In this document: positions 1-64,000 of the stretch, one piece after another
How positions within the stretch are numbered: the first letter of the stretch is position 1
Layout of the letters: every line of letters begins with the position of its first letter
NCBI RefSeq assembly: GCF_007833215.1
Contig: NZ_CP042239.1
Span: 496,001 to 560,000 of the forward strand
DNA from: Sphingomonas suaedae
GTDB taxonomy: Bacteria; Pseudomonadota; Alphaproteobacteria; Sphingomonadales; Sphingomonadaceae
DNA: 64,000 nt
Direction of reading: 5' to 3'
Made by a program: the position numbers and the translations under genes
The notes under the pieces: generated by a model
What the model saw: the letters and a program-made list of their open reading frames with translations, nothing else
Databases searched by the model: none
What the model was told of the DNA's origin: nothing

Positions 1-3000
1 CGATTCGTCCTTTGCAAACGCGTCGAGAAATCCATCTCCGTTGAAATCGCCGAGCGCTAGATTCGAATAGTTTTCGCTTGTCCCGCCACGAACCAGGTCA
101 TGGTCGCCGGCCGCGAAGGTCGAACCGCGCACCCCGCTGTTCGCGCCATTCGCGTCGGTGACGATGAGTTCAAGGTCGCGCGTCGCAGTCGGCGAGTCGC
201 TCGCATTGGCGTAGGTGATGCTGCGCGTCAGCGCCTGCACCGCTTCGGTCGTCGCCGCCGCGTTCAATGTCACGGTAAAGGTAGCGCCGACGCCGCCGAT
301 CGCGGTACCGATCGCCACGCCGTGATAGCTGACAATGCCGTCGCTGACGCCGATCTCCCCCGGCCCGTCGCCGGTATGGGCGATCGAAACGCGATCTTCG
401 GCGAGCAACCCCTGAACGACGACGGTACCCCCGTCGAAATCGCCCTCCGGATCGGTCAAGACGATATCAGAAGCAAGACGTTGCGGCGCTGCGTTGACCA
501 GATTCTCCGCGAAGCTGATCGACACGGGATGCCCGGCCAGCGTCGGCGCGTCGTTCACCGCTGTCACGTCGAACGTCAGCGTGTTCGGCGTCGCATCGGT
601 GTCGGTGCCGCTGTTCTGGGTGCCGCCATCGTCGCGTACCTCGAAGGTGAAGCTGGCATAGCCTGCGCCATGCGCATCGGGAGCGGGCGTGAAGACTAGG
701 GCGCCGCCTGCGATCTGCGCGGCGGTGATCACTTGCCCCGCCGTCACGGCGACTCCGCCCAGCAACAGCGTGCCAGCGCCCGGAACGGTGGTTATCGTCA
801 CCGAGTGGAACGCGTCGCCGTCGGCATCGACGAAGCCGAAATCGGTCGCCGTCAGTACGTGGCTGCCGTCCTCGATCATGGCGATCGTCGCATCGGTGCC
901 GGTCGGCGCGTCGTTGACCGCTGTTATCGCAATGGCGGTCGTCGCCGTCCCGATCAGCGCCCCGCCCGTGCCGGTGTTGCCGCCGTCGTTCACGCTGACG
1001 GTCAGCACCGCCGAAGCCGGGGGCGCGTCGGTGTCCGGCGTGTAGTTGACCGTGCTGGTGGCGTCGGTGCGCAGCAGCGCGTTTAACTGCGCCAGCGTGC
1101 CGGAGATGACGACGTTGCCGGTGCCGTTGCCGCTGACGATCGTCGCGCCGCTGTCGCCCGCCGTGACATTCAGCACACCGTAATCGACCGACAGCGTCGC
1201 GGTAAGAACACCGCCGCCTGCGTCGGTGTCGGCAATCGTGATGCTGCCCTTCACGCTGAGCTCGGCCTGCTCGGTCGCGTCAAAGACACCCGGCTGCTGC
1301 GCGAAGATCTGTGCCTTGATGGCACGGCTGCTTCCGTCTTGCGCGCTGTCAGAGGTGTCCCACGCCACGACCAATCCGCCGCCCGCGAGCCCGATGAGGG
1401 CCGGCATATATTGATAGCCTGTCGCCTGCGTATTGACGAGGAACTCGCCGCCGACCTTGCCGCCCGCCGCATCAAAGGCCTGTGCCTTGACCGCAGTACC
1501 GCTGCCGTCCTGCGCGGTGTCGAACGTGATCCACGTTACGACGAACCCGCCGCCGGTCACCCCGGTGACGGCTGGATCATCCTGATAGCCGGTTGCCTGC
1601 GTATTGACGAGAAACTCGCCGCCGACTTTGCCGCCTGCCGCGTCGAAGACCTGTGCCTTGATCGCATAGAGGCTGCCGTCCTGGCCGGGGTCTCTAGTGA
1701 TCCACGTCACGACGAACCCGCCGCCCGTCAGCCCGGTGATCTTCGGATCGAGCTGATCGTCCGCCGACTGCGTGTTGACGAGGAACTCGGTGCCAACCTT
1801 GTCGCCCGACGCATCGAAGACCTGAGCCTTGACCGCATTGGCGCTGCCGTCCTGCGCGGTGTCGGCGGTCCGCCATGTCACGACAAACCCACCGTCCGTC
1901 AGTCCGGTGATGGTGGGATAGAGCTGATCGCCCGTCGACTGGGTGTTGACGAGGAACTCGGTGCCGATCTTGTCGCCCCCCGCGTCGAACAGCTGCGCCT
2001 TGATCGCAGCACCGCTGCCGTCCTGCGTCGGGTTGGTGTCGCACCATGCCACGATAAACCCGCCGCCTGTCAGCCCGGTGATGGTCGGCTCATACTGACT
2101 GTCCGCCGTCTGCGTATTGACGAGGAATTCGGCGCCGACCTTGGCGCCCGTCGCGTCGAACAGCTGCGCCTTGACGGCAAAGGCGCTGCCGTCCTGCGTG
2201 TCATCGGCTGAATGCCATGTCACGACGAACCCGCCGCCGGTCAGCCCGGCGATCATCGGAGCTTGCTGATAGCCTTCACCCTGTGTGTTGACGAGAAACT
2301 CGGTGCCGACCTTGGCGCCCGCCGCGTCGAAGACCTGTGCCTTGATCGCAGTGTCGCTGCCGTCCTGGCCCGGATCGCTGGTCTGCCATGTCACGACGAA
2401 CCCGCCGCCCGCCAATCCGGTGACAGTCGCATTTTGCTGCGCACCCAACCCCTGCGTGTTGACGAGGAACTCGACGCCGGACTTCTCAAACACGCCGGGC
2501 GGCGTCGCGATCGTCACTGTCGGCGCGTCGTTCACTGCGGTCACGTCGAAGGTGATCGTGTTCGGCGTCGGATCGGTGTCGATGCCGCCGTTCGCGGTGC
2601 CGCCGTCGTCGCGGAGTTGGAAGGTGAGGCTGGCATAGCCCTCCCCATTGCCGTCGGGTGCGGGCGTGAAGACCAGCCTGCCCGCCGCGATGTCGGCGGC
2701 GGTGATCTCCTGTCCGGCGGACACCGCAATCCCGTCCAGCGTCAGTGCACCCGCCGATGGCAAGCTATTCACGACGACGGCGGCAAGCGCATTGCTGTCG
2801 ACATCGGTAAAGCCGAAATCGCTGACGGTCAGGACATGCGCGCCATCTTCATCGACCGTGAGCGTCGACGACGTGCCCGAGGGCGAGTCGTTCACTGCAT
2901 ATACCGAAATGGCGGCCCGGCCCTGTGTGCCTGGGTATAGCGCGTGTCCCGCGTCCCGGACCGAATAGGTCAACCAGAGTCCACCCGGTGTCGGTGCATC

Positions 3001-6000
3001 GGACAGGTTATTATACGTGACTGCCCGGAACGCATTTTGCCACTGCTCACCGGTCGCAAGGCCCGCGGAGCTGAACGTCAGCACGCCGTTTTCGAAACTG
3101 GCGGTAAGATCCCCGTACAGCGTGGCATCGTCGTTGACGAAGGACAGCACATGTTCCGGGAGCGGATTATCGATGGCGACGGTGCCGCTGACAATGTCGT
3201 TCTCCTCATAAAAGGAGATACGCACATGCTGGCCGACGTTGATGGGAGCAGACGGGCCGTCCGCCGCCTCGGTCCAGTCGTAATACCATTCGACCGGGGC
3301 GATCCGCGCCCAATCGTCGAACGGCACGTTGGTGATACTCATCGACGCACTGCTCGACGCGCCGTGCGGATCGGTCAGCGTCACCGTCAGCGTCCGCGGG
3401 TCGCTGCCGGGCGCTTTGGAGTTGTTGATATACCCCAGCGACGCGACGACCTTCTGCACGCGTGCGACGGTCGCATTCGCGTTGAAGTCGATCACCAGAT
3501 CCTCGTTGACGGTGTTTCGACCGCCCGAGATCACCGTGCCGATTTCCACTCCGCCGACCGAGATTTTCGAGCCGGGGCTGACGCCGTGAAAATCGCCTGT
3601 CCAGGCGACCCCTTCGGTGCGCGCGCGCTCACCGGAAAGACCGACCGATTCCTTTACCGGATCGGCATTGTCGCTCAGCGCCAGGACGAGGCGTGCGCCC
3701 GAATAGTTCGTATCGTCGGCGTCGCTGAACGAGATCGTCGCCAGTTTCGACAGTGAATAGCCCAGCGGCGCGAGATTGGTGTTGGTCGCGTTCCCTTCAT
3801 TGATGGTGACCGACCGCCCGTCGATGCCCGAAAGCACCGGCGCGTCGTTCACAGCCGTCACGTCGAACGTCAGCGTGTTCGGCGTGGCGTCGAGATCGAC
3901 GCCGCCGTTGGCAATGCCGCCGTCGTCCTGCACCTGAAAGGTCAGGTTGGCATAGGCGGCGCCATTGGCATTTGCGGCGGGAGTGAAGATCAACTTACCG
4001 GCTGCAAGGTCGTCCGCGCTGACCAATTGCCCGGCGACCACAGCCACGCCGTCCAGCGTCAGCGCGCCCGCAGTTGGCAGCGTCGTGATCTTGACCGCGG
4101 CAAAGGCATTCCCATCGAGATCGGCATAGCCGAGGTCGGCGAGCGTGATCGTGTGCGGGACGTCCTCGTCGAGCGTTACTGATCCGTCGGTGCCGCTCGG
4201 CGCGTCATTAACTGCTGAGATTGCGACGGAAACCACCCGGGTGATCGTCGTGCTGCCATCGTTGATCGAAACCGAGATTTCGCGCGTGCCGCTTGCATCC
4301 GCCGCGGGAATATAGACTAGCGAGCGCAGCAACCCATCAATCCCGTCGGTGCTTGTTCCGACCCCGACGATGTTCCCCCTTAACGTTGAGGAGCCGTGGA
4401 GTTCGTACAGGAACGCACCGTCGTCAGCACGTATCGTGACCACAAGTCCGTCAGTGTCGGGGTCGCTCACGCCGATCGGGCCGAAGTCGGCGAACGCGAT
4501 CGGCTGGTCCTCGAATCCGCTGATCGATGCGGGCACCGTCACCTGCGGTGCATTGGCGGGGGGCATCACGTCGAAGGTCAGGGTGTTCGGCGTCTGATCG
4601 GTGTCGATCCCGCCGTTCGCGGTTCCGCCATTGTCGCGCACCTGGAAGGTGAAGCTGGCGTAATTGTCCGCGTTGACGTTCGGCGCGGGGGTGAAGACGA
4701 GCTTGCCCGCCGCGATGTCGGCTACGGCGATCGACTGGCCCGCCGTAACCGTCGCGCCATCGAGTTTCAGTGCGCCCGCCGTCGGCAGCGTCGTAATCAT
4801 CACCGCCGCCAGCGCGTCGCCATCGGCGTCGGTAAAGCCGAAGTCGGTGACGGTCAGCGCCGCCGATCCATTCTGGGCGACCGAGACGTGACCATCGGTA
4901 CCCGAGGGGGTGTCGTTCACCGCCTGAATCGTCAACGACCCGATCCAGCGTCCCGAAACCGTCCCGTCGCTGATGTAGTAGATGATCGTCCGGCCGCTCC
5001 CGGGATCCTCGGCGGTGGTGTTGAAGGTGACCGCGTTCAACGCGGCCGACCATTGCGCCTGGGTGGCCGTCGACCCTGCAGACGCGAGCGAGAGGACATT
5101 CCCGGTAAAGCCGGTCACGGCGATGTTGCCATAGCGCGCGGCGTCGTCGTTGACGAAGGCGAGCACGTCGCCCGTCATCGCGCCCGAAATCTGCACCGTG
5201 GCACTCGGCAGACCGCCGCCGTCGGTGTCGCTGACCACCAGGCCGCTCGAAATCGCAACAGGCGTGGATGGCCCGTTGTTGGCCTCGACCCAGGTGTTGC
5301 CCTCGCTAGTCCCGCCCTGATGGGTGATCCTGGGCGTATTGTTGACGTTCTCGTTGATCAGCGAAAGCGATGCCGATGCGCTGCCGCCGTCGCCGTCGGT
5401 AACCGTGATCGTCGCGGTGCGCGGCGACGGATCGTTGAGGCCGCTTGAATTGAGATAGCCGACGTCTTGCAGCAGGATCTGTACGCGCGCCGCAGTGGCA
5501 TTGGCATTGAGTGCGATCGCCAGGTCGGTGCCCTGCCGACCGCTTGAGGTGACGGTGCCGATCACGACGCCGTCGACAGTCACGCTCGCATTCACCCCCG
5601 GTCCGAACGAATCGCCCGCCGACCAGGTCACGCGTCCACCGCGCGACGCCAGCTCGAAGCCGAGGCCTTCGCTGCTGCTCGCGGCTCCGCTGAGCGCGAC
5701 GCGGAACTCGCCCCCGGCGAAGTCGCTGCTGTCGGCGTCGGTCAGCGTGAAGCTGTTGGTGCGATCGAGAACATAGGCGCCGGTCGCCAGATCCTCGCGC
5801 GCCAGTCCCTCGCGGATCGTCAGCGAAATGCCGTCGTCGATGCCGAGCACCGGCGCTTCGTTGACCGCAGAGACGTTGTCGATCGCGGCGTCCACGCTTT
5901 CCATCGCGTCGGCGCGGGCGGCTCTCCGTTCGGCGAACGTGGCTGCAAGAGTGCTTCCCTCAGCCAGGTTCGTATCACCCGGCACCAGGAGTTCGCCGGC

Positions 6001-6051
6001 GGTCACAACGTTGCCATGCCAGCGTTCCGGCGCCTCCAATCCAAATCGCAT
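1..6051 (-). CDS. Giant cadherin-like/FG-GAP repeat surface protein, 5' part (C-terminus outside window)
   Basis: One reading frame stays open on the minus strand from about 6087 to the left edge, giving at least 2017 codons from the ATG at 6051. A GTG at 6072 is an alternative start, and TAA at 6090-6088 closes the frame upstream. The N-terminus has no obvious signal peptide. Extracellular repeats follow: RapA2/cadherin-like units with the recurring phrases AVNDAP and TPNTLTFDVT, and seven 57-residue repeats marked EFLVNTQ, GGGFVVTW and QDGS. At the left edge an FG-GAP/VCBS-like calcium loop (DFNGDGFLDAF) begins. Large leaderless repeat proteins of this kind are usually type I secretion substrates with a C-terminal signal, which would lie outside the window. 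The gene is divergent from the AraC-type regulator at 6207, which leads toward a type I exporter at 10167-13171. That pairing is inference from position only. Confidence 0.88.
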   Translation of the reverse strand, partial: MRFGLEAPERWHGNVVTAGELLVPGDTNLAEGSTLAATFAERRAARADAMESVDAAIDNVSAVNEAPVLGIDDGISLTIREGLAREDLATGAYVLDRTNSFTLTDADSSDFAGGEFRVALSGAASSSEGLGFELASRGGRVTWSAGDSFGPGVNASVTVDGVVIGTVTSSGRQGTDLAIALNANATAARVQILLQDVGYLNSSGLNDPSPRTATITVTDGDGGSASASLSLINENVNNTPRITHQGGTSEGNTWVEANNGPSTPVAISSGLVVSDTDGGGLPSATVQISGAMTGDVLAFVNDDAARYGNIAVTGFTGNVLSLASAGSTATQAQWSAALNAVTFNTTAEDPGSGRTIIYYISDGTVSGRWIGSLTIQAVNDTPSGTDGHVSVAQNGSAALTVTDFGFTDADGDALAAVMITTLPTAGALKLDGATVTAGQSIAVADIAAGKLVFTPAPNVNADNYASFTFQVRDNGGTANGGIDTDQTPNTLTFDVMPPANAPQVTVPASISGFEDQPIAFADFGPIGVSDPDTDGLVVTIRADDGAFLYELHGSSTLRGNIVGVGTSTDGIDGLLRSLVYIPAADASGTREISVSINDGSTTITRVVSVAISAVNDAPSGTDGSVTLDEDVPHTITLADLGYADLDGNAFAAVKITTLPTAGALTLDGVAVVAGQLVSADDLAAGKLIFTPAANANGAAYANLTFQVQDDGGIANGGVDLDATPNTLTFDVTAVNDAPVLSGIDGRSVTINEGNATNTNLAPLGYSLSKLATISFSDADDTNYSGARLVLALSDNADPVKESVGLSGERARTEGVAWTGDFHGVSPGSKISVGGVEIGTVISGGRNTVNEDLVIDFNANATVARVQKVVASLGYINNSKAPGSDPRTLTVTLTDPHGASSSASMSITNVPFDDWARIAPVEWYYDWTEAADGPSAPINVGQHVRISFYEENDIVSGTVAIDNPLPEHVLSFVNDDATLYGDLTASFENGVLTFSSAGLATGEQWQNAFRAVTYNNLSDAPTPGGLWLTYSVRDAGHALYPGTQGRAAISVYAVNDSPSGTSSTLTVDEDGAHVLTVSDFGFTDVDSNALAAVVVNSLPSAGALTLDGIAVSAGQEITAADIAAGRLVFTPAPDGNGEGYASLTFQLRDDGGTANGGIDTDPTPNTITFDVTAVNDAPTVTIATPPGVFEKSGVEFLVNTQGLGAQQNATVTGLAGGGFVVTWQTSDPGQDGSDTAIKAQVFDAAGAKVGTEFLVNTQGEGYQQAPMIAGLTGGGFVVTWHSADDTQDGSAFAVKAQLFDATGAKVGAEFLVNTQTADSQYEPTITGLTGGGFIVAWCDTNPTQDGSGAAIKAQLFDAGGDKIGTEFLVNTQSTGDQLYPTITGLTDGGFVVTWRTADTAQDGSANAVKAQVFDASGDKVGTEFLVNTQSADDQLDPKITGLTGGGFVVTWITRDPGQDGSLYAIKAQVFDAAGGKVGGEFLVNTQATGYQDDPAVTGVTGGGFVVTWITFDTAQDGSGTAVKAQAFDAAGGKVGGEFLVNTQATGYQYMPALIGLAGGGLVVAWDTSDSAQDGSSRAIKAQIFAQQPGVFDATEQAELSVKGSITIADTDAGGGVLTATLSVDYGVLNVTAGDSGATIVSGNGTGNVVISGTLAQLNALLRTDATSTVNYTPDTDAPPASAVLTVSVNDGGNTGTGGALIGTATTAIAITAVNDAPTGTDATIAMIEDGSHVLTATDFGFVDADGDAFHSVTITTVPGAGTLLLGGVAVTAGQVITAAQIAGGALVFTPAPDAHGAGYASFTFEVRDDGGTQNSGTDTDATPNTLTFDVTAVNDAPTLAGHPVSISFAENLVNAAPQRLASDIVLTDPEGDFDGGTVVVQGLLAEDRVSIAHTGDGPGEIGVSDGIVSYHGVAIGTAIGGVGATFTVTLNAAATTEAVQALTRSITYANASDSPTATRDLELIVTDANGANSGVRGSTFAAGDHDLVRGGTSENYSNLALGDFNGDGFLDAFAKDES
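540..925 (-). repeat. Cadherin-like unit (distal copy of four)
   Basis: This unit of about 120 residues runs from NDAPTGTD to TPNTLTFDVTAVNDAP. Closely similar units lie at about 2525-2900, 3840-4210 and 4560-4925. All four share the segments GALTLDG or a close variant, L(V/I)FTPA and FQV(R/Q)D(D/N)GG. They belong to the RapA2/cadherin-like class common in alphaproteobacterial adhesins. Confidence 0.75.
1295..2495 (-). repeat. Seven tandem 57-residue repeats inside the giant protein
   Basis: The coding phrase for EFLVNTQ recurs at about 2465, 2290, 2120, 1950, 1780, 1610 and 1440, a spacing of 168-171 bases (57 codons). Each unit continues with a TGLTGGGFVVTW-like strand, a QDGS turn and a KAQ(V/L)FDA strand, which suggests blades of a propeller or solenoid. 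The copies differ at many third positions, so they are old protein repeats and not a recent DNA duplication. Confidence 0.85.
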
Positions 6052-6206
6052 GTACGAAATCCCGATCCCCACCGAAGTCTTTTTGCGTTAAGTTGCCAGT
6101 GGTTAGCCGGGTCAAGGACGATTCGCTCCGTTGAGACACGGTGCACATCGTTCGAGACACGACGTGGATTTGGATCGATATCCGCGCGCAGGGAGTTGAG
6201 TGTCGG

Positions 6207-7244
6207 ATGTCCGAGGAATCGGTTCTGCCGCGTTATCAGATCAGCAGCATCGCGACCGGCGGGGCGGTCGCACTCCAGCAATTCCGAGAGTCGACGCGCG
6301 ACATTTTCGACGTGATCCGCCCCGGTACAGCGGGCGATTATGCGATCGACATGCAGGCGGTGCACATGGGCAACCTGTTGCTCAGCGACCTGCGTTCCTC
6401 CGCCCAGGGTTTCCAGCGGTCGCGCGCGATGGTCGCCACGGCGGGCATCGATCACCTGATGGTCCAGCTCTACACCCATGGCGGCTTTGCCGGCCTGGCG
6501 GACACGATCGACGTGCGGGTGCGGGCGGGCGACGTCTGCATCTTCGACCTGACGCGCACGCTCGAGACGCGCGCGGGCGACTACGGCAACATCACGCTGG
6601 TGATCCCGCGGCCGCTGCTCGAGGACAAGGTCGCCGACATCGATTCGCTGCACGGGCTGGTGCTCGACCGCGACCTGCCGCTGACCCAGATCCTTGCCGC
6701 GCATATTCGTACGCTCGCGCAGCACGCCGCAGGACTTGCTGCAGGGGACGCAGCGATCGCGTCGCGCGGGACGATCCAGCTCCTCGCGTCGCTGGTCGAT
6801 CAGCGCCCGGGCAACAAGACACGCGCGACCGCGATGGCGACGCCGCTGCGTGAAGTGCTGCGCTACATTCACGGGAATCTGCACGATTCCGCGCTCGGTC
6901 CGACTCAGGTGGCGCAGGAATGTGGGGTGTCGCGCGCCACGCTCTACCGCATGTTCGAGCAATCGGGGGGCGTTGCGGAATTCATCCGCGAGCGGCGGCT
7001 GTCGGGGGCGGCAATGGATCTTGCCTCCCCAAGCGCGCATCCAAGGCGTATCTCTGACATCGCGCGAAGCTGGGGCTTTGCCGACGATAGTAGCTTCAGC
7101 CGTGCCTTTCGAAGCCATTTCGGGATTTCGCCGAGCGAAGCGCGAACCGCCTCCGCGCGCACCTGGGCGCGCGCGCAATGGGGCGGGTTATCCGACCAGG
7201 ACAGCTCCGCGATCGCCTATTGGATCCGGATGCTGCACGAGTGA
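6207..7244 (+). CDS. AraC-family transcriptional regulator
   Basis: The 345-residue protein has an N-terminal AraC_binding_2-like sensor region (about residues 10-190) and a C-terminal AraC/XylS domain with two helix-turn-helix motifs, VAQECGVSRATLYRMF and ISDIARSWGFADDSSF followed by the typical FGISPSEAR tail. The ATG at 6207 is preferred because a GGGAG lies 13-17 bases upstream. The frame is also open to an ATG at 6141. The gene is divergent from the giant repeat protein and precedes the enzyme/exporter operon, so it may control either one. The ligand is unknown. Confidence 0.9.
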   Translation: MSEESVLPRYQISSIATGGAVALQQFRESTRDIFDVIRPGTAGDYAIDMQAVHMGNLLLSDLRSSAQGFQRSRAMVATAGIDHLMVQLYTHGGFAGLADTIDVRVRAGDVCIFDLTRTLETRAGDYGNITLVIPRPLLEDKVADIDSLHGLVLDRDLPLTQILAAHIRTLAQHAAGLAAGDAAIASRGTIQLLASLVDQRPGNKTRATAMATPLREVLRYIHGNLHDSALGPTQVAQECGVSRATLYRMFEQSGGVAEFIRERRLSGAAMDLASPSAHPRRISDIARSWGFADDSSFSRAFRSHFGISPSEARTASARTWARAQWGGLSDQDSSAIAYWIRMLHE

Positions 7245-7265
7245 AATCGCCGCCGGCCATTTTTT

Positions 7266-7282
7266 GATCCCCGTAGGGGATC
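7266..7282. other. Perfect 7-bp hairpin in the leader of the 7490-13171 operon
   Basis: GATCCCC-GTA-GGGGATC forms a perfect dyad 22 bases after the AraC gene. The T-run lies on its 5' side, so it does not look like an intrinsic terminator for plus-strand transcription. A second inverted repeat (CCTCGCG and CGCGAGG) follows at about 7376-7397. Both may shape the leader RNA or bind a regulator. Confidence 0.4.
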
Positions 7283-7313
7283 ACCACGCTCCGAGTGCCC
7301 GGTCTCCGGGAAA

Positions 7314-7493
7314 ATGCCTTTTCGCCAATGGCTTTCCCGGCTATGCGCGCCGCCTTGTTCGACCCTCGGTCGAAGCCTCGCGGAGCAATTCGCGAGGGCA
7401 GAGCACCACCTGGCCAAGGGAACGGGGATGGGGTCAGCCGCTGCAGGACCGATCTGCGCAACCGCGATTCGCGGCGCGAAGGTCGCGTCGTGA
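7314..7493 (+). CDS. Possible small ORF (59 codons) overlapping the asparagine-synthetase-like gene
   Basis: This ORF runs from ATG 7314 to TGA 7491-7493. It overlaps the GTG start of the next gene in a GTGA arrangement, the same close coupling as the downstream junctions. An internal ATG at 7428 with AAGGGA upstream would give a 21-residue peptide. The predicted product is Arg/Ala/Gly-rich with four Cys and resembles no family I know. It lacks a Gly followed seven to nine residues later by Asp/Glu in its C-terminal part, so it is not a normal lasso precursor. It could be a leader peptide, an unusual precursor or chance. Confidence 0.25.
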   Translation: MPFRQWLSRLCAPPCSTLGRSLAEQFARAEHHLAKGTGMGSAAAGPICATAIRGAKVAS

Positions 7494-9313
7494 CGGCGTT
7501 GGCGGCCGCAGCATTCGTGTGCGGTCCCGACGCGCCGGTGAAGCTATGCGAGCGCCTGCTTGCGCTCCAGCCAGTGGCGCGTGAGGTGCCGGCTTTCTTG
7601 TGGGATCGCGGCGCAGTCGCGCTCGGGCGGCGGCTGGCGGCGACGCTTCCGGAAGACGCATTCGATCGCGGTATTGCGCGGGGACGCGGTGGCGCGCTGG
7701 CGATGGCTGCGGATATCCGGCTCGACAATCGCGACGACCTTGCCGCTGCGCTCGGATGCGTCGATACGCTCGGCCGGCTTTCCGACGCCGCGCTCGCAAT
7801 GTCCGCGATTGAGCGCTGGGGCGTCGCGGCGATCGAAGGCTTTCTCGGCGATTTCGCGATCGTGCTGTGGGACGGTTCACACGACCGGCTGATCCTCGCC
7901 CGCGACGCGCTGGGCGCACGCCCGCTCCACTACCGGCGGACCGGCGGATGCGTGACGGTCGCCTCGACCGCGCAAGCGCTTGCATCGGCCGCAGGCGCAC
8001 GTGCCGACGGCATCGCGACCGTCCATTTCCTGTCGGGCATGGCGGTGCCGCACGGCGCCAGCTTCTTCGCTGGAATCGAGCGCGTGGAGCCAGGCGAGAT
8101 CGTGACCATCGGCGCCCATAGCTTGGACCGGTCAAGCTATTGGAACCCGGATCTTTCCCCCTCCCGGTTCGCATCGGGGGGCGATGCGGCCGAAGCGCTG
8201 GCCGCGCTGTTTGGCGAAAGCGTCCGTGCGCGCCTGCGCCGCACCGCAGCGGACGTCGCGACTCATCTCAGCGCGGGGCTGGACAGCGGCGCGGTGACGG
8301 CGACCGCGGCGCGACGGATCGGGGATGGTAGCGTACATGCCTTCACTGCGGCTCCGCCTGAAGGAATGCACGGCGCCGATGACGGGGTCGACGACGAAGG
8401 CCCCGACGCCGCGAAGCTCGCCGCGATGCATCCGCGAATCGTGCACCATCGCATCGCGTCGCCACGCCGATCGCCGGTCGATATGCTCGGCCCCGGCTTC
8501 GTGCTGTACGGGCGCCCGCTGACCAATCTCGCCAACCAGACCTGGCTTGCCGAAATAAACGATCGCATCCGCGCGCAGGGAGTGGACGTCCTGCTTGTCG
8601 GCGCGATGGGGAATCTGACGATCAGCCATTCAGGTAGCGAGGCGCTGGGCGAGCTGGTGCGCAGCGGGCGTATCGCGCGCGCGATTCGTCACGGCGCCGA
8701 ATTGCGTGCCGCAGGCAACAGCTGGCGCGCGGTAGCCGGCGCGGCGACGCGTCCGTTTCGCAATAGTCCGCCGCAAAAATGGGGCCCGCCGCTGCTCGCG
8801 CCCGGCGTCTCGCGACCCCAGGCCGACGCGGTGCTGGGATCCGTCGCGCGCCGCCTTGCAGTCGCGCGGCGGACGGATCCGGGCGATTTCGGCAAGGCGG
8901 TGCTCGCCGGGTGGGACATCGACATGCGCGACCCGACCGCCGACCGGCGGATCGTTGAATTCTGCCTGCGGCTTCCGGTCGAGCGATTCGCACCGGGCGG
9001 GGTGGCGCGGGGGCTCGCACGCACGGCGTTCGCCGATTGCCTGCCCGCGAGCACCATCGCTTCGCACCGGCGCGGCCGGCAGGCGGGCTGGTGGCATGTC
9101 GCGGCGCGCGAAAAGCTCGACCGCATACGCGACGAGATCGAGTGCATTGCCGCCTCCACCGACGCGTCGGCGATCGTCGATGTCGCAACCATGCGCGAGA
9201 TGGTCGCCACATGGCCCGGTCGCTGGTCCGACCCGCAGACCGAAGCGCGCTATCGTATGCGATTGCTGCCCGCGCTCGCCGCAGGGCATTTCGTGCGCCG
9301 GTGCGCCGCATGA
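7490..9313 (+). CDS. Asparagine synthetase-like (lasso-cyclase type) ATP-dependent amide-forming enzyme
   Basis: This protein of about 607 residues starts at GTG 7490, with GAAGG about 9 bases upstream. It has an N-terminal Ntn-amidotransferase-like half, including RLDNRDDLAAALG and a GDFAIVLWD segment, but no N-terminal catalytic Cys. The C-terminal synthetase half carries the PP-loop LSAGLDSGAV near residue 260. These features match asparagine synthetase homologues that activate a carboxylate as an acyl-adenylate, particularly lasso-peptide C proteins, which need no glutamine hydrolysis. It overlaps the kinase gene by ATGA at 9310-9313. A substrate cannot be read from the sequence. Family assignment is secure; a role in peptide modification is inference. 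Confidence 0.85.
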   Translation: MTALAAAAFVCGPDAPVKLCERLLALQPVAREVPAFLWDRGAVALGRRLAATLPEDAFDRGIARGRGGALAMAADIRLDNRDDLAAALGCVDTLGRLSDAALAMSAIERWGVAAIEGFLGDFAIVLWDGSHDRLILARDALGARPLHYRRTGGCVTVASTAQALASAAGARADGIATVHFLSGMAVPHGASFFAGIERVEPGEIVTIGAHSLDRSSYWNPDLSPSRFASGGDAAEALAALFGESVRARLRRTAADVATHLSAGLDSGAVTATAARRIGDGSVHAFTAAPPEGMHGADDGVDDEGPDAAKLAAMHPRIVHHRIASPRRSPVDMLGPGFVLYGRPLTNLANQTWLAEINDRIRAQGVDVLLVGAMGNLTISHSGSEALGELVRSGRIARAIRHGAELRAAGNSWRAVAGAATRPFRNSPPQKWGPPLLAPGVSRPQADAVLGSVARRLAVARRTDPGDFGKAVLAGWDIDMRDPTADRRIVEFCLRLPVERFAPGGVARGLARTAFADCLPASTIASHRRGRQAGWWHVAAREKLDRIRDEIECIAASTDASAIVDVATMREMVATWPGRWSDPQTEARYRMRLLPALAAGHFVRRCAA

Positions 9314-10176
9314 CGATGGCGCGCGCCTATGGCCTGACGATCGACAGCGCGATTCCGCTGCCCGGCCTGCCACAGGCGGCGGCCGGTAGCGTGGCCGATA
9401 TCGCGATCCGGCTCGGCGCGCCCGATACGGGAAAGGCGCATTCGGCCCTGACGCTCGATGTCACCGGGGTCGCGCGATTCGTCATCGCCGATGGCCGCGA
9501 GATCCGTGTCAGCCCGGATCCCGGCGCTGCGCCGCAGACGGTTCGGCTGTTCCTGATGGGGTCGGCAATGGGTGCCTTGCTGCAACAGCGCGGGCTGCTG
9601 GTTCTTCACGGCAATGCCATCCGGATCGGCGATTCCTGCATGGTCTGTATCGGTGCATCGGGAGCGGGAAAGTCGACACTCGCCGCTGGCTTTGCCCAGC
9701 GCGGCCATGCACCGCTGGCCGACGATGTCGTCGCGGTAACGCAGGACGGTTTGGCATTGCCCGGCTTGCCGCGCATCCGCTTGTGGCGCGACGCCGCTGT
9801 GCGACTGGGGCACGACATTGCAACGCTGGCGCGCGTGCGTCCCGAATTCGATAAGTTTGAACTCGCGGCCGCAACCGATCCGCATCCGCTGCCGATCCGC
9901 TGGATCCACGCGATCGAAGTCACGCCGGGCGCCGCTCTGTCCACGCGTCGGATCGATGGCGCGACGCGCATCCAGCTGCTCCGCAACCACAGCTATCGGC
10001 CGCAATTCATCGCGCGGACGATGGGCGAGGCGGCCCATTTCGCGCGCACGGCGGCGCTTGCCGCACAGGTCGCGATGTATCGCACGGTTCGTCCCGACGC
10101 GGGTGACACGCTGACGGCGATGATCGAGACGTTGCTTTCCACCGCAGATCAAGGGACAGGTTCGCGATGCGCGTGA
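9310..10176 (+). CDS. HprK-related serine kinase-like protein
   Basis: The 288-residue protein carries a Walker A P-loop, GASGAGKS, at about residues 115-122, followed by LADDVVAV with the acidic residues typical of the HPr kinase C-terminal fold. It lacks the long N-terminal domain of true HprK. HprK-like kinases of this size occur in some lasso-peptide clusters, where they phosphorylate the precursor C-terminus (paeninodin type). It starts by ATGA overlap with the synthetase and overlaps the ABC gene by 10 bases, so the three are co-translated. The phosphate acceptor here is unknown. Confidence 0.8.
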   Translation: MTMARAYGLTIDSAIPLPGLPQAAAGSVADIAIRLGAPDTGKAHSALTLDVTGVARFVIADGREIRVSPDPGAAPQTVRLFLMGSAMGALLQQRGLLVLHGNAIRIGDSCMVCIGASGAGKSTLAAGFAQRGHAPLADDVVAVTQDGLALPGLPRIRLWRDAAVRLGHDIATLARVRPEFDKFELAAATDPHPLPIRWIHAIEVTPGAALSTRRIDGATRIQLLRNHSYRPQFIARTMGEAAHFARTAALAAQVAMYRTVRPDAGDTLTAMIETLLSTADQGTGSRCA

Positions 10177-11876
10177 TCGAGGCTTCGGCGCTTCGCGCGG
10201 CATTGGGCGAATTGCGCCACGGCCTGATCGGTGTTGCCGGACTCAGCGCAGGGATCAACCTGCTGACGCTGACAGGTTCGATCTACATGCTCGTTGTGTA
10301 CGACAGGGTGTTGCCCGGGCGCAGCCTGCCAACGCTTATTTCGGTGTTCCTGATCGCCGCGATCGCGTTTGCGTTTCTGGGTGCGTTCGATGTGCTGCGC
10401 GCGCGGATGCTTGGCGATGTTGCCGCATCGCTCGACCGCGACCTGGGCGTGCGCGCGCAGGAAGCCGAGTTGCGGCTCGCGCTCGAAAAGCCGCAGCAGT
10501 TCGAGCAGGCCAGCCCGGTCCGCGACCTCGACCAGATTCGCGGCTTCATCGCCGGACCCGGGCCTGCTGCGATCATCGATTTGCCGTGGATCGTGGTGTT
10601 CATCGTCATCCTCGCGCTGGTGCATCCCTGGCTTGGCATCGTTACGTTCGTCGGCGGGCTTGTTGCCGCAGCGCTCGCATGGACCGCCGAGCGGGTCGGC
10701 CGCGGCCATGTCGCGGCGCTCGCGCAGGCGGCTTCACGACGCCGCGCCATAGGTGCGCGCCGGGTGCGCCATGCCGAACTTATTTCGGTTCTCGGGATGC
10801 GCGCGCCGACCCGGACGCAGTGGGAAACCGAACATCAGGCGATGCTGCACCAGCAGACGCAGCTGACCGCCAGCAGCACGATCCTTTCCGGCATCAGCCG
10901 CATTTTCCGCATGTTCCTGCAATCGGCGGTGCTGACTGTCGGCGCGATTCTGGTGATCGAGGGCAAGGCGACCGGCGGGGTGATCATCGCCAGCTCGATC
11001 CTGTCGGCGCGCGCGCTGGCGCCTGTCGATCAGGCGATCGCCAACTGGCGCGGCTTCGTCGCGATGCGCGAAAGCTGGGCGCAGCTTTCCAGGTCGATCG
11101 CACTTACGCCCGAAGCGGCGGTCGATCGCACCGCACTCCCCCCGCCACGCGCGACGCTCAGCGTCGAACGCGTGGCGCTCGTCCCGCCCGGATCGGACCG
11201 CGTGGTCGTCAACGATGCCGCGCTGCGTGCAAATGCCGGACAATTATTGGGAATTGTCGGTCCCAGCGGTTCGGGAAAATCCGCGCTCGTTCGCGCGATC
11301 GTGGGTGCGTGGCGGCCTGCGCGCGGCACCATCCGGCTCGACGGCGCCGCGCTCGATCAGTGGGACAGCGAGGCGCTCGGGCGGCATATCGGCTATCTTC
11401 CGCAATCGGTCGAGCTCTTCGCGGGAACGGTCGCTGCGAACATCGCGCGATTTCGCGAAGACGCGACGTCTGAGGGGATTGTCGCGGCTGCGCAGGCGGC
11501 GGGATCGCACGAACTGATCCTTCAGCTGCCGCAAGGGTATGAAACGCAGGTCGGCGAGGATGGGCGCAACCTGTCCGCCGGGCAGCGTCAGCGCATCGGA
11601 CTGGCCCGCGCGCTGTTCGGCGACCCGTTTCTGGTGGTCCTCGACGAACCCAATTCGAACCTCGACATGGAGGGGGACGCGGCGCTTGTCGAGGCGGTGA
11701 CGGCGGTGCGCGCGCGCGGCGGCATCGCGGTCGTCGTCGCGCATCGTGCCGCGATCCTGGATCAGGCCGATCTGCTGTTGGTGATGCGCAGCGGCGGAGT
11801 GCAGGCATTTGGTCCGCGCGCCGAAGTGATCGATCGCCTGCGTCCTGTCGCTCCGTTGCGCGAGCGTTCGGTATGA
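10167..11876 (+). CDS. Type I secretion system permease/ATPase (PrtD-like)
   Basis: The 569-residue fused ABC exporter has about six membrane segments in its first 300 residues. An ATPase domain follows with Walker A GPSGSGKS (about residue 365), Q-loop YLPQS, signature LSAGQRQR and Walker B FLVVLDEP. Its length and the lack of an N-terminal C39 peptidase place it with PrtD/AprD exporters of uncleaved substrates. The downstream HlyD protein is its natural partner, and an outer-membrane TolC partner is not in the window. Candidate cargo is either the giant repeat protein at 1-6051 or a product of the upstream modifying enzymes. Confidence 0.92.
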   Translation: MRVIEASALRAALGELRHGLIGVAGLSAGINLLTLTGSIYMLVVYDRVLPGRSLPTLISVFLIAAIAFAFLGAFDVLRARMLGDVAASLDRDLGVRAQEAELRLALEKPQQFEQASPVRDLDQIRGFIAGPGPAAIIDLPWIVVFIVILALVHPWLGIVTFVGGLVAAALAWTAERVGRGHVAALAQAASRRRAIGARRVRHAELISVLGMRAPTRTQWETEHQAMLHQQTQLTASSTILSGISRIFRMFLQSAVLTVGAILVIEGKATGGVIIASSILSARALAPVDQAIANWRGFVAMRESWAQLSRSIALTPEAAVDRTALPPPRATLSVERVALVPPGSDRVVVNDAALRANAGQLLGIVGPSGSGKSALVRAIVGAWRPARGTIRLDGAALDQWDSEALGRHIGYLPQSVELFAGTVAANIARFREDATSEGIVAAAQAAGSHELILQLPQGYETQVGEDGRNLSAGQRQRIGLARALFGDPFLVVLDEPNSNLDMEGDAALVEAVTAVRARGGIAVVVAHRAAILDQADLLLVMRSGGVQAFGPRAEVIDRLRPVAPLRERSV

Positions 11877-13171
11877 CGGCAGTATCGCCCGGCCCGCATC
11901 CGCGTGAGCAGCTCACGCGACGGGTGCGTCTCGCCGCGATCCTGCTGGGCGGCTTCGTCGTGTTGGTTTTGCTGATGAGCACGGTGCTGCGCGTCGAGGG
12001 CGCGGTGGTCGGTTCGGGCGAAGTGACCGTCGAATCGGGGGTGAAGGTGATCAGCCACGCCGGCGGCGGCGTGCTGGCAAAGGTATTGGTGCGCAACGGC
12101 GACCATGTTCGTGCCGGTCAGCCGCTTCTGCAGCTCGACACCGATGTCACCACGGTCGGATCGTCGAGTGCGGAAACGGGCTATCTCGAACTCGTGGCAC
12201 GCCGTGCGCGGCTCGGGGCGGAACGCGACGGCCGCTCCACGATCGCGTTCCCGCCGGTCCTGTCGAGCGAAGCAGGCGCCGCGTATCGCGCGCGCGAGCG
12301 ACGCAATTTCGAGCTTGGCCGCCGCGAGCGCGCGAGCAACCGCAAGCTGCTGGGCGAACGGATTGCGCAATATGAGCAGGAAATTGCGGGCTATCGCGCG
12401 CAGATCGATGCGATTGACGGCCAGATGAAACTGATCGGGCCCGAGCTCGAAGGTGTCCGCAAACTCTATGCCCAGAAACTGATCACCGTATCGCGGATGA
12501 ACGAACTGGAGCGGACTGCGGTCCAGCTGCAAGGCACGCGAGCGTCGCTGGAATCGCAGATCGCCAGGGCGCGCGCACATATTGCCGAGACGCAGGAGCA
12601 GATGGTGGCTATCGATGAGTCGCGCCGCACCGATGCTGCCGCCGAACTCGCGCAGATCGCGCCGCAGCTCAACGATCAGGAAGTTCGCCGTGCCAGCGCG
12701 CAGGATCAGCTGCACCGCTCGGTCATCCGCGCGCCCCAGAACGGGGTGATCGACAAGCTGGCCTATACGGCCATCGGCAGTGCCATTCCCGCCGGCCAGC
12801 CGATCCTTGAGCTGGTACCCGATCGCGATACGCTGATCGTCGAGGCGCATATCCGGCCGCAGGATGTCGATCAGCTGCGCATCGGCCAGTCGGCCCGAAT
12901 CAGCTTCTCCGGGCTGGATCTTCAGACCACGCCCGAGCTTCCGGGAACGGTGGCGTTCATATCCCCCGATCTGACCCGGGACAGCCAGACCGGCGCCAGC
13001 TTCTATCGCATCCGCGTCGCGCTGCGCGGCGATGCGCTCGATCGCAACCGCATCGCACTCAAGGCCGGCATGCCCGCGGAGATTTTTGTCGTCACCGGGA
13101 GCCGCTCGATTTTGTCCTATCTGCTCAAGCCGCTGGCAGATCAGGTTTCGCGTGCATTTCGCGAAGGATGA
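11873..13171 (+). CDS. HlyD-family type I secretion periplasmic adaptor
   Basis: The 432-residue membrane-fusion protein has one N-terminal membrane segment (about residues 20-40). A biotinyl-lipoyl half-domain follows (KVISHAGGGVLAKVLVRNGD), then a long coiled coil (about 110-270), then the second lipoyl half and beta-barrel with APQNGVIDKLAYTAIG. It overlaps the ABC gene by ATGA. It would bridge the inner-membrane ATPase to TolC. The ABC plus HlyD pair without a cognate substrate immediately downstream is normal for PrtDE-type modules. Confidence 0.92.
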   Translation: MTAVSPGPHPREQLTRRVRLAAILLGGFVVLVLLMSTVLRVEGAVVGSGEVTVESGVKVISHAGGGVLAKVLVRNGDHVRAGQPLLQLDTDVTTVGSSSAETGYLELVARRARLGAERDGRSTIAFPPVLSSEAGAAYRARERRNFELGRRERASNRKLLGERIAQYEQEIAGYRAQIDAIDGQMKLIGPELEGVRKLYAQKLITVSRMNELERTAVQLQGTRASLESQIARARAHIAETQEQMVAIDESRRTDAAAELAQIAPQLNDQEVRRASAQDQLHRSVIRAPQNGVIDKLAYTAIGSAIPAGQPILELVPDRDTLIVEAHIRPQDVDQLRIGQSARISFSGLDLQTTPELPGTVAFISPDLTRDSQTGASFYRIRVALRGDALDRNRIALKAGMPAEIFVVTGSRSILSYLLKPLADQVSRAFREG

Positions 13172-13673
13172 TATTCAGGGGGGCGTGGCTATTCATTGAT
13201 ACCCGAATTCGTTGGAGGGATATCGGCCGGGGGGCATCGTTCAGGGCGGGATGAACCCTGCCTTCGCGCGCGCGAGCGACGCGCGCTCACAGCATTTGAA
13301 ATCGCGACGGTCGGCGACCAGTTCACCTGCAGCGGCGTTGCAGCGATCGACGAGGATTTAAGGACGCGCCATAAAGTCGAACGCCTTCATCCTCTCACGT
13401 GAACCTGCTTTTGCTGCGTCGGCACCAGTTGCACTCGATTATCTAATTTCGATGTAGCGCCACATCATGACGCATTGACGATAGTCGACCGGGCGACAGG
13501 TCCAGTGTGCGTCGCAAATCTCGCATGTTGCAGCTTTTTTTCAACGCGGCCGGGCTTCAAGTTTATGAATATTCCAATTAGAACAAAGCGCTGCTCGACT
13601 TTCTTGTGCAGGTGCAAGTGCGGTCCGCTCGATTACATGCAACTTACTTGATCAAACTCTTTCATTCGATACA
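13172..13673. other. 502-base gap without a convincing gene
   Basis: I see no supported gene in this stretch. A TTG-initiated ORF at 13196-13402 lacks a ribosome site and protein character. The right half (about 13430-13670) is clearly more AT-rich than its surroundings, and it must hold the promoter of the 13674-16940 operon. A short CAGGG/CCCTG hairpin near 13242-13260 is the only dyad noted after the HlyD gene. Confidence 0.5.
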
Positions 13674-14186
13674 ATGCGCGGTTTGAAATTGGCGAAAGCT
13701 AGAGGCATGAGAGCATTCGATTGTTCGACCATTGGCTCGATCGCGCTTTTTCTCGGCGCGATTCCCGCAAACATCATTGTAATCGATCCTGCTCCTGCAC
13801 GGGCAGATGCGACCGTGGATTCGGATTCAAAAGAGGACGCTGAGTCCGCGGCGCTCAGTTTTGTCACGCGCTTTGAGGAAGGAGATCCGGGTGAAATCTA
13901 TGACGAGGAATTGAGCCCGAGCTTCAAAGCTCTTACTGCACGGCAGAACTTCGTGCAGCAGAGCGGATTCTTACGGTTGCAGAGTGGTGGGCGCGCTCTC
14001 GCACGAGAACTGATCGGGTCCCAACCTTTTACCCAGACGCCTACGGGGCAGGTTGGCACTTTTTATTACATTCGGTTTCGCACTCGGCATCCCAACGGGC
14101 TGGTATATCAAGACGTCTATCTTGAGCGAGTGGATTCCGCGTGGAAGATTGCTGGCTTTTATACCATCGCGGCGCCACAGCAATGA
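13674..14186 (+). CDS. Secreted DUF4019-like protein
   Basis: The 170-residue protein has an N-terminal hydrophobic leader ending near PARADA. An alternative ATG at 13707 shortens the leader. The rest resembles DUF4019: aromatic/acidic helices, then a beta-rich half with FYYIRFRTRHPNG and VYLERVDSAWKIAGFY. DUF4019 proteins are periplasmic and of unknown function. It overlaps the next gene by ATGA, so it starts a four-gene translationally coupled operon ending with a metallopeptidase-like gene. Base composition at its 5' end is less GC-rich than its neighbours. Confidence 0.7.
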   Translation: MRGLKLAKARGMRAFDCSTIGSIALFLGAIPANIIVIDPAPARADATVDSDSKEDAESAALSFVTRFEEGDPGEIYDEELSPSFKALTARQNFVQQSGFLRLQSGGRALARELIGSQPFTQTPTGQVGTFYYIRFRTRHPNGLVYQDVYLERVDSAWKIAGFYTIAAPQQ

Positions 14187-14821
14187 TACCGATGAGGGCT
14201 GCTGCGGCGACGTTGGCGCTTTTCTGTACGGTCACATTGATGCCGCAGGCGGGAGCGCAGGACGCCGCGCGGTCTTTCGGCCGATTACAAGATGCAATTG
14301 GCAAGTCGATGGCCGAACTTCCCGAGGATGAGCGCATAACGAAGATCTTTGAAGACGCGGTGGCGCTGCAGGCTGCATCGTCTCGATTGTCACCCGACGA
14401 TATCGGCGACTACGTGCGATCGCTGGACCATGATACCCAGCTGCTGGAGGCCGCGCTCGATTCGTCAGGGCCCGAACGAGACGCGATACTGGCGGACGTA
14501 GCTGAAGATCTCGAGATCAAGCGATCGGCTGGCAACGGCATGGGAGCCGGATCCAGTTTCCCCGGCCGTGTTTCAATTCGTGTGACCACGCGACGTGGTG
14601 TAGACGCCGTTCCCGGTTATGTTATCGGCCTTAATCCCATGCGCTGGCGAGGCCAGCAGCCGATGTTTCGATTGCCCATACTCAGCCCCGCGAGCGGCAG
14701 TGTCCCGCCCGGACGCTATGAAGTCATCGCACTGCGCGATGGGCGGCCGGTGGCGCGCGATATCGTACGCATCGGCCTCGCGGCCGAGGATACGATGGAA
14801 ATAGACCTGCCGGTACCATGA
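14183..14821 (+). CDS. Secreted hypothetical protein
   Basis: Start is the ATG overlapping the DUF4019 stop (14183), or ATG 14192 three codons later. A signal peptide with likely cleavage after AGA precedes QDAARSF. The mature part has a helical acidic half (about residues 30-130) and a beta-rich C-terminus with a GRYEVIALRDGRPVA hairpin resembling an Ig-like or carboxypeptidase-regulatory fold. I do not recognise a family. Tight coupling on both sides suggests it works in the envelope together with the membrane protein and peptidase that follow. Confidence 0.65.
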   Translation: MIPMRAAAATLALFCTVTLMPQAGAQDAARSFGRLQDAIGKSMAELPEDERITKIFEDAVALQAASSRLSPDDIGDYVRSLDHDTQLLEAALDSSGPERDAILADVAEDLEIKRSAGNGMGAGSSFPGRVSIRVTTRRGVDAVPGYVIGLNPMRWRGQQPMFRLPILSPASGSVPPGRYEVIALRDGRPVARDIVRIGLAAEDTMEIDLPVP

Positions 14822-15408
14822 CGGCGAGCGGGATGGATCTGACGCGCTTGCGCGCGACATGGACCGTGCTGCTGCAGGCCGCGACGTGGCTCGTGGCGCT
14901 CATCATGCTCTTCGTGCTGAAGCCTCCGCGTTTCACTCCTGCAGACGATGGCTTAATGTTTGTTCGGGCCGTTGAGTTCGTTGCGGCAATTGCGCTCGCG
15001 CTTGGCATGGTGGTCATTCACCGAAAGCGCCTGCGTCTGAAGACGCTCTGGACCGGTTGTGCTGTGGCGACGGTGGCGGCAGTGACCGCTCTGTTCGGCT
15101 ACGTCGCACTGGTCGCGCAATGGACGTGCGAATATGATGGACGCGGCCCTGTTGTCATTGGCAGCAAGATACTTGCCGAAGCGAAGCGCTATGCGGCCAC
15201 CCTATCCGATCCGGGATGCGAGGTTCTCATCCAGGACGCTGCGGGGGATACAGCCTCGGTCTGGCCGCAATATGAGATCGTGGCGCATCACCTGGCACTT
15301 ACCGGCTGCTTTATGGCGACCGTCCTACTTTTCGCGCTCGCCGCCCTGCTCGCCGTCGAGACCTTTCGCGCGGGAATGGGCGATGCAGAGGTTGGGGAAG
15401 GCGCATGA
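14818..15408 (+). CDS. Membrane protein of unknown function
   Basis: The 196-residue protein has four predicted membrane helices, at about residues 17-37, 48-66, 78-100 and 160-182. Between helices three and four lies a soluble loop of about 55 residues with two Cys (one in WTCEYDG, one in DPGCEVL), which could form a periplasmic disulfide. It is joined by ATGA overlaps to both neighbours. No family is recognised. Four helices with a Cys-containing loop would fit a membrane anchor or sensor for the coupled peptidase-like protein. Confidence 0.65.
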   Translation: MTASGMDLTRLRATWTVLLQAATWLVALIMLFVLKPPRFTPADDGLMFVRAVEFVAAIALALGMVVIHRKRLRLKTLWTGCAVATVAAVTALFGYVALVAQWTCEYDGRGPVVIGSKILAEAKRYAATLSDPGCEVLIQDAAGDTASVWPQYEIVAHHLALTGCFMATVLLFALAALLAVETFRAGMGDAEVGEGA

Positions 15409-16940
15409 ACTGGATGCGGACTGCGACAGCATTGATCGCATTGGCCCCGGTTGTTTCCTACGCAGTGCAAAAAGATACTCCCGCGGCCGAAAACGGACTG
15501 GCGGCGCGAGTCAGCGCCCACGCGCGCGCAGCGGCCGGGCGCTGGGGCGTCAATCCGACGGTCCGCATAGTGGAGGACGGCGCCAAACTTGAAGCGTTGG
15601 AGAACGGACGCATCGACGTGCCTATGGCAAAGCTCCGCGAACTGCTTTTGGGGATTCCCGACGTGCAGGCGGATGCTGTCATTGCTTGGCTGATGGCGCA
15701 CGAGGTCTGGCATCAAGTGCAGTTTCGTGATGGCTGGAAGCTGGTTGGCGCGAGCGATCGTGACAAGCGGCTCCGCGAATGCGCGGCAGACACCATGGGT
15801 GCCTACGCAGTGATGGACGCGAATCTGTCGACAAGGATCTCCACGCCCGACGAGCAGGCGATGCGCGAGCTTTCGGCGGCAATCTCTCAGATCATCGACG
15901 CGGCGGAGCGTCTTGAGACCGGAAATCTTGGCAGAGGCAATCACCCTGACGCCAATGCACGACGGGCCGCATTGCAAGCAGGCTTCGGGAGGGCCGTCCA
16001 GGAACGTGTGTACCAGCTGTCCAACGATCCCGGACGCGGGCTGCTCCGGGATCGCTTAGCCAAATTATATGATATCCGCGCGGGGGAAACGACCGGAGCT
16101 TGGTCGCTCCGGATGTGTGAATCTGTACTGCATTCAGGCAACGGCGTCGAAGATCTCGCAATCGGCACTCCGCAATTCAATTGGAACGAGTCGGGCGATC
16201 CACCGATCGTCGATTATCGAATCCCCTACCGCAATGTTGGGACCAACCCGATCAAGGTGACGATGCAAATCCGATCGGTCAGCGTGCCGCGACTAAGCCG
16301 CGAGGATCGCGGAAAATGGACTGTGGCTGATCTCAACAGCTACTCGTTCATTCTAAACGCCGATGCTAGCTATGACGTGGTCGGGCGGCTTCAATGGATT
16401 GCCACCGATGATGTGATGCCCAAATTGGTGTTCCCAAAGGCAGCGGAGAGCTATTTCGATGTTGTCCGGCTGGGTCCGGTCAATACCGGGGCGACCCCGA
16501 AACTGGTCAGCGCGCTTGGCCGGGAAGCAAGCGAACTCCAAGCAACCTTGTCCGCGTTATTCAATGCAGCTCCCGGCCGCTTCGGGGCAGTTTCGGCCAA
16601 TTGCGAGACCTATTCGAGCTTTCGAATGTGCGACCTCACGCTCGCGGTCGTCGGCGCTTCGAAGACACATGTCACCATCGACCAGGACGGCTCAAGTAAC
16701 GTTACGCTTGTTGTATATGGGGGCTCGTCCGAGATTGAGGCAGCCGCCGCCTACAGTCGTTTCCGAGGTTGGCTTCGTTCGATCTACCCTACGTTGGCCT
16801 TCGACGAGCGGTCGCGCCCGGAGGGGAGGGATGAGGTCAGTATGAAACCCGCTCCAACCGCAACCCTGACCCTATACAAGCGCAAGAAATCCTCCGGGGA
16901 TTTCGAAGTGATCGCGCTAATCAAGCCAGCCCTATTTTGA
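15405..16940 (+). CDS. Exported HEXXH zinc metallopeptidase-like protein
   Basis: The 511-residue protein has an N-terminal hydrophobic leader (residues 1-20). Residues 99-103 read HEVWH, a zinc HEXXH motif, followed by E125 in RLRECAADTMGAY, the ExxAD arrangement of the third ligand in gluzincins. The C-terminal two thirds (from about residue 230) look like beta-sandwich domains and match nothing I know. It closes the four-gene operon. Catalytic activity is likely from the motif but the substrate is unknown. The long unannotated C-terminus might bind the small secreted partners encoded upstream. Confidence 0.7.
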   Translation: MNWMRTATALIALAPVVSYAVQKDTPAAENGLAARVSAHARAAAGRWGVNPTVRIVEDGAKLEALENGRIDVPMAKLRELLLGIPDVQADAVIAWLMAHEVWHQVQFRDGWKLVGASDRDKRLRECAADTMGAYAVMDANLSTRISTPDEQAMRELSAAISQIIDAAERLETGNLGRGNHPDANARRAALQAGFGRAVQERVYQLSNDPGRGLLRDRLAKLYDIRAGETTGAWSLRMCESVLHSGNGVEDLAIGTPQFNWNESGDPPIVDYRIPYRNVGTNPIKVTMQIRSVSVPRLSREDRGKWTVADLNSYSFILNADASYDVVGRLQWIATDDVMPKLVFPKAAESYFDVVRLGPVNTGATPKLVSALGREASELQATLSALFNAAPGRFGAVSANCETYSSFRMCDLTLAVVGASKTHVTIDQDGSSNVTLVVYGGSSEIEAAAAYSRFRGWLRSIYPTLAFDERSRPEGRDEVSMKPAPTATLTLYKRKKSSGDFEVIALIKPALF

Positions 16941-16996
16941 GTGACAGGGCGTCGATCGCGTCACGCGAGCACCCGGCGGCCCGCAGCGCGAGCGCG

Positions 16997-17017
16997 GCAC
17001 GGTCACGGGGACCGTGC
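16997..17017. terminator. Hairpin after the metallopeptidase operon
   Basis: GCACGGTC-ACGGG-GACCGTGC gives an 8-bp perfect stem with a 5-base loop, 57 bases after the metallopeptidase stop, between convergent operons. No U-tract follows, so intrinsic termination is uncertain. Confidence 0.35.
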
Positions 17018-17191
17018 GGCATTCAGCGCATCATCACCCATACGTCAGCGCCCCCCGCAATGTCGCGAGAGACTTGCGACCTGAGACCCGGCGCCGCGCC
17101 CAATTGGCATATGGAGCAGAGATACAGCGCCAAGCGAAAGTGTTAGCAGGAGCCCTGCCGCTCGCATGGTGCTACCCACTCCGGCCCATCG

Positions 17192-17971
17192 TCATGTTCT
17201 TGCCCGTATTTGTCGGCGCGCCTCATCAGCGATGGGATGAAGGAGGTCCGCGGCGGCCATGCCACCGACAAGGCTATAGCCCATCCCATCGTCCGCCCAG
17301 GCATATCCGACGACGTCGCCTTCGCGATGCTGGGCCATCGGCGCATTTGCGTCGCGTCGTACCATGGGTCGCATCAGAATGGCGATGCGCCCGCCCTTTG
17401 CATCGTCGTACATGAACAGGCCCGCCGGCCCGTTCTGCGTGGCGACGACGCGACCGCCCATCAGCCGGTAACCGGAGTCCGACAGGTCCGGTAATGACAC
17501 CGGCTGCGCGAGGCGCTGCTCGACCCAGCGTACGAGCTTGTCGCTGTCCGCTGCGGAAATTTCGACCGGGCGCCCGCCGTCGGGACCGAAGACCGCATAG
17601 GCATAGGACGCCTCCCGGGCGAGCGCATCGATGCCGCCGGCGCGGCCCCCGTCCAGCCCGCGCAGCACCCAGCCGCCACCGCCGCCGGCAATGAGGAGGA
17701 GGCACGCCGCCGCCGCTGCCCGCCAACCAGTCCAGCTGGATTGGCGGCGTGACGCGATCAGATGGTGGAGAGTGAGCGCAGGCGGCACGGGTTCATCGGC
17801 AATGGGGCCGAGCGCCGCCCGAAGCGCCGCGCGATGGGTGCCGAACCGCGCAAAGCGGTCTGCCACCTCGGGATTTTTCTCGAGATAAGCTTCCACTTCC
17901 GCGCGGCGACCCTCGGACAGCGCGCCATCGACAAAGGCGTGAAGATCGTCTTCTGAGATCGGACGGCTCAT
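17192..17971 (-). CDS. Anti-sigma factor (membrane-anchored)
   Basis: The 259-residue protein starts by ATGA overlap with the ECF sigma gene. Its N-terminal 60 residues (DDLHAFVDGALSEGR) have the helical anti-sigma layout but lack the Hx3Cx2C zinc motif. One membrane helix lies at about residues 83-104. The C-terminal periplasmic region (about 105-259) is beta-rich and could sense stress or be proteolysed. Position and architecture indicate it restrains the sigma factor encoded at 17968-18498. Confidence 0.82.
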   Translation of the reverse strand: MSRPISEDDLHAFVDGALSEGRRAEVEAYLEKNPEVADRFARFGTHRAALRAALGPIADEPVPPALTLHHLIASRRQSSWTGWRAAAAACLLLIAGGGGGWVLRGLDGGRAGGIDALAREASYAYAVFGPDGGRPVEISAADSDKLVRWVEQRLAQPVSLPDLSDSGYRLMGGRVVATQNGPAGLFMYDDAKGGRIAILMRPMVRRDANAPMAQHREGDVVGYAWADDGMGYSLVGGMAAADLLHPIADEARRQIRART

Positions 17972-18498
17972 TTGACCCTCCTAAGCACAGTCCCAGTCGA
18001 CGCCAACCGGTCCGGTCGTTCTTCGAGGATCTGCGCCAACCGATGCCGGGCGCGCGAAAGCCGGGACATCACAGTGCCGATCGGAATATCTAGGATCGAC
18101 GCCGTCTCGGCATAGGAAAGATCCTCTACCGACACGAGCAGCAACACGCTGCGCTGGTCTTCGGGCAGCCCGGAAAGTGCGTCGACCACCGCCCGATGGT
18201 GCAGCCGGTGTTCTTGTGCGGGCGCTATGGCAATCGCGGCTTCGTCCATGTCGTCCACGGTGACATGGACTCCGCGACGGGCCGTCTGCTTCATCCGGTT
18301 GATCGCCAGATTGTGCAAGATGGTAAAGACCCATGTCCGCGCGTTGCCGTCAGCCCGGCGCTGGTGCCAGCGCCCGATCACGCGCTCAAGGCAATCCTGA
18401 ACGAGATCGTCCGCAGCGCTTTGATCGCGCAGCAGGCTGCGCGCATAGCGCCGCAGGGAGGGGATCAACGGTTCGACCAGGGTCATCATATCCTGCAC
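17968..18498 (-). CDS. ECF-type RNA polymerase sigma factor
   Basis: The 176-residue protein has region 2 (DDLVQDCLERVI, then ARTWVFTILHNLAINRM) and region 4 (LPEDQRSVLLLVSVEDLSYAETASILDIP in two adjoining stretches, then GTVMSRLSRARHRL), the normal size and layout of group 4 sigma factors. It is the third gene of a minus-strand operon starting with the DUF305 gene, with 24 bases between the propeller stop and its start. The operon promoter and the divergent hydrolase promoter share a GCGGGAATAA-N15-GTC element, which this sigma factor probably reads (inference). Confidence 0.92.
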   Translation of the reverse strand: MQDMMTLVEPLIPSLRRYARSLLRDQSAADDLVQDCLERVIGRWHQRRADGNARTWVFTILHNLAINRMKQTARRGVHVTVDDMDEAAIAIAPAQEHRLHHRAVVDALSGLPEDQRSVLLLVSVEDLSYAETASILDIPIGTVMSRLSRARHRLAQILEERPDRLASTGTVLRRVK

Positions 18499-18522
18499 GG
18501 TCTTCTCCCGACCACGCCGCCG

Positions 18523-19986
18523 TCACCGCGCACGCGACTGCACCTGTACCGGTGCGCCATAGGCGGTCGTCGTGCCTGGCACGATGACAAGGAAGCGCGA
18601 ACCATCTCCCGATGCATCGCGCACCACCTGTCGGATCGGACCTACCGCATTGACGACCGACGAACCAGCCGGGTTGGTCGTGAAGCTGGCCAGCGGTTCG
18701 ATAGCACCGCTGCCACCGCGGTGCTTCGCCAGTGCCAGGACATAGGGCTTGCGCGGCTCCAGTCCTGCAACCGCGGCCTGCAGCACTTGCGTCAAGCCCT
18801 GGTCGAACAGCGACACGCTGGTCGACGGCGTACCCGATGCAGGGCCGACCGGGTCGAGCGTCAGATGCACCGCCTGCGCAGCAAGGCCGAGCGGTGCCAG
18901 CCCGGTCGTCGCGCTGCCAACAGGCACGGCATTGGGCACATAGACGATCGCCTGAGGCGCCTGGCCCACCGGGATTTCCGTAAGCACGCGGTGCTTCGCC
19001 GTGTCGATCACGGCAACCCGGTCCGCATTCTCGATGCCGACATAGATGCGGCTGCCATCGCCCGAAGGCCAGAGGCCATGGGGCAGCTTGCCGACCGGGA
19101 TCGTCGCGACCTGCGCGAAACTGTCGGTCCGGAACACCTTGATGGCGTTGAGCCCACCCACGGTGACATATGCGAACTGCCCGGCCGAGGTCCGCGCGAA
19201 ATTGACATGGTTGGTCAGCGGGCCGGTGTCGATCGTGCGGATCACGTCAAAGGGCGGGCGCGCGTCGAAGACCATGACGCGTCCGATGTCTTTCAGCGTC
19301 AGCCACACCTGCTTTCCATCCGGACTCGCCGCGATATTGGGGCAGAAGGGCGAATCCTGTTTGATCCGACCGACGATCTGATGATCGGCCAACCGGATCG
19401 CGACCGTCTCGGCGGTGAAGGACGAGCAGACATAGCCATATTGGCCGTCCGGAGAGAAAATCTGCATTCCCGGGCCCGCGGGCACGCGAATGCGCTTCGT
19501 TTCCATGAAGGTCGTAGTGTCGAGAACCGCGATGTAATCTTCGCCCCGGATCGTTACCCAGAGCTCACGGCCATCCGGCGTGAAAAATGCCTCATGCGGC
19601 GACCGCCCAACATAGGTGGTGGCCTTCACCGCGTTGGTCGCGGTGTCGATGAAGGTCACCGAATTGGACCCGATCGACACGACCGCCAGCGTCTTGCCGT
19701 CCGGTGCAAAGCCCAGGCCGTGGACGAGCAGCTGGCCGCGATAGAGCGGGCTGAGACTGGCGGGCTGCGGATCGCCCAGCCGGATCACCCCGAGCAGCCG
19801 GTTCGTGGCGGGATCGATGACCGAAACCGTGTTGGAGAATTGCTCCGCGACGTACACGCGATCGCGCGCGCTGATCCGCGTATCCGCCGCAGTGGCGTGA
19901 GGGGCCGGTGCGCGGTCAGCCGCGTTTGCGCCGGGAGCAAGAGCGGCGCCCGCAACAAGCAGAAGCGCGAGGACAGGTCGGTTCAT
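18523..19986 (-). CDS. Secreted YncE-like beta-propeller protein
   Basis: The 487-residue protein has a clear signal peptide (cleavage near ANA). At least six propeller repeats of YVTN/YncE type follow, each with an IDTATNAV-like strand and a PHG or SPDG turn. The C-terminal 110 residues form a separate beta domain. Such proteins bind ligands or partners in the periplasm, and none of the repeats shows catalytic residues. It is separated by two bases from the DUF305 gene and precedes the sigma/anti-sigma pair, suggesting a stress-responsive periplasmic unit. Confidence 0.82.
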   Translation of the reverse strand: MNRPVLALLLVAGAALAPGANAADRAPAPHATAADTRISARDRVYVAEQFSNTVSVIDPATNRLLGVIRLGDPQPASLSPLYRGQLLVHGLGFAPDGKTLAVVSIGSNSVTFIDTATNAVKATTYVGRSPHEAFFTPDGRELWVTIRGEDYIAVLDTTTFMETKRIRVPAGPGMQIFSPDGQYGYVCSSFTAETVAIRLADHQIVGRIKQDSPFCPNIAASPDGKQVWLTLKDIGRVMVFDARPPFDVIRTIDTGPLTNHVNFARTSAGQFAYVTVGGLNAIKVFRTDSFAQVATIPVGKLPHGLWPSGDGSRIYVGIENADRVAVIDTAKHRVLTEIPVGQAPQAIVYVPNAVPVGSATTGLAPLGLAAQAVHLTLDPVGPASGTPSTSVSLFDQGLTQVLQAAVAGLEPRKPYVLALAKHRGGSGAIEPLASFTTNPAGSSVVNAVGPIRQVVRDASGDGSRFLVIVPGTTTAYGAPVQVQSRAR

Positions 19987-19988
19987 GA

Positions 19989-20420
19989 TCAGCGCTCCTG
20001 CCCGGCTGCGCCGGGCGCTGGCGATGCGGTTATTGCATGAAGTCCGACGGCCAGCCGCATCGCCCGAATCTCGTCCTCCTGCGTGACGATGATTTCCTGT
20101 GCGAGGCGCCTGACCGCATCGTTGCGGCTCGATCTCAGGACCGCGCGGGCCATGTCGATCGCGCCCCGATGGTGCGGGATCATCATCGTGACGAAGTCCT
20201 TGTCGATATCCCCGGTCGGGGTCACGTGCATGGCCTGCATCATCCGCGCCATCGCCGCCTCATTCTCTGCGAGAAAGATGGCGGCTTCCGGTGAAAATTC
20301 CGCGCTCGATGCGTCCGCCGTGCCGTGCGGATGCTGGCCATGCTGCGCCGGGGCGGGCGCGGCTGCCATCAGCGCGCCGCAGACTGCAATGAGGGCGCAC
20401 ACACGTGTTCCAAATTTCAT
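19989..20420 (-). CDS. Secreted DUF305 protein
   Basis: ATG 20420 is chosen because GGAG lies about 10 bases upstream and a signal peptide (cleavage near APAQ) follows directly. The frame is open further upstream, but that part looks non-coding. The 143-residue protein has an N-terminal HGQHPHG segment and the DUF305 signature MMIPHHRGAIDMA, then a helix with QEDEIRAM. DUF305 four-helix proteins often bind metals such as copper in the periplasm. First gene of the operon that ends with the ECF sigma pair. Confidence 0.85.
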   Translation of the reverse strand: MKFGTRVCALIAVCGALMAAAPAPAQHGQHPHGTADASSAEFSPEAAIFLAENEAAMARMMQAMHVTPTGDIDKDFVTMMIPHHRGAIDMARAVLRSSRNDAVRRLAQEIIVTQEDEIRAMRLAVGLHAITASPAPGAAGQER

Positions 20421-20455
20421 GTCGTCGTCACTCCGCGTTCCGTCATGCTGGAGTG

Positions 20456-20483
20456 GACAGCCGGGAAAGCGGATTATTCCCGC
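20456..20483 (-). promoter_or_regulatory. Putative ECF promoter for the DUF305-sigma operon
   Basis: On the minus strand GCGGGAATAA (20483-20474) is followed after 15 bases by GTC (20458-20456), 36 bases before the DUF305 start. The same element with the same spacing occurs on the plus strand at 20534-20561. A G-rich -35 followed by a GTC-containing -10 is the usual form of ECF promoters, so autoregulation by the operon's sigma factor is likely. Confidence 0.6.
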
Positions 20484-20533
20484 GGCCGTGGTTTTTCTTT
20501 CGATCGGCGCTCCCACGAAAATAAATCGGGGTC

Positions 20534-20561
20534 GCGGGAATAAATGCGCGGCTCCCTTGTC
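20534..20561 (+). promoter_or_regulatory. Putative ECF promoter for the hydrolase/GMC unit
   Basis: GCGGGAATAA (20534-20543), 15 bases, then GTC (20559-20561), 33 bases before the hydrolase ATG. It is identical in its defined bases and spacing to the minus-strand element at 20456-20483. This places the hydrolase and probably the GMC gene under the same sigma factor. Confidence 0.6.
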
Positions 20562-20594
20562 TCTCGTGGGTCTCAACTATGAGGGATTGTTCCG

Positions 20595-21383
20595 ATGCAT
20601 ACCAAAGCAATCATCGCGGCCATGCTTGCGCTGTCGATGTCTGCGGCCGCGCAGTCGCGCGAGCCGGTCGCCCCGGGCGAGGACCATCTGCAGCCGCGCA
20701 ACGTCGTGCTCGTGCATGGGGCCTTTGCCGATGGATCGGGCTGGCGCCGCGTCTATGACGACCTGACCGCGCGCGGCTACCGGGTAACCATCGTCCAGAA
20801 CCCGCTCACCTCGCTCGCCGACGACGTCGCTGCGACCAGAAGGGCGCTCGATCGGCAGGACGGCCCGGTGGTGCTGGTCGGCCATAGCTGGGGCGGAACG
20901 GTGATCACCGAAGCGGGGGTGCACCCGAAAGTCCGGGCGCTTGTCTATGTTTCCGCCCTGTCGCCCGATGTCGGGCAAACGACGGCGCAGCTCTATGACG
21001 GTTACAAGACCCCGCCCGAATTCGTGATCGACACACATGCGGACGGATTCGGATTTATCAGGCGCGAGAATTTCCGCGCCGGCTTCGCCGCCGACGCGAC
21101 ACCGGCCGACGTCGCGTTTCTGCGGGATTCGCAGGTTCCCATCAACATGGCGGCATTTTCCACCGTGCTGAAGCATGCGGCCTGGCGCTCAAAACCGAGC
21201 TGGGCGGTGATCGCCACGGACGATCGCGCGTTCGACCAGCGGATGCTGCGCGACATGGCCGCCCGCATCGGTGCCAGGGTGACCGAAGTGGCCGCAAGCC
21301 ATGCCGTTTTCATGACCCAGCCCAAGGTCGTTGCCGAGGTGATCGACGAGGCCGCCCATGAGGTCTCGGCCGCAGCCCGCTAG
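20595..21383 (+). CDS. Secreted alpha/beta hydrolase
   Basis: The 262-residue protein has a signal peptide (cleavage near AAA|QSR). The alpha/beta-hydrolase fold shows VLVHGAFADGSGW (oxyanion loop), nucleophile elbow GHSWGG and a late catalytic His in ASHAVF. It resembles esterases of the salicylate-esterase/EstC type often exported in sphingomonads. GAGGG lies 10 bases before the ATG. The gene is divergent from the ECF sigma operon and shares its promoter element. The substrate is unknown. Confidence 0.87.
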   Translation: MHTKAIIAAMLALSMSAAAQSREPVAPGEDHLQPRNVVLVHGAFADGSGWRRVYDDLTARGYRVTIVQNPLTSLADDVAATRRALDRQDGPVVLVGHSWGGTVITEAGVHPKVRALVYVSALSPDVGQTTAQLYDGYKTPPEFVIDTHADGFGFIRRENFRAGFAADATPADVAFLRDSQVPINMAAFSTVLKHAAWRSKPSWAVIATDDRAFDQRMLRDMAARIGARVTEVAASHAVFMTQPKVVAEVIDEAAHEVSAAAR

Positions 21384-21487
21384 TCCCTCTCTCCCCTAAC
21401 CAACATCCGGATGTCCAATGGGCGTGGGCGGGCTTGGCTGCCTGCCGCGCGCAACGGCGGAGCCTTGTCCGGTCGCAGGAGATCATC

Positions 21488-23104
21488 ATGACCCATCACA
21501 CCGACACACACGCCATTTCCGATTTCGAGCGCCGCGCCCGCGAAAACCAGCAACGGCTCAATGCCGCGCTGAAGCCGGTTTATGATTTCATCGTCTGCGG
21601 CGGCGGATCGTCAGGCTCGGTCATTGCCCGGCGCCTTGCCGAAAATGCCGATTGCCAGGTGCTGCTGATCGAAGCCGGTGGCGATGACGAGGCCGAAAGC
21701 GTGCTCGATCCGTCGCTATGGCCGACCAATTTGGGCAGCGAACGCGACTGGGGCTTTCAGGCCCAGCCCAATCCGCATCTCGACGGCCGCGCGCTGCCAA
21801 TGTCGATGGGCAAGGGGCTTGGCGGCGGCTCAAGCGTCAACGTCATGGTCTGGGCGCATGGCCATCGCAGCGACTGGGATCATTATGCGGCCGAAACCGG
21901 TGACTCAGGCTGGGGCGCCGAGGCGGTCCAGGAGATCTATCGCCGGATCGAAAATTGGCAGGGCGCGCCCGACCCGGATCATCGCGGCAGCGGCGGCCCC
22001 GTCTGGGTGCAGCCCGCCGCCGATCCCAGCCCCATTGCCGGAGCATTGCTCGACGCGGCGCAGGAGCTCGGCATCCCGCGTTTCGACAGCCCCAATGGGT
22101 GGATGATGGCGGGCGACGGCGGTGCCGCGATTTCGGACATGCTGGTGCGCGACGGGCGCCGTCACTCGCTCTACCGCGCCTATCTGCGGCCCTTTGCGGA
22201 CCGCCCGAACCTGACCATCCTCACCAATACGCTCGTTCGGCGCATTCTCTTCAACGGTCGCCGCGCATCGGGTGTCGAGATCGAGCGGGCAGGCGAAATC
22301 CGGTCGATCGGGGTCGGTAGCGAGGTGATCGTCTCGACCGGCGCGATCAATACGCCAAAGCTGCTGATGCTGTCAGGTCTCGGCCCGCGCGCAGCGCTTG
22401 GGCGGCTTGGTATTCCTGTGGTTCAACACATTCCGGGCGTCGGCCAGAATTTGCAGGATCACGTCGCCTTTTGTTGCACCTGGGAATATCGCCAGCCACT
22501 CGCGCCGCGCAACAGCGGGAGCGAGGCCAAGCTCTACTGGAAATCCCGCCCCGAACTGACCGCGCCCGACCTGCTGCTCTGCCAGGTGGAATTCCCGGTG
22601 CCTAGCGAGCGCACCGGGGCGCTGGGCGTGCCCGAGCATGGCTGGACGATGTTCGGCGGCCTGGCCCATCCGCAGAGCCGGGGCGCGGTGCGGCTGGCGT
22701 CGAGCGATCCCCATGTGGCGCCGATCGTCGACGCCAATATGCTGTCCGATCCGGCCGATGTCGAAGCGGCGCGGGCCTGCGTCAAATTATGCCGCGAACT
22801 GGGCGCAGCAGCGTCCTTCGCGCCGTTCGTCACGCGCGAGGTGATCCCCGGCGCGGGCAATCCGACCGATGACCGATTTCTGCGCGATGCGGCGGTGACC
22901 TATTGGCACCAGAGCGGCACGGCACGCATGGGCCGCGACGACCTGGCGGTGGTCGATGCGTCGCTCAAGGTGCGGGGCGTGGAAGGTCTGCGGGTCGCCG
23001 ACGGATCGGTCTTCCCCACCGTCCCGACCGGCAACATCCAGGCACCCTGTGCCATTGTCGGCGAACGCGCCGCGCAGATCATCCGCGATACCCATTGCCT
23101 CTGA
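21488..23104 (+). CDS. GMC-family FAD-dependent oxidoreductase (choline dehydrogenase-like)
   Basis: ATG 21488 follows GGAG and gives 538 residues. The FAD-binding motif CGGGSSGSVIARRLAE lies at about residues 36-51. The GMC signature GKGLGGGSSVNVMVWAHG is near 100-117, and the catalytic His lies in YWHQSGTARMG near the C-terminus. Members oxidise alcohols with FAD. There is no signal peptide, so it is cytoplasmic, unlike the hydrolase before it. It follows that gene by about 100 bases and may be co-transcribed. The alcohol substrate cannot be told from the sequence. Confidence 0.9.
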   Translation: MTHHTDTHAISDFERRARENQQRLNAALKPVYDFIVCGGGSSGSVIARRLAENADCQVLLIEAGGDDEAESVLDPSLWPTNLGSERDWGFQAQPNPHLDGRALPMSMGKGLGGGSSVNVMVWAHGHRSDWDHYAAETGDSGWGAEAVQEIYRRIENWQGAPDPDHRGSGGPVWVQPAADPSPIAGALLDAAQELGIPRFDSPNGWMMAGDGGAAISDMLVRDGRRHSLYRAYLRPFADRPNLTILTNTLVRRILFNGRRASGVEIERAGEIRSIGVGSEVIVSTGAINTPKLLMLSGLGPRAALGRLGIPVVQHIPGVGQNLQDHVAFCCTWEYRQPLAPRNSGSEAKLYWKSRPELTAPDLLLCQVEFPVPSERTGALGVPEHGWTMFGGLAHPQSRGAVRLASSDPHVAPIVDANMLSDPADVEAARACVKLCRELGAAASFAPFVTREVIPGAGNPTDDRFLRDAAVTYWHQSGTARMGRDDLAVVDASLKVRGVEGLRVADGSVFPTVPTGNIQAPCAIVGERAAQIIRDTHCL

Positions 23105-23143
23105 CCGCGTTCATGGCGCGTGGCCAAACCGGGTTGGAACCGA

Positions 23144-23626
23144 TCAGTCCACGGCTCCACCCGGGGCGGCGCGGTCGCTTCGGAGCGCCGCGCCGAGGGC
23201 CGCCAGCTTGTGGTTCAGCGCCTGCAATTCCTCGGGAGGCATTCCCGTTGCTTCGAGCATCGCGGCGGGAATGCAGCCGAGTGCGTCATCGATCAGGCTG
23301 CGACCCGCATCGGTCAGCGCAAGCCGGACGACCCGCTCATCCTGTTTGTCGCGCGTTCGCGTCACCAGCCCGGCGGCCTCCAGACGCTTGATGAGGGGGG
23401 TGAGGGTGTTCGACTCGAGATGGAGCTTGCCACCAAGCGCGCTCACCGTCTGGCCGTCCCCTCCGCGCAACGCCACCAGTGCGAGATATTGCGGGTAGGT
23501 GATGCCGAATCGGTCGAGCAGCGGCTTGTACACACGGTTGAATGCCAGCCCGGTCGCATAGACCGAGAAGCACAGAAACTGGTCGAGCGGTTCGCTTTGG
23601 AGGGGGGCGGGGGATGTATCAGTCAT
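23144..23626 (-). CDS. ohrR: OhrR organic-hydroperoxide sensor, MarR family
   Basis: The 160-residue MarR protein has the OhrR hallmark LDQFLCFSVYATGLAFNRVY with the reactive N-terminal Cys (residue 19). ITYPQYLALVAL and a winged helix (HLESNTLTPLIKRLE, DERVVRLALT) follow. OhrR represses ohr until the Cys is oxidised by organic hydroperoxide. It is divergent from the esterase-ohr unit, and two AT-rich dyads lie in the shared 114-base promoter region. Confidence 0.9.
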   Translation of the reverse strand: MTDTSPAPLQSEPLDQFLCFSVYATGLAFNRVYKPLLDRFGITYPQYLALVALRGGDGQTVSALGGKLHLESNTLTPLIKRLEAAGLVTRTRDKQDERVVRLALTDAGRSLIDDALGCIPAAMLEATGMPPEELQALNHKLAALGAALRSDRAAPGGAVD

Positions 23627-23637
23627 CCCCCGAATAT

Positions 23638-23653
23638 AAATCGCACGCGATTT
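23638..23653. promoter_or_regulatory. Probable OhrR operator 1
   Basis: AAATCG-CACG-CGATTT is a perfect 16-base dyad directly upstream of ohrR, in position to block its own promoter. The core ATCGCACRCGAT recurs in operator 2. Confidence 0.7.
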
Positions 23654-23664
23654 AATCGCAAGGG

Positions 23665-23692
23665 TTGACAGCGCGACTCGCTCAGCTATTTA
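23665..23692 (+). promoter_or_regulatory. Sigma-70-like promoter of the esterase-ohr operon
   Basis: TTGACA at 23665-23670 and TATTTA at 23687-23692 are separated by 16 bases. Operator 2 begins two bases downstream, so repressor binding would cover the transcription start. Confidence 0.6.
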
Positions 23693-23693
23693 C

Positions 23694-23713
23694 ATCGCAC
23701 ACGATCTAATCGT
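23694..23713. promoter_or_regulatory. Probable OhrR operator 2
   Basis: ATCG-CACA-CGAT (23694-23705) shares its core with operator 1, and the overlapping dyad ACGAT-CTA-ATCGT extends it to 23713. It lies just downstream of the -10 of the esterase-ohr promoter. Confidence 0.65.
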
Positions 23714-23740
23714 GAACGACTAACCGAAGGGATATTGATC

Positions 23741-24757
23741 ATGCACACCATGCCCCGCCTCGCTGCTCTCGCTTCCACCGCATTGCTGGCCCTGTCGGCT
23801 GCCCCCGCTGCGGCGCAGACGCTCGAACCGTCCGCCAAGGCGTTTGCCGATGCCGCCGCCGCTGGAAAGCCGATCTACGACCTGCCCTATGCCGACGCCC
23901 GCGCCGTTCTCGCGAGCGTACAGGCCGACAAGGTCGCCGCCTCCGCCGCGACCAACACGCAGGATCTGGTCTGGAAGATCGGCCCCACCGGACAGGTTCG
24001 CGTGCGTATCGTACGCCCGGCCGATGCCAAGGGCGCGCTCCCCGCAGTCCTCTATTATCATGGCGGCGGCTGGGTGATGGGCGATCGCAATACGCACGAC
24101 CATCTGATCCGCGAACTGGCGGTGCAGGCGGGCGCTGCGGTGGTCTTCGTCGAATATGATAATGCGCCGGAAGTCCGCTACCCGGTCAACAACGAGCAGG
24201 CTTATGCGGCGCTTGAGCATGTCGCTGCCAATGGGGCCGCGCTGGGCATCGACGGATCGCGGCTGGCGGTGGCAGGCGACAGCGCCGGTGGCAACATGGC
24301 GATTGCGGTCACGATGATGGCCAAGGATCGCGCGGGGCCGAAGATCGGGCATCAGTTGCTCTTCTACCCGGTGACCGATGACGTGTCGGACAACGCATCG
24401 TACCGCGCCTTCGGTAACGGCCCATTCCTGACCCGCCGGGCGATGGACTATTTCCTGGCGGCCAACTACCCGGCCGAGCGTCGCAAGGATGTGCTCGCCT
24501 TCCCGTTGCGCGCTTCGCTCGACCAGCTGACCGACCTGCCCGAGGCGACCATCATCGTCGCCGAGAACGACCTGCTGCGCGATGAGGGTGAGGCCTATGG
24601 CCGCCGCCTGATCGAAGCCGGCGTGCCGGTCGCCGTCGCCCGCTACAACGGGACCATCCATGACTTCGTGATGCTCAATGCGCTGGCCGACAGCGCGCCC
24701 GCCCGTGCCGCGATCGCCCAGGGCGCCGCGCGCCTGCGCAGCAGCTTTGCCCGCTGA
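23741..24757 (+). CDS. Secreted alpha/beta hydrolase, hormone-sensitive-lipase family
   Basis: ATG 23741 is preceded by GAAGG at good distance; a TTG six bases upstream is less likely. The 338-residue protein has a signal peptide (cleavage near AAAQ). HSL-family motifs follow: HGGGWVMGD (oxyanion hole), GDSAGGN (nucleophile Ser), ENDLLRDEG (Asp) and TIHDF (His). It is expected to be an exported esterase. Location between the OhrR operators and ohr puts it under peroxide control. Detoxification of lipid peroxide esters is a guess. Confidence 0.9.
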   Translation: MHTMPRLAALASTALLALSAAPAAAQTLEPSAKAFADAAAAGKPIYDLPYADARAVLASVQADKVAASAATNTQDLVWKIGPTGQVRVRIVRPADAKGALPAVLYYHGGGWVMGDRNTHDHLIRELAVQAGAAVVFVEYDNAPEVRYPVNNEQAYAALEHVAANGAALGIDGSRLAVAGDSAGGNMAIAVTMMAKDRAGPKIGHQLLFYPVTDDVSDNASYRAFGNGPFLTRRAMDYFLAANYPAERRKDVLAFPLRASLDQLTDLPEATIIVAENDLLRDEGEAYGRRLIEAGVPVAVARYNGTIHDFVMLNALADSAPARAAIAQGAARLRSSFAR

Positions 24758-24783
24758 ACTCCATTCGAAAAAGGAACACCGAC

Positions 24784-25215
24784 ATGAACAAGATCCTCTA
24801 TTCGACCCGCGCCACCGCAACCGGCGGTCGCGACGGCAAGGCGCGTACCGACGACGGCACGTTTGAGGTGACGCTCGCCGCGCCGAAGGAACTGGGCGGC
24901 AACGGCCAGGGCAACAACCCGGAACAGCTGTTCGCCGCGGGCTATGCCGCCTGCTTCCTCAGCGCGCTCAAGTTTGTCAGCACGCAGGGCAAGCACGCTC
25001 GCCTGCCGACCGACGCCCGCGTCAGCGCGACGGTCGGCATCGGGCCGCGCGCGGACAAGGGCTTCGGCCTCGCCGTGACGCTGGACGTCTCGCTTCCCGG
25101 CCTCGACGCGAGCGAGGCCGAGGCGTTGGTGGCGGAAGCCGACTCGATGTGCCCCTATTCGCACGCGGTGCGCGGCAACATCGATGTTGCCCTCAACATC
25201 GCCTCCAACGACTGA
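24784..25215 (+). CDS. ohr: Organic hydroperoxide resistance protein Ohr
   Basis: The 143-residue OsmC/Ohr protein matches the family in length and in both redox Cys: one in GYAACFLSAL (about residue 59) and one in DSMCPYSHAVR (about 123), plus the conserved Arg near the N-terminus. It reduces organic and lipid hydroperoxides with a dithiol mechanism in the cytosol. An AAGGA site lies upstream. Second gene after the OhrR-controlled promoter; a strong hairpin follows. Confidence 0.95.
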   Translation: MNKILYSTRATATGGRDGKARTDDGTFEVTLAAPKELGGNGQGNNPEQLFAAGYAACFLSALKFVSTQGKHARLPTDARVSATVGIGPRADKGFGLAVTLDVSLPGLDASEAEALVAEADSMCPYSHAVRGNIDVALNIASND

Positions 25216-25228
25216 TCCCCCGCGCGCC

Positions 25229-25254
25229 TGGCCCGGGCATATGTGTCCGGGCCA
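25229..25254 (+). terminator. Hairpin terminator after ohr
   Basis: TGGCCCGGGCA-TATG-TGTCCGGGCCA gives an 11-bp stem with one G-T pair and a 4-base loop, 14 bases after the ohr stop. Only a short T-containing tail follows, so it may act in both directions between convergent genes. Confidence 0.6.
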
Positions 25255-25374
25255 TTGTCGTGCCATCTGGCAATCCGTCGCGGCGACCGGGCCAGTGAGA
25301 GGCGGCCATCGCCTCCGTGCCGAGCCGGATTGTCATGCTCAGGGACGGGCTCGCCCCGGTCTGACGCAGGCGGC

Positions 25375-26283
25375 TTAGCCGCGTCGGCACGCACGCGATC
25401 GTTCGCGTGCCAGATCGACAAACACCTTGAACGCGGCGGGCGGATTGCGGCGGCTGGGATAATAGAGACAGATGGGCGTAAGGGCGGGCGTCCATTCCTG
25501 CAACAGTGGCACCATCCGCCCCGCCTCGATATCCGCCCGCACGTCCGATTCCATGAAGAAGCCGATGCCTACGCCTTCCAGCACCGCTATCCGCGCAACG
25601 CTCGCCTCGTCGAGGATGATCGGCCCATCGACCTCGAGATGGAGCGGCTGGCCCTCTGCTTCGAACTGCCAGCGATACATCGCGCCATTGGGCAGCCGGA
25701 CCCGGATGCAGGCATGGGCGAGCAGATCGGCGGGGACGCGCGGGCGCGATCGGTCTGCGAGATAGGCCGGCGCGGCGACGACGGCGTAGCGCCGGACCGG
25801 GCCGATCGGGATGGCGATCATGTCCGACGGAACGAGATCCTGGCTTCGCACCCCGAAATCGAACCCATCGGCCACGATGTCGGAGAGCGCGCCTTCAGTC
25901 ACTAGGTCTATGCGTACCTGGGGGAAGCGCTTCAGGAACTCGAGCACCAGCGGCACCATGATCTCGCGTGCCGCCGTCGCGAAGGTGTTAATGCGCAGCG
26001 TTCCCGTCGGCGTGTCCTGCTGTGACCGCACCGTATCGAGCGCGTGATGAATGTCGCGCAGAGCAGGCGTGACCTGCTCGACGAAGCGGCGCCCGGCCTC
26101 TGTCAGCGACACGCTGCGCGTCGTGCGGTTGAACAGGCGCACGCCCAACTGCCCCTCCAGCTTCGCGATCGCGTTGCTGAGTGCGGTGGTCGACATGCCG
26201 AGGTCGATCGCCGCCGCGCGGAACGTTCCCCGGCGGGCGATCGCAAGAACCGCGTCGAATTCGTGCAGACTATGTCCAGCCAT
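25375..26283 (-). CDS. LysR-family transcriptional regulator
   Basis: The 302-residue protein has an N-terminal LysR helix-turn-helix ([20 protein letters not shown], then [19 protein letters not shown]) and a C-terminal periplasmic-binding-like effector domain (about 90-295). It resembles the subgroup that regulates divergent SDR or oxidoreductase genes. It is divergent from the 26379-27980 operon, with an 8-base inverted repeat between them. The effector is unknown. Confidence 0.92.
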
Positions 26284-26289
26284 TGTTGC

Positions 26290-26328
26290 GATAATCGAAA
26301 TTCTACGTACCGCTTTATCCCGATTATC
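26290..26328. promoter_or_regulatory. Candidate LysR binding site
   Basis: GATAATCG (26290-26297) and its exact reverse complement CGATTATC (26321-26328) are separated by 23 bases in the 95-base space between the divergent LysR gene and its likely target operon. Confidence 0.55.
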
Positions 26329-26378
26329 CGAATGGCGGTAAAGGCCTATCTGCGTCGAACCGAAACGGAGTTCGAGCC

Positions 26379-26849
26379 ATGCAATATTATCAGGTCTTCA
26401 TCAGCGCCGAGCAGACGGCGCAGGCGCACCGCATCCTCGATGCGCTCATCGCAAAACAGCTGGTGTTCGGCGGTCCCGTCGTCGGCGGGCCTGCCAAGTT
26501 CCTGTGGAATTTCAAGGACAGCGACGTCCCCCCGGAAATGCGCGAGCACCGGCTGTTCACGCTGGAACAGGATTACAACTACATCATCAGCTATACCCGC
26601 GAAGACCTGAAGGACGAATTGGTCGAGGTCGCAGAGTCCGCCTCGCTGGAGGAGGTCTGCATGATCTCGTTCCTGCCGATGGAGCCGAACCGTTCGCTGC
26701 GCCTGCTGCTGGATGCATCGTTCGAAGGGCGCGGCCCTGTCGTTCAGCCCGAACCGGTCGATGCGGTCGCCGCGCTGACCTTCGTGCCCGCGGCGCAAAT
26801 TCCCTCCCGCACAAAAAGCTCGACCGGCGCGGTCGGCAGCCGGCGTTGA
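26379..26849 (+). CDS. CutA-like protein
   Basis: The 156-residue protein begins [22 protein letters not shown] and continues with a KFLWNFKDS segment, a [14 protein letters not shown] strand-helix and an [11 protein letters not shown] strand. This resembles the trimeric ferredoxin-like CutA fold (divalent cation tolerance), with a C-terminal tail of about 45 residues that CutA lacks. Sequence similarity to classical CutA is weak by eye, so function is uncertain. First gene of a three-gene operon opposite a LysR regulator. Confidence 0.5.
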
Positions 26850-26874
26850 TCCAGAGACCCGAAAGGACCCGACC

Positions 26875-27204
26875 ATGACCATGAATTTGCCAACGGTGAT
26901 CGCGAACTATTTCGCCGCAGACAGGAAGGGCGAGGCCCAGGCCACGTCCGAATGCTTCACCACCGACGCCGTCGTGATCGACGAGGGCAACCGCTATGTC
27001 GGCCGCGATGCCATCCGGCAGTGGATGGCCAATGCGTCGACACAATACAGCTATACCGTCGAGCCGTTCGACGTCGCGCAGGACGATGGTCACATCGTCG
27101 TCACCAGCCACCTCGTCGGCAACTTTCCCGGCAGCCCTGTCGATCTGCGCTATCGCTTCGTGCTCGACGGCGACCAAATCACCCAGCTGGTGATCGTACC
27201 ATGA
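26875..27204 (+). CDS. SnoaL-like (NTF2-fold) protein
   Basis: This 109-residue protein has the cone-shaped NTF2/SnoaL pattern: helical [20 protein letters not shown], then [20 protein letters not shown], then strands ending [15 protein letters not shown]. Such proteins are often small isomerases, hydrolases or ligand binders. No catalytic residues can be assigned safely. It overlaps the SDR gene by ATGA, so the two are co-translated and may act on the same compound. Confidence 0.8.
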
Positions 27205-27980
27205 CGCCGTTTATCACGCTGGCAGGCAAGCGGGCGCTCGTAACGTCGGGCACCCGTGGTGCGGGCGCGGCCACCGTCGCGCTGATGCAGGATCTGGGCG
27301 CGCGGGTGCTGGCCACTGCGCGCAGCAAGCCGCCAACCATGCCCGATGCGCAGTTCATCGCCGCCGACCTGACCACGTCTGCGGGCTGCGCGACGGTGGC
27401 CGAGGCGGTTCGGGACCGGATGGGCGGGGTCGATGTTATCGTCCACATGCTTGGCGGGTCCGCCGCGCCGGCGGGCGGCTATCGTGCACTCGACGACGAC
27501 GCATGGCGCCGCGAACTCGACCTCAATCTGATGCCGGCGGTCCGGCTCGACCGGGCCCTGCTTCCCGCGATGACCGATCGGGGGTCGGGCGTTGTGATCC
27601 ACGTCACCTCAATCCAGCGGGAATTGCCGCTGCCCGAAGCGACGACCGCATATGCCGCCGCCAAAGCGGCGCTGTCGACCTACAGCAAGAGCCTGTCGAA
27701 AGAGGTGTCGCCGAAGGGGGTCCGGGTGGTGCGCGTATCGCCCGGCTGGATCGCCACCGAAAGCTCGGTGGACCTTGCCAGGCGGTTGGCGGCGGAACAT
27801 GGCGTCAGCGTCAAGGAGGGGAAACGCATGATCATGGACTCGCTTGGCGGCGTCCCGATCGGTCGCCCCTCCGAACCGGAGGAGATCGCAAACCTGATCG
27901 CCTTTCTTGCATCCGACCGGGCGGGGACAATCACAGGCACGGAATATGTGATCGATGGCGGAACCGTTCCTACCTGTTGA
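27201..27980 (+). CDS. Short-chain dehydrogenase/reductase
   Basis: This 259-residue classical SDR has a cofactor loop [10 protein letters not shown] (a variant of TGxxxGIG), a catalytic Ser in [10 protein letters not shown] and a Tyr/Lys pair in AYAAAKAAL. The C-terminal segment [14 protein letters not shown] is typical. It likely oxidises or reduces a small alcohol or ketone with NAD(P). It is translationally coupled to the SnoaL-like gene and probably LysR-regulated. The substrate is unknown. Confidence 0.9.
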
Positions 27981-28036
27981 CGTCGCGCCCATATCAGGGC
28001 GTCGCGATCCGGCGAAACCCGCAGAAATCCGTGGGG

Positions 28037-28080
28037 CGGGGAGGCAGGCATTTCGGATTCGAATCCTGTCTCCCCGACCA
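28037..28080 (+). other. tRNA-3'-end-like minihelix (possible attachment-site remnant)
   Basis: CGGGGAG (28037-28043) pairs with CTCCCCG (28070-28076), and GCAGG (28044-28048) with CCTGT (28065-28069). This gives a 12-bp stem exactly like a 7-bp acceptor plus 5-bp T-stem. The loop ends with a canonical T-loop TTCGAAT before C, and the stem is followed by ACCA (28077-28080). The D and anticodon arms are missing, so it is not a tRNA gene. It may be a remnant left by integration or a bidirectional terminator between convergent genes. Confidence 0.5.
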
Positions 28081-28199
28081 TTGCCGTTTTTCCGAGGGCT
28101 TCCGGGGGGACCAGCAGCGCGCCGAGGTTTCCTGCTGGGTTTTGGCAGAGTCCCATGTGCGAGAAAGGGGCGATTGCAGGCTTCGGGTCATGCCGACGG

Positions 28200-30848
28200 T
28201 CAATGTCGGATCAGCGCCATGCGTCTTGCAAACTCGGCCTTGACCTGTGGCGACACTCTCGACGCCTGCACCAGCGCCACAAGACGTGCGCATTGCCGAT
28301 CGAATTCGGACACGAGCGCAGCCAGCCGCTCCGGATTATAGTCAATCAGTAGGCCCAGCTGCGCAGCCAGCGATAGGTCGTCGGGCAACGGCTCTGGCGG
28401 GGGCCAATGTTCCTTGAGCCAGGCAACCGCAGCCGCGGTCCGTGTCATCCGATAGCGCAACCCCGCGATCCGGGCGTCGGCATCGAAGTCAATCTTCACG
28501 GACAGTGGCGCTGCAGCGGGCAGGGATGGGACGACGACGCGTGCGGTCAAGCTGGCGCCGTCATAGTGCCAGTGGCCGCTGCGCTGACGATCGGATCTTG
28601 GGTACGTAACCCCGTTTACCGATACGTGCGTGGGCAGCGACGCCGCGGGAAACTCTGCAGTGATCTGTCGCGCGGTTGGCATATCAGGATAGCTGCCCTT
28701 GCGCGGGTGCACGGTCAGCGTCGCGCTGCGGGCATCGCGTGCGCTGCTGATCGGGGTGAAGCTGAACGCGTTGCCGCGATACCCTTCGTCATTTCCGGCA
28801 TCTTCATAGACCTGCGTCCTTGCCGCGCCTCCCGGGATCACCTGCAGCACCAGTGCGCTCCCGTCGATCTGCTGCAGGTTCTTCGTGGCGTGAGGGTTCA
28901 TCGGAATGACCGCGCCGGCCCGCACGAACAACGGAATTTCGTTCAGCAGATAGTCGCGCGAGATCGTGCGGTCGCCCGCGACGAGCTCTCCGCGGTTCGT
29001 ATCGTACCACTGCCCCGGCGGCAGCCAGATCGATGTCTGAACGACACCGTCGCTTCCGGCTTTGGTCACCGGCGCAAGCAGCATGTCGTCGCCGAACATA
29101 TATTGTCCGCGCGCGGTATAGGCTTCCTCCCGATCTGGCCACGCATAGTAGAGCGGACGCATGATCGAGACGCCGCTATCATAGGCCTGTCGCGACGCCG
29201 TGTAGATATAGGGCGCAAGCCGATAGCGTAGTGCCACCGTGTCGCGCAGGATGCTCTGAACCTCGGGTGAGAAGCGCCACGGCTCTTTGCGCAGATTGCC
29301 GTCCTTGGCCGAATGGGTGCGAAGGATCGGGCTGAACGCGCCGAACTGCATCCAGCGGACATAGAGTTCGGGGTCCAGCTTGCGTTGATCGGCGGGGATG
29401 CCGTCGGCGAACATATGGCCGCCGATGTCGTGGCTCCAATAGCCGTAAAGCACGTTCGAGGCCGTGGCGGTGAAATAGGGCTGATAGGCGAGCGAGTCCC
29501 AGTTGATGACGGAATCGCCTGAAAAACCGATCTGGTAGCGGTGATTTCCGAGCCCGCCCCAGCGGTGATAGATCAGCGCGCGATTGGCCTTGGTCTGCTG
29601 CATCCGCGTATAGAACAGGTGGTTGAGCCACCAGGTGTTGGACAGGCCGGGCATCAGCTTCGATTCCGGCCATTGCTGCCAGTCGAGCCACCAGAAATCG
29701 ACGCCCTGCGCGGTCAGCGGGTCGAGCGTCAGCCTGAACCAATTGTCTACGAAGCGGCGGTCGGCCCCCTCGAACGGCACGGCCTTGCCATCGGTCACGC
29801 CCATCGCCCTGGCGAAGGCGGCATAGCTGTCCTCGCGCGGGGGGATGCCCGACGCGGGGTGCAGGTTCAGCGTCGCCTTGATCTTGCGGTCCTCGAGCCA
29901 GCCAAGGAAGCGCTTCGGATCGGGGAACAGGCTGCGGTTCCAGCTATAGCCGGTCCAGCCCACGCCTTCGCCGACCTCGTCCTTCACGACATAGCGGGGG
30001 TCCCAGCTGAGCTCGTCGGTGCGATGCCAGTCCATGTCGATGACCAGCACGTCGAGCGGGAAGCCGGAGCGATCGAGGTCGCCGACGAGGTCGCGCAGCT
30101 CGCGGTCGGAATAGTTCCAGTAGCGCGACCACCAATAGCCAAAGGCGAAGCGTGGCGGCATCGGCTGGCGGCCGGCGACCTTGGCGTAATCGCCGAGCGC
30201 TTGGGTATAGTCGTGGCCATAGCCAAAGAAATACAGGTCCTGGCAGTCGCCGCAGGCGCGCTTCTGCACCCAGGGGCTCGGGCGGCTGTCGTCGAACACG
30301 AACGAGCTGCTGTCATCGACGACGTGCCAGCCATCGCGCGAGAGCAGGCCCTGGCCGAGATCGAGCCGGGTGCCGTTGTCGATCTGTCGGTCCCCCGAAT
30401 AGCGATCGAGCGTTCGCGCCGTGCCATGGAGGTTGCCGGTCTCTGGCATACCGGGCCGCCAGGTGAACGCGGGCTTCAACGTGCGTGAGCGTATGCTGAG
30501 GTTGGCGGCGGTAAAGCGGCCGCTGTCGAGCGTGTAGCTGAGTTCGAGCGCGTCGGTGCGGATCACCAGCCTGCCGTTCTCGACTGTGCTGGTGAAACGG
30601 GGGACGGGCTGGTCGCGATCGATGAATATCTGGGACGGCGCATCGACGAAGCGGGCGGCGGGCGACCATTCCATGCGGATCAGCCCGGACGTCAGCACCG
30701 TGAAGCGCGCCTGCCCGCGGGTGACGGTCGCGGCAGCGGCGGTGCGGCCCTCCATTTCGGCGGACTTGGCCATCGCGACGGGTGTCGTCAGCGCCAGTGC
30801 CACGGCACTCAGGCCGTACGCGACACATGCTTTTCCTCTGCTCAACAT
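28200..30848 (-). CDS. Exported glycoside hydrolase family 31 alpha-glycosidase
   Basis: The 882-residue protein has a signal peptide (cleavage near AMA). The GH31 (beta/alpha)8 barrel shows the nucleophile Asp in FWWLDWQQWP and the acid/base Asp in IGFSGDSVINW, with MDWH and HDIGGH near the substrate site. N- and C-terminal beta domains are present, and a helical tail of about 80 residues (LKEHWPPPEPLPDD onward) extends past the usual GH31 end. Family members cleave alpha-glucosides, alpha-xylosides or alpha-galactosides. The galactose genes around it favour an alpha-galactosidic or mixed substrate. It lies 30 bases after the mutarotase gene in the same operon. Confidence 0.92.
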   Translation of the reverse strand: MLSRGKACVAYGLSAVALALTTPVAMAKSAEMEGRTAAAATVTRGQARFTVLTSGLIRMEWSPAARFVDAPSQIFIDRDQPVPRFTSTVENGRLVIRTDALELSYTLDSGRFTAANLSIRSRTLKPAFTWRPGMPETGNLHGTARTLDRYSGDRQIDNGTRLDLGQGLLSRDGWHVVDDSSSFVFDDSRPSPWVQKRACGDCQDLYFFGYGHDYTQALGDYAKVAGRQPMPPRFAFGYWWSRYWNYSDRELRDLVGDLDRSGFPLDVLVIDMDWHRTDELSWDPRYVVKDEVGEGVGWTGYSWNRSLFPDPKRFLGWLEDRKIKATLNLHPASGIPPREDSYAAFARAMGVTDGKAVPFEGADRRFVDNWFRLTLDPLTAQGVDFWWLDWQQWPESKLMPGLSNTWWLNHLFYTRMQQTKANRALIYHRWGGLGNHRYQIGFSGDSVINWDSLAYQPYFTATASNVLYGYWSHDIGGHMFADGIPADQRKLDPELYVRWMQFGAFSPILRTHSAKDGNLRKEPWRFSPEVQSILRDTVALRYRLAPYIYTASRQAYDSGVSIMRPLYYAWPDREEAYTARGQYMFGDDMLLAPVTKAGSDGVVQTSIWLPPGQWYDTNRGELVAGDRTISRDYLLNEIPLFVRAGAVIPMNPHATKNLQQIDGSALVLQVIPGGAARTQVYEDAGNDEGYRGNAFSFTPISSARDARSATLTVHPRKGSYPDMPTARQITAEFPAASLPTHVSVNGVTYPRSDRQRSGHWHYDGASLTARVVVPSLPAAAPLSVKIDFDADARIAGLRYRMTRTAAAVAWLKEHWPPPEPLPDDLSLAAQLGLLIDYNPERLAALVSEFDRQCARLVALVQASRVSPQVKAEFARRMALIRH

Positions 30849-30878
30849 CCTCTCTTGCGATCCCTTTGCTTGATAGTG

Positions 30879-31952
30879 TCAGGCGGACTCGACGCCGAAC
30901 CGCCATGCGATCCGGTTGCGATAAATCTGCCCTGGCTCTAGCCGAACCGAGCCGAATTCCGGGCGGTTGACGGTGTCGGGAAACTGCTGGGGTTCGAGCA
31001 CGATGGCGTCGCCCATGCGATACATCCGCCTGTCCTTTCCGACCGAACTCCCGTCGAGGAAATTGCCCGAATAGAATTGCAGCCCCGGCTGGGTGGAATG
31101 GACCTCCATCACCCGCCCGGAGACGGGGTCGACAACGTGCGCCATCAGCCGCAGATGATCGGCGATATCGCGCGCGACGATCCAATTATGGTCATAGCCG
31201 CGACCGATACGCAGCTGGGGTTCGCGCGCGTCGCGCACCCGCGTAACGATCGGCATCGGGGCGCGGAAATCGAATGCGCTGCCCGCTACCGGTCGCACTT
31301 CGCCCGTCGGGATCGCGCTATCGTCGGTCGCCAGATACGCGTCGGCTGGGATGGTCAGGACATGGTCGAGCGCGCTTCTTCCGCTGCCCTCGCCGGCCAA
31401 ATTCCAGTACACATGGTTGGATAATGCGACCGCCGTGACCGCGTCGGCGACCGCGCGATAGTCCACATGGAGCGTGTTCGCGGCGTCGAGCGCGTAGCGC
31501 GCGGTGACGGTGAGCGTGCCGGGATAGCCCTGATCGCCGTCGGGGCTGACATGGCCGAGCGTGACCGACGCTTCGTCCGCGTTATCGAGCGCGAGGATGC
31601 TCCAGTTTGCCTTGTCGAACCCGCAATCTCCGCCATGAAGCGAATTGGGGCCGTTATTGATCGGCACGCGATATTCGGTGCCGTCGAGCAGAAAGCGCCC
31701 GCCAGCGACGCGGTTGGCAATCCGTCCGACCGTCGATCCCATATATTGCGGCTGATCGATATATTCCGCCAGCGTTGCATGGCCGAGCGCAACGTCGCCA
31801 AGGCGTCCTTCGCGGTCCGGCACGCGCATCGCGTGGATCGATGCACCATAGGTGAGGATCGAGGCTTCGACCGTGCCGTTGCCCAGCCGGATCAGCTCGA
31901 CCGGCGCTCCGTTCAGCGTGCCGAAATCGGCGCGGTCCACAGTGAAATTCAT
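30879..31952 (-). CDS. galM: Aldose 1-epimerase (galactose mutarotase)
   Basis: The 357-residue protein has the GalM beta-sandwich with catalytic His in SNHVYWNLAG and catalytic Glu in VLEPQQFPDTVN; NSLHGG and GYDHNW are also family marks. It interconverts alpha and beta anomers of galactose, feeding galactose dehydrogenase. A GGGAG site lies 6 bases before the ATG. It heads the galM-GH31 operon and shares a promoter region with the divergent GH43 gene, which contains an ATTTAT-N3-ATAAAA dyad. Confidence 0.93.
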   Translation of the reverse strand: MNFTVDRADFGTLNGAPVELIRLGNGTVEASILTYGASIHAMRVPDREGRLGDVALGHATLAEYIDQPQYMGSTVGRIANRVAGGRFLLDGTEYRVPINNGPNSLHGGDCGFDKANWSILALDNADEASVTLGHVSPDGDQGYPGTLTVTARYALDAANTLHVDYRAVADAVTAVALSNHVYWNLAGEGSGRSALDHVLTIPADAYLATDDSAIPTGEVRPVAGSAFDFRAPMPIVTRVRDAREPQLRIGRGYDHNWIVARDIADHLRLMAHVVDPVSGRVMEVHSTQPGLQFYSGNFLDGSSVGKDRRMYRMGDAIVLEPQQFPDTVNRPEFGSVRLEPGQIYRNRIAWRFGVESA

Positions 31953-31996
31953 GCGCGGCTCCCGACCGCGACAAAACGGCCTTTCCTGTTAGGCTG

Positions 31997-32011
31997 ATTT
32001 ATATGATAAAA
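31997..32011. promoter_or_regulatory. Operator-like dyad ATTTAT-N3-ATAAAA (galM / GH43)
   Basis: ATTTAT-ATG-ATAAAA lies between divergent galM and the GH43 gene. It differs by one base from the perfect palindrome at 47721-47735. In this GC-rich DNA such AT-rich dyads stand out. Confidence 0.6.
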
Positions 32012-32077
32012 GAATGGCGAGGTCGAGTGGGCGATTTGAACCGACCGACCGGGATGACGGAGCCAAAGGAGTAAGGC

Positions 32078-33109
32078 ATGGCAAAATATCGGGTTCTCGC
32101 AGCGCTGGCGCTGAGCTGCACCGCATTCGCTCCGGCGAAGGAGGAGCCGCCGTTCGTGCCCGTGCTGGAGGAGGATTTCGCCGACCCCTTTGTGATGCTG
32201 CACGACGGCGTGTTCTATGCCTATGCCACGAACCCTCCGGGCGGTGTCGCGAATGTTCAGATGGCGACGTCGACCAATCTCGCCGACTGGGCGCTGATCA
32301 AGACGGATGGCAAGATCCACGACGCGATGCCAAAGCTGCCCGAATGGGCACGCGACGGCTTTACCTGGGCGCCGGAGGTGCTGCGTGTTTCGAATGGTTT
32401 CGTGATCTATATCACCGCGCGTGAGAAGGAGAGCGGGCTGCAATGCGTCGGCGCGGCGTTCGCCAGCGATCCGCGCGGGCCGTTCGTGTCGAATGAGACC
32501 GAACCCATGATCTGCCAGCGCGACCTGGGCGGCACGATCGACGCCGCGCCGTTCCGCGATACCGACGGGACGCTGTACCTCTATTACAAGAATGACGGCA
32601 ACAACCCGAAGTTCGGCAAGCCCACCGACATCTATGCCCAGCGCATGAGCGCGGACGGGCTCAAGCTCGAAGGCCCCGCTGTTGCACTGCTGCGCAACGA
32701 CAAGCCCTGGGAGGCGCATGTCATCGAGGCGCCGACGATGGTGAAGACGCCGACCGGCTATGCGATGTTCTATTCGTCGAACCATTATGGCTGGGAGACG
32801 CACCAGCGCCTGTCGCCCTATGCCATGGGCTGGGCGGCTTGCGACGGGCCGATGGGACCGTGCACCGATGCGCCCGAGAACCCGATCCTCTACAGCTATA
32901 ACAAGCGCGATGTCGGCTGCTTGAGCGGACCGGGGCATCAGAGCATCTTCAACGTCGGCGCGCGGCAGTTCGTGTCGTTCCACGCCTGGGCCGCGACGCC
33001 CGGGTGCCGCAAGCTCGACAACAAACGCTACCTCTATGTCGCGCCGTTGTTGTGGAAGGACGGCAAGCCCGCAGTCGGCGTCAGCATCCGGCCTGCCGAC
33101 AAGAAGTAA
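32078..33109 (+). CDS. Exported glycoside hydrolase family 43 enzyme
   Basis: The 343-residue protein has a short signal peptide (cleavage near AFA). The five-bladed GH43 propeller has the three catalytic acids in EDFADPFVM (Asp base), GGTIDAAPFRD (Asp pKa modulator) and HVIEAPTMVK (Glu acid). It probably releases arabinose, xylose or galactose from side chains in the periplasm or outside. AAGGAG precedes the ATG. It is divergent from galM with a shared operator and ends 10 bases from the convergent halogenase-like gene. Confidence 0.9.
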   Translation: MAKYRVLAALALSCTAFAPAKEEPPFVPVLEEDFADPFVMLHDGVFYAYATNPPGGVANVQMATSTNLADWALIKTDGKIHDAMPKLPEWARDGFTWAPEVLRVSNGFVIYITAREKESGLQCVGAAFASDPRGPFVSNETEPMICQRDLGGTIDAAPFRDTDGTLYLYYKNDGNNPKFGKPTDIYAQRMSADGLKLEGPAVALLRNDKPWEAHVIEAPTMVKTPTGYAMFYSSNHYGWETHQRLSPYAMGWAACDGPMGPCTDAPENPILYSYNKRDVGCLSGPGHQSIFNVGARQFVSFHAWAATPGCRKLDNKRYLYVAPLLWKDGKPAVGVSIRPADKK

Positions 33110-33119
33110 TCCGCCGCGC

Positions 33120-34499
33120 TCAGCCCGCCCGCAGCCGCGCGAGCAGTTGCGGGTAGGGGGGCACCCGGTCTGCCGCCTCAGTGAGGCGCGTCGCGAGGGC
33201 GGCGATTGCGTGCGAAACGCGCTCCAGATCGACCGATTCACTCAGCGGATCGACGCCGTGCGGGGTCACGCCAAGGCCCAGCAGCGATGCGATCCACGCA
33301 TCCGTTTCGAACGGTTCGGCCTCGGACGGCGGAAGGCGGCCCCGGCGCGCGAACTGTTCGAGCGTGCGCGCGAGTCCGTCGGGCAACGGGCGTTGCCCCG
33401 ATCGCAGATGATAAAGCGCGTGCAGGTCGCGCATCCGCGCACGCGTCGCGTGACTGCGGCGGTTATACTCGGCGATCTCGACCCGCGCGAAGTCGCGACC
33501 GGGCAACAGCTCAAGCGCCAGCAGGATTGCGTCCTGCGCGAGGTGGAGCGCGGTGCCGAACAGCGGATCGATCGCCGTCGCCGAATCGCCGATCGCCAGG
33601 ACATTGGCCGTCCACGGCGTGCGGCACCCGAAGCGGACCGCAACGCCGCCTTCGTCCTCGCCCAGCGCGATCACGCGCGTGTGGTCCGCCAGCGCCGAGT
33701 GCCAGCGCCAGCCGCCCGCGACCCGCTCGGCCCGGTCGAGCGGGTCGATCGCGCCGCCTGTGACGTCGCATGTCGCCATTGTCCGGCCGGGCAGCCAGTC
33801 GGCCCATGACTCGAACGCACGGTCTTCGGGGTGTCGCAGCACCGCCTGCGACCCCGAACAATCGAGATAGAGATCGGCGGTGACGCGACCCCCATCGGCC
33901 GTCGTCACCGCGGCGATCGCGCCACCGTCGCCATGCTCGGCCGCGGCAAAGGGCGCGTGCCGCACCAGCGGGGCCGTGAGCGCAGCGAGCCGCGCGCGAT
34001 AGCGGGGCGGATCGATGCGCAGCGCATAGAGAAAGCCGCCCAGTGGCGATGCCGGATCCCGGCTGGGGTGAGTGAACTTCCCCGCTGCGCCCAGCACCGC
34101 GGCCGCGCTGTAGTGCCAGAACGGCGCGGCCTCCGCCGCCCGGGAAGCACGATGCCACAAGCTATGAAACGGGACGGTACCGGCCTTCAGCCCATGCTCG
34201 CCGAACCCGTGCACCCAGTTGTCGCCGGCACGGGCCCAGTCGACGAAGCGCGTGCCGAGCAGGTGCGTAGCGATGCCCGCGCGCACCAGCTCCTGCTCGT
34301 CGAGCCCGATCGCGGCGTGAAAGCGATGGATGCTCGGCCAGGTCGCGCACTGAAGTTCGGCAACGGCGGCAGGATCGGGCTCGGCGGGGACTATGGTCAC
34401 CGTGACGTTCGGCAACGCCCGCGCGAATGCCGCCGCCGCGGACAGGCCGACGATTCCGTCGCCGACGACGCAGATGCTGCGGATCGCGCGTCCGGTCAT
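33120..34499 (-). CDS. Degenerate tryptophan-halogenase-like flavoprotein
   Basis: This 459-residue protein aligns end to end with the neighbouring halogenase but has lost the catalytic residues. The Lys of the ATYKLGIEF segment is Leu (L80 in IATHLLGTRF), the Glu of EPLEST is Phe (DPLFGT), and WxWxIP reads WRWHSA. The FAD motif is GDGIVG. It therefore probably does not halogenate. It may be a flavin oxidoreductase, a regulatory subunit of the active partner, or an enzyme repurposed in the TonB-receptor locus. It overlaps the upstream gene by ATGA. Confidence 0.8.
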   Translation of the reverse strand: MTGRAIRSICVVGDGIVGLSAAAAFARALPNVTVTIVPAEPDPAAVAELQCATWPSIHRFHAAIGLDEQELVRAGIATHLLGTRFVDWARAGDNWVHGFGEHGLKAGTVPFHSLWHRASRAAEAAPFWHYSAAAVLGAAGKFTHPSRDPASPLGGFLYALRIDPPRYRARLAALTAPLVRHAPFAAAEHGDGGAIAAVTTADGGRVTADLYLDCSGSQAVLRHPEDRAFESWADWLPGRTMATCDVTGGAIDPLDRAERVAGGWRWHSALADHTRVIALGEDEGGVAVRFGCRTPWTANVLAIGDSATAIDPLFGTALHLAQDAILLALELLPGRDFARVEIAEYNRRSHATRARMRDLHALYHLRSGQRPLPDGLARTLEQFARRGRLPPSEAEPFETDAWIASLLGLGVTPHGVDPLSESVDLERVSHAIAALATRLTEAADRVPPYPQLLARLRAG

Positions 34500-36013
34500 G
34501 CGCCGATTCCCAGTGCCGCGTCATGGCTGGGCATTGCGCCCACCGTCGCGGCGATCTGTGCGCGCAGCTTGTCGAGCGCCGGGCCGAGGTGCGCAGGATC
34601 GAACGCGTCGGCGCGCTGGTCCCAATGCCGGGGCACGATCCCCTGGCCGAGATAGACGGCGAGCCAGCTCGGTTCGAAGAACAGCCCCTGGCTGTAGCGG
34701 ACAACGCGACCGGACTGGCGAAACAGCTCCATCTTCTCCGCCAGGCTGTCGGGAATGCGCATCGTGCGCATGTCGTTCCAGAAGGGGGAGTCGTCGCGCG
34801 TGGTTGCGTGATAATGGAGGATCAGGAAGTCGCGGATGCGGTCATATTCGAGGTCGACGGTGCGATTGAATTCGTCGCGGTCGGCATCCGCAATCCGCCC
34901 GTCAATCGGAAACAGCGCGATCAACTGCTCGACCGCCCCCTGCGCCAGATAGATGCTGGTGGATTCGAGCGGTTCGAGAAAGCCCGATGCCAGGCCAACC
35001 GAGACGACATTGCGGTCCCAGCTGCGCGCGCGGCGCCCGGCACGAAAGCGCAGCACGCGCGGGTCGGCGAGCGGAGGGTTCTCGAACGCTTCGATTAAAG
35101 CGGCGGTGGCCGCTTCCTCGTCGAGATGCGCGGCCGAGAAGACATAGCCGTTGCCGACCCGATGCCGCAGCGGAATGCGCCAGCGCCAGCCCGCTGCCAT
35201 CGCGATGGCGCGGGTGAACGGCTCGATCGGACCTTCGGGCGAGGCGCACGGCGCGGCGACCGCGCGGTCGCACGGCAGCCAGTGCGACCAATCCTCCCAT
35301 GGCGAACCGATTGCTTCGCCGATCAGCAGTGCGCGGAAGCCGGAGCAGTCGATAAACAGGTCGCCCTCGACCCGCTCGCCGCTGGCAAGGGTAAGCGCGG
35401 CCACGTCGCCCGACAGCGGGTCGAGCGTCACGTCGACAACCCGGCCTTCGGTTCGCTCCACCCCGCGCGCAACCGCATAGTCGCGCAGATAGGGCGCGAA
35501 CAGCGTGGCATCGAACTGATAGGCATAGCCATAGGTGGAGCGCAGCGACCCTGCTTCATGGGTCGGCGGGGCAAAGCGGCCCTGCGCCGCCATCCGGTTG
35601 CACACCGAATAGTCGAACAACGTATCGTGGCGGCCCTCCGCCTGCATCCGCAGCCACAGATGGTGGAAGGGCACGCCGTTCAGCGGCATTCCGAAAGTGC
35701 CGAACGGGTGGAGATAGGAGTCGCCGATCCGGCCGAAATCGCGGAACTCAATGCCGAGCTTGTAGGTCGCCTGCGTGACGCGCATGAACTCGGCCTCGTC
35801 GATCCCGAGCATCGACACGAAGGCGCGAAGGTGCGGGAGCGTCGCCTCGCCGACGCCGACGATGCCGATATCTTCGGATTCGACGAGCCGCACGCTGCAG
35901 GCATGTGGCAGGCGGCGGATCAGCGCGGCGGCCGCCATCCAGCCCGCAGTGCCGCCGCCGACGATGACGACACGGGTGCGCGGCCGGTCGTCGCGGGGGG
36001 CTTGGCTGCTCAT
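34496..36013 (-). CDS. Tryptophan-halogenase family FAD-dependent protein
   Basis: ATG 36013 is chosen with GAGG about 9 bases upstream, giving 505 residues. Family marks are intact: FAD loop VGGGTAGWMAA, GVGEATLPHLR, catalytic Lys in ATYKLGIEF (K85), WRWRIPL (WxWxIP) and the EPLEST segment with catalytic Glu. Known members chlorinate or brominate aromatic rings using FADH2 from a separate reductase. Relatives placed beside sugar TonB receptors in Caulobacter/Xanthomonas-type loci have no established product. It lies 70 bases downstream of the receptor gene. Confidence 0.88.
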   Translation of the reverse strand: MSSQAPRDDRPRTRVVIVGGGTAGWMAAAALIRRLPHACSVRLVESEDIGIVGVGEATLPHLRAFVSMLGIDEAEFMRVTQATYKLGIEFRDFGRIGDSYLHPFGTFGMPLNGVPFHHLWLRMQAEGRHDTLFDYSVCNRMAAQGRFAPPTHEAGSLRSTYGYAYQFDATLFAPYLRDYAVARGVERTEGRVVDVTLDPLSGDVAALTLASGERVEGDLFIDCSGFRALLIGEAIGSPWEDWSHWLPCDRAVAAPCASPEGPIEPFTRAIAMAAGWRWRIPLRHRVGNGYVFSAAHLDEEAATAALIEAFENPPLADPRVLRFRAGRRARSWDRNVVSVGLASGFLEPLESTSIYLAQGAVEQLIALFPIDGRIADADRDEFNRTVDLEYDRIRDFLILHYHATTRDDSPFWNDMRTMRIPDSLAEKMELFRQSGRVVRYSQGLFFEPSWLAVYLGQGIVPRHWDQRADAFDPAHLGPALDKLRAQIAATVGAMPSHDAALGIGA

Positions 36014-36083
36014 GCCATAATCCTCAAACGACAGGAGCCGAAGAGCAAGGCTCTCCGGCTCCCATGTTGACCCGACCGCCCGG

Positions 36084-38834
36084 TCAGAAGCGGAAGCGGA
36101 CACCCACGGTGAGGGTCGATTCCTCGTAGCGGACGACGCGCGGATAGGTTGCGGTGAACGCCCCTTCAACCGGCAGCGCGTTGTTGACCGTGTTTGTGCG
36201 GGTCAGCGTCGAGCTGAACGGATCGCCGAGGATGTTGGTCCAGTCGCCGAAGACCGTCACCGCAGGCATCACATCGTAGCTGACCGACAGGTCGAGCCGC
36301 TGAACCGGATCGGCCTCTTCGGTATAGAGGTGGTCGCCGCGCCGCTGATAGGTCAGCGGGAATTCGCTGCGCCAGTTGTACGCCAGTCGCGCCGACAGGC
36401 CATTGGCCTCGTAGAAGACGGCGGCGTTGGCCGACCAGTCGGACACGAACAAAAGCTCGCGATTGACCGTCCGGATGAGCGGCGAGCCGTCCGGCTGCAG
36501 GCCGTCGTCATAGTTGAAGTCCGACCGCGCATCGAGGTTGGTGAGGTTACCCTGCAGGCCGAACTGCGGCAGGCCGATGAAATCGAGGAAGGTCGAGCCC
36601 TGGATTTCAAAGCCGCGGATGCGTCCCTTGCCCGCGTTGACCGGCGAGCTCAGGCGCAGCGGGGTGCCGTCGGGCAGGGTGCCGGTGAAGGTATTCCCCT
36701 CGATGAACCCGTTCATGTCGCGGTGGAAGACGCTGACCGACACGAAGCCGTTGCGCGAGAAGTAATATTCGAGCGCGGCGTCGTAGTTGCGCGACGTCAG
36801 CGGGTTCAGGAACGGGTTGCCGCCGTTGCCGGTGCGATAGCAGCCCGCCGGGATCGGGTTGAGCTCCAGGCACCCGTTCGTGTTGGGCCGGTCCAGCGTG
36901 CCCGAGGCGCGAAGGTCGGTGAAGTTCGGGCGCGTCTGGGTTTCGGTGAAGGCGAGCCGGGCCTGGATCTTTGGGGTGAACCGGATGCGCGCGTTGAAGT
37001 TGGGCAGCCAAGCCTCAAACTTGCGCTCGACCACCGTCGGCGTCTGCACACCCGGCCCGCCGTCCGCCGGGAGTACGAAGCGGGTACCCGAGAGATCCAG
37101 ATCGCTGCGTGCGTAGCGCAGGCCGATTGTCCCGTCGATGCTGGCTTCGCCACCCAGCGGAATTTCGTAGCGCAGCTGGCCATAGGCGGCGAAGTGCTTT
37201 TCGTTAGCGTCCCAGGTCTGCTGCGGATCGGCCGGAGGCGCGCCGGTCAGCCCGGGCTGGTTGAACTCCCGCAATTCCGCCAGATTGGCGCGGATGCTGT
37301 CATAGGTGGGCGACAGCCAGGTGAGGATACCCGGCTGGGGGTTGGCACCGCGGAAACCGGGCTCGAACAGCTCATAGGTCAGCGGCACCGCCGAGAAGGG
37401 GCGGCGGTCGCCTTCGCGATCGAAATAGCGATTGCCATATTCGCGATGCGCATCGCGGTCGGTGTAGCGGACGCCGGCCTCGAATGCCTTGATCCACGGC
37501 ATTTCGGTCTCGTAGACGGCGTCGATGCGCGCCTGCCAGTCCTTGCCTTCGGCCCGCTGCGCCTCCTCGTAGAAACCGCGATAGATGTAGTTGGCCGGAT
37601 CGCTGGCGTCGAAGCCGGGGATCGAGAAAACGGCGCCGCCGTCACCACGGTCCGCATTGGTGTCGAACTCGATCGTCTGTGGGCTGGCGAAGGCATAGTC
37701 GACGCTGGCGGTCGATCCGGTGAAGGTCGAATCGGTCCGCGCGATGTCGGCGGTGATCTTCAGCCCACCGGTCTCGAAGCTGCCGCCGGCAGCGATCTGA
37801 TAGGTATCGGTCCTGTTGTAGGTACCGCCCTGATAGCCCTGTACGCGGCGCGGATTGGTGACCGTCGCGCTTTCGAGCAGGTCGGGGCGATCGGGCACCG
37901 TCACGACGTTGGAAAAGCCCGAGCCGCCCCACAAAGCCGCTTCCATCTCACGCGACGACAGCTTGTTGCGGAAGCCCTGATAGAGCCCCTCGACATAGAA
38001 TTCGAGGCCGGGCGAGGGGCGCCACTGGATCGCGCCGTTGACCGACGGACGCTCGCGGTCGCCCTCGTCATAGGTCACGCGCTGAATGTCGGGGAACTGC
38101 GTCCCGCCGGGACCGCCGCCGGCGACGAAGTCGGTGTTGGACCGCGTCGAATCGCGATAGTGCATGCTGGTATAGGACAGACCGAGCAACGCGCCGATCT
38201 CGCCCCCGCCGATATCCCAGCGGTCGGAGACCATGATGTTGCCGTTCGGATTATAGTCGCGCGCCTGATAAGTGTAGGTCATCCAGGCCGACCCGGCGAC
38301 ATGGAAGTCGGCAAAGTCGAACGGACGGCGCGAGCGCACGTTGATCAGGCCGGCAAGGCCCGGCTCGACCAGGTTCGCAGTCGAGGTCTTGAACACCTCG
38401 ATCGCGCCGATGGCGCCCGAGGGGAAATCCTGCAGCGCGACCGAACGCGTTTCGGCGGTGAAGATCTCGCGGCCGTTATAGGTGGTGACGAAATCGGGCA
38501 GTCCGCGGACGAGCACGCGTCCGGCCTCGCCGCCGCTGCGCTCGACCTGCACGCCGGGAATGCGCGCGGCGGTGTCGGACACGGCGATGTCGGGCAGCTT
38601 GCCGATGTCCTCGGCCACGATCGCGTCGACGATCTGGGTCGAGTTGCGGCGGATATTCTGCTGCGATTCCAGCGACTGGCGATAGCCGCTGATGACGATC
38701 TCTTCGGTCTGGGTCGCAGGCGCTTCCTGCGCATCCGGAGCGGCTGGCGTGGTTTCCTGCGCCCAGGCGGGCGCGGCGACCAACGCAATCGCTGCAACGG
38801 ATCCGGAGCAGCGGATCAAAGTCCTCAAACGCAT
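36084..38834 (-). CDS. TonB-dependent outer-membrane receptor, probable oligosaccharide importer
   Basis: The 916-residue protein starts at ATG 38834 (GGGGAGG upstream) with a signal peptide ending AWAQ. A TonB-box-like EEIVISGYR, a plug domain (DIGKLPDIAVSDTAARIPGVQVER) and a large 22-strand barrel ending in Phe follow. The form is that of the Caulobacter/Xanthomonas-type receptors for plant oligosaccharides. With two halogenase-like genes downstream and an operator-like cluster upstream, it is the likely outer-membrane entry for the galactoside used by this locus. Confidence 0.93.
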   Translation of the reverse strand: MRLRTLIRCSGSVAAIALVAAPAWAQETTPAAPDAQEAPATQTEEIVISGYRQSLESQQNIRRNSTQIVDAIVAEDIGKLPDIAVSDTAARIPGVQVERSGGEAGRVLVRGLPDFVTTYNGREIFTAETRSVALQDFPSGAIGAIEVFKTSTANLVEPGLAGLINVRSRRPFDFADFHVAGSAWMTYTYQARDYNPNGNIMVSDRWDIGGGEIGALLGLSYTSMHYRDSTRSNTDFVAGGGPGGTQFPDIQRVTYDEGDRERPSVNGAIQWRPSPGLEFYVEGLYQGFRNKLSSREMEAALWGGSGFSNVVTVPDRPDLLESATVTNPRRVQGYQGGTYNRTDTYQIAAGGSFETGGLKITADIARTDSTFTGSTASVDYAFASPQTIEFDTNADRGDGGAVFSIPGFDASDPANYIYRGFYEEAQRAEGKDWQARIDAVYETEMPWIKAFEAGVRYTDRDAHREYGNRYFDREGDRRPFSAVPLTYELFEPGFRGANPQPGILTWLSPTYDSIRANLAELREFNQPGLTGAPPADPQQTWDANEKHFAAYGQLRYEIPLGGEASIDGTIGLRYARSDLDLSGTRFVLPADGGPGVQTPTVVERKFEAWLPNFNARIRFTPKIQARLAFTETQTRPNFTDLRASGTLDRPNTNGCLELNPIPAGCYRTGNGGNPFLNPLTSRNYDAALEYYFSRNGFVSVSVFHRDMNGFIEGNTFTGTLPDGTPLRLSSPVNAGKGRIRGFEIQGSTFLDFIGLPQFGLQGNLTNLDARSDFNYDDGLQPDGSPLIRTVNRELLFVSDWSANAAVFYEANGLSARLAYNWRSEFPLTYQRRGDHLYTEEADPVQRLDLSVSYDVMPAVTVFGDWTNILGDPFSSTLTRTNTVNNALPVEGAFTATYPRVVRYEESTLTVGVRFRF

Positions 38835-38932
38835 CAATGTCCTCCCCTTCGATAATTCACACCGCGCCGGCCGCCTGGTCAGCGACTCTCCTCATCGTCG
38901 CTATAGAAGCGTGCTTTCGCCGCTGACAAGAG

Positions 38933-38956
38933 ATTTATAAGATTTATCGGATAATG
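38933..38956. promoter_or_regulatory. Overlapping operator-like dyads upstream of the TonB receptor
   Basis: ATTTAT-AAG-ATTTAT-CGG-ATAATG contains two overlapping copies of the ATTTAT-N3-ATAAAT pattern, imperfect in their right halves, between dgoD and the receptor gene. The receptor start is about 100 bases away. Confidence 0.5.
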
Positions 38957-38972
38957 GTTGTCGTAGCTTGGC

Positions 38973-40109
38973 TCACCATTCCGCGAAGCTGCCATCCTCC
39001 TGTCGCCAGATCGGGTTGCGCCAGCGCACCTTCTCGGCGTCCGCCTTGCGCACGGCGGCCTCGTCGATCTCGACACCCAGGCCGGGCCCGGTTGGAATCG
39101 GCAGGAAGCCGTCGACCGGCGAGAGCACATCGGGATTAGCGCAGAAATGCAGCAGGTCGTGGCCGGCATTATAGTGGATGCCGAGCGACATCTCCTGCAG
39201 CACGACGTTCGGCGTGCACCCGGCAAGCTGAAGGCAGGCGGCGAGCGCGAGCGGCCCCAGCGGGCAATGCGGCGCCACGGCAACGTCATAGGCCTCGGCC
39301 ATGGCGGCGATCCGACGGCATTCGCTCAATCCGCCGGCGTGGCTGAGGTCCGGCTGGATGATGTCGACCGCTCCGCTGGCAAGGAACGGCTTGAAGTCCC
39401 AGCGCGAATAGAGCCGCTCGCCCAGGGCGATCGGAATGCTGATCTGATTCGAGATCTGGGCGAGGACTTCGGGGTTCTCCGACAGGATCGGCTCCTCGAT
39501 GAACAGCAATCCCAGCGGCTCGAGGTGCTTGGCCAGTTGCTTGGCCATCGCGCGATGCACGCGGCCATGGAAGTCGAGCCCGACATCCATGCCGGCCGCC
39601 TGCGCTGCGCGAACGCGCTCGACCACATCGTCGAACCGCGGCGCGGTGAGATAGTCGAGTTCGGATGTCGCGTTCATCTTCACGGCGGAAAAGCCCTGCG
39701 CCTTGCGCGCCGCCGCCGCTTCGCCGACATCGTCCGGACGGTCGCCGCCGATCCAGGCATAGGCGCGGACCTTGTCGCGCACCTGTCCGCCCATCATTTC
39801 CCAGGCGGGCAGGCCGTAATGGCGTCCCTTGAGGTCCCACAATGCTTGGTCGAGGCCGGCCAGCGCCGACATCAGCACCGCGCCCCCGCGATAGAAGCCG
39901 CCGCGATAGGCGACCTGCCAGACATCCTCGATGCGGCGCGGGTCGGCGCCGATGAACCGGTCGCGCAGCGATTCGAACGCGCCGTCGACCGCTTCGCTAT
40001 GTCCTTCGAGGCTGGCTTCGCCCCAACCGTAACAGCCATCCTCCGCCTCGACGCGCACGAACAGCCAACGAGGCGGAACGTGAAACGTCTCGATACGCGC
40101 AATCTTCAT
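38973..40109 (-). CDS. dgoD: D-galactonate dehydratase
   Basis: The 378-residue enolase-superfamily protein starts at ATG 40109 with GAGG upstream. It has metal ligands in GLDFHGRVH (Asp, with the neighbouring His), LFIEEP (Glu) and ALGERLYSR (Glu), and the catalytic His in APHCPLGP. Length and motifs match DgoD. It converts D-galactonate to 2-keto-3-deoxygalactonate, the third step of the De Ley-Doudoroff route. It is divergent from the dgoK operon, with an operator-like palindrome between them. Confidence 0.94.
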   Translation of the reverse strand: MKIARIETFHVPPRWLFVRVEAEDGCYGWGEASLEGHSEAVDGAFESLRDRFIGADPRRIEDVWQVAYRGGFYRGGAVLMSALAGLDQALWDLKGRHYGLPAWEMMGGQVRDKVRAYAWIGGDRPDDVGEAAAARKAQGFSAVKMNATSELDYLTAPRFDDVVERVRAAQAAGMDVGLDFHGRVHRAMAKQLAKHLEPLGLLFIEEPILSENPEVLAQISNQISIPIALGERLYSRWDFKPFLASGAVDIIQPDLSHAGGLSECRRIAAMAEAYDVAVAPHCPLGPLALAACLQLAGCTPNVVLQEMSLGIHYNAGHDLLHFCANPDVLSPVDGFLPIPTGPGLGVEIDEAAVRKADAEKVRWRNPIWRQEDGSFAEW

Positions 40110-40143
40110 AAACACCTCAAAGCCCCACCCGGGCATTAAACCT

Positions 40144-40158
40144 ATTTATCTTATAATT
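40144..40158. promoter_or_regulatory. Operator-like dyad between dgoD and dgoK
   Basis: ATTTAT-CTT-ATAATT differs by one base from the perfect palindrome at 47721-47735 and has the same CTT spacer. It lies in the 120-base divergent promoter region and can serve both genes. Confidence 0.65.
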
Positions 40159-40229
40159 TATATCTAGCAAGCGCAGCGCGCGCCTGTATGATCCGCGGCG
40201 ATGTTTTGGGGATGGAAAGCGAGCCGCCG

Positions 40230-41108
40230 ATGAGCTGGCGCGACGGGTATATCGCGGTGGATTGGGGCTCGACCAACCGGCGCGCCTATTCGGTCAATGC
40301 CGAAGGGCGGGTGGTCGCAAAGCTCGAGGATGCGAAGGGGGTCCTGTCGGTCGAGCCGGGCGGGTTCGACCGGGCCGCCGATGAAATTCGCGCCGCGCTG
40401 GGCGACCACGCGATGCTGATTTCAGGCATGGCGGGATCGAACCGCGGCTGGCGCGAGGCGCCCTATGTCGGATGCCCCGCCGACGCGGAGGCGCTTGCGC
40501 GTGCGATATGCTGGATCAAGGTCGGGCGCGTCGGCATCGTTCCCGGCGTGTGCCAGCGCGACCCCATAGCGGATGTGATGCGGGGCGAGGAGGTGCAGGC
40601 GCTCGGCGCCGTGGCGGCGGGGTTGGCTCCGCCAGACGGGCTGATCTGCCTGCCGGGCACCCATGCCAAGTGGATCGCGATGCGCGGCGGACGGATCGAC
40701 ACGTTCCGCACGAGGATGACGGGCGAACTCTTCGCGGTGCTGCGTGACCATTCGATCCTGTCGGCGCAACTCGAAAGCGCGGTCGCTGCCGACGATGCAT
40801 TTGCGGCGGGCGTCGCAGACGCGCTTGGCGGCGCCGACCTGCTCGCATCGCTGTTCGGCATCCGCGCGCGGCACCTGTTGGGGGCCGGGCGGAGCGATGC
40901 GAGCTATGCGAGCGGCCTGCTCATCGGCAGCGACGTGCGCGCCGCGATTGCTGATCGGGCGCCGGGCGAGACCGTCGCGCTTGTCGGCGCCCCTGCACTA
41001 TGCGCCCTGTATGCCGCGGCGCTCGGCCATGCCGACCGTGTCGGCGAAGTCATCGATGGCGACGCCGCGTTTCTCGCCGGCATTCGCCGAATCACGGAGT
41101 TGTTATGA
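40230..41108 (+). CDS. dgoK: 2-dehydro-3-deoxygalactonokinase
   Basis: ATG 40230 (GGAAAG 10 bases upstream) gives 292 residues, the usual DgoK length; the frame is open to ATG 40188. The N-terminal phosphate motif YIAVDWGSTNRRAY, GMAGSNRGW and the CLPGTHAKW segment are typical of the family. It phosphorylates 2-keto-3-deoxygalactonate with ATP. It overlaps dgoA by ATGA and starts the operon dgoK-dgoA-galactose dehydrogenase, probably followed by dgoR. Confidence 0.93.
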   Translation: MSWRDGYIAVDWGSTNRRAYSVNAEGRVVAKLEDAKGVLSVEPGGFDRAADEIRAALGDHAMLISGMAGSNRGWREAPYVGCPADAEALARAICWIKVGRVGIVPGVCQRDPIADVMRGEEVQALGAVAAGLAPPDGLICLPGTHAKWIAMRGGRIDTFRTRMTGELFAVLRDHSILSAQLESAVAADDAFAAGVADALGGADLLASLFGIRARHLLGAGRSDASYASGLLIGSDVRAAIADRAPGETVALVGAPALCALYAAALGHADRVGEVIDGDAAFLAGIRRITELL

Positions 41109-41740
41109 CCGGTTCGCTTGACGCCTTCACTGCCCATTTCTCCGTCTGTCCGCTGGTCGCGATCATCCGCGGCGTCACGCCGGACACAGTCGAGGCGGTT
41201 GGGGACGCGCTGGTCGAGGCCGGCATTCGCATCATCGAGGTGCCACTCAACTCGCCCGATCCGTTGGCGAGCATCGAACGGCTTGCCCGTCGCCTGGGCG
41301 ACGCGGCGCTGATCGGCGCGGGCACGGTCCTGAACGTCGATAAGGTGGCGCAGGTTGCGGACGCCGGGGGACGGATCATCGTGTCGCCCAGCGTCAATGT
41401 CCGCGTGATCGCGGCTACGGTTGCAGCGGGGCTAGTCTCGGCACCCGGCTATTTCACCCCCAGCGAAGCGTTCGCCGCACTGGACGCGGGCGCACACCTG
41501 CTCAAGCTGTTTCCTGCCGAAGCCGCATCGCCGGCCGTCGTGAAGGCGCATCGCGCGGTGCTTCCGCGCGACGTGCCGGTCGTTATCGTGGGCGGCATCA
41601 CGCCGCCGGCGATGGCGCCCTATTTCGCGGCCGGCGCCAACGGCTTCGGGCTGGGCGGCGCGCTCTATCGGCCGGGACAGACTCCTGCCGAGGTCGCGAC
41701 GCAGGCGCGGGCGTTCGTTTCCGCACTCTCGGTCCGCTGA
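41105..41740 (+). CDS. dgoA: 2-dehydro-3-deoxy-6-phosphogalactonate aldolase
   Basis: This 211-residue class I aldolase of the KDPG/KDPGal family has the Schiff-base Lys in HLLKLFPAE, the catalytic Glu in IIEVPLNSP, and phosphate-binding GGITPP and FGLGGAL. It cleaves KDPGal to pyruvate and glyceraldehyde-3-phosphate, the last step of the pathway. The EVPLNSP sequence favours the galactonate over the gluconate enzyme. ATGA overlap with dgoK ensures matched translation. Confidence 0.94.
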   Translation: MTGSLDAFTAHFSVCPLVAIIRGVTPDTVEAVGDALVEAGIRIIEVPLNSPDPLASIERLARRLGDAALIGAGTVLNVDKVAQVADAGGRIIVSPSVNVRVIAATVAAGLVSAPGYFTPSEAFAALDAGAHLLKLFPAEAASPAVVKAHRAVLPRDVPVVIVGGITPPAMAPYFAAGANGFGLGGALYRPGQTPAEVATQARAFVSALSVR

Positions 41741-41741
41741 G

Positions 41742-42659
41742 ATGATCCGGGTCGCCATCATCGGCTTCGGCAAGATCGCCGCCGACCAGCATCTGCCGGC
41801 CATCGCCAGCGATTCGCGGTTCGAGCTGGTCGGCGTGGCGACGCCGGCCGGCGATCCGGATATCGGCGTCCCCTGGTACGGCGATGCCGCCGAGATGTTG
41901 GCGGCGATGGACGGGGCTGCGGACGCCATCGCGATCTGCACGCCCCCGGCCGCCCGCTACGCCCTGGCGCGCGACGCGTTGCAGGCCGGGTTCGATGTGC
42001 TGCTCGAAAAGCCGCCGACCACGACGCTGGGTGAACTGGACGCGCTCGAGGCTTTGGCCCGAGCGCAGGGCAGGGTGCTCTACACCGCCTGGCACTCGCA
42101 ATATGCGCCAGGCGTCGCGCCTGCTGCGGCGGCGCTCGCCGGCGCGGAGATCGACACGCTCCACATTTCGTGGCGCGAGGACGTGCGCAAATGGCATCCG
42201 GGGCAGGAGTGGATCTGGGACGCCGGCGGGTTCGGAGTCTTCGATACCGGCATCAATGCGCTTTCGATCCTGTCCCAGATCGTCGCGGTGCCATTGCTGG
42301 TGCGCGCCGCGACCCTGTCCGTGCCCGAAAACCGGCAGGCGCCGATTGCCGCCACGATCGAGTTCGTCGGCGCGAACTGGCAGGCCGAATTCGATTGGCG
42401 GTTCGATGCCGGGGAGGAATGGCTCATTCAGATCACCACATGCGACGGGCGGCGCGTCGAGCTGCGCGACGGCGGCGCGCGCCTGTTGGTCAACGGGGTC
42501 GACCAGCCGCTGGAGGAGGATCGCGAATATCCCCAGATCTATGACCGGTTCGCCACGCTGATCGACGCACGCGCGTGCGCGGTGGATCGCGAGCCGCTGC
42601 GGATCGCTGCAGACGCTTTCATGGTCGCGCGCCGTGAAAGCGTTGCAGCATTCCGTTGA
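41742..42659 (+). CDS. gal: D-galactose 1-dehydrogenase (Gfo/Idh/MocA family)
   Basis: This 305-residue oxidoreductase has the Rossmann motif AIIGFGKIAADQHLPAI, the catalytic EKPP motif, and the substrate-binding WHSQYAPG and WREDVRKWHPG segments characteristic of bacterial galactose dehydrogenases. It oxidises D-galactose to galactonolactone with NAD(P), the entry step of the pathway. The gene starts one base after the dgoA stop. A related arabinose dehydrogenase cannot be fully excluded, but the dgo neighbours argue for galactose. Confidence 0.88.
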   Translation: MIRVAIIGFGKIAADQHLPAIASDSRFELVGVATPAGDPDIGVPWYGDAAEMLAAMDGAADAIAICTPPAARYALARDALQAGFDVLLEKPPTTTLGELDALEALARAQGRVLYTAWHSQYAPGVAPAAAALAGAEIDTLHISWREDVRKWHPGQEWIWDAGGFGVFDTGINALSILSQIVAVPLLVRAATLSVPENRQAPIAATIEFVGANWQAEFDWRFDAGEEWLIQITTCDGRRVELRDGGARLLVNGVDQPLEEDREYPQIYDRFATLIDARACAVDREPLRIAADAFMVARRESVAAFR

Positions 42660-42744
42660 CCCGCGTTACAGTCGGCAATGATGCAGACACCTGCCACATT
42701 TCGATCGACGCCTTCATGCCACGCCCGGGACGGAGGTTGACCTG

Positions 42745-43473
42745 ATGGACGCCGACACGCCGCTGCTGAGTTCGTCCCCGGTGGGCGGGCGGAACCTGAC
42801 CTATGGGCTGCTCGACGCGCTTGGCCGCGCGATCGTGACCGGGCATTATGATGCGCGCGTCTTCCCGACCGAAGCGGATCTGGCCAAGCAGCACGGCGTC
42901 AGCCGCTCGGTTACGCGCGAGGCGGTCAAGATGCTGACCGCCAAGGGCCTGCTGACCGCACGCCCGCGCAAGGGCACAACGGTTCAGCGGCCGGCGCACT
43001 GGAATTTGTTCGATGCCGACGTGCTGCGCTGGCTGCTCGAACGGACATTCTCGCTGGAGCTGCTGCGCCAGTTCACCGAGCTGCGCATCGCGATCGAGCC
43101 CGCAGCGGCCGCGCTCGCCGCGCGCGCTGCGGACGCTGCGGGCGTCGCGCTGATCCAGGCCGGGTATCGGCGCATGGAGGCGGCCGAGAATGGCGAGGAC
43201 GACCCGCTGGAAGCGGACATTGCGTTCCATGTCGCGATCCTGGCCGCGTCCGCGAACCCGTTTTACGTCCAGTTCCGCGATGTGGTCGAAACCGCGCTGC
43301 GCACCTCGATCCGCTTCACCAACCGCTTCAAGGGGCGCACTGCCAGCCTGCCGCAGCATCGCGAGGTGCTGACCGCGATCGAGGCGCGCGATCCCCACGC
43401 GGCGCGCGACGGCATGGTTGCGCTGATTACGGACGTGATGACGCTGATCGACGAGGCGGGGAAGTCGGGCTGA
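42745..43473 (+). CDS. dgoR: GntR-family (FCD) transcriptional regulator, DgoR type
   Basis: The 242-residue protein has an N-terminal winged helix (PTEADLAKQHGVSRSVTREAVK, in two overlapping motifs), then FCD effector-domain helices with metal ligands (ADIAFHVAILAA, LPQHREVL). GGAGG precedes the ATG. In other bacteria DgoR represses the dgo genes and is released by galactonate or KDGal. Position directly after the pathway operon supports that role. The ATTTAT-N3-ATAAAT sites nearby are candidate targets. Its 3' end overlaps the convergent binding-protein gene by 47 bases. Confidence 0.88.
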   Translation: MDADTPLLSSSPVGGRNLTYGLLDALGRAIVTGHYDARVFPTEADLAKQHGVSRSVTREAVKMLTAKGLLTARPRKGTTVQRPAHWNLFDADVLRWLLERTFSLELLRQFTELRIAIEPAAAALAARAADAAGVALIQAGYRRMEAAENGEDDPLEADIAFHVAILAASANPFYVQFRDVVETALRTSIRFTNRFKGRTASLPQHREVLTAIEARDPHAARDGMVALITDVMTLIDEAGKSG

Positions 43474-44782
43474 ACACCGGAAGTTCGGCGAGCAGTTCGT
43501 TGACGCGGCGTTCGCCGTCCGCCAGCGCCTGATCGACGGTCTTCTGTCCGGTGATCGCGGCACCGACCTCTTCGCCGACCAGACGCTCGATCGCCGACTG
43601 ACGCTGGACATAGCCGGGCAGCGGATGGCCGATTGTCGCGAGCGGTGCGATATCCGCGCGATGCGGCAGCGCCTTGAACGCGGCCGATTCGATCACCTTG
43701 CGCACCGCCGGCAGGTGCCCGGTGCGCGCCCAGTCCAGATTATGCGCGGTCATGAACGCGAAGAAGCGGGCGATCATCGCGCGCTGCGCCGGGGTTCGCT
43801 CGCGCTTGGGAACGACCCAAACATGGCCGCTTACGAACTCGGCATGTTTTCCCCAGAGGCGGGGATAGGGGTAGACCGCATAGCTTCCATAGAGCGGACG
43901 GCCCGGCGTCATCGCGTCCTGCTGGAACTGATCGATCATCCAGGTGCCCGTCGGATAGATTCCGCCTTCGCCGCTCAGGAACGCCGCGATCGCCGCGGGG
44001 GTGTCCTGGTCGAGCGTGCCCAGCCCCTCCTCCGTCAGCGCCTTGAAATAGTTGACCACGCGCCGTGCCTCCGGCGTCTGCAGCTTGATGTGCAGCGGAT
44101 CGGGGAAGATCACCGCATCCTGCGCCATCAGATAGGTATAGAGCGTGCGCGTCTGCGCGGCAGTGTCGGCGACCAGGCTTTGGAGGAGATAGGGCTTGCC
44201 TGTGCGCGCCTTGAACTGGCGGGCATGGGCGAGAAGCTCTTCCGCCGAGCGCGGCAATATCGGCTTGCCGTCGCGCATCAACCCCGCCTGCGCGAACAGC
44301 TTGGTGTTGATGTGGTACAGGCCGCCATGCGTGTCCCAGGGCAGGCCGTAGAGGCGGTTATCGACCGTCGCGGCCATGCGGCTGGCGTCGGTGAACTGTT
44401 CGGGCGTCAGTCCGGCGGCCTCGAGATAGGGCTCGACCGGTTCGAGCAGCCCACGCGCGGCATAGTCCGAAATGACCCCCCCATGCATGCTGACGATGTC
44501 GGGCGGGTCGCCCGCCGCGAACTGCGCGCTCAACTGAGGGTAGCCGGGCCAGGCGACGACGTTGCTGCTGACGGGAGCGCCGGGGGTCTGGGCGTTGAAC
44601 TTGTTGATCATCGACGTGATGATCCCGCATTCGCCCTTTGCCGCAGCGACGTCGGTCGCAGAGCCATAGGCCGCGCCACATTCGCCGAAGAAGCGCTGCA
44701 GATAGATTTTGCCGTCGTCCGCGCCGCTGCTGCCGCAGCCGGTCGCGAGTAACGCGAGCGTGAGTGCAAGGGCGATCCTCAT
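43427..44782 (-). CDS. Extracellular sugar-binding lipoprotein of an ABC importer
   Basis: ATG 44782 overlaps the permease stop (ATGA) and gives 451 residues. The leader LALTLALLATGC is a lipobox with Cys at residue 16. The rest is a family 1 solute-binding protein with WPGYPQLSAQFAAGDPPD and YGLPWDTHGGLYH, the aromatic/acidic sugar-contact pattern. It would capture a mono- or oligosaccharide in the periplasm for the MalFGK-like transporter. Its 3' end runs 47 bases into the convergent dgoR gene. Confidence 0.9.
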   Translation of the reverse strand: MRIALALTLALLATGCGSSGADDGKIYLQRFFGECGAAYGSATDVAAAKGECGIITSMINKFNAQTPGAPVSSNVVAWPGYPQLSAQFAAGDPPDIVSMHGGVISDYAARGLLEPVEPYLEAAGLTPEQFTDASRMAATVDNRLYGLPWDTHGGLYHINTKLFAQAGLMRDGKPILPRSAEELLAHARQFKARTGKPYLLQSLVADTAAQTRTLYTYLMAQDAVIFPDPLHIKLQTPEARRVVNYFKALTEEGLGTLDQDTPAAIAAFLSGEGGIYPTGTWMIDQFQQDAMTPGRPLYGSYAVYPYPRLWGKHAEFVSGHVWVVPKRERTPAQRAMIARFFAFMTAHNLDWARTGHLPAVRKVIESAAFKALPHRADIAPLATIGHPLPGYVQRQSAIERLVGEEVGAAITGQKTVDQALADGERRVNELLAELPVFSPTSPPRRSASSRP

Positions 44783-45636
44783 CGTGTCGCCGTCCCCGCC
44801 ATCGACTGGACGATGTGCTTCTGGAACAGGACATAGACGATGAAGATCGGCACCGACGCGAATACCGCCTGCGCCATCAGAAAGCCGAGGCCGCTGGTCT
44901 GCGCATAGTTCATCTGCGCCGCCGCGAGTCCGACGGTCAGCGTGTACATGTCGCTGCGCGTCGCGGAGATCAGCGGCCACCAATAGCTGTTCCAGCTGGC
45001 GAGGAAGGTGAACACGCCGAGCGTCGCCTGCGCGGGCAGGGTGAGCGGCAGAAGCACGCTCCAGAAGATGCGCAGCCGCGACGCGCCGTCGAGCATCGCC
45101 GCCTCGTCCAGATCCCGCGGGATCGCGCGAAAATATTGGGTCATGAAGAACACGCCAAAGGGTCCGGCCAGCCCGGGCAGGATCAGCCCGGGGTAGCTGT
45201 TGTGAAGGTGGAGCGCGGCGAACAGCTGGTGCTGGGGCAGGATCACCGCCTGTTCGGGGATCGCCAGGCCAAGCAGGACGAACACGAACAGAGTGCGGCG
45301 AAACGGAAACTCCAGCCGCGCAAAGCCATAGCCGGCCAGGCTGCACAGCGCGAGCACGCCGACCGTCGTGCCGATCGACACGATCAGGCTGTTGAGCAGC
45401 CAGCGGAACACCTGATCGCCCGACAGGATCGCCCAGTAGTTTTCGAGCGTGTACGGGAATTCGAGCGCCGCGCCGCTGTTGCCGACCAACGCCTGATTGG
45501 ACTTGAGCGAGAGCAGGACCGTCCAGATCAGCGGTGCCAGCATTACCGCCGCCGCGAGCAGCAGCGCGATCAGCGTGGCGGGCCGCATCCGCCCTTCGCC
45601 GGGGCGGAACACGGGGGTTGTACGATCAGCGGCCAT
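44779..45636 (-). CDS. ABC sugar importer permease (MalG-like)
   Basis: The 285-residue protein has six predicted membrane helices and the EAA loop DLDEAAMLDGASRLRIFW preceding LPLT, which docks with the ATPase. The C-terminal position of the EAA motif and the short N-terminus are typical of MalG-type subunits. It overlaps the MalF-like gene by 11 bases and the binding-protein gene by 4, forming one operon, ATPase-MalF-MalG-SBP. Confidence 0.92.
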   Translation of the reverse strand: MAADRTTPVFRPGEGRMRPATLIALLLAAAVMLAPLIWTVLLSLKSNQALVGNSGAALEFPYTLENYWAILSGDQVFRWLLNSLIVSIGTTVGVLALCSLAGYGFARLEFPFRRTLFVFVLLGLAIPEQAVILPQHQLFAALHLHNSYPGLILPGLAGPFGVFFMTQYFRAIPRDLDEAAMLDGASRLRIFWSVLLPLTLPAQATLGVFTFLASWNSYWWPLISATRSDMYTLTVGLAAAQMNYAQTSGLGFLMAQAVFASVPIFIVYVLFQKHIVQSMAGTATR

Positions 45637-46504
45637 TGCCCGCCTCCGAGGTGCGCATCGTGAACCAGTATTGCGCCAGCGTGAGTGCCACGATCAGCAT
45701 GAACAGGATCTCCGCCGCCGCAGCGGCATAGCCGAGTTCCCAGCGCCAGAAGGCGGTTTCGAACATGAACAACACCATCGTCCGCGTCGCCCCGTTAGGG
45801 CCGCCGGCGGTGAGCAGCTGCGACTGGCCGAACAGCTGGAGCTGCGCAGCGGTCTGGAGCATCACCACCAGCACCACCGTGCGGCGGAGCGAGGGCAGGG
45901 TGATGCGCCAGAAGATCGTCCAGCGGCTCGCCCGGTCCAGCGCCGCGGCTTCGTAGATGTCGCCCGGTATCTGCTGAAGCCCGGCGAGGAACAGCATCAT
46001 CGGCAGCCCGATCGACCACCAGATGGTGGTGATCGCGAGCGCCCACAGCGCGAGCGTCGGATCGCTGAGGAACGGCAGCGGCGAGGTGCCGAGACCCTGT
46101 GCCACTTCGCCGAGCAACCCGGCATCGGGCGCGAGCACGAAGCGCCAGATCAACGTCACGATCGTCACCGACAGGACCGAGGAGGAGAAGAAGATGCCGC
46201 GGAACACTGCCGCATCGCGGGTCGGCCGGTTGAGCGCGAGCGCGAGCATCAGCGACACCACCGTCAGGATCGGCACGATCATCGCCGCGAGCAGCAAGGT
46301 CTGGAGGATCGCGGCATGGAAGACGGGATCGGCGGCGAGACGCGCATAATTATCGAGCGCGACGAAGCTGCCCCCACCGAACAGGTCGACCCGTTTCATG
46401 CTCAGCCCGATACCCGCCAGCAGCGGATAGATCAGGATGAACAGATAGATCGCCAGGAACGGCGCGACGAAGCCGAAACTGGCGAGCCGGTCACCGCGTC
46501 TCAT
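45626..46504 (-). CDS. ABC sugar importer permease (MalF-like)
   Basis: The 292-residue protein has six membrane helices, starting with APFLAIYLFILIYPLLAGI. The EAA loop reads DIYEAAALDRASRWTIFW, with Arg where Gly is usual (DGA becomes DRA). It overlaps the ATPase gene by 4 bases. Together with the MalG-like subunit it forms the inner-membrane channel. Confidence 0.92.
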   Translation of the reverse strand: MRRGDRLASFGFVAPFLAIYLFILIYPLLAGIGLSMKRVDLFGGGSFVALDNYARLAADPVFHAAILQTLLLAAMIVPILTVVSLMLALALNRPTRDAAVFRGIFFSSSVLSVTIVTLIWRFVLAPDAGLLGEVAQGLGTSPLPFLSDPTLALWALAITTIWWSIGLPMMLFLAGLQQIPGDIYEAAALDRASRWTIFWRITLPSLRRTVVLVVMLQTAAQLQLFGQSQLLTAGGPNGATRTMVLFMFETAFWRWELGYAAAAAEILFMLIVALTLAQYWFTMRTSEAGNGR

Positions 46505-47598
46505 GCGGCGGAATCCATGACCTGCGCGTGATGCCCATCGCCGTTGCAGTCGAATAGATGCGCTGCCGCGCCGTCGATGCGCAGGCGCACCCGGTCGCCC
46601 AGCTTGACGGCGCTCAGTCCGGCATCCTCGGCTGTGATCTCCTGACCATCACTCAGCTTGGCGTAGACCAGCGTGCGGTCGCCGAGCCGCTCGACCAGCA
46701 ACACTTCGGCCTCGCACGCACCTTCGCCCGATGCCGCCACCCGCACATGCTCGGGGCGCAGGCCGAGTTCGACCGGGCCGGACGGGAGCGCGGCGCGATC
46801 GATGCGTGTCGTCACCTCGGTCCCGTCGCCCAGCCGCACGCGCGCGGGGCCTTCGCCCGGCACCAGCGCGGCGGGCAACAGGGTCATTGCCGGCGACCCG
46901 ACGAACCGTGCGACGAAGCTGTTCGCCGGGCGCGTGTAGATATCCATCGGCGCGCCGATCTGCTGGATGCGGCGATCGTTCATCACGACGATGCGGTCGG
47001 CCAGCGTCATCGCCTCGGCCTGGTCGTGCGTCACCATGATGATCGCGGCGTCGACGCGGCGTCGCAGCTGGGCGAGCTCGACCCGCGTCCGCGTGCGCAG
47101 CGCGGCATCGAGGTTCGACAGCGGTTCGTCGAACAGGAACAGCTTGGGGTGCTTGACGATCGCGCGGCCGATCGCGACGCGCTGACGCTGGCCGCCCGAC
47201 ATCTGGGCGGGCTTCTTGTCGAGCTGGCTCTCGATCTCCAGCACCGCCGCCGCCTGGGCGATCCGCGCGTCGATCTCATTCTGCGGAACCCGCGCATTGC
47301 GCAGGCCGAACGCCATATTCTCGCGCACCGTCATGTGCGGGTAGAGCGCATAGGCCTGGAACACCATCGCCACGTCGCGCGCGCCGGGATGCAGCTGATC
47401 GATGCGCCGGCCATCCAGCACCACTTCGCCCGCATCGGCGATCTCGAGCCCCGCGATGATGCGGAGCAGCGTGGACTTGCCGCTCCCGGACGGGCCCAGG
47501 AACGCGATGAACTCGCGGTCGCTCATGCTCAACGATACATCGTCGAGAACCGGCGTTTCTCCATAGGCCTTGCGGACGTTACGAAGCTCGAGGCTCAC
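46501..47598 (-). CDS. ABC sugar importer ATPase (MalK/UgpC-like)
   Basis: GTG 47598 gives 365 residues beginning SLELRNVRKAYG, the normal start of the family; the open frame upstream is AT-rich promoter DNA. Walker A is GPSGSGKST, signature MSGGQRQRVAIGRA, Walker B LFLFDEPLSNLD, and a TOBE-like regulatory domain occupies about residues 240-365. It energises uptake through the MalFG-like permeases. An operator-like AT-rich dyad lies 13 bases upstream of the start. Confidence 0.93.
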   Translation of the reverse strand: MSLELRNVRKAYGETPVLDDVSLSMSDREFIAFLGPSGSGKSTLLRIIAGLEIADAGEVVLDGRRIDQLHPGARDVAMVFQAYALYPHMTVRENMAFGLRNARVPQNEIDARIAQAAAVLEIESQLDKKPAQMSGGQRQRVAIGRAIVKHPKLFLFDEPLSNLDAALRTRTRVELAQLRRRVDAAIIMVTHDQAEAMTLADRIVVMNDRRIQQIGAPMDIYTRPANSFVARFVGSPAMTLLPAALVPGEGPARVRLGDGTEVTTRIDRAALPSGPVELGLRPEHVRVAASGEGACEAEVLLVERLGDRTLVYAKLSDGQEITAEDAGLSAVKLGDRVRLRIDGAAAHLFDCNGDGHHAQVMDSAA

Positions 47599-47610
47599 TG
47601 AGGCATCCCA

Positions 47611-47625
47611 TATTATCTTATTTAT
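47611..47625. promoter_or_regulatory. Weak operator-like dyad upstream of the ABC importer operon
   Basis: TATTAT-CTT-ATTTAT keeps the CTT spacer and 4 of 6 bases in each arm of ATTTAT-N3-ATAAAT. It lies directly before the ATPase start. On its own it would not be convincing. Confidence 0.4.
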
Positions 47626-47720
47626 CGCACTTTTTAGCAAAAGCCCGCCTGACGTCAATGCGCGGCTTGCCGGGCAGGCTCACCGGTGTGCCCAAAAACC
47701 CGCGCAGAAACCACACTCGC

Positions 47721-47735
47721 ATTTATCTTATAAAT
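47721..47735. promoter_or_regulatory. Perfect operator-like palindrome ATTTAT-CTT-ATAAAT
   Basis: This is the best copy of the dyad family, located 50 bases upstream of the cytoplasmic GH43 gene and facing the divergent ABC importer operon. It defines the consensus used for the sites at 31997, 38933, 40144 and 47611. Confidence 0.7.
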
Positions 47736-47784
47736 GTGGTTTAGCGCTGCCGAACCGCCCGTGTGACCCGGAAAGAAGCCGATC

Positions 47785-49176
47785 ATGACCATCCAGTTCG
47801 AAGCCATCGCCGCAGCGCAAGCGCCGCACAGCCAGATCATCGTGCGCCGTGGCGACGCCGAACGCACCTACCAGCTCGCCTCCGGCGACCACTCCGCCTA
47901 TGTCGACTTCTTCAACCGCGTCGCCGACGACTTCGCCACCCGGCGTCCGCACGTGCTGAGCGGTCCCGCGCCGAGCGACCTGCCCGCGCCGAACTGGGAG
48001 CCGCTGCTCACGGAAAATGCGGACCCCCGAATCACCTGCGGCTATGGCGACCCGGCGGTGCTGAAGACCGATCAGGGCTATATCCTCGTCGCGACCTCCA
48101 ACGATGCGCCGGATGCCTTTCCGATCCTCCACTCGGACGACCTCAAGACCTGGACCCACAAGGGCTTTGTATTTGCCGAGGGCGAGGCGCCCGACTGGAC
48201 CGCGCATGGTCGCCATGTCGGCGATTTCTGGGCGCCGGAAATGGCGCGCGTCGGCGACGAATATTGGCTGGTCTACACCGCCCGGCAGAAGTCGAACGCG
48301 CTCGCCATCGGGTTGGCCAAGAGCGACAGCCCGTTCGGCCCGTGGCGCGACCTCGGCCATCCGCTGGTCACTGCGCACGCCGTGAACACCACTGGGCTGA
48401 CCGGCGATGCCGCCCAGCCGGTGATGAGCGGCGGCGTGATCGATTCGCACATCTTCATCGACGACGATGGCGAGCGCTATCTGCTGTGGAAGCGCGACAC
48501 CAACGGCGTCTGGCCGCGCCCGCTCGCCGGCCTGTTCCGCCAGCGGCCCGAGCTGATCGACCAGGTGTTCGCGACCGAGGCCGACCGTCGCACGGCGTCG
48601 CTTGCCGCCGCGCTCCAGCTCTGGGCCAATTCACAGCGGCCGATGGAACGCTTCTTCCTGATGCAGCCGCTGATCGAGGCGGTGCTCGACAACTGGCAGC
48701 AGGTAAAGGCCGCACTCGCCGACATCCCGGAGGCGGAGGCGATCCTCGATGCGATGAGCACGCCGATCTATGCGCAGCGCCTGACCGAGAGCGGCGAGCG
48801 GGTGGGCGAGGAGCATCTGGTGCTGACCAATGACCTCGATTGGGAGGGGCATCTGATCGAGGGGCCATGGGTCACCAAGCAGCAGGGCCGCTACTGGATG
48901 TTCTACGCCGGAAACGATTTCGGCACGCCCGCCTATGGCATCGGCGTTGCAGTGGCCGACCATATCTTCGGCCCGTACGTCAAACAGGGCGATCCGCTGC
49001 TCAAGTCGACGACGACCTGGTGGGCGCCCGGCCATGCCTCTGTCGCGCCGGGTCTCGATGGGGCGCCGCAGCTGTTCTTCCACGCCTTCTTCCCCGGCAC
49101 CGGCGGCTACAACGAATTCCGCGCGCTGCTGACGACCCGGCTGCAATTCGGACCGGACGGCGTCACGACGGGCTAG
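47785..49176 (+). CDS. Cytoplasmic glycoside hydrolase family 43 enzyme with an internal helical insert
   Basis: The 463-residue protein lacks a signal peptide, so it acts on sugars already imported. The GH43 catalytic acids are in GYGDPAVL (Asp), [12 protein letters not shown] (Asp) and LIEGPWVTK (Glu). Between the second and third lies an unusual, mostly helical insert of about 90 residues (roughly 240-330) that interrupts the propeller. It might cap the active site or mediate oligomerisation. The palindrome at 47721 suggests joint control with the importer. Its stop overlaps the convergent lactonase stop. Confidence 0.88.
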
Positions 49177-50048
49177 CCCGCAAAGCGGTGGGGCGGTAGG
49201 CCTTTGACGCCGGGATCGACCTCGAACAGATAGCCGCCATGCGGCTCGTCGATGCCGTCGGCGGCGGAGGTGATGAACATCCGATCGTACGAGTCGCCGG
49301 CAAAGGTCATGCTGGTGATCTGGCTGGCGGGCACGTGGATCGCGCGCTCGACCTTGCCGTCGGGGTCGAACCGGCTGACCCGCGATCCCCCCCAATGCGC
49401 GACCCACAGACCGCCCTCGGCATCGAAGGTCATGCCGTCGGGATGACCCCAGTCGGACTCGAACTGCAGCCACAGTTCGCGCGGTCCGAGCGTCGCGCCG
49501 TCGAGCGCGAAGCGATAGATCTGCCCCAGCACGGTGTTGGTGTGGAAAAGCCAGCGTCCGTCGGGGCTGATCGCGGGCCCGTTGGCGACGTGATAGCCGT
49601 TGTCCATCCGCTCAATCGATCGATCGGCTTCGATGCGGTACAAGGAACCGGCCGGAACGTCGCAACTCACCGGCATGGTGCCGGCCCAGAGGCGCCCGTC
49701 GCGATCGGCCTTGGCGTCGTTCATCCGATTGATCGCTGGTTCGTCCGCGGGCAGGTCGACCAGCGGCTCGATCGAGACCGGCGTCGGCGATGCGGGGTCG
49801 AGGACCACCACCTTCACCCCGCTGCGGAACCCGGCGACTAGCCCCGACGCGTCGCGCCGCTCGATCACCCAGCCGACCATCTCGGGCATGATCCAGCTGT
49901 TCACCGTCCTGTCGGCGAGCGACAGGCGGTTGATCCGCTGTTCGATGATATCGACCCAGTAGAGCGATCCGTCGCGCGCGGCGAGCGGCCCTTCGCCAAG
50001 CTGGTCGCACCGGTTGCGCGAAATGATCTGGACATCGTCAAGGCGCAT
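49173..50048 (-). CDS. SMP-30/gluconolactonase-family lactonase, probable galactonolactonase
   Basis: This 291-residue six-bladed propeller has the SMP-30 metal site: Glu in [12 protein letters not shown], Asn/Asp in [17 protein letters not shown], Asn in [12 protein letters not shown] and Asp in [17 protein letters not shown]. It would hydrolyse the galactonolactone made by galactose dehydrogenase to galactonate, filling the second pathway step otherwise missing from the dgo operon. It lies opposite the GH43 gene with overlapping stops. Specificity for another aldonolactone is possible. Confidence 0.87.
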
Positions 50049-50233
50049 TGGCGAACCCTTTTGCGGCGCGAGATTGCGGGCCGGCCATATGCGGCTTTTG
50101 CCCGGCCTGAAAGTCTCTCCGGTCGATCCGTATGCAGTGCGTTGCAGTCACCTCCAGGAGGCCCCGACCTGCGGAAATACGGCCATCTGCCAAAATTAAC
50201 ACCCTGAGAATGCCGCAGTCGCAGCCACATGTT

Positions 50234-51013
50234 TTAGCGCTCGCCCGCTCGGCACGCAGAGGCCTCGACCTGCAATATGTCGATCGAGAACGATCCATCG
50301 ACTTCGATCGCGAAATAGGTGGCAATTTGTACCGAGGCCAACTGCTGGAGCGATCGAATGGCCGTTTGATGCGCTGTGGAGGTCCGCATGCGGCCGACCC
50401 AAGAGGCAAAGTCCATCCGGATGCGGCGTTTCTCGGCACGACGCGCACGAAAGCCTGCGCGGACCAGCGCAGCAGCCCACTCGGACTCGCTATAATTCCG
50501 CACATGGGACGGGTCGCGCAGCAGTTCGATCGCCTGGAGATGTGTGTCGCACGCCGGGACTGCCGGCGAGATGACGTCAATGAAGATTGCCGGGCTACCT
50601 GGCTTGAGCACGCGCCGAACTTCCCGCAACCCCGCGTCCCAATCGCACCAATGGTGCGCCGAATAGCGGCAGGCCGCCAGATCGAACGATGCATCTTCGA
50701 AGGGCAAGCGCTCGGCGGGTGCGCCCGTCGTCTCGATGTTCGAAAGGCCATGTTGGCGTGCTGTCTCTGCGACGACCTTGAGCATTTCTGAGGACAGGTC
50801 GACGGCGACAACAGTTTGCGCATGTTGCGCTAGTCGATAGGCGACATGCCCGCCGCCCGTGCCGATATCCAGCGCCCGTGCGGGGCGCACCTCAGCGCAG
50901 ATCTGCGCCAATGCGTCGAGGTCCTCGCCGGTGGAATGAACGCTGCTGGAGAGATAGGCCGCAGCTTGGCTGCCGAACTGCGCGTTGACGATGGCGTCAT
51001 GGGAACGGGTCAT
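50234..51013 (-). CDS. Class I SAM-dependent methyltransferase
   Basis: ATG 51013 (GAGGAG 9 bases upstream) gives 259 residues. SAM motifs are ALDIGTGGGHVAYRLA (motif I), VVAVDLSSEML (acidic residue of motif II) and FDLAACRYSAHHW (motif IV region). It belongs to the UbiE/Methyltransf_11 type, whose substrates are small molecules. It is divergent from the MmyB-like regulator, which often controls its neighbour. The substrate is unknown. Confidence 0.88.
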   Translation of the reverse strand: MTRSHDAIVNAQFGSQAAAYLSSSVHSTGEDLDALAQICAEVRPARALDIGTGGGHVAYRLAQHAQTVVAVDLSSEMLKVVAETARQHGLSNIETTGAPAERLPFEDASFDLAACRYSAHHWCDWDAGLREVRRVLKPGSPAIFIDVISPAVPACDTHLQAIELLRDPSHVRNYSESEWAAALVRAGFRARRAEKRRIRMDFASWVGRMRTSTAHQTAIRSLQQLASVQIATYFAIEVDGSFSIDILQVEASACRAGER

Positions 51014-51054
51014 ATGATGTACTCCTCGATCCCGTGCTGCCATGATTTTAGCCC

Positions 51055-51084
51055 GTTACAAGATAAGCGTTTATACTGTTACAA
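51055..51084. promoter_or_regulatory. GTTACAA direct repeats in the methyltransferase/regulator gap
   Basis: GTTACAA occurs at 51055-51061 and 51078-51084, 23 bases apart (about two helical turns), immediately before the regulator start. It is a candidate autoregulatory site for the helix-turn-helix protein. Confidence 0.4.
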
Positions 51085-51876
51085 TGACTCCCATGAACAG
51101 CGATGAACGGCGCAAACTGCTTGGGAGCTTCATCCGGTCGCATCGGGAGCGGATGAAGCCGGATGTGGTGGTCCGTCGCCGGCGGACGCCGGGGTTGCGC
51201 CGAGAAGAACTGGCGGCGCGTGCCGGGATCGGCGTGACCTGGTGCGCTTGGATCGAGCAAGGTCGCGATGTCGGCGTCTCCGCCGAGACATTCGCTCGCC
51301 TTGCAGAGGCGCTGGCGCTCACCCCGGCGGAGCGTGCCTATCTATTCGAACTGGGCGACCGCCGCGATCCCGCCGAACCGCCCGTCTCGACGATCACGGA
51401 GGCTCCTGCTTCCGTAGCCGCGCTCGTCATGATGCTGCCGGTTCCGGCCTATGGGCTGGATCGCCTTTGGAACGCGAGTTGCTGGAATCCCGCAGCTGAG
51501 CGCTTGTTCGCGGGCTGGCTTGGCCCCGCCGGGGAGCGCAATCTGCTGCGTTATACTTTTCTTTCGCCATCGGCTCGGACGCTCCTGCCGGACTGGGAGC
51601 AGCGCGCGCGCCGGGTCCTAGCCGAATTTCGGGCTGATTGCGCGCGGCTGATGAAGGATCCGTTCCTGGATGCCCTCGTCAGAGATTTGCGTGAGAGGTC
51701 CGAATTGTTCGTCCACGAATGGGAGACGCAGAGCGTGTCGGCGCGAGAAGGCGGCAGGACGTTCGTTCATCCCTTGGACGGGACCGCTCAGCTTTGACCA
51801 GCATACTTTCAGTGCAGCGGAACGTCCGGACCACAAAATGGTGGTACTGATGCCAACCGCTGGTGTGAACCGCTGA
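51084..51876 (+). pseudogene. MmyB-like XRE-family regulator with C-terminal frameshift
   Basis: From ATG 51084 (or 51093) the frame encodes an N-terminal helix-turn-helix (GLRREELAARAGIGVTWCAW, then LEQG-like IEQGRDVGVSAETF) and an MmyB-type ligand-binding domain with WNASCWNPAAERLF. It stops at 51797 just after HPLDGTAQL. The next frame continues GPLSFDQHTFSAAERPDHKM and ends at 51876, which is the normal MmyB C-terminus. One extra base near 51780-51784 (GGGACCG where GGGCCG would restore the frame) explains it. The domain is nearly complete, so some function may remain. Confidence 0.7.
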
Positions 51877-52131
51877 CAAGAACCGCTGCCGACTTTACAG
51901 CGCAAAGAGGCCAAGCTTAGGCACAGATTGAACGGGTAGTTGCGGAAACGTGGCGCCTACCTCCCATTCTTCCTGTTACCGCAATCGGTTCGGAAACCCC
52001 AATTCGGTGGACCGTCGTGGAAGCGGTCTGGACATCGGATTCGGCCTTTGACGAGCCTTGTCGAGGCCTGTCGTTTAAACGTCTAGAAGATCCAGCGCGC
52101 TCAAGGTGTTATCCAAGCGACTCCGCCTCCC

Positions 52132-54501
52132 TTAGAATTGTGTGCGCACCCCGAACACGATGCTCCGCCCGCGCAGCGGCGACTGGTCCTTGACGAACGA
52201 GGTGTGCACGAAGGCAAGCTCGTTGGTCAGGTTCGTTCCCCGCGCATAGATTTCGACGTCGGCGCCTCGGCCCATGTCGATCGTGTAGCCGATCGTCGCA
52301 TTGACCATGTTGTAGCCGTCGGTCGGCGTCTCATAGCGCGCCACCTTGTTCTGCCCGAAAGTGCGATAATATTCGAGGTCGGCCGATAACGCCCCCGCGG
52401 CATAGGCGTAGCGCGCGCCCAGCCGACCCGGCGGGATGCGCGGCAGATTGTCGTCGTCGTCGGTCAGGTTGGTTGCGACATAATCGCCGAACACAGTAAC
52501 TTTCGAAGCCGGATCGAGCTGAAAGCTGACCTGCCCGTCCGCGCCGTAAAATTCGGCATCGGCGGTGGTATAGAGCAGGAAGTCGTGGCGCTGCCCGGTG
52601 GTGAATTCCGTCTCGAGCAGATGCGCGAAGATGTAGTTGTCGACAGCCTGGTAGAAGGCGCCGATCTCGAACTCCAGCGGTCCGCCCGCCTTGCGGAAGG
52701 TCAGGTTGATCGCCCGCGCGCGCTCCATCACATCGTCGTCATAGTTGAACAGGTCGTCGGGAAGGTAATTCTGCACGAACCCTGTCGCCAGAAGACCGAC
52801 CTCATAGCTGTTGGTCGCAAGGCTGCTGCCATCCGCGAACAGTTCGCGCACATTGGGCGCGCGTTCGGTCTGCGCCAGCGAGAGCGCGAGCGAGTATCCG
52901 GAGGTGACGTTCCAGATCGCGCCGAACGAGATCGAGAAGGGATTGTGCTTCCGATCGGGATTGCCAGCGATAAAGGAGTCCCGTCGCATTTGCTCGACAA
53001 CCTGACGCCAGTCGGCGCCATAGTTGTCGATGTAGTAACCCCAATACTCTTCTTCCAAGTTGATATAGAACGCGCCGGGGATCGGCGTCTTGATCGTGCG
53101 CCAGTCCTTACGCGCCGCGATCTCGATGTCGATCGGGCCGATGCTGCGGCGCTCGCTCAGGAAAATGCCGATATTCTCGGTCAGATACTTCTGGGTCCCG
53201 GCGAAGCCGAACGAAGCCGTCGGTGGAACATGCAGATCGATCAGGTTCAGTCCGCTGAAGGTCCCGTCGGTATATTGCACGCCCAGCGTGCCGGTGAAGC
53301 CGAACACGGACTTGTGGGTCAGCTCGATCCGGCCGTCCCACACCTTGTTCGTGTAGCGACTGTAGAGGATCGGGCCGTCGACTTCGTCATGCTGATAGTC
53401 GGTGTAAGACCCGCGGATCCGGATATCGGAAAAGCCGGGCAGCAGGTCGACGAAATCGCCACGCAGGTCGACGCGTTCGCTGCGCAGGTCGATCAGCGCC
53501 GTGTCGCTGTCGGGGTTGTCGAGCGGGTTCTGATAGTTGCCGTGTCCGATGCAATGCAGGTCGATCCGGCCGGGGGCCGGGAAGGGATAGCCATGAAGGT
53601 GGCACACCCCGTTGGCGTGACTGTGCCCGGGCAGGCCATATTCTGCATCCTGCCGTGTATAGGCCGCGCCGATATAGCCCTTGTCGGTCACCCAGGATGC
53701 TCCGAAGGCGTAGCTCGAGCTCTCGGCAAAGGAATCCTTGAGCCTGTCGGTCCCAAAGCTCGCGGGAACGCCATAATTCTCGCGATCCGAATAGGACGCT
53801 TCCGCGTGCAGCGCGATCGGTCCCAGCGCGGCGGTGACGCGACCGGCGGTGGTCATTTCCTGGTCTGCCGTTCCATAGCGCACCTCGGCGGCGCCGGTGA
53901 CGCCGCCTTTCGGAAGCGCCTTGGGAACCTTGCCGTCGATCAGGTTGACCGCACCATTGACTGCGTTGCCGCCATAGCGGATGGCTGCCGGACCGCGCTG
54001 GACCTCGATCGCGTCGAGCAGCAGCGGGTCGGTGACGACGGCATGGTCGGGCGACACCGAAGCTGCATCGAACACATTCGCCCCGTCGGACAGGATCTCG
54101 ATGCGCGGCAGCGTTTGCCCGCGAATAACCGGGCGAGCGGCACCCGCACCGAAATTGTCCATATGCACGCCGGGCAACCCCTCCAGCGTCTCGCCCAGCG
54201 TACCACGCCGGCGATGGACCAGAGCATCACCGCTCAGAACGGTGACCGGGAGGGGAGTCGCCTTGTCGGAGGATGAAAGCGACTGACCGGTTATGACGAT
54301 CGTTTCGGAAGATGGCTGTGCGCGGGACTCGCGCGACACCTGCACGCCGTCCTTACCGTCGGTCGCCGTGTCCTGCGCCCAGGCGTCAAGGGGCAGGACA
54401 GCCAGGGTGGACGCGAAAGAAAAAAGGCAGGCCTTCGCCTGCCGCGAATTGGCGACGCTCAAACGGGTTCTCCATTGTCCTGTTTGGCGTCGCCTACGCA
54501 T
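52132..54501 (-). CDS. ZnuD-like TonB-dependent receptor with His/Cys-rich loop
   Basis: From ATG 54501 the product is 789 residues with a long leader ending AWAQ. The frame is open further upstream but would cross the terminator of the preceding gene. After the TonB box (ETIVITGQ) and plug, residues 293-321 form a loop with six His and two Cys (GHSHANGVCHLHG, then LHCIGHGN), matching the zinc-capture loop of ZnuD receptors. The barrel ends in Phe. It probably imports zinc across the outer membrane. Heme uptake is an alternative known for the family. Confidence 0.87.
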   Translation of the reverse strand: MRRRRQTGQWRTRLSVANSRQAKACLFSFASTLAVLPLDAWAQDTATDGKDGVQVSRESRAQPSSETIVITGQSLSSSDKATPLPVTVLSGDALVHRRRGTLGETLEGLPGVHMDNFGAGAARPVIRGQTLPRIEILSDGANVFDAASVSPDHAVVTDPLLLDAIEVQRGPAAIRYGGNAVNGAVNLIDGKVPKALPKGGVTGAAEVRYGTADQEMTTAGRVTAALGPIALHAEASYSDRENYGVPASFGTDRLKDSFAESSSYAFGASWVTDKGYIGAAYTRQDAEYGLPGHSHANGVCHLHGYPFPAPGRIDLHCIGHGNYQNPLDNPDSDTALIDLRSERVDLRGDFVDLLPGFSDIRIRGSYTDYQHDEVDGPILYSRYTNKVWDGRIELTHKSVFGFTGTLGVQYTDGTFSGLNLIDLHVPPTASFGFAGTQKYLTENIGIFLSERRSIGPIDIEIAARKDWRTIKTPIPGAFYINLEEEYWGYYIDNYGADWRQVVEQMRRDSFIAGNPDRKHNPFSISFGAIWNVTSGYSLALSLAQTERAPNVRELFADGSSLATNSYEVGLLATGFVQNYLPDDLFNYDDDVMERARAINLTFRKAGGPLEFEIGAFYQAVDNYIFAHLLETEFTTGQRHDFLLYTTADAEFYGADGQVSFQLDPASKVTVFGDYVATNLTDDDDNLPRIPPGRLGARYAYAAGALSADLEYYRTFGQNKVARYETPTDGYNMVNATIGYTIDMGRGADVEIYARGTNLTNELAFVHTSFVKDQSPLRGRSIVFGVRTQF

Positions 54502-54505
54502 GAGA

Positions 54506-54518
54506 TGATATACCGTCA
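54506..54518. promoter_or_regulatory. Candidate Zur-type dyad before the ZnuD-like receptor
   Basis: On the minus strand TGACGGTATATCA lies just upstream of the ATG. It matches the dyad TGACATTATATCA at 62938-62950 in 11 of 13 bases. As an operator it would overlap the translation start region. Confidence 0.4.
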
Positions 54519-54552
54519 ACTCACTTTGGCTCATTGATTTTTGTAATGCCCA

Positions 54553-54589
54553 CAAAAATGGCGGCGTCGGCTGTCCCGACGCCGCCATT
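54553..54589 (-). terminator. Rho-independent terminator after the second receptor gene
   Basis: Read on the minus strand, AATGGCGGCGTCGG-GACAG-CCGACGCCGCCATT forms a perfect 14-bp stem with a 5-base loop and runs into TTTTTGTG. It starts 9 bases after the stop of the receptor at 54598. Confidence 0.92.
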
Positions 54590-54597
54590 CTCTGGAC

Positions 54598-56754
54598 CTA
54601 AAGGCCCAGACGCAGACTGACGCGGAAACCCCTGCCGGCAAGCGGTGCGAAGTCCTTCAGGAAGCTGGTGTGCCGCCGTGCCTCGACATCGAAGATATTG
54701 TTGGCACTGACCAGGATCGTGGTGTTGTTGTCCTTGCCCCAGGGGCTGAACGCGATCGACGCGTTCACCAGCGTATAGTCGCTGGTCGGCGTTTCGAACG
54801 CAGTGATCCGATCCTGTTCGAACACATGTTCGACTTCCGCCCGCGCCGACAGCCTGTCCGACTGCAGCTCAAGCCCGCCCAGCAGACGCATCGGCGGGAT
54901 GCGCGGCACAGGGCCGTGATCCACGACCGTGGCGTGGACGTAATCCCCCAGCACATCGAGATTGACGGCATAATCGCCCATGCGGGCAACCCGCACGGAC
55001 GCATCCGTCTCAAAGCCGTAGTAACGCGCATCGGCTTGCTGGAACTGGAAACACGGGAACTCCACTTCGCGGCCGCTCGGGTCTGCGGCTGCCTCGCACA
55101 CGCTCTGATCCACCTGGCTCTCGAAAATATAGTTGGAGAACCAGTTGTAATAGGCCGACGCATCGAAGTGATAGCCGTCGCCATTGGCGTGCAACGTCGC
55201 CTCGATCCCCCAGGACTTCTCCAGGCGGAAATCGGGACTGCCCAATTCATATGCTTGGGTTCCGGCGTGCGCGCCGTTGGCGAACAGTTCTTCACCCGAT
55301 GGCGCGCGTTCGGTTCGCGACGCGTTCAATCCGACACGAATCCCGGGCGCGACCGCTACCGACGCTCCCAGCGAACCCGAGAAGGCGTCGAAGCTACGCT
55401 GGCCCGAGAAGAAGCGAAGATCGCCAGCGAGCGTGTCCGCCGTCAGCTGGGTGCGCTCGTATCGCGCACCGCCCTCGGCGCGAACATTACCAAGATCGAT
55501 CTGCTGAAGCGTGAATACGCCGAACTGGCCGGTTCGGTTCTTGGGGAGAAATGCCTCTTCGCCCTGCACGTCGAAGCGGCGGTTGAAATACTGGATACCG
55601 GATGCGCCGCGCCAGCCGTCGCGATCGGCCTGGACCAGCTCGATCCGGCCCTCCAGACCCTTGTTGTAGAAGCGGGTCGCGATCTCGCCGGTATCTTCCA
55701 GCTCGAAATGGCGGTAGCTCGCATAGCCTGCCCGCACGCGGATGCGCTCGAGGAATCCGCCCCCGGTTTCGACCTCGCCACGCAGGTCGAACCGATCCTG
55801 CGCGATATCGAGCCGCGGAGCCTCCTGCTCCTGTCCCAGCTGCGTGGCATAGCGGACGGGAACGCCATAGAGGCTGTCATAATGGCTGTACGACACGCCC
55901 AGATTGCCGGTTTCCGTGATGATCGACGCTCCGACGTCAGCAGTCCAGGTTTCGCTCGCCGAATTGGGCAGCCGGTCGCGCAATGCAGCATTGCCGGCGA
56001 AATCGATCGGTTCCTCCTCACCGTCGGGGTCCGGCGCGGGTTGCGGCAGCGCTGCGGTCGCCAGCGCCTCGGCGCGGGCGCGGCTGGACAGGACATAGCC
56101 TGGAATCTTGAGGTCGTCGGTCTTGGTGTAGGAGCCGTCAGCGTGCAGCACGATCTTTGAGCCGAGCGCCACATCGCCGGCGCCTGCGATCGACCGCTCG
56201 TTGGCGGCGGAGCCATAGGTGCCTATCGCATTCACGCGATAGCCGTTTTCGGGAATGCTGCGCGGAATGCGGGTATCGATCACATTGACGACGCCGCCGA
56301 TCGCCGAGGATCCGAACAGCAGGGCGGACGGCCCGCGCAGGATCTCGACCCGTTCGGCCAGCAGCGGATCGATCACGACCGCATGATCGACGGAGGTGTT
56401 GGACACGTCGATCGACCCGATGCCGTCGGTCAGCACCCGGACGCGCTCGCCCTGAAAGCCGCGCAGGATCGGTCGTGATGCGCTTGGGCCGAATGACGTC
56501 GCTGAGACGCCCGGCTGGCGCGCCAGCGTCTCACCGATCGTCGGGCGCAATTCGCGCTGCAGCTTTTCGCCGGTGACGACCGAGGTGCCCTGCAGCAGAT
56601 CGTCTTCCCCCTGCCGGAACGGGGCGGTGATGACGATCTCTTCCCGCGGGTTGATTCGGTCGGCTTTGGCGGTGGTGTCGCTGCTTGCGCTCTGCGCGAA
56701 AGCCGACGGAGAAAGGGCGAGCGATGCGACGCTCAACAAATAGATAGTACGCAT
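54598..56754 (-). CDS. ZnuD-family TonB-dependent receptor without His-rich loop
   Basis: ATG 56754 (GGAG upstream) gives 718 residues with a signal peptide ending AFAQ. TonB box EEIVITAPF, plug with ETLARQPGVSATSFGPSASR and a barrel ending in Leu follow. It resembles the neighbouring ZnuD-like receptor throughout, including the SVDHAVVIDPLLAERVEIL and TERAPSGEELFANGAH segments, but the loop that carries His/Cys there is acidic here (PDPDGEEEPIDF). It may take a different metal complex. A strong terminator follows. Confidence 0.88.
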   Translation of the reverse strand: MRTIYLLSVASLALSPSAFAQSASSDTTAKADRINPREEIVITAPFRQGEDDLLQGTSVVTGEKLQRELRPTIGETLARQPGVSATSFGPSASRPILRGFQGERVRVLTDGIGSIDVSNTSVDHAVVIDPLLAERVEILRGPSALLFGSSAIGGVVNVIDTRIPRSIPENGYRVNAIGTYGSAANERSIAGAGDVALGSKIVLHADGSYTKTDDLKIPGYVLSSRARAEALATAALPQPAPDPDGEEEPIDFAGNAALRDRLPNSASETWTADVGASIITETGNLGVSYSHYDSLYGVPVRYATQLGQEQEAPRLDIAQDRFDLRGEVETGGGFLERIRVRAGYASYRHFELEDTGEIATRFYNKGLEGRIELVQADRDGWRGASGIQYFNRRFDVQGEEAFLPKNRTGQFGVFTLQQIDLGNVRAEGGARYERTQLTADTLAGDLRFFSGQRSFDAFSGSLGASVAVAPGIRVGLNASRTERAPSGEELFANGAHAGTQAYELGSPDFRLEKSWGIEATLHANGDGYHFDASAYYNWFSNYIFESQVDQSVCEAAADPSGREVEFPCFQFQQADARYYGFETDASVRVARMGDYAVNLDVLGDYVHATVVDHGPVPRIPPMRLLGGLELQSDRLSARAEVEHVFEQDRITAFETPTSDYTLVNASIAFSPWGKDNNTTILVSANNIFDVEARRHTSFLKDFAPLAGRGFRVSLRLGL

Positions 56755-56839
56755 AGGGGACACTCCAGATGCCTTGTCGTGAACAGGGTGCGCGTGTGCC
56801 CGGCGACCATGGGCCGCCCGCAACGCGGTTCGCTTCAGA

Positions 56840-57202
56840 CTAGGCAGTCAGGGGTGGTGCGCGGCTGCGCCACGGATTCGCGCGTCGGGCGAGCGACCAG
56901 GTCGACTGATCGGGTTCGACAGCGAGCAGGTCGGCAAGCTTCGCCCCGACCAACACGGGTTTGGGCGGAATCAGCCATGCGTCGCCACTGTCCAATTCAT
57001 CGCAGAGCACGCATTTCGAAGAAGGTTGAGCGGGTGATCGATCACTCGGTCCTGACGATGCGACGACGTTTGTCGACCACGCGATCGCATTCGGGCCGTG
57101 CGCATTGTGAACGTGCGTATGGACGACCAGGCTTTGCCAGATCAGCGCGATTGCGAGCAGCACCGCCCAGCCGATGCCGACCAGCTTGCCTCGCCGCTGC
57201 AT
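56840..57202 (-). CDS. Small membrane protein with His cluster and CxxC
   Basis: ATG 57202 with an AGGAGG site 10 bases upstream gives 120 residues. One membrane helix (about residues 10-28) is followed by HTHVHNAHG and, after a Ser/Pro linker, CVLCDELD. It resembles DUF2946-type proteins seen beside metal receptors, but the match is loose. It precedes the ZnuD-like receptor in the same direction, and a candidate Zur box lies about 110 bases upstream. Metal binding in the periplasm is a reasonable inference. Confidence 0.7.
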   Translation of the reverse strand: MQRRGKLVGIGWAVLLAIALIWQSLVVHTHVHNAHGPNAIAWSTNVVASSGPSDRSPAQPSSKCVLCDELDSGDAWLIPPKPVLVGAKLADLLAVEPDQSTWSLARRANPWRSRAPPLTA

Positions 57203-57309
57203 CGACTCGCCCTCCTCGCGTTCGGCGCGGAACGCTAAGCCTGGGCGCAAAATGGAAGGGTCAGTACGCAGCAACAGGATCGCCCGTTCTCATCAATCCG
57301 GTCGCGATA

Positions 57310-57324
57310 TGTTGTATAGTATCA
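57310..57324. promoter_or_regulatory. Candidate Zur-type dyad upstream of the small His/CxxC gene
   Basis: TGTTGTATAGTATCA fits the general alphaproteobacterial Zur form TGTTATA-ATAACA in its ends. It matches the reverse complement of the site at 60154-60168 in 12 of 15 bases. Confidence 0.5.
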
Positions 57325-57382
57325 GCTTGCAAGCGCTGTCGGATCGAGCCTGCTTTACAGGGCCGCGCCATCACGCGCCCGC

Positions 57383-57874
57383 TCAGAGCTTTTTGGCGTT
57401 GACCAACCGGTAGAAGATGCCGCTTTCGTCCTGCCCGGTCAGTTGCAGCGTGCCGCTGATCACCAGCGGGTCACGCTCGTTGAGCGGGACCCCGGCGGGG
57501 GCGAGCACTTCGATGAACTGGTTGGGCATGGCGTGGAAGTGGAAGGGGCAGCCCGGCGGGTAGGCGAGCAGCACGAACCGCTTCTGCTTCGCCGCTTTGT
57601 CGAGTGGCATCATCCAGCCCGCGACCTTGATCTCCTTGCCGTTGAGCGCCTTGACCGCCGCCGGGAAGACCGGCTTGGAATAGATCACGCCGGCTGAGAC
57701 GCGCTGCTTTTCGGTCGTGCTCTCGAGCAGCTTCCACGGCGTACCGCCCTTGGGCGTCGCCGCGGGCTTCCACACGTCCTTGACGTCCTGCTTGGGCCCG
57801 CCACCCAGCAATTGCGCGGTTGCCGGCGCCGCGACCGTCAGTAGCGCGAGCGCCGTCAGGATCGAAGTCTTCAT
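57383..57874 (-). CDS. Secreted DUF3299 protein
   Basis: ATG 57874 is preferred because AGGGA is 9 bases upstream; the ATG at 57883 abuts it. The 163-residue product has a signal peptide ending ATAQ. The DUF3299 core has VAGWMMPLDKAAKQKRFVLL and a CPFHFHAMPNQFIEV segment whose Cys and His may bind metal. DUF3299 proteins accompany FtsX-like permease/ATPase pairs in zinc-regulated operons such as PA4063-PA4066 of Pseudomonas (recalled). It directly follows that ABC pair here. Confidence 0.82.
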   Translation of the reverse strand: MKTSILTALALLTVAAPATAQLLGGGPKQDVKDVWKPAATPKGGTPWKLLESTTEKQRVSAGVIYSKPVFPAAVKALNGKEIKVAGWMMPLDKAAKQKRFVLLAYPPGCPFHFHAMPNQFIEVLAPAGVPLNERDPLVISGTLQLTGQDESGIFYRLVNAKKL

Positions 57875-57886
57875 GATACGCATTCC

Positions 57887-59179
57887 CTACTGAGCCCGCG
57901 CAAGCGTGCGGGCAAGATCAACGCGGAATACCCTGAGCGCCGGGAGGAGCGCGGCGATCAACCCAATTCCCAGCACTCCGGCAAAGATCATCAGTTCGCC
58001 GGGATGAACCCGCCATGGATCGAGCCCGATCTCCGCCAGTGGATCGAACAACGCGCGCGCCGCAGCCAGCGCACCATGCGCCGTGAGCAGCCCGAGCAAC
58101 GCCCCGGTTGCGGCGGTCAGCAGCCCTTCGAGCAGGATCGTGCCGAACACCGACACCCGCGTCGCGCCCATCACCCGCAGCAGCGCCAGATCGCCCTCGC
58201 GTGCGCGCGCCGCGTTGAGCAACGCAACGAAGATCGCCAGCCCGCCGGTCGCGGCGAGCAGCCAGGCAAAGATCCGCGCCCCCTCGATCCCCGCGCCGAA
58301 CAGGGTCAGCAGCCGCGCGGTTTCCTGCGCCGGAACGGCCGCCTGCATGTTCGTCTGGCGGTTGACGAAGCTCGGCACGCGCACTGCGCCCAGTGCCGAG
58401 CGATAGCTGACGAGCAGAGCGGTCACTTCCGGCTCCAGCGTCCCGGCCGCACCGATCAGCGGCGCTTCCTCAGCGTCATGGTCGTGATCAGCGTGCGCCT
58501 CCCCGTCCTTGCCTTCATGGCGCGTCTCATCCTCATGATGCGCTGCGCCGTCATGATCGTGTTCGATGCCGTGCACGTCCCACACGCTCTCGACCGGGGT
58601 CAGGATCAGCCGGTCGATCACGGTTCCGGTGGGGGCCAGGATGCCGACCGTAATGAAGGGATGCTCGTCATGGCCGGTCACGCCTTCTCCTTCGCCGAAG
58701 CCATGGCTGCCGACGAATTTCTGGCCGACCCCCGCGCCGAGCTCACGCGCTGCGGTCGCGCCCAGCACTGCGTCCCCGGCCTTCGCGAAGAGCTTCCCCT
58801 GATCGAGCTTCGCGCCATAGAGATCGAGATAGGATGGTTCGGTCCCGACGATGCGATGGCCGCGAAAACTGTCGCCCATCGCCAGCGGAACGACCCGGGC
58901 GACCGCCGGGTCGCGCCGCAGCAGCGCGACGCTGTCGAGCGGGATGTTCCCGGTCGGGGCGTCGATATGATAGATGCTCGACAGGATCAGCTGGAGCGGC
59001 GAGCCCTTCGCGCCCACCACCAGATCGATCCCCTGCGCGTCCCGCTGAAGCCGGTCAGTCAGCTGGGTCGAGAAGATCAGAAGGATCGCCAGCGTCGCCA
59101 CCGCGAGCCCCAGCAGGACGATGTTGAGCAGGGTGGTGAGCGCGCGATCGCGCAGATAGGCCAGTGCAAGGTTGAACAT
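57887..59179 (-). CDS. FtsX/MacB-like ABC permease with His-rich periplasmic loop
   Basis: The 430-residue protein starts at ATG 59179 (TGATG overlap with the ATPase stop; GTG 59182 is possible). It has the four-helix FtsX layout: one helix near residues 18-38, a large periplasmic domain, then three C-terminal helices. In the periplasmic domain residues 203-235 contain nine His with many acids, a probable zinc-binding loop. Such permeases move lipoproteins or metallophores or transmit signals instead of importing ions. Its partners are the LolD-like ATPase and DUF3299 protein. Confidence 0.87.
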   Translation of the reverse strand: MFNLALAYLRDRALTTLLNIVLLGLAVATLAILLIFSTQLTDRLQRDAQGIDLVVGAKGSPLQLILSSIYHIDAPTGNIPLDSVALLRRDPAVARVVPLAMGDSFRGHRIVGTEPSYLDLYGAKLDQGKLFAKAGDAVLGATAARELGAGVGQKFVGSHGFGEGEGVTGHDEHPFITVGILAPTGTVIDRLILTPVESVWDVHGIEHDHDGAAHHEDETRHEGKDGEAHADHDHDAEEAPLIGAAGTLEPEVTALLVSYRSALGAVRVPSFVNRQTNMQAAVPAQETARLLTLFGAGIEGARIFAWLLAATGGLAIFVALLNAARAREGDLALLRVMGATRVSVFGTILLEGLLTAATGALLGLLTAHGALAAARALFDPLAEIGLDPWRVHPGELMIFAGVLGIGLIAALLPALRVFRVDLARTLARAQ

Positions 59180-59835
59180 CACGCCGCCTCGCGCACCGGC
59201 GCCAACGTCACCGCATCGGGGATGAACGCCTTGATCCGCGCGTCATGCGTCGCGACCAGAAGGGTCGAGCCATGGGCGTTCGCGGTGTCGATCAGCAGGC
59301 GCGCGACCCGTTCGGCATTGTGATCGTCCAGCGCCGAGGTCGGCTCGTCGGCGATCAGCAGCCGGGGTCGCGCCACCAGTCCCCGCGCGATCGCCGCGCG
59401 CTGGGCCTCGCCCTGGCTCAGCTCGCGTGGCCGGGCATGGGCGCGGTGTGACAGGCCGAGTTCGTCGAGCAGCGCCTTCACCTCGGTCCGATCTTGCCGC
59501 TGCCCGGCGAGCCGCTGGGCGAGCAGCAGATTGGAGGTCACGTCGAGCGCCGCGACCAGACGCAGCGTCTGAAACACCACCCCGATCTTGCGGCGGCGCA
59601 GATCATCGCGGCGTGCGGGGGGCAGGGTGCTGATGGTCTCGCCATCGATCGCAATCGACCCCTCATGCGGGGTCAGCAACCCGGCGATCAGGTGGATCAG
59701 CGTCGTCTTGCCCGAGCCCGAGGGTCCCAGCAGCACGCGATGCGCGCCCGCATCCTGGGTAAGGTCGAAGCGATCGAGTACGGCCTGCCCGCCATAGCGG
59801 AAGGTCAGGCCGCTGATTTCCAGCAGATGGGGCAT
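59179..59835 (-). CDS. LolD/MacB-like ABC transporter ATPase
   Basis: This 218-residue ATPase has Walker A GPSGSGKTT, Q-loop VVFQTLRLVAAL, signature LSQGEAQRAAIARG and Walker B RLLIADEPTSALD. The short length and LSQGEAQR signature are those of the LolD/MacB group that pairs with FtsX-like permeases. It overlaps the permease gene start and follows the small secreted protein gene by 17 bases. It works in the 60137-57383 operon, which probably responds to zinc. Confidence 0.92.
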   Translation of the reverse strand: MPHLLEISGLTFRYGGQAVLDRFDLTQDAGAHRVLLGPSGSGKTTLIHLIAGLLTPHEGSIAIDGETISTLPPARRDDLRRRKIGVVFQTLRLVAALDVTSNLLLAQRLAGQRQDRTEVKALLDELGLSHRAHARPRELSQGEAQRAAIARGLVARPRLLIADEPTSALDDHNAERVARLLIDTANAHGSTLLVATHDARIKAFIPDAVTLAPVREAA

Positions 59836-59852
59836 CAATCAGTTCGCGCGGC

Positions 59853-60137
59853 TCACCGGAAGGTCTCGGACGGCAATGGACTGCCGTTGTCATAATCCCT
59901 GCCCTGATCGGCAGGCGGCTCGACAATTTCGGCAACCGCTTCAGGCTGCTGCTCCACCGGGGAGGGTTGATTGGCCTCGACCTGAATATCGAGATTAGTA
60001 GCCGGTGCGCTGTGACTTGCATAGGAAGCGAAGGCGTTGAATCGTTGCGGACCGCCGAGCAACTCAAGGTCGCAAGCGAATGCTGGTGCCGCAGTGACAG
60101 TAAGCGCCGATCCGGCGAGCAGAATGAACTTGCGCAT
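59853..60137 (-). CDS. Small secreted protein of unknown function
   Basis: ATG 60137 with GGAG upstream gives 94 residues. The signal peptide ends near AFA and the mature chain starts with Cys (CDLELLGG), followed by an acidic, Pro-rich tail (QPSPVEQQPEAVAEIVEPP). No His-rich segment is present, so it is not an obvious ZrgA-type zinc binder, though it occupies that gene's usual place ahead of the ABC pair. The family is not recognised. Confidence 0.7.
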   Translation of the reverse strand: MRKFILLAGSALTVTAAPAFACDLELLGGPQRFNAFASYASHSAPATNLDIQVEANQPSPVEQQPEAVAEIVEPPADQGRDYDNGSPLPSETFR

Positions 60138-60153
60138 GAGCGAGTCTCCGGTG

Positions 60154-60168
60154 AGATACAATACATCA
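60154..60168. promoter_or_regulatory. Candidate Zur-type dyad between the ABC operon and phoX-like gene
   Basis: On the minus strand TGATGTATTGTATCT matches the 57310 site in 12 of 15 bases. It lies in the 80-base divergent region and could control both directions. Confidence 0.5.
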
Positions 60169-60217
60169 TATCCCTCATCCCCGGCGGCGTTGCAAGCGCC
60201 CATCAGGAGCTGAACCA

Positions 60218-61582
60218 ATGACCCTAGACATCAGCCGCCGCGCCTTCACCGCTGGCTTCGCGGCGAGTGCCTTTTCTGGACTGGCCCGCGTGCCCGCTAT
60301 CGCCTCCGCCCCCACTGCGCCGGGCTATGGCCCCTTGCGCGAGGATCCGGCGGGATTGCTCGATCTGCCACAGGGGTTCAGCTACCGCGTCATCTCGCAG
60401 CTTGGCGACTCGATGGATGACGGCTTCGTCGTCGGCGACCGCGCCGATGGCATGGGCTGTTTCGCGATCGACCGCCGCCGCGTGGCGCTGGTCCGCAACC
60501 ACGAGCTTCAGGTGAAGCACCAGAAGACCGGGCCGTTCCTGCGTGGCGACGCAGCCAGAATCGCGACCTATGACCGCGACAGCGACGGCCGCCCGCTGCC
60601 CGGCGGCACCAGCACGTTGATCTACAACCTCGCCACCGGCCGCGTCGAACGTCAGCATCTCAGCCTCGCCGGCACGATCCGCAATTGCGCGGGCGGCATC
60701 ACGCCCTGGGGCAGCTGGCTGACGTGCGAGGAGGACATGACTCGCGCGGGCAGCGGGGTCGGCAAGGATCATGGCTGGGTGTTCGAGGTGCCAGCGCGAC
60801 ACCGCGGGCTGGTCGATCCGGTTCCGCTCAAGGCGATGGGGCGCTTCAATCATGAGGCGGCGGCGGTCGATCCGCGCACCGGCATCGTCTATCTGACCGA
60901 GGATCGCGAGGACGGGCTGTTCTACCGCTTCCTGCCCGACCGGCCAGGCCAGCTGGCGCGCGGCGGACGGCTGCAGGCGCTCGGCCTGCGTGACCGGCCC
61001 AAGGGGGGCGATACATCGAACAAGGGCCGCCGCGATATCAGCATCGGCGCGTGGAAGGCGGTTCGCTGGATCGACCTCGATGGCACCGACGCCCCCGACG
61101 ACGACCTGCGCCTGCGCGGTCACAAGGCCGGTGCGGCGCGGTTCGCGCGGGGCGAGGGGATCCATTGGGGCGAAGGCGAAGCCTATTTCACCTGCACTTC
61201 GGGTGGGGCGAAGGCGCTGGGCCAGGTGATGCGCTACCGCCCGTCCCCGCACGAGGGCCAGCCGGGCGAAACGGACGCGCCCGGCATGGTCCAGCTGTTC
61301 GTCGAGTCCACCGATCCGGCGATGTTCAACTATGGCGACAATCTGACGGTCGGGCCCAATGGCCATCTGATCGTGTGCGAGGATCAATATACCGACGTCG
61401 TCGACAATTATCTGCGCGGGGTGACGCCCAATGGCGCGCTTTATCCGGTCGCGAGATGCCGGGTGCAGACCGAGCTGGCGGGTGCTTGTTTCTCACCCGA
61501 CGGCTCGACCCTGTTCGTCAATCTCTACAGCCCGACCAGAACGCTCGCGATCAGCGGACCGTGGCGGACGGCGGTTGCGTGA
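60218..61582 (+). CDS. PhoX-family (DUF839) Tat-exported protein
   Basis: The 454-residue protein begins with a Tat-type leader SRRAFTAGFAASAFSG. The PhoX/DUF839 propeller follows, with GDRADGMGCFAIDRRRVALV, NCAGGITPWGSWLTCEE (the EE pair binds Ca/Fe in PhoX) and GRFNHEAAAVDP. PhoX enzymes are calcium/iron-dependent alkaline phosphatases. Related DUF839 proteins are of unknown activity, so I keep the call at family level. AGGAG precedes the ATG. A zinc-independent phosphatase would suit a zinc-limitation regulon (inference). Confidence 0.85.
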   Translation: MTLDISRRAFTAGFAASAFSGLARVPAIASAPTAPGYGPLREDPAGLLDLPQGFSYRVISQLGDSMDDGFVVGDRADGMGCFAIDRRRVALVRNHELQVKHQKTGPFLRGDAARIATYDRDSDGRPLPGGTSTLIYNLATGRVERQHLSLAGTIRNCAGGITPWGSWLTCEEDMTRAGSGVGKDHGWVFEVPARHRGLVDPVPLKAMGRFNHEAAAVDPRTGIVYLTEDREDGLFYRFLPDRPGQLARGGRLQALGLRDRPKGGDTSNKGRRDISIGAWKAVRWIDLDGTDAPDDDLRLRGHKAGAARFARGEGIHWGEGEAYFTCTSGGAKALGQVMRYRPSPHEGQPGETDAPGMVQLFVESTDPAMFNYGDNLTVGPNGHLIVCEDQYTDVVDNYLRGVTPNGALYPVARCRVQTELAGACFSPDGSTLFVNLYSPTRTLAISGPWRTAVA

Positions 61583-61629
61583 ACAGGGTTCCCCCTTCCA
61601 TCCTGGACGGATCGCACTAGGCTGGGGGT

Positions 61630-62880
61630 ATGATCGCTCTCGCCCTTGTTCCGTTGCTGCTGACTGCGACCCAGTCGGCGCCGCCCGTCCCCGATGCAGT
61701 CACAAAGGCGCGTGTCGAACGTGTCCTTAGCGAGGCGCCGGTGATTGACGGGCATAACGACCTCGCCTGGGAATTGCGCAAATCCTATGATGGCGCAGTC
61801 GAGGCAGTCGATCTTACCCGCGACACCGCAAAGCTGGAAAAGCCGCTTCAGACCGATATCCCGCGCCTGCGCAAGGGACATGTCGGCGGACAGTTCTGGT
61901 CGCTCTACATCCCCGCGGAGGAAACGGGGCCGGAGGCGGTTCAGGCGACGCTCGACCAGATCGATATTGTCCAGCGTTTCGTACGCGCGCACCCCCAGAC
62001 CTTCGCGATGGCCCAGACCGCCGCCGATGTGCGCAAGGCGAGGGACGAGGGCAAGATCGCCTCGCTGATGGGGATTGAGGGCGGGCACCAGTTCGGCGGC
62101 CGCCTGTCGGTGCTGCGCCAGTTCCGTGAACTGGGCGTCCTCTACATGACGCTGACCCACAGCAAGAGCCTGAGCTGGGCGGATTCTGCCACCGATGCGC
62201 CCCGCTCGGGTGGGCTGTCACCGTTCGGCCGTCAGGTGGTGGGTGAGATGAACCGGATCGGCATGATCGTGGACATCAGCCATGTCTCCGACGCGACGAT
62301 GGCGGCGGTGCTGGATGTGACGAGGGCGCCGGTGATCGCCTCCCACTCCTCGGCGCGCGCGATCGCCGATCGGCCACGCAACATTCCCGACGTGCTGCTG
62401 CGCCGGATCGCCGAGAATGGCGGCGTGATCATGGTCAATTTCTATCCCGCCTTCCTGTCGAACACATGGAATGACTGGGACAATAAGCGGATCGCCTACG
62501 CCAAGGAGATCGGGCTGCCCTCGGCCCCCAGCGGCCAGCGTTCCACGCCCGCATTGGTCGCGTGGGAGCGCGACAATCCGCAACCGCGCGTCGATGTCCG
62601 CACCGTGGCCGACCATGTCGAGCATATCGCCAAAGTCGCCGGATACGACCATGTCGGGCTCGGCGCCGATTATGACGGGATCAGCGGTACCGGGCCGGAG
62701 GGGATGAAGGGTGTCGACAGCTATCCGTTGCTGTTCGCCGAACTGGCGCGGCGCGGCTGGAGCGATGAAAACCTCGCCAAGCTGTCCTGGAACAACGTGC
62801 TGCGCGTGATGGAAAGGGTCGAGGCGACCGCGCGGGCAATGGCCGGCACGCCGTTGACCGACGCGAACGATCCAGGCTGA
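61630..62880 (+). CDS. Exported M19 (renal-type) dipeptidase
   Basis: The 416-residue protein has a short N-terminal leader (LALVPLLLTATQSA). The membrane-dipeptidase motifs for a binuclear zinc site are VIDGHNDLAW, LMGIEGGHQF, VDISHVSD and VIASHSSARA. It hydrolyses dipeptides, probably in the periplasm. It follows the PhoX-like gene by 47 bases and precedes the S46 peptidase, which releases dipeptides, so the two peptidases may act in sequence. Confidence 0.92.
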   Translation: MIALALVPLLLTATQSAPPVPDAVTKARVERVLSEAPVIDGHNDLAWELRKSYDGAVEAVDLTRDTAKLEKPLQTDIPRLRKGHVGGQFWSLYIPAEETGPEAVQATLDQIDIVQRFVRAHPQTFAMAQTAADVRKARDEGKIASLMGIEGGHQFGGRLSVLRQFRELGVLYMTLTHSKSLSWADSATDAPRSGGLSPFGRQVVGEMNRIGMIVDISHVSDATMAAVLDVTRAPVIASHSSARAIADRPRNIPDVLLRRIAENGGVIMVNFYPAFLSNTWNDWDNKRIAYAKEIGLPSAPSGQRSTPALVAWERDNPQPRVDVRTVADHVEHIAKVAGYDHVGLGADYDGISGTGPEGMKGVDSYPLLFAELARRGWSDENLAKLSWNNVLRVMERVEATARAMAGTPLTDANDPG

Positions 62881-62935
62881 TCGACATCGCGACCGTAACG
62901 CTTGCAACGACCCGCGCACAGCGCTACTCCTGGCG

Positions 62936-62950
62936 TGTGACATTATATCA
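62936..62950. promoter_or_regulatory. Candidate Zur-type dyad before the S46 peptidase
   Basis: TGTGACATTATATCA lies 15 bases before the GTG start of the S46 gene. Its TGACATTATATCA core matches the site at 54506-54518 (minus strand) in 11 of 13 bases. Confidence 0.4.
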
Positions 62951-62964
62951 TAGAGGGTTCCACC

Positions 62965-64000
62965 GTGCGTCATCGCTTCCTGTTGCTTGCTCCGCTCGTC
63001 CTGCTCGCCGGCCCGGTTGCCGCTGACGAGGGGATGTGGCTTCCCAGCCAGACCGAGGCGATCGGCGACAAGATGCGCGCGGCGGGCCTCGAGCTCGATC
63101 CGAAGACACTCGGCGACCTAAACCGTGCGCCGCTCAACGCGATCGTCTCGCTCGGCGGCTGTTCGGCGGCGTTCCTGAGCGACCAGGGGCTGATCGCGAC
63201 CAACCATCACTGCGTCTATGGCTCGATCCAGTATAACAGCTCGCCAGAGCATAATTATCTGCGCGACGGCTTTCTCGCGCGCACGCTGGGCGACGAACTG
63301 CCCGCTGCGCCGGGGAGCCGCGTCTATGTGATCGAGGATTTGCGCGACGTGACCGCCGATGTGCTGCGCGGTGCGACAAGATTGGTGGGCGAAGCGCGCA
63401 ACGGGCGGATCGAGACCAATCGCAAGGCGCTGATCGCCGCGTGCGAGAAAAAGCCCAATCGCCGCTGCGATGTGCGCGCCTATTTCGGCGGGAAGCAATA
63501 TTTCCTGCAACAGCAGCTGGAGATTCAGGACGTCCGGCTCGTCTACGCGCCCGCTGGCGGGGTCGGCAATTTCGGCGGCGAAATCGATAACTGGCAATGG
63601 CCGCGCCACACCGGCGATTTCGGCTTCTATCGCGCCTATGTCGCGCCCGACGGGTCGTCGGCACCTTATTCGAAGGACAATGTCCCCTTCAAGCCCAAGG
63701 CGTGGCTGCCGATTGCCAAGCAGGGGCTGAAGGAGGGCGATTTCATCATGGTCGCGGGTTTCCCCGGCACGACCGAGCGTCACCGCACCGGCGCCGAGAC
63801 GCGCTTCTATTTCGAAAATTTCTACCCGCTCCAGCAGCGGCTGCTCGCCGAATATTCGGACGCAATCACCGCCGCGACCGCATCCTCGCCCGAACTGGCG
63901 ATCCGCTATGCCTCGATCCTCAAGGGCGCGGACAACTACAAGAAGAAGATCCTCGGTCAGCTGGCAGGTGCAGAGGCAATCAGCCTGATCGATCGCAAGG
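62965..64000 (+). CDS. S46-family dipeptidyl-peptidase (DPP7/DPP11 type), 5' part
   Basis: The GTG start at 62965 (GAGG upstream) is followed by a signal peptide (cleavage near VAA), then DEGMWLPSQ, the usual S46 beginning. The catalytic His lies in LIATNHHCVYGSIQYN and the catalytic Asp in NFGGEIDNWQWPRHTGDF. The Ser lies in the C-terminal half beyond the window, so 345 codons of about 700 are present. S46 enzymes remove dipeptides from peptide N-termini in the periplasm. Confidence 0.9.
   Translation, partial: MRHRFLLLAPLVLLAGPVAADEGMWLPSQTEAIGDKMRAAGLELDPKTLGDLNRAPLNAIVSLGGCSAAFLSDQGLIATNHHCVYGSIQYNSSPEHNYLRDGFLARTLGDELPAAPGSRVYVIEDLRDVTADVLRGATRLVGEARNGRIETNRKALIAACEKKPNRRCDVRAYFGGKQYFLQQQLEIQDVRLVYAPAGGVGNFGGEIDNWQWPRHTGDFGFYRAYVAPDGSSAPYSKDNVPFKPKAWLPIAKQGLKEGDFIMVAGFPGTTERHRTGAETRFYFENFYPLQQRLLAEYSDAITAATASSPELAIRYASILKGADNYKKKILGQLAGAEAISLIDRK

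Follow-up and report, generated by a model that had tools for sequence, protein, structure and literature searches.

Lasso-peptide-type genes beside a PrtD/HlyD exporter and a giant RTX gene in Sphingomonas suaedae: a likely paeninodin-like pathway coupled to type I secretion

Results

Genes of the locus

The window (the whole 64-kb stretch of DNA that was analysed) carries four closely spaced genes preceded by a regulator-type gene and, on the opposite strand, by a giant gene that runs past the left window edge. The features of the locus are listed below; coordinates refer to the window unless the contig is named.

G000:C1:492484-492645, minus strand: lasso-like precursor, 53 aa, 3.4 kb left of the window
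G000:C1:492665-502072 (window 1..6072), minus strand: RTX/cadherin/FG-GAP giant, 3135 aa, with its N-terminal 2024 residues in the window
6141..7244, plus strand: AraC/FeaR-like transcriptional regulator (HTH_18, AraC_binding_2; FeaR model 129 vs 199 bits)
7490..9313, plus strand: C, lasso-type AsnB-like macrolactam synthetase (GTG start; PF00733, PF13537)
9310..10176, plus strand: K, HprK-like precursor kinase (weak PF07475)
10167..11876, plus strand: PrtD-type type I secretion permease/ATPase, 569 aa (TIGR01842)
11873..13171, plus strand: HlyD-type periplasmic adaptor, 432 aa (TIGR01843)

The four genes had been described in a sequence-only reading as overlapping by 4-10 bases, and the overlaps are real: 4 nt (C/K), 10 nt (K/PrtD) and 4 nt (PrtD/HlyD), all on the plus strand, with the start codon of K lying within the stop of C (ATGA). 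The families named in that reading were also borne out by Pfam and TIGRFAM matches, which were clear for the PrtD-type ABC protein (641 bits, cut-off 510) and the HlyD-type adaptor (338 bits, cut-off 209), and weak for K (PF07475, 30.3 bits, below the cut-off of 33.3). In the alignment K retains the His, the Walker-A GxxGxGKST and the Asp-Asp listed for lasso kinases (PMC10368454). The lasso-cyclase model NF033535 gave 197 bits with C and did not reach its cut-off of 525; since a paeninodin-like cluster of this genome has a C protein that also fell short (272 bits), this cut-off cannot decide the class of C. The S-x-G-x-D-S ATP motif, invariant across eight aligned C proteins, is present, and in a quick tree the operon's C groups among lasso-type C proteins. 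One of its segments falls about 26-28 residues short of the usual 135-137; the same segment measured 133-143 residues in 19 of 26 C proteins. A Pfam scan of 28 ORFs of the window detected no outer membrane channel of the OEP family. Judged by its position directly upstream, the AraC/FeaR-like gene is a candidate regulator of C-K-PrtD-HlyD.

PrtD-type pumps export proteins with a serralysin-type C-terminal domain. The giant, which is divergent from the operon, ends in RTX repeats (PF00353) and a serralysin-type domain (PF08548), and it accounts for the single PF08548 match in the whole source genome (E <= 0.001). It would be the obvious substrate of the PrtD/HlyD exporter. The giant RTX gene had gone unmentioned in the sequence-only reading.

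A lasso-like precursor behind the giant

A precursor had been taken to be absent. Within the window this stands, small ORFs near 13.2-13.6 kb not matching the pattern, but a 53-aa precursor was found 3.4 kb beyond the edge, beginning 19 nt past the stop codon of the giant and with AAAAGG ahead of its ATG. It has a W..P.L (YxxPxL-like) leader motif, could form an 8-residue ring and ends in GS; in the predicted core, SIDPFVEDGAFSMGS, the spacing used places Ser at position 1 and Asp at position 8, in agreement with the Gly, Ala or Ser at position 1 and the acidic residue at positions 7-9 looked for in lasso precursors, and the C-terminal Ser is that of the paeninodin-type subgroup. The [M+H]+ calculated for this core is 1540.66 in cyclised form and 1620.63 with phosphate added. 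The Thr at -2, a lasso leader trait, is replaced by Arg. Left out of its own model, the peptide was still detected (E 2.1e-6, scaled to the genome), and with a model built from 12 relatives no other match within 84 kb fell below E 7. When the 13 sequences were aligned, W and P were common to all 13, and the acidic-Gly-x-Phe and final Ser positions agreed in most. Neither the curated paeninodin family model nor any other NCBIfam model matched the source precursor at E up to 1; among the precursors, NCBIfam gave one sub-threshold paeninodin match, in another cluster (L047).

Public relatives of the precursor form 164 protein clusters, all unannotated. Among the best 120 of these, where conservation is biased toward the query model, the C-terminal Ser is found in 120, Gly1 in 114 and Glu at -2 in 118, and the core is similar, so the source precursor is atypical at -2 (Arg) and at core position 1 (Ser instead of Gly). 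The core is nearly fixed, as GTRxxxDGxFxTS or a 15-residue form ending [DE]GxFxxGS. Across lasso-related loci totalling 1,026 kb, a regular expression for the precursor matched 39 times, as against 4 times in the reversed sequence.

Precursors follow RTX genes in related bacteria

Thirteen of the 16 strong precursor matches lie directly behind an RTX gene, with gaps of 8-87 nt (uncertain by some nt because ORF starts were guessed), and the other three do not; among precursors not used in building the model the proportion was 7/8. The genomes were an even sample rather than a complete set, and in each of them a portion of the first-look candidates was scored (for example 22/101 in the source genome), thus these counts are lower bounds. 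Gene labels at the loci come from BLAST against a custom reference set, and loci stop at contig ends, which cut the giant of G332 and two RTX genes of G663. In genome G204 each of three RTX units ends in one precursor copy (core GTRATGDGAFTTS; calculated masses of the cyclised form 1223.57 and, with phosphate, 1303.53), and K, B1, C and B2 lie together. Such precursors occur in 11 genomes, and in 5 of these, the source genome included, a fetched stretch carried HlyD and PrtD genes. The RTX genes ahead of the precursors differ in make-up. Several of these RTX partners show no protease domain. Of 19 further RTX regions fetched, 18 had no precursor behind them.

B1, B2 and the C loci of relatives

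The B1/B2 pair, previously noted as lacking, is indeed missing from the 64-kb window, in which neither PqqD (B1) nor Transglut_core3 (B2) was detected; in the genome, both are encoded elsewhere, at least 110 kb away, as a search for distant B proteins showed. Past the right edge of the window, the closest matches lie at 110 kb for B1 (PF05402) and at about 158 kb for the B2 family (PF13471). Three B1 genes were located, at 0.670, 1.595 and 3.762 Mb. An orphan B2 of the source genome, at 3.625 Mb, is akin to the B2 of a kinase-type cluster and passes NF033537. Taking into account that three other kinase-type clusters of this genome have no B2 next door, and that B2 was present in only some C loci of relatives (see below), action of B2 in trans is plausible. 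A search of genome contigs with C as query gave one distant locus and was uninformative.

Forty-five C loci were compared, which were the best-scoring ones rather than a random sample, some of them cut by contig ends. K was present within the stretch in 37, B1 in 32 and B2 in 18, and the precursors at these loci belong to one family. It had been suggested that the same four-gene order be sought in other sphingomonads. C-K-PrtD-HlyD occurred in 0 of the 44 other C loci (some cut by contig ends), and a conserved order was rejected; what recurs, in a subset of loci, is the tie itself, RTX or T1SS genes lying near 9 of the 45. A single origin of the RTX-linked C proteins was likewise dismissed, as they form no one clade in the quick tree, and so was plasmid carriage, one precursor having no match and the C and K relatives being less than 60% identical. 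The sister of the source C, in G205, is equally short, has no B1/B2 in its stretch and lies beside a consensus precursor; given the long G205 branch, the sister relation is less sure than the tree support. In the precursor-bearing genomes G205, G403 and G663, B1 is at least 86 kb from the precursor, and in G205 and G403 K genes were found without C detected alongside. A further ABC gene adjoins the lasso genes in L084, L087 and L091, among others.

Discussion

The locus is best explained, and we think with better than even probability, as a paeninodin-like variant of a phosphorylated-lasso-peptide pathway with a genetic link to the secretion of an RTX protein by a type I system. Here the pathway is predicted from its genes, and sequence does not reveal a lasso topology. 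A non-lasso pathway can be given up as an idea, relatives having a lasso precursor and B proteins.

The locus may be viewed as two units, a left one on the minus strand with the giant RTX gene and then the precursor, and a right one on the plus strand with the AraC-type regulator and then C-K-PrtD-HlyD. By analogy with PadeK and its relatives, K would phosphorylate the C-terminal Ser of the precursor. B1, encoded elsewhere in the genome, would present the W..P.L leader, the orphan B2 would cleave it off, and C would join Ser1 to Asp8 of the core to give the 8-residue ring. PrtD/HlyD, together with a TolC-like protein from elsewhere, would export the giant via its C-terminal signal, as expected from the exporter family. 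Going by the gene pairing, the peptide may be co-produced with the giant and encounter it extracellularly or at the export channel. The earlier proposal that a polypeptide is modified before type I export thus holds in part: a system physically linked to the exporter probably cyclises and phosphorylates a peptide, and export of this peptide through PrtD/HlyD is possible, but the giant RTX protein is the better export substrate.

Alternatively, the lasso genes could be independent neighbours, PrtD/HlyD serving the giant only and the pairing reflecting shared regulation with neither joint export nor contact. The serralysin-type C-terminal domain of the giant, of the class exported by PrtD-type pumps, and the further ABC genes beside lasso genes in some relatives (see above) would fit such an arrangement, as would the report that lasso peptides can appear extracellularly without a dedicated D transporter (excerpt of PMC11006600). 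We regard it as unlikely, though as the strongest of the competing accounts: C, K and PrtD belong to one operon, with overlaps of 4 and 10 nt, 13/16 strong precursors directly follow RTX genes, and in G204 a precursor copy closes each of three RTX units. Rather improbable is a decaying remnant, in which B1/B2 were lost, C and the precursor are drifting, and a mature peptide is made in relatives but not here. Local lack of B1/B2, the shortened C and the unusual -2 and core-1 residues point in this direction. However, the four genes and the precursor are open, the junctions overlap and the catalytic motifs are complete; the equally short G205 C, with no B1/B2 in its stretch, is yet found beside a consensus precursor; and the three other source-genome clusters without adjacent B2 and the 18/45 loci make B2 in trans plausible.

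The same locus and the ability of superfamily enzymes to form amide bonds might also suggest that C and K act on the RTX giant itself, amidating or phosphorylating the exported protein or forming isopeptide bonds in it. This is very improbable, because the leader motif read by lasso B1 sits in the small peptide, the small peptide follows RTX genes of differing make-up, and visual inspection of eight giant reading frames showed no common N- or C-terminus resembling a precursor. As a leading idea, amidation of the giant was rejected, no leader-like motif being visible at the ends of the giants inspected by eye.

The favoured phosphorylated-lasso reading can be compared with known systems. The paeninodin-type pathway (PadeA/K/B1/B2/C) and SyanK of Sphingobium yanoikuyae likewise involve an HprK-like kinase, an AsnB-like C and a W/YxxPxL leader motif, and the C-terminal Ser of the precursor family corresponds to the phosphorylation site. 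Unlike paeninodin-type precursors with Thr at -2, the precursor family has Glu; PrtD/HlyD genes are in the C-K operon, the precursor is encoded behind an RTX gene, and B1/B2 are unlinked. Serralysins and RTX adhesins are secreted by the same exporter families, with an adjoining RTX substrate that has a C-terminal domain, but those systems are not known to have a lasso-type precursor behind the substrate gene or lasso enzymes encoded with the exporter. In serralysin operons (apr/prt-inh) a small inhibitor gene lies next to the protease, thus a small gene adjoins a T1SS substrate gene there too; here, in contrast, it encodes a RiPP-like precursor, and several RTX partners are without a protease domain. 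In the Bradymonas bsf cluster (BsfK/B1/B2) the kinase has the same residues as K, phosphorylation depends on B1, and Ile is at -2, Ile/Val at -2 being reported also for Sphingomonadales (excerpt of PMC10368454). Both the bsf system and the present family thus have a residue other than Thr at -2, whereas BsfA carries its phosphate on Ser3 and has a C-terminal Asp, the present precursor ending in Ser; the excerpted account of bsf (PMC10368454) describes no RTX or T1SS link, and the present locus has both.

The pairing of RTX genes and precursors in related bacteria suggests a role of the lasso peptide other than that of an antibiotic. We tentatively propose, as an idea somewhat short of even odds, that phosphorylated lasso peptides serve as dedicated partners of type I-secreted RTX proteins in sphingomonads. 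Encoded by a precursor copy behind certain RTX genes, the peptide would be produced with the RTX protein and leave the cell with it or by the same channel, and it would cap, retain or inhibit the RTX protein or bind calcium on it. If true, lasso peptides would here have a housekeeping function, not one in warfare. The purpose of lasso-peptide phosphorylation is still described as an open question (excerpt of PMC9266682), and the near-fixed core, the constant C-terminal Ser and the repeated placement next to RTX/T1SS genes would offer it a concrete partner. The 164 unannotated protein clusters are candidate lasso precursors, and the question is raised whether type I secretion may use a RiPP cofactor.

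Organization of the locus

Two halves make up the locus: a cyclase-kinase-exporter operon, which lies in the window, and an RTX giant with a lasso-like precursor behind it. The sequence-only reading had assigned four overlapping genes to a lasso-type AsnB-like cyclase (C), an HprK-like kinase (K) and the PrtD and HlyD components of type I secretion (T1SS), and domain models concur. In this order the genes overlap by 4, 10 and 4 nt. Features of the locus are listed below; G000:C1 denotes the single contig of the 4.15-Mb genome carrying the window, which spans G000:C1:496001-560000.

6141-7244, + strand (that of the operon): AraC/FeaR-like gene upstream of C
7490-9313, + strand: C, by domain models
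9310-10176, + strand: K, by domain models
10167-11876, + strand: PrtD, by domain models
11873-13171, + strand: HlyD, by domain models
G000:C1:492665-502072 (from position 6072 through the left window edge), - strand: giant of 3135 residues; its C-terminal domain is of serralysin type, and cadherin-like, FG-GAP and RTX domains are also present
G000:C1:492484-492645, - strand (that of the giant): precursor of 53 aa, ATG 19 nt past the giant stop, AAAAGG upstream

The giant, which was the sole PF08548 match in a genome-wide search, would be the natural substrate for the PrtD/HlyD exporter. Downstream of HlyD (13674-16940, + strand) comes a run of genes whose products include a DUF4019 protein, the one family that Pfam recognised there; the others are two proteins of unknown family and one of 511 aa that carries HEVWH, an HExxH-like motif. 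A tryptophan-halogenase-family protein is encoded at 34496-36169 (- strand), with GH31 and aldose-epimerase genes close by at 28200-31952.

The precursor and its family

A W-x-x-P-x-[L/V] motif together with a C-terminal Ser was recurrent among small reading frames at the loci of C relatives. The precursor had been thought absent, and was found 19 nt behind the giant, beyond the left edge of the window. Its predicted core is SIDPFVEDGAFSMGS, the boundary being set by the spacing in paeninodin-like precursors at the same loci. A model of 12 relatives lacking the window's own row recovered it at E 2.1e-6 (genome-scaled), and nothing else in the 84 kb tested with this model fell below E 7; once 120 public relatives joined the model, E was 4.4e-5.

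Among 5.8 billion proteins, 164 relatives were detected at E 0.01 or better, and the matches listed, which come from Sphingomonas and one Croceibacterium, bear the names hypothetical or uncharacterized protein. In the best 120 of the 164, the W and the C-terminal Ser are invariant, core position 7 or 8 is always acidic (Asp/Glu), and Glu occupies leader position -2 in 118 and Gly core position 1 in 114; the window's precursor is atypical at two sites, with Arg at -2 and Ser at core position 1. By its position, the acidic residue would fit a 7- or 8-residue macrolactam. The C-terminal Ser is common to this family and the substrate of the paeninodin kinase PadeK, which phosphorylates that residue according to PMC9266682. 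A genome from another family of the class (G835, L218:6873-8146) also has three precursor-like frames in tandem that show W..P.L-type motifs and a C-terminal Ser; C was not detected in this stretch of 16 kb.

Pairing of precursors with RTX genes

A seven-row precursor model was run against 298 family and 151 genus genomes, and a 13-row model against 376 order and 367 class genomes, these samples overlapping. Strong matches (E about 1e-10 or better) were obtained at 16 distinct places in 11 genomes, and extending the search to the 367 class genomes gave no further place of this strength outside the family. Of the 16, thirteen come immediately after an RTX gene in the same orientation, with gaps of 8 to 87 nt: in G000, G204 (three), G268, G309 (two), G357, G381, G395, G403 and G663 (two, the RTX genes of both being cut by contig ends). 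The others adjoin C, with an RTX gene 3 kb off (G205), adjoin HlyD/PrtD/OMF (G375), or follow a gene read from sequence as uracil-DNA glycosylase (the third of G663). Two rows of the initial seven-row model (G309, G395) had themselves come from looking behind giants running off the fetched stretch; eight of the 16 strong precursors are neither model rows nor identical to one (five from the family/genus searches, three from the order search), and an RTX gene precedes seven of these eight.

The pairing is specific rather than general, since of 19 further PF08548 regions in eight precursor-bearing genomes (leaving out three on short contigs of G381) a precursor stands behind only one, a weaker G403 match (E 0.004, gap 9 nt behind the RTX gene), and behind an additional region in G395 there is none. 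Cadherin-like or FG-GAP domains occur in the RTX partners of G000, G268, G381 and in one each of G204 and G403; another G204 partner has RTX and PF08548 only, and those of G309 and G357 gave weak metallopeptidase matches, below the cut-off. HlyD and PrtD genes lie within a fetched stretch in G204, G309, G375 and G395 as well as in the window, several other stretches being bounded by contig ends.

The cyclase and the kinase

Forty-five C loci were compared, comprising the best-scoring ones of the C-relative searches, three plasmid records and loci of the window genome and G158; genes were called by search against a reference set in stretches of unequal length. K was present in 37, B1 (PqqD-type leader binder) in 32 and B2 (Transglut_core3 protease) in 18; RTX or T1SS genes occurred in nine: eight loci have an RTX gene, and three (the window, L039 and L089) gave strong HlyD/PrtD matches.

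The window's C retains the ATP motif, and the window's K has the His, GxxGxGKST and Asp-Asp residues that were shown to be important in the Bradymonas kinase BsfK (PMC10368454). A quick tree of 46 C proteins places the window's C as sister to that of G205 (SH-aLRT 100, the G205 branch being long). One segment is shortest in these two (109 and 106 residues); among the 26 of 47 C proteins where both anchors could be located, it measures 133-143 residues in 19 and 117-126 in three, two being probably mis-anchored. Neither B1 nor B2 was found in the fetched neighbourhoods of the two genes. At the G205 locus (L043, G205:C1:2512000-2529000), C is accompanied by a consensus precursor and an RTX giant; a nearby K, B1 or B2 was not detected, K and B1 lying elsewhere in G205. 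In another clade, with five members (G204, G357, G395, G332, G309), K, B1, C and B2 occur side by side; an RTX gene lies within the stretch at four of these loci, and the fifth genome, G357, carries an RTX-precursor pair about 110 kb away on the contig that holds its C.

Remote B1 and B2 genes

That B1 and B2 are missing, as the sequence-only reading had it, holds for everything within 100 kb of the operon (PF05402 and PF13471 searches) and fails for the genome, which carries three B1 and three B2-type genes elsewhere. The B2 at 3.625 Mb passed NF033537 and shares 40% identity with that of a kinase-type cluster; its 15-kb stretch gave no C or K match, and there was no B1 match close by. Three other kinase-type clusters of the genome (0.665, 1.595 and 3.76 Mb) have no B2 next door, and this orphan B2 may serve all of its kinase-type clusters. 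The cluster at 1.595 Mb (L036:6816-10635, G000:C1:1594815-1598634) has the order B1-K-C, and the cores of its two paeninodin-like precursors are likely to be AGGPGLTDSGVLS and AGGPGVTDGGIFS; those at 0.665 Mb (L107) and 3.76 Mb (L113) have C, K, B1 and a precursor. In relatives with RTX-type precursors (G205, G403, G663) B1 is at least 86 kb away from the precursors, and G205, G403 and G387 carry K genes without a detected C in 18-19 kb. Taken together, the remote B1 and B2, the B2-less clusters, and the distant B1 and C-less K genes of relatives make a dispersed lasso pathway plausible in the window genome.

Discussion

Among the full-text matches listed, which cover few subscription papers, no title or abstract opening describes a lasso peptide paired with RTX proteins or type I secretion. 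The lasso-related passage of a T1SS review (PMC8277102) concerns microcins, and a Sphingomonas BPH lasso paper (PMC11006600) deals with a benenodin-type cluster and nowhere contains the word 'kinase'.

Most likely, PrtD/HlyD would export the giant, and the peptide would be phosphorylated, freed of its leader in trans and cyclised. The nearly fixed core, and the finding that within a single genome several RTX genes can each be followed by a precursor copy (three in G204), suggest that the peptide is a partner of RTX proteins rather than a fast-evolving antibiotic.
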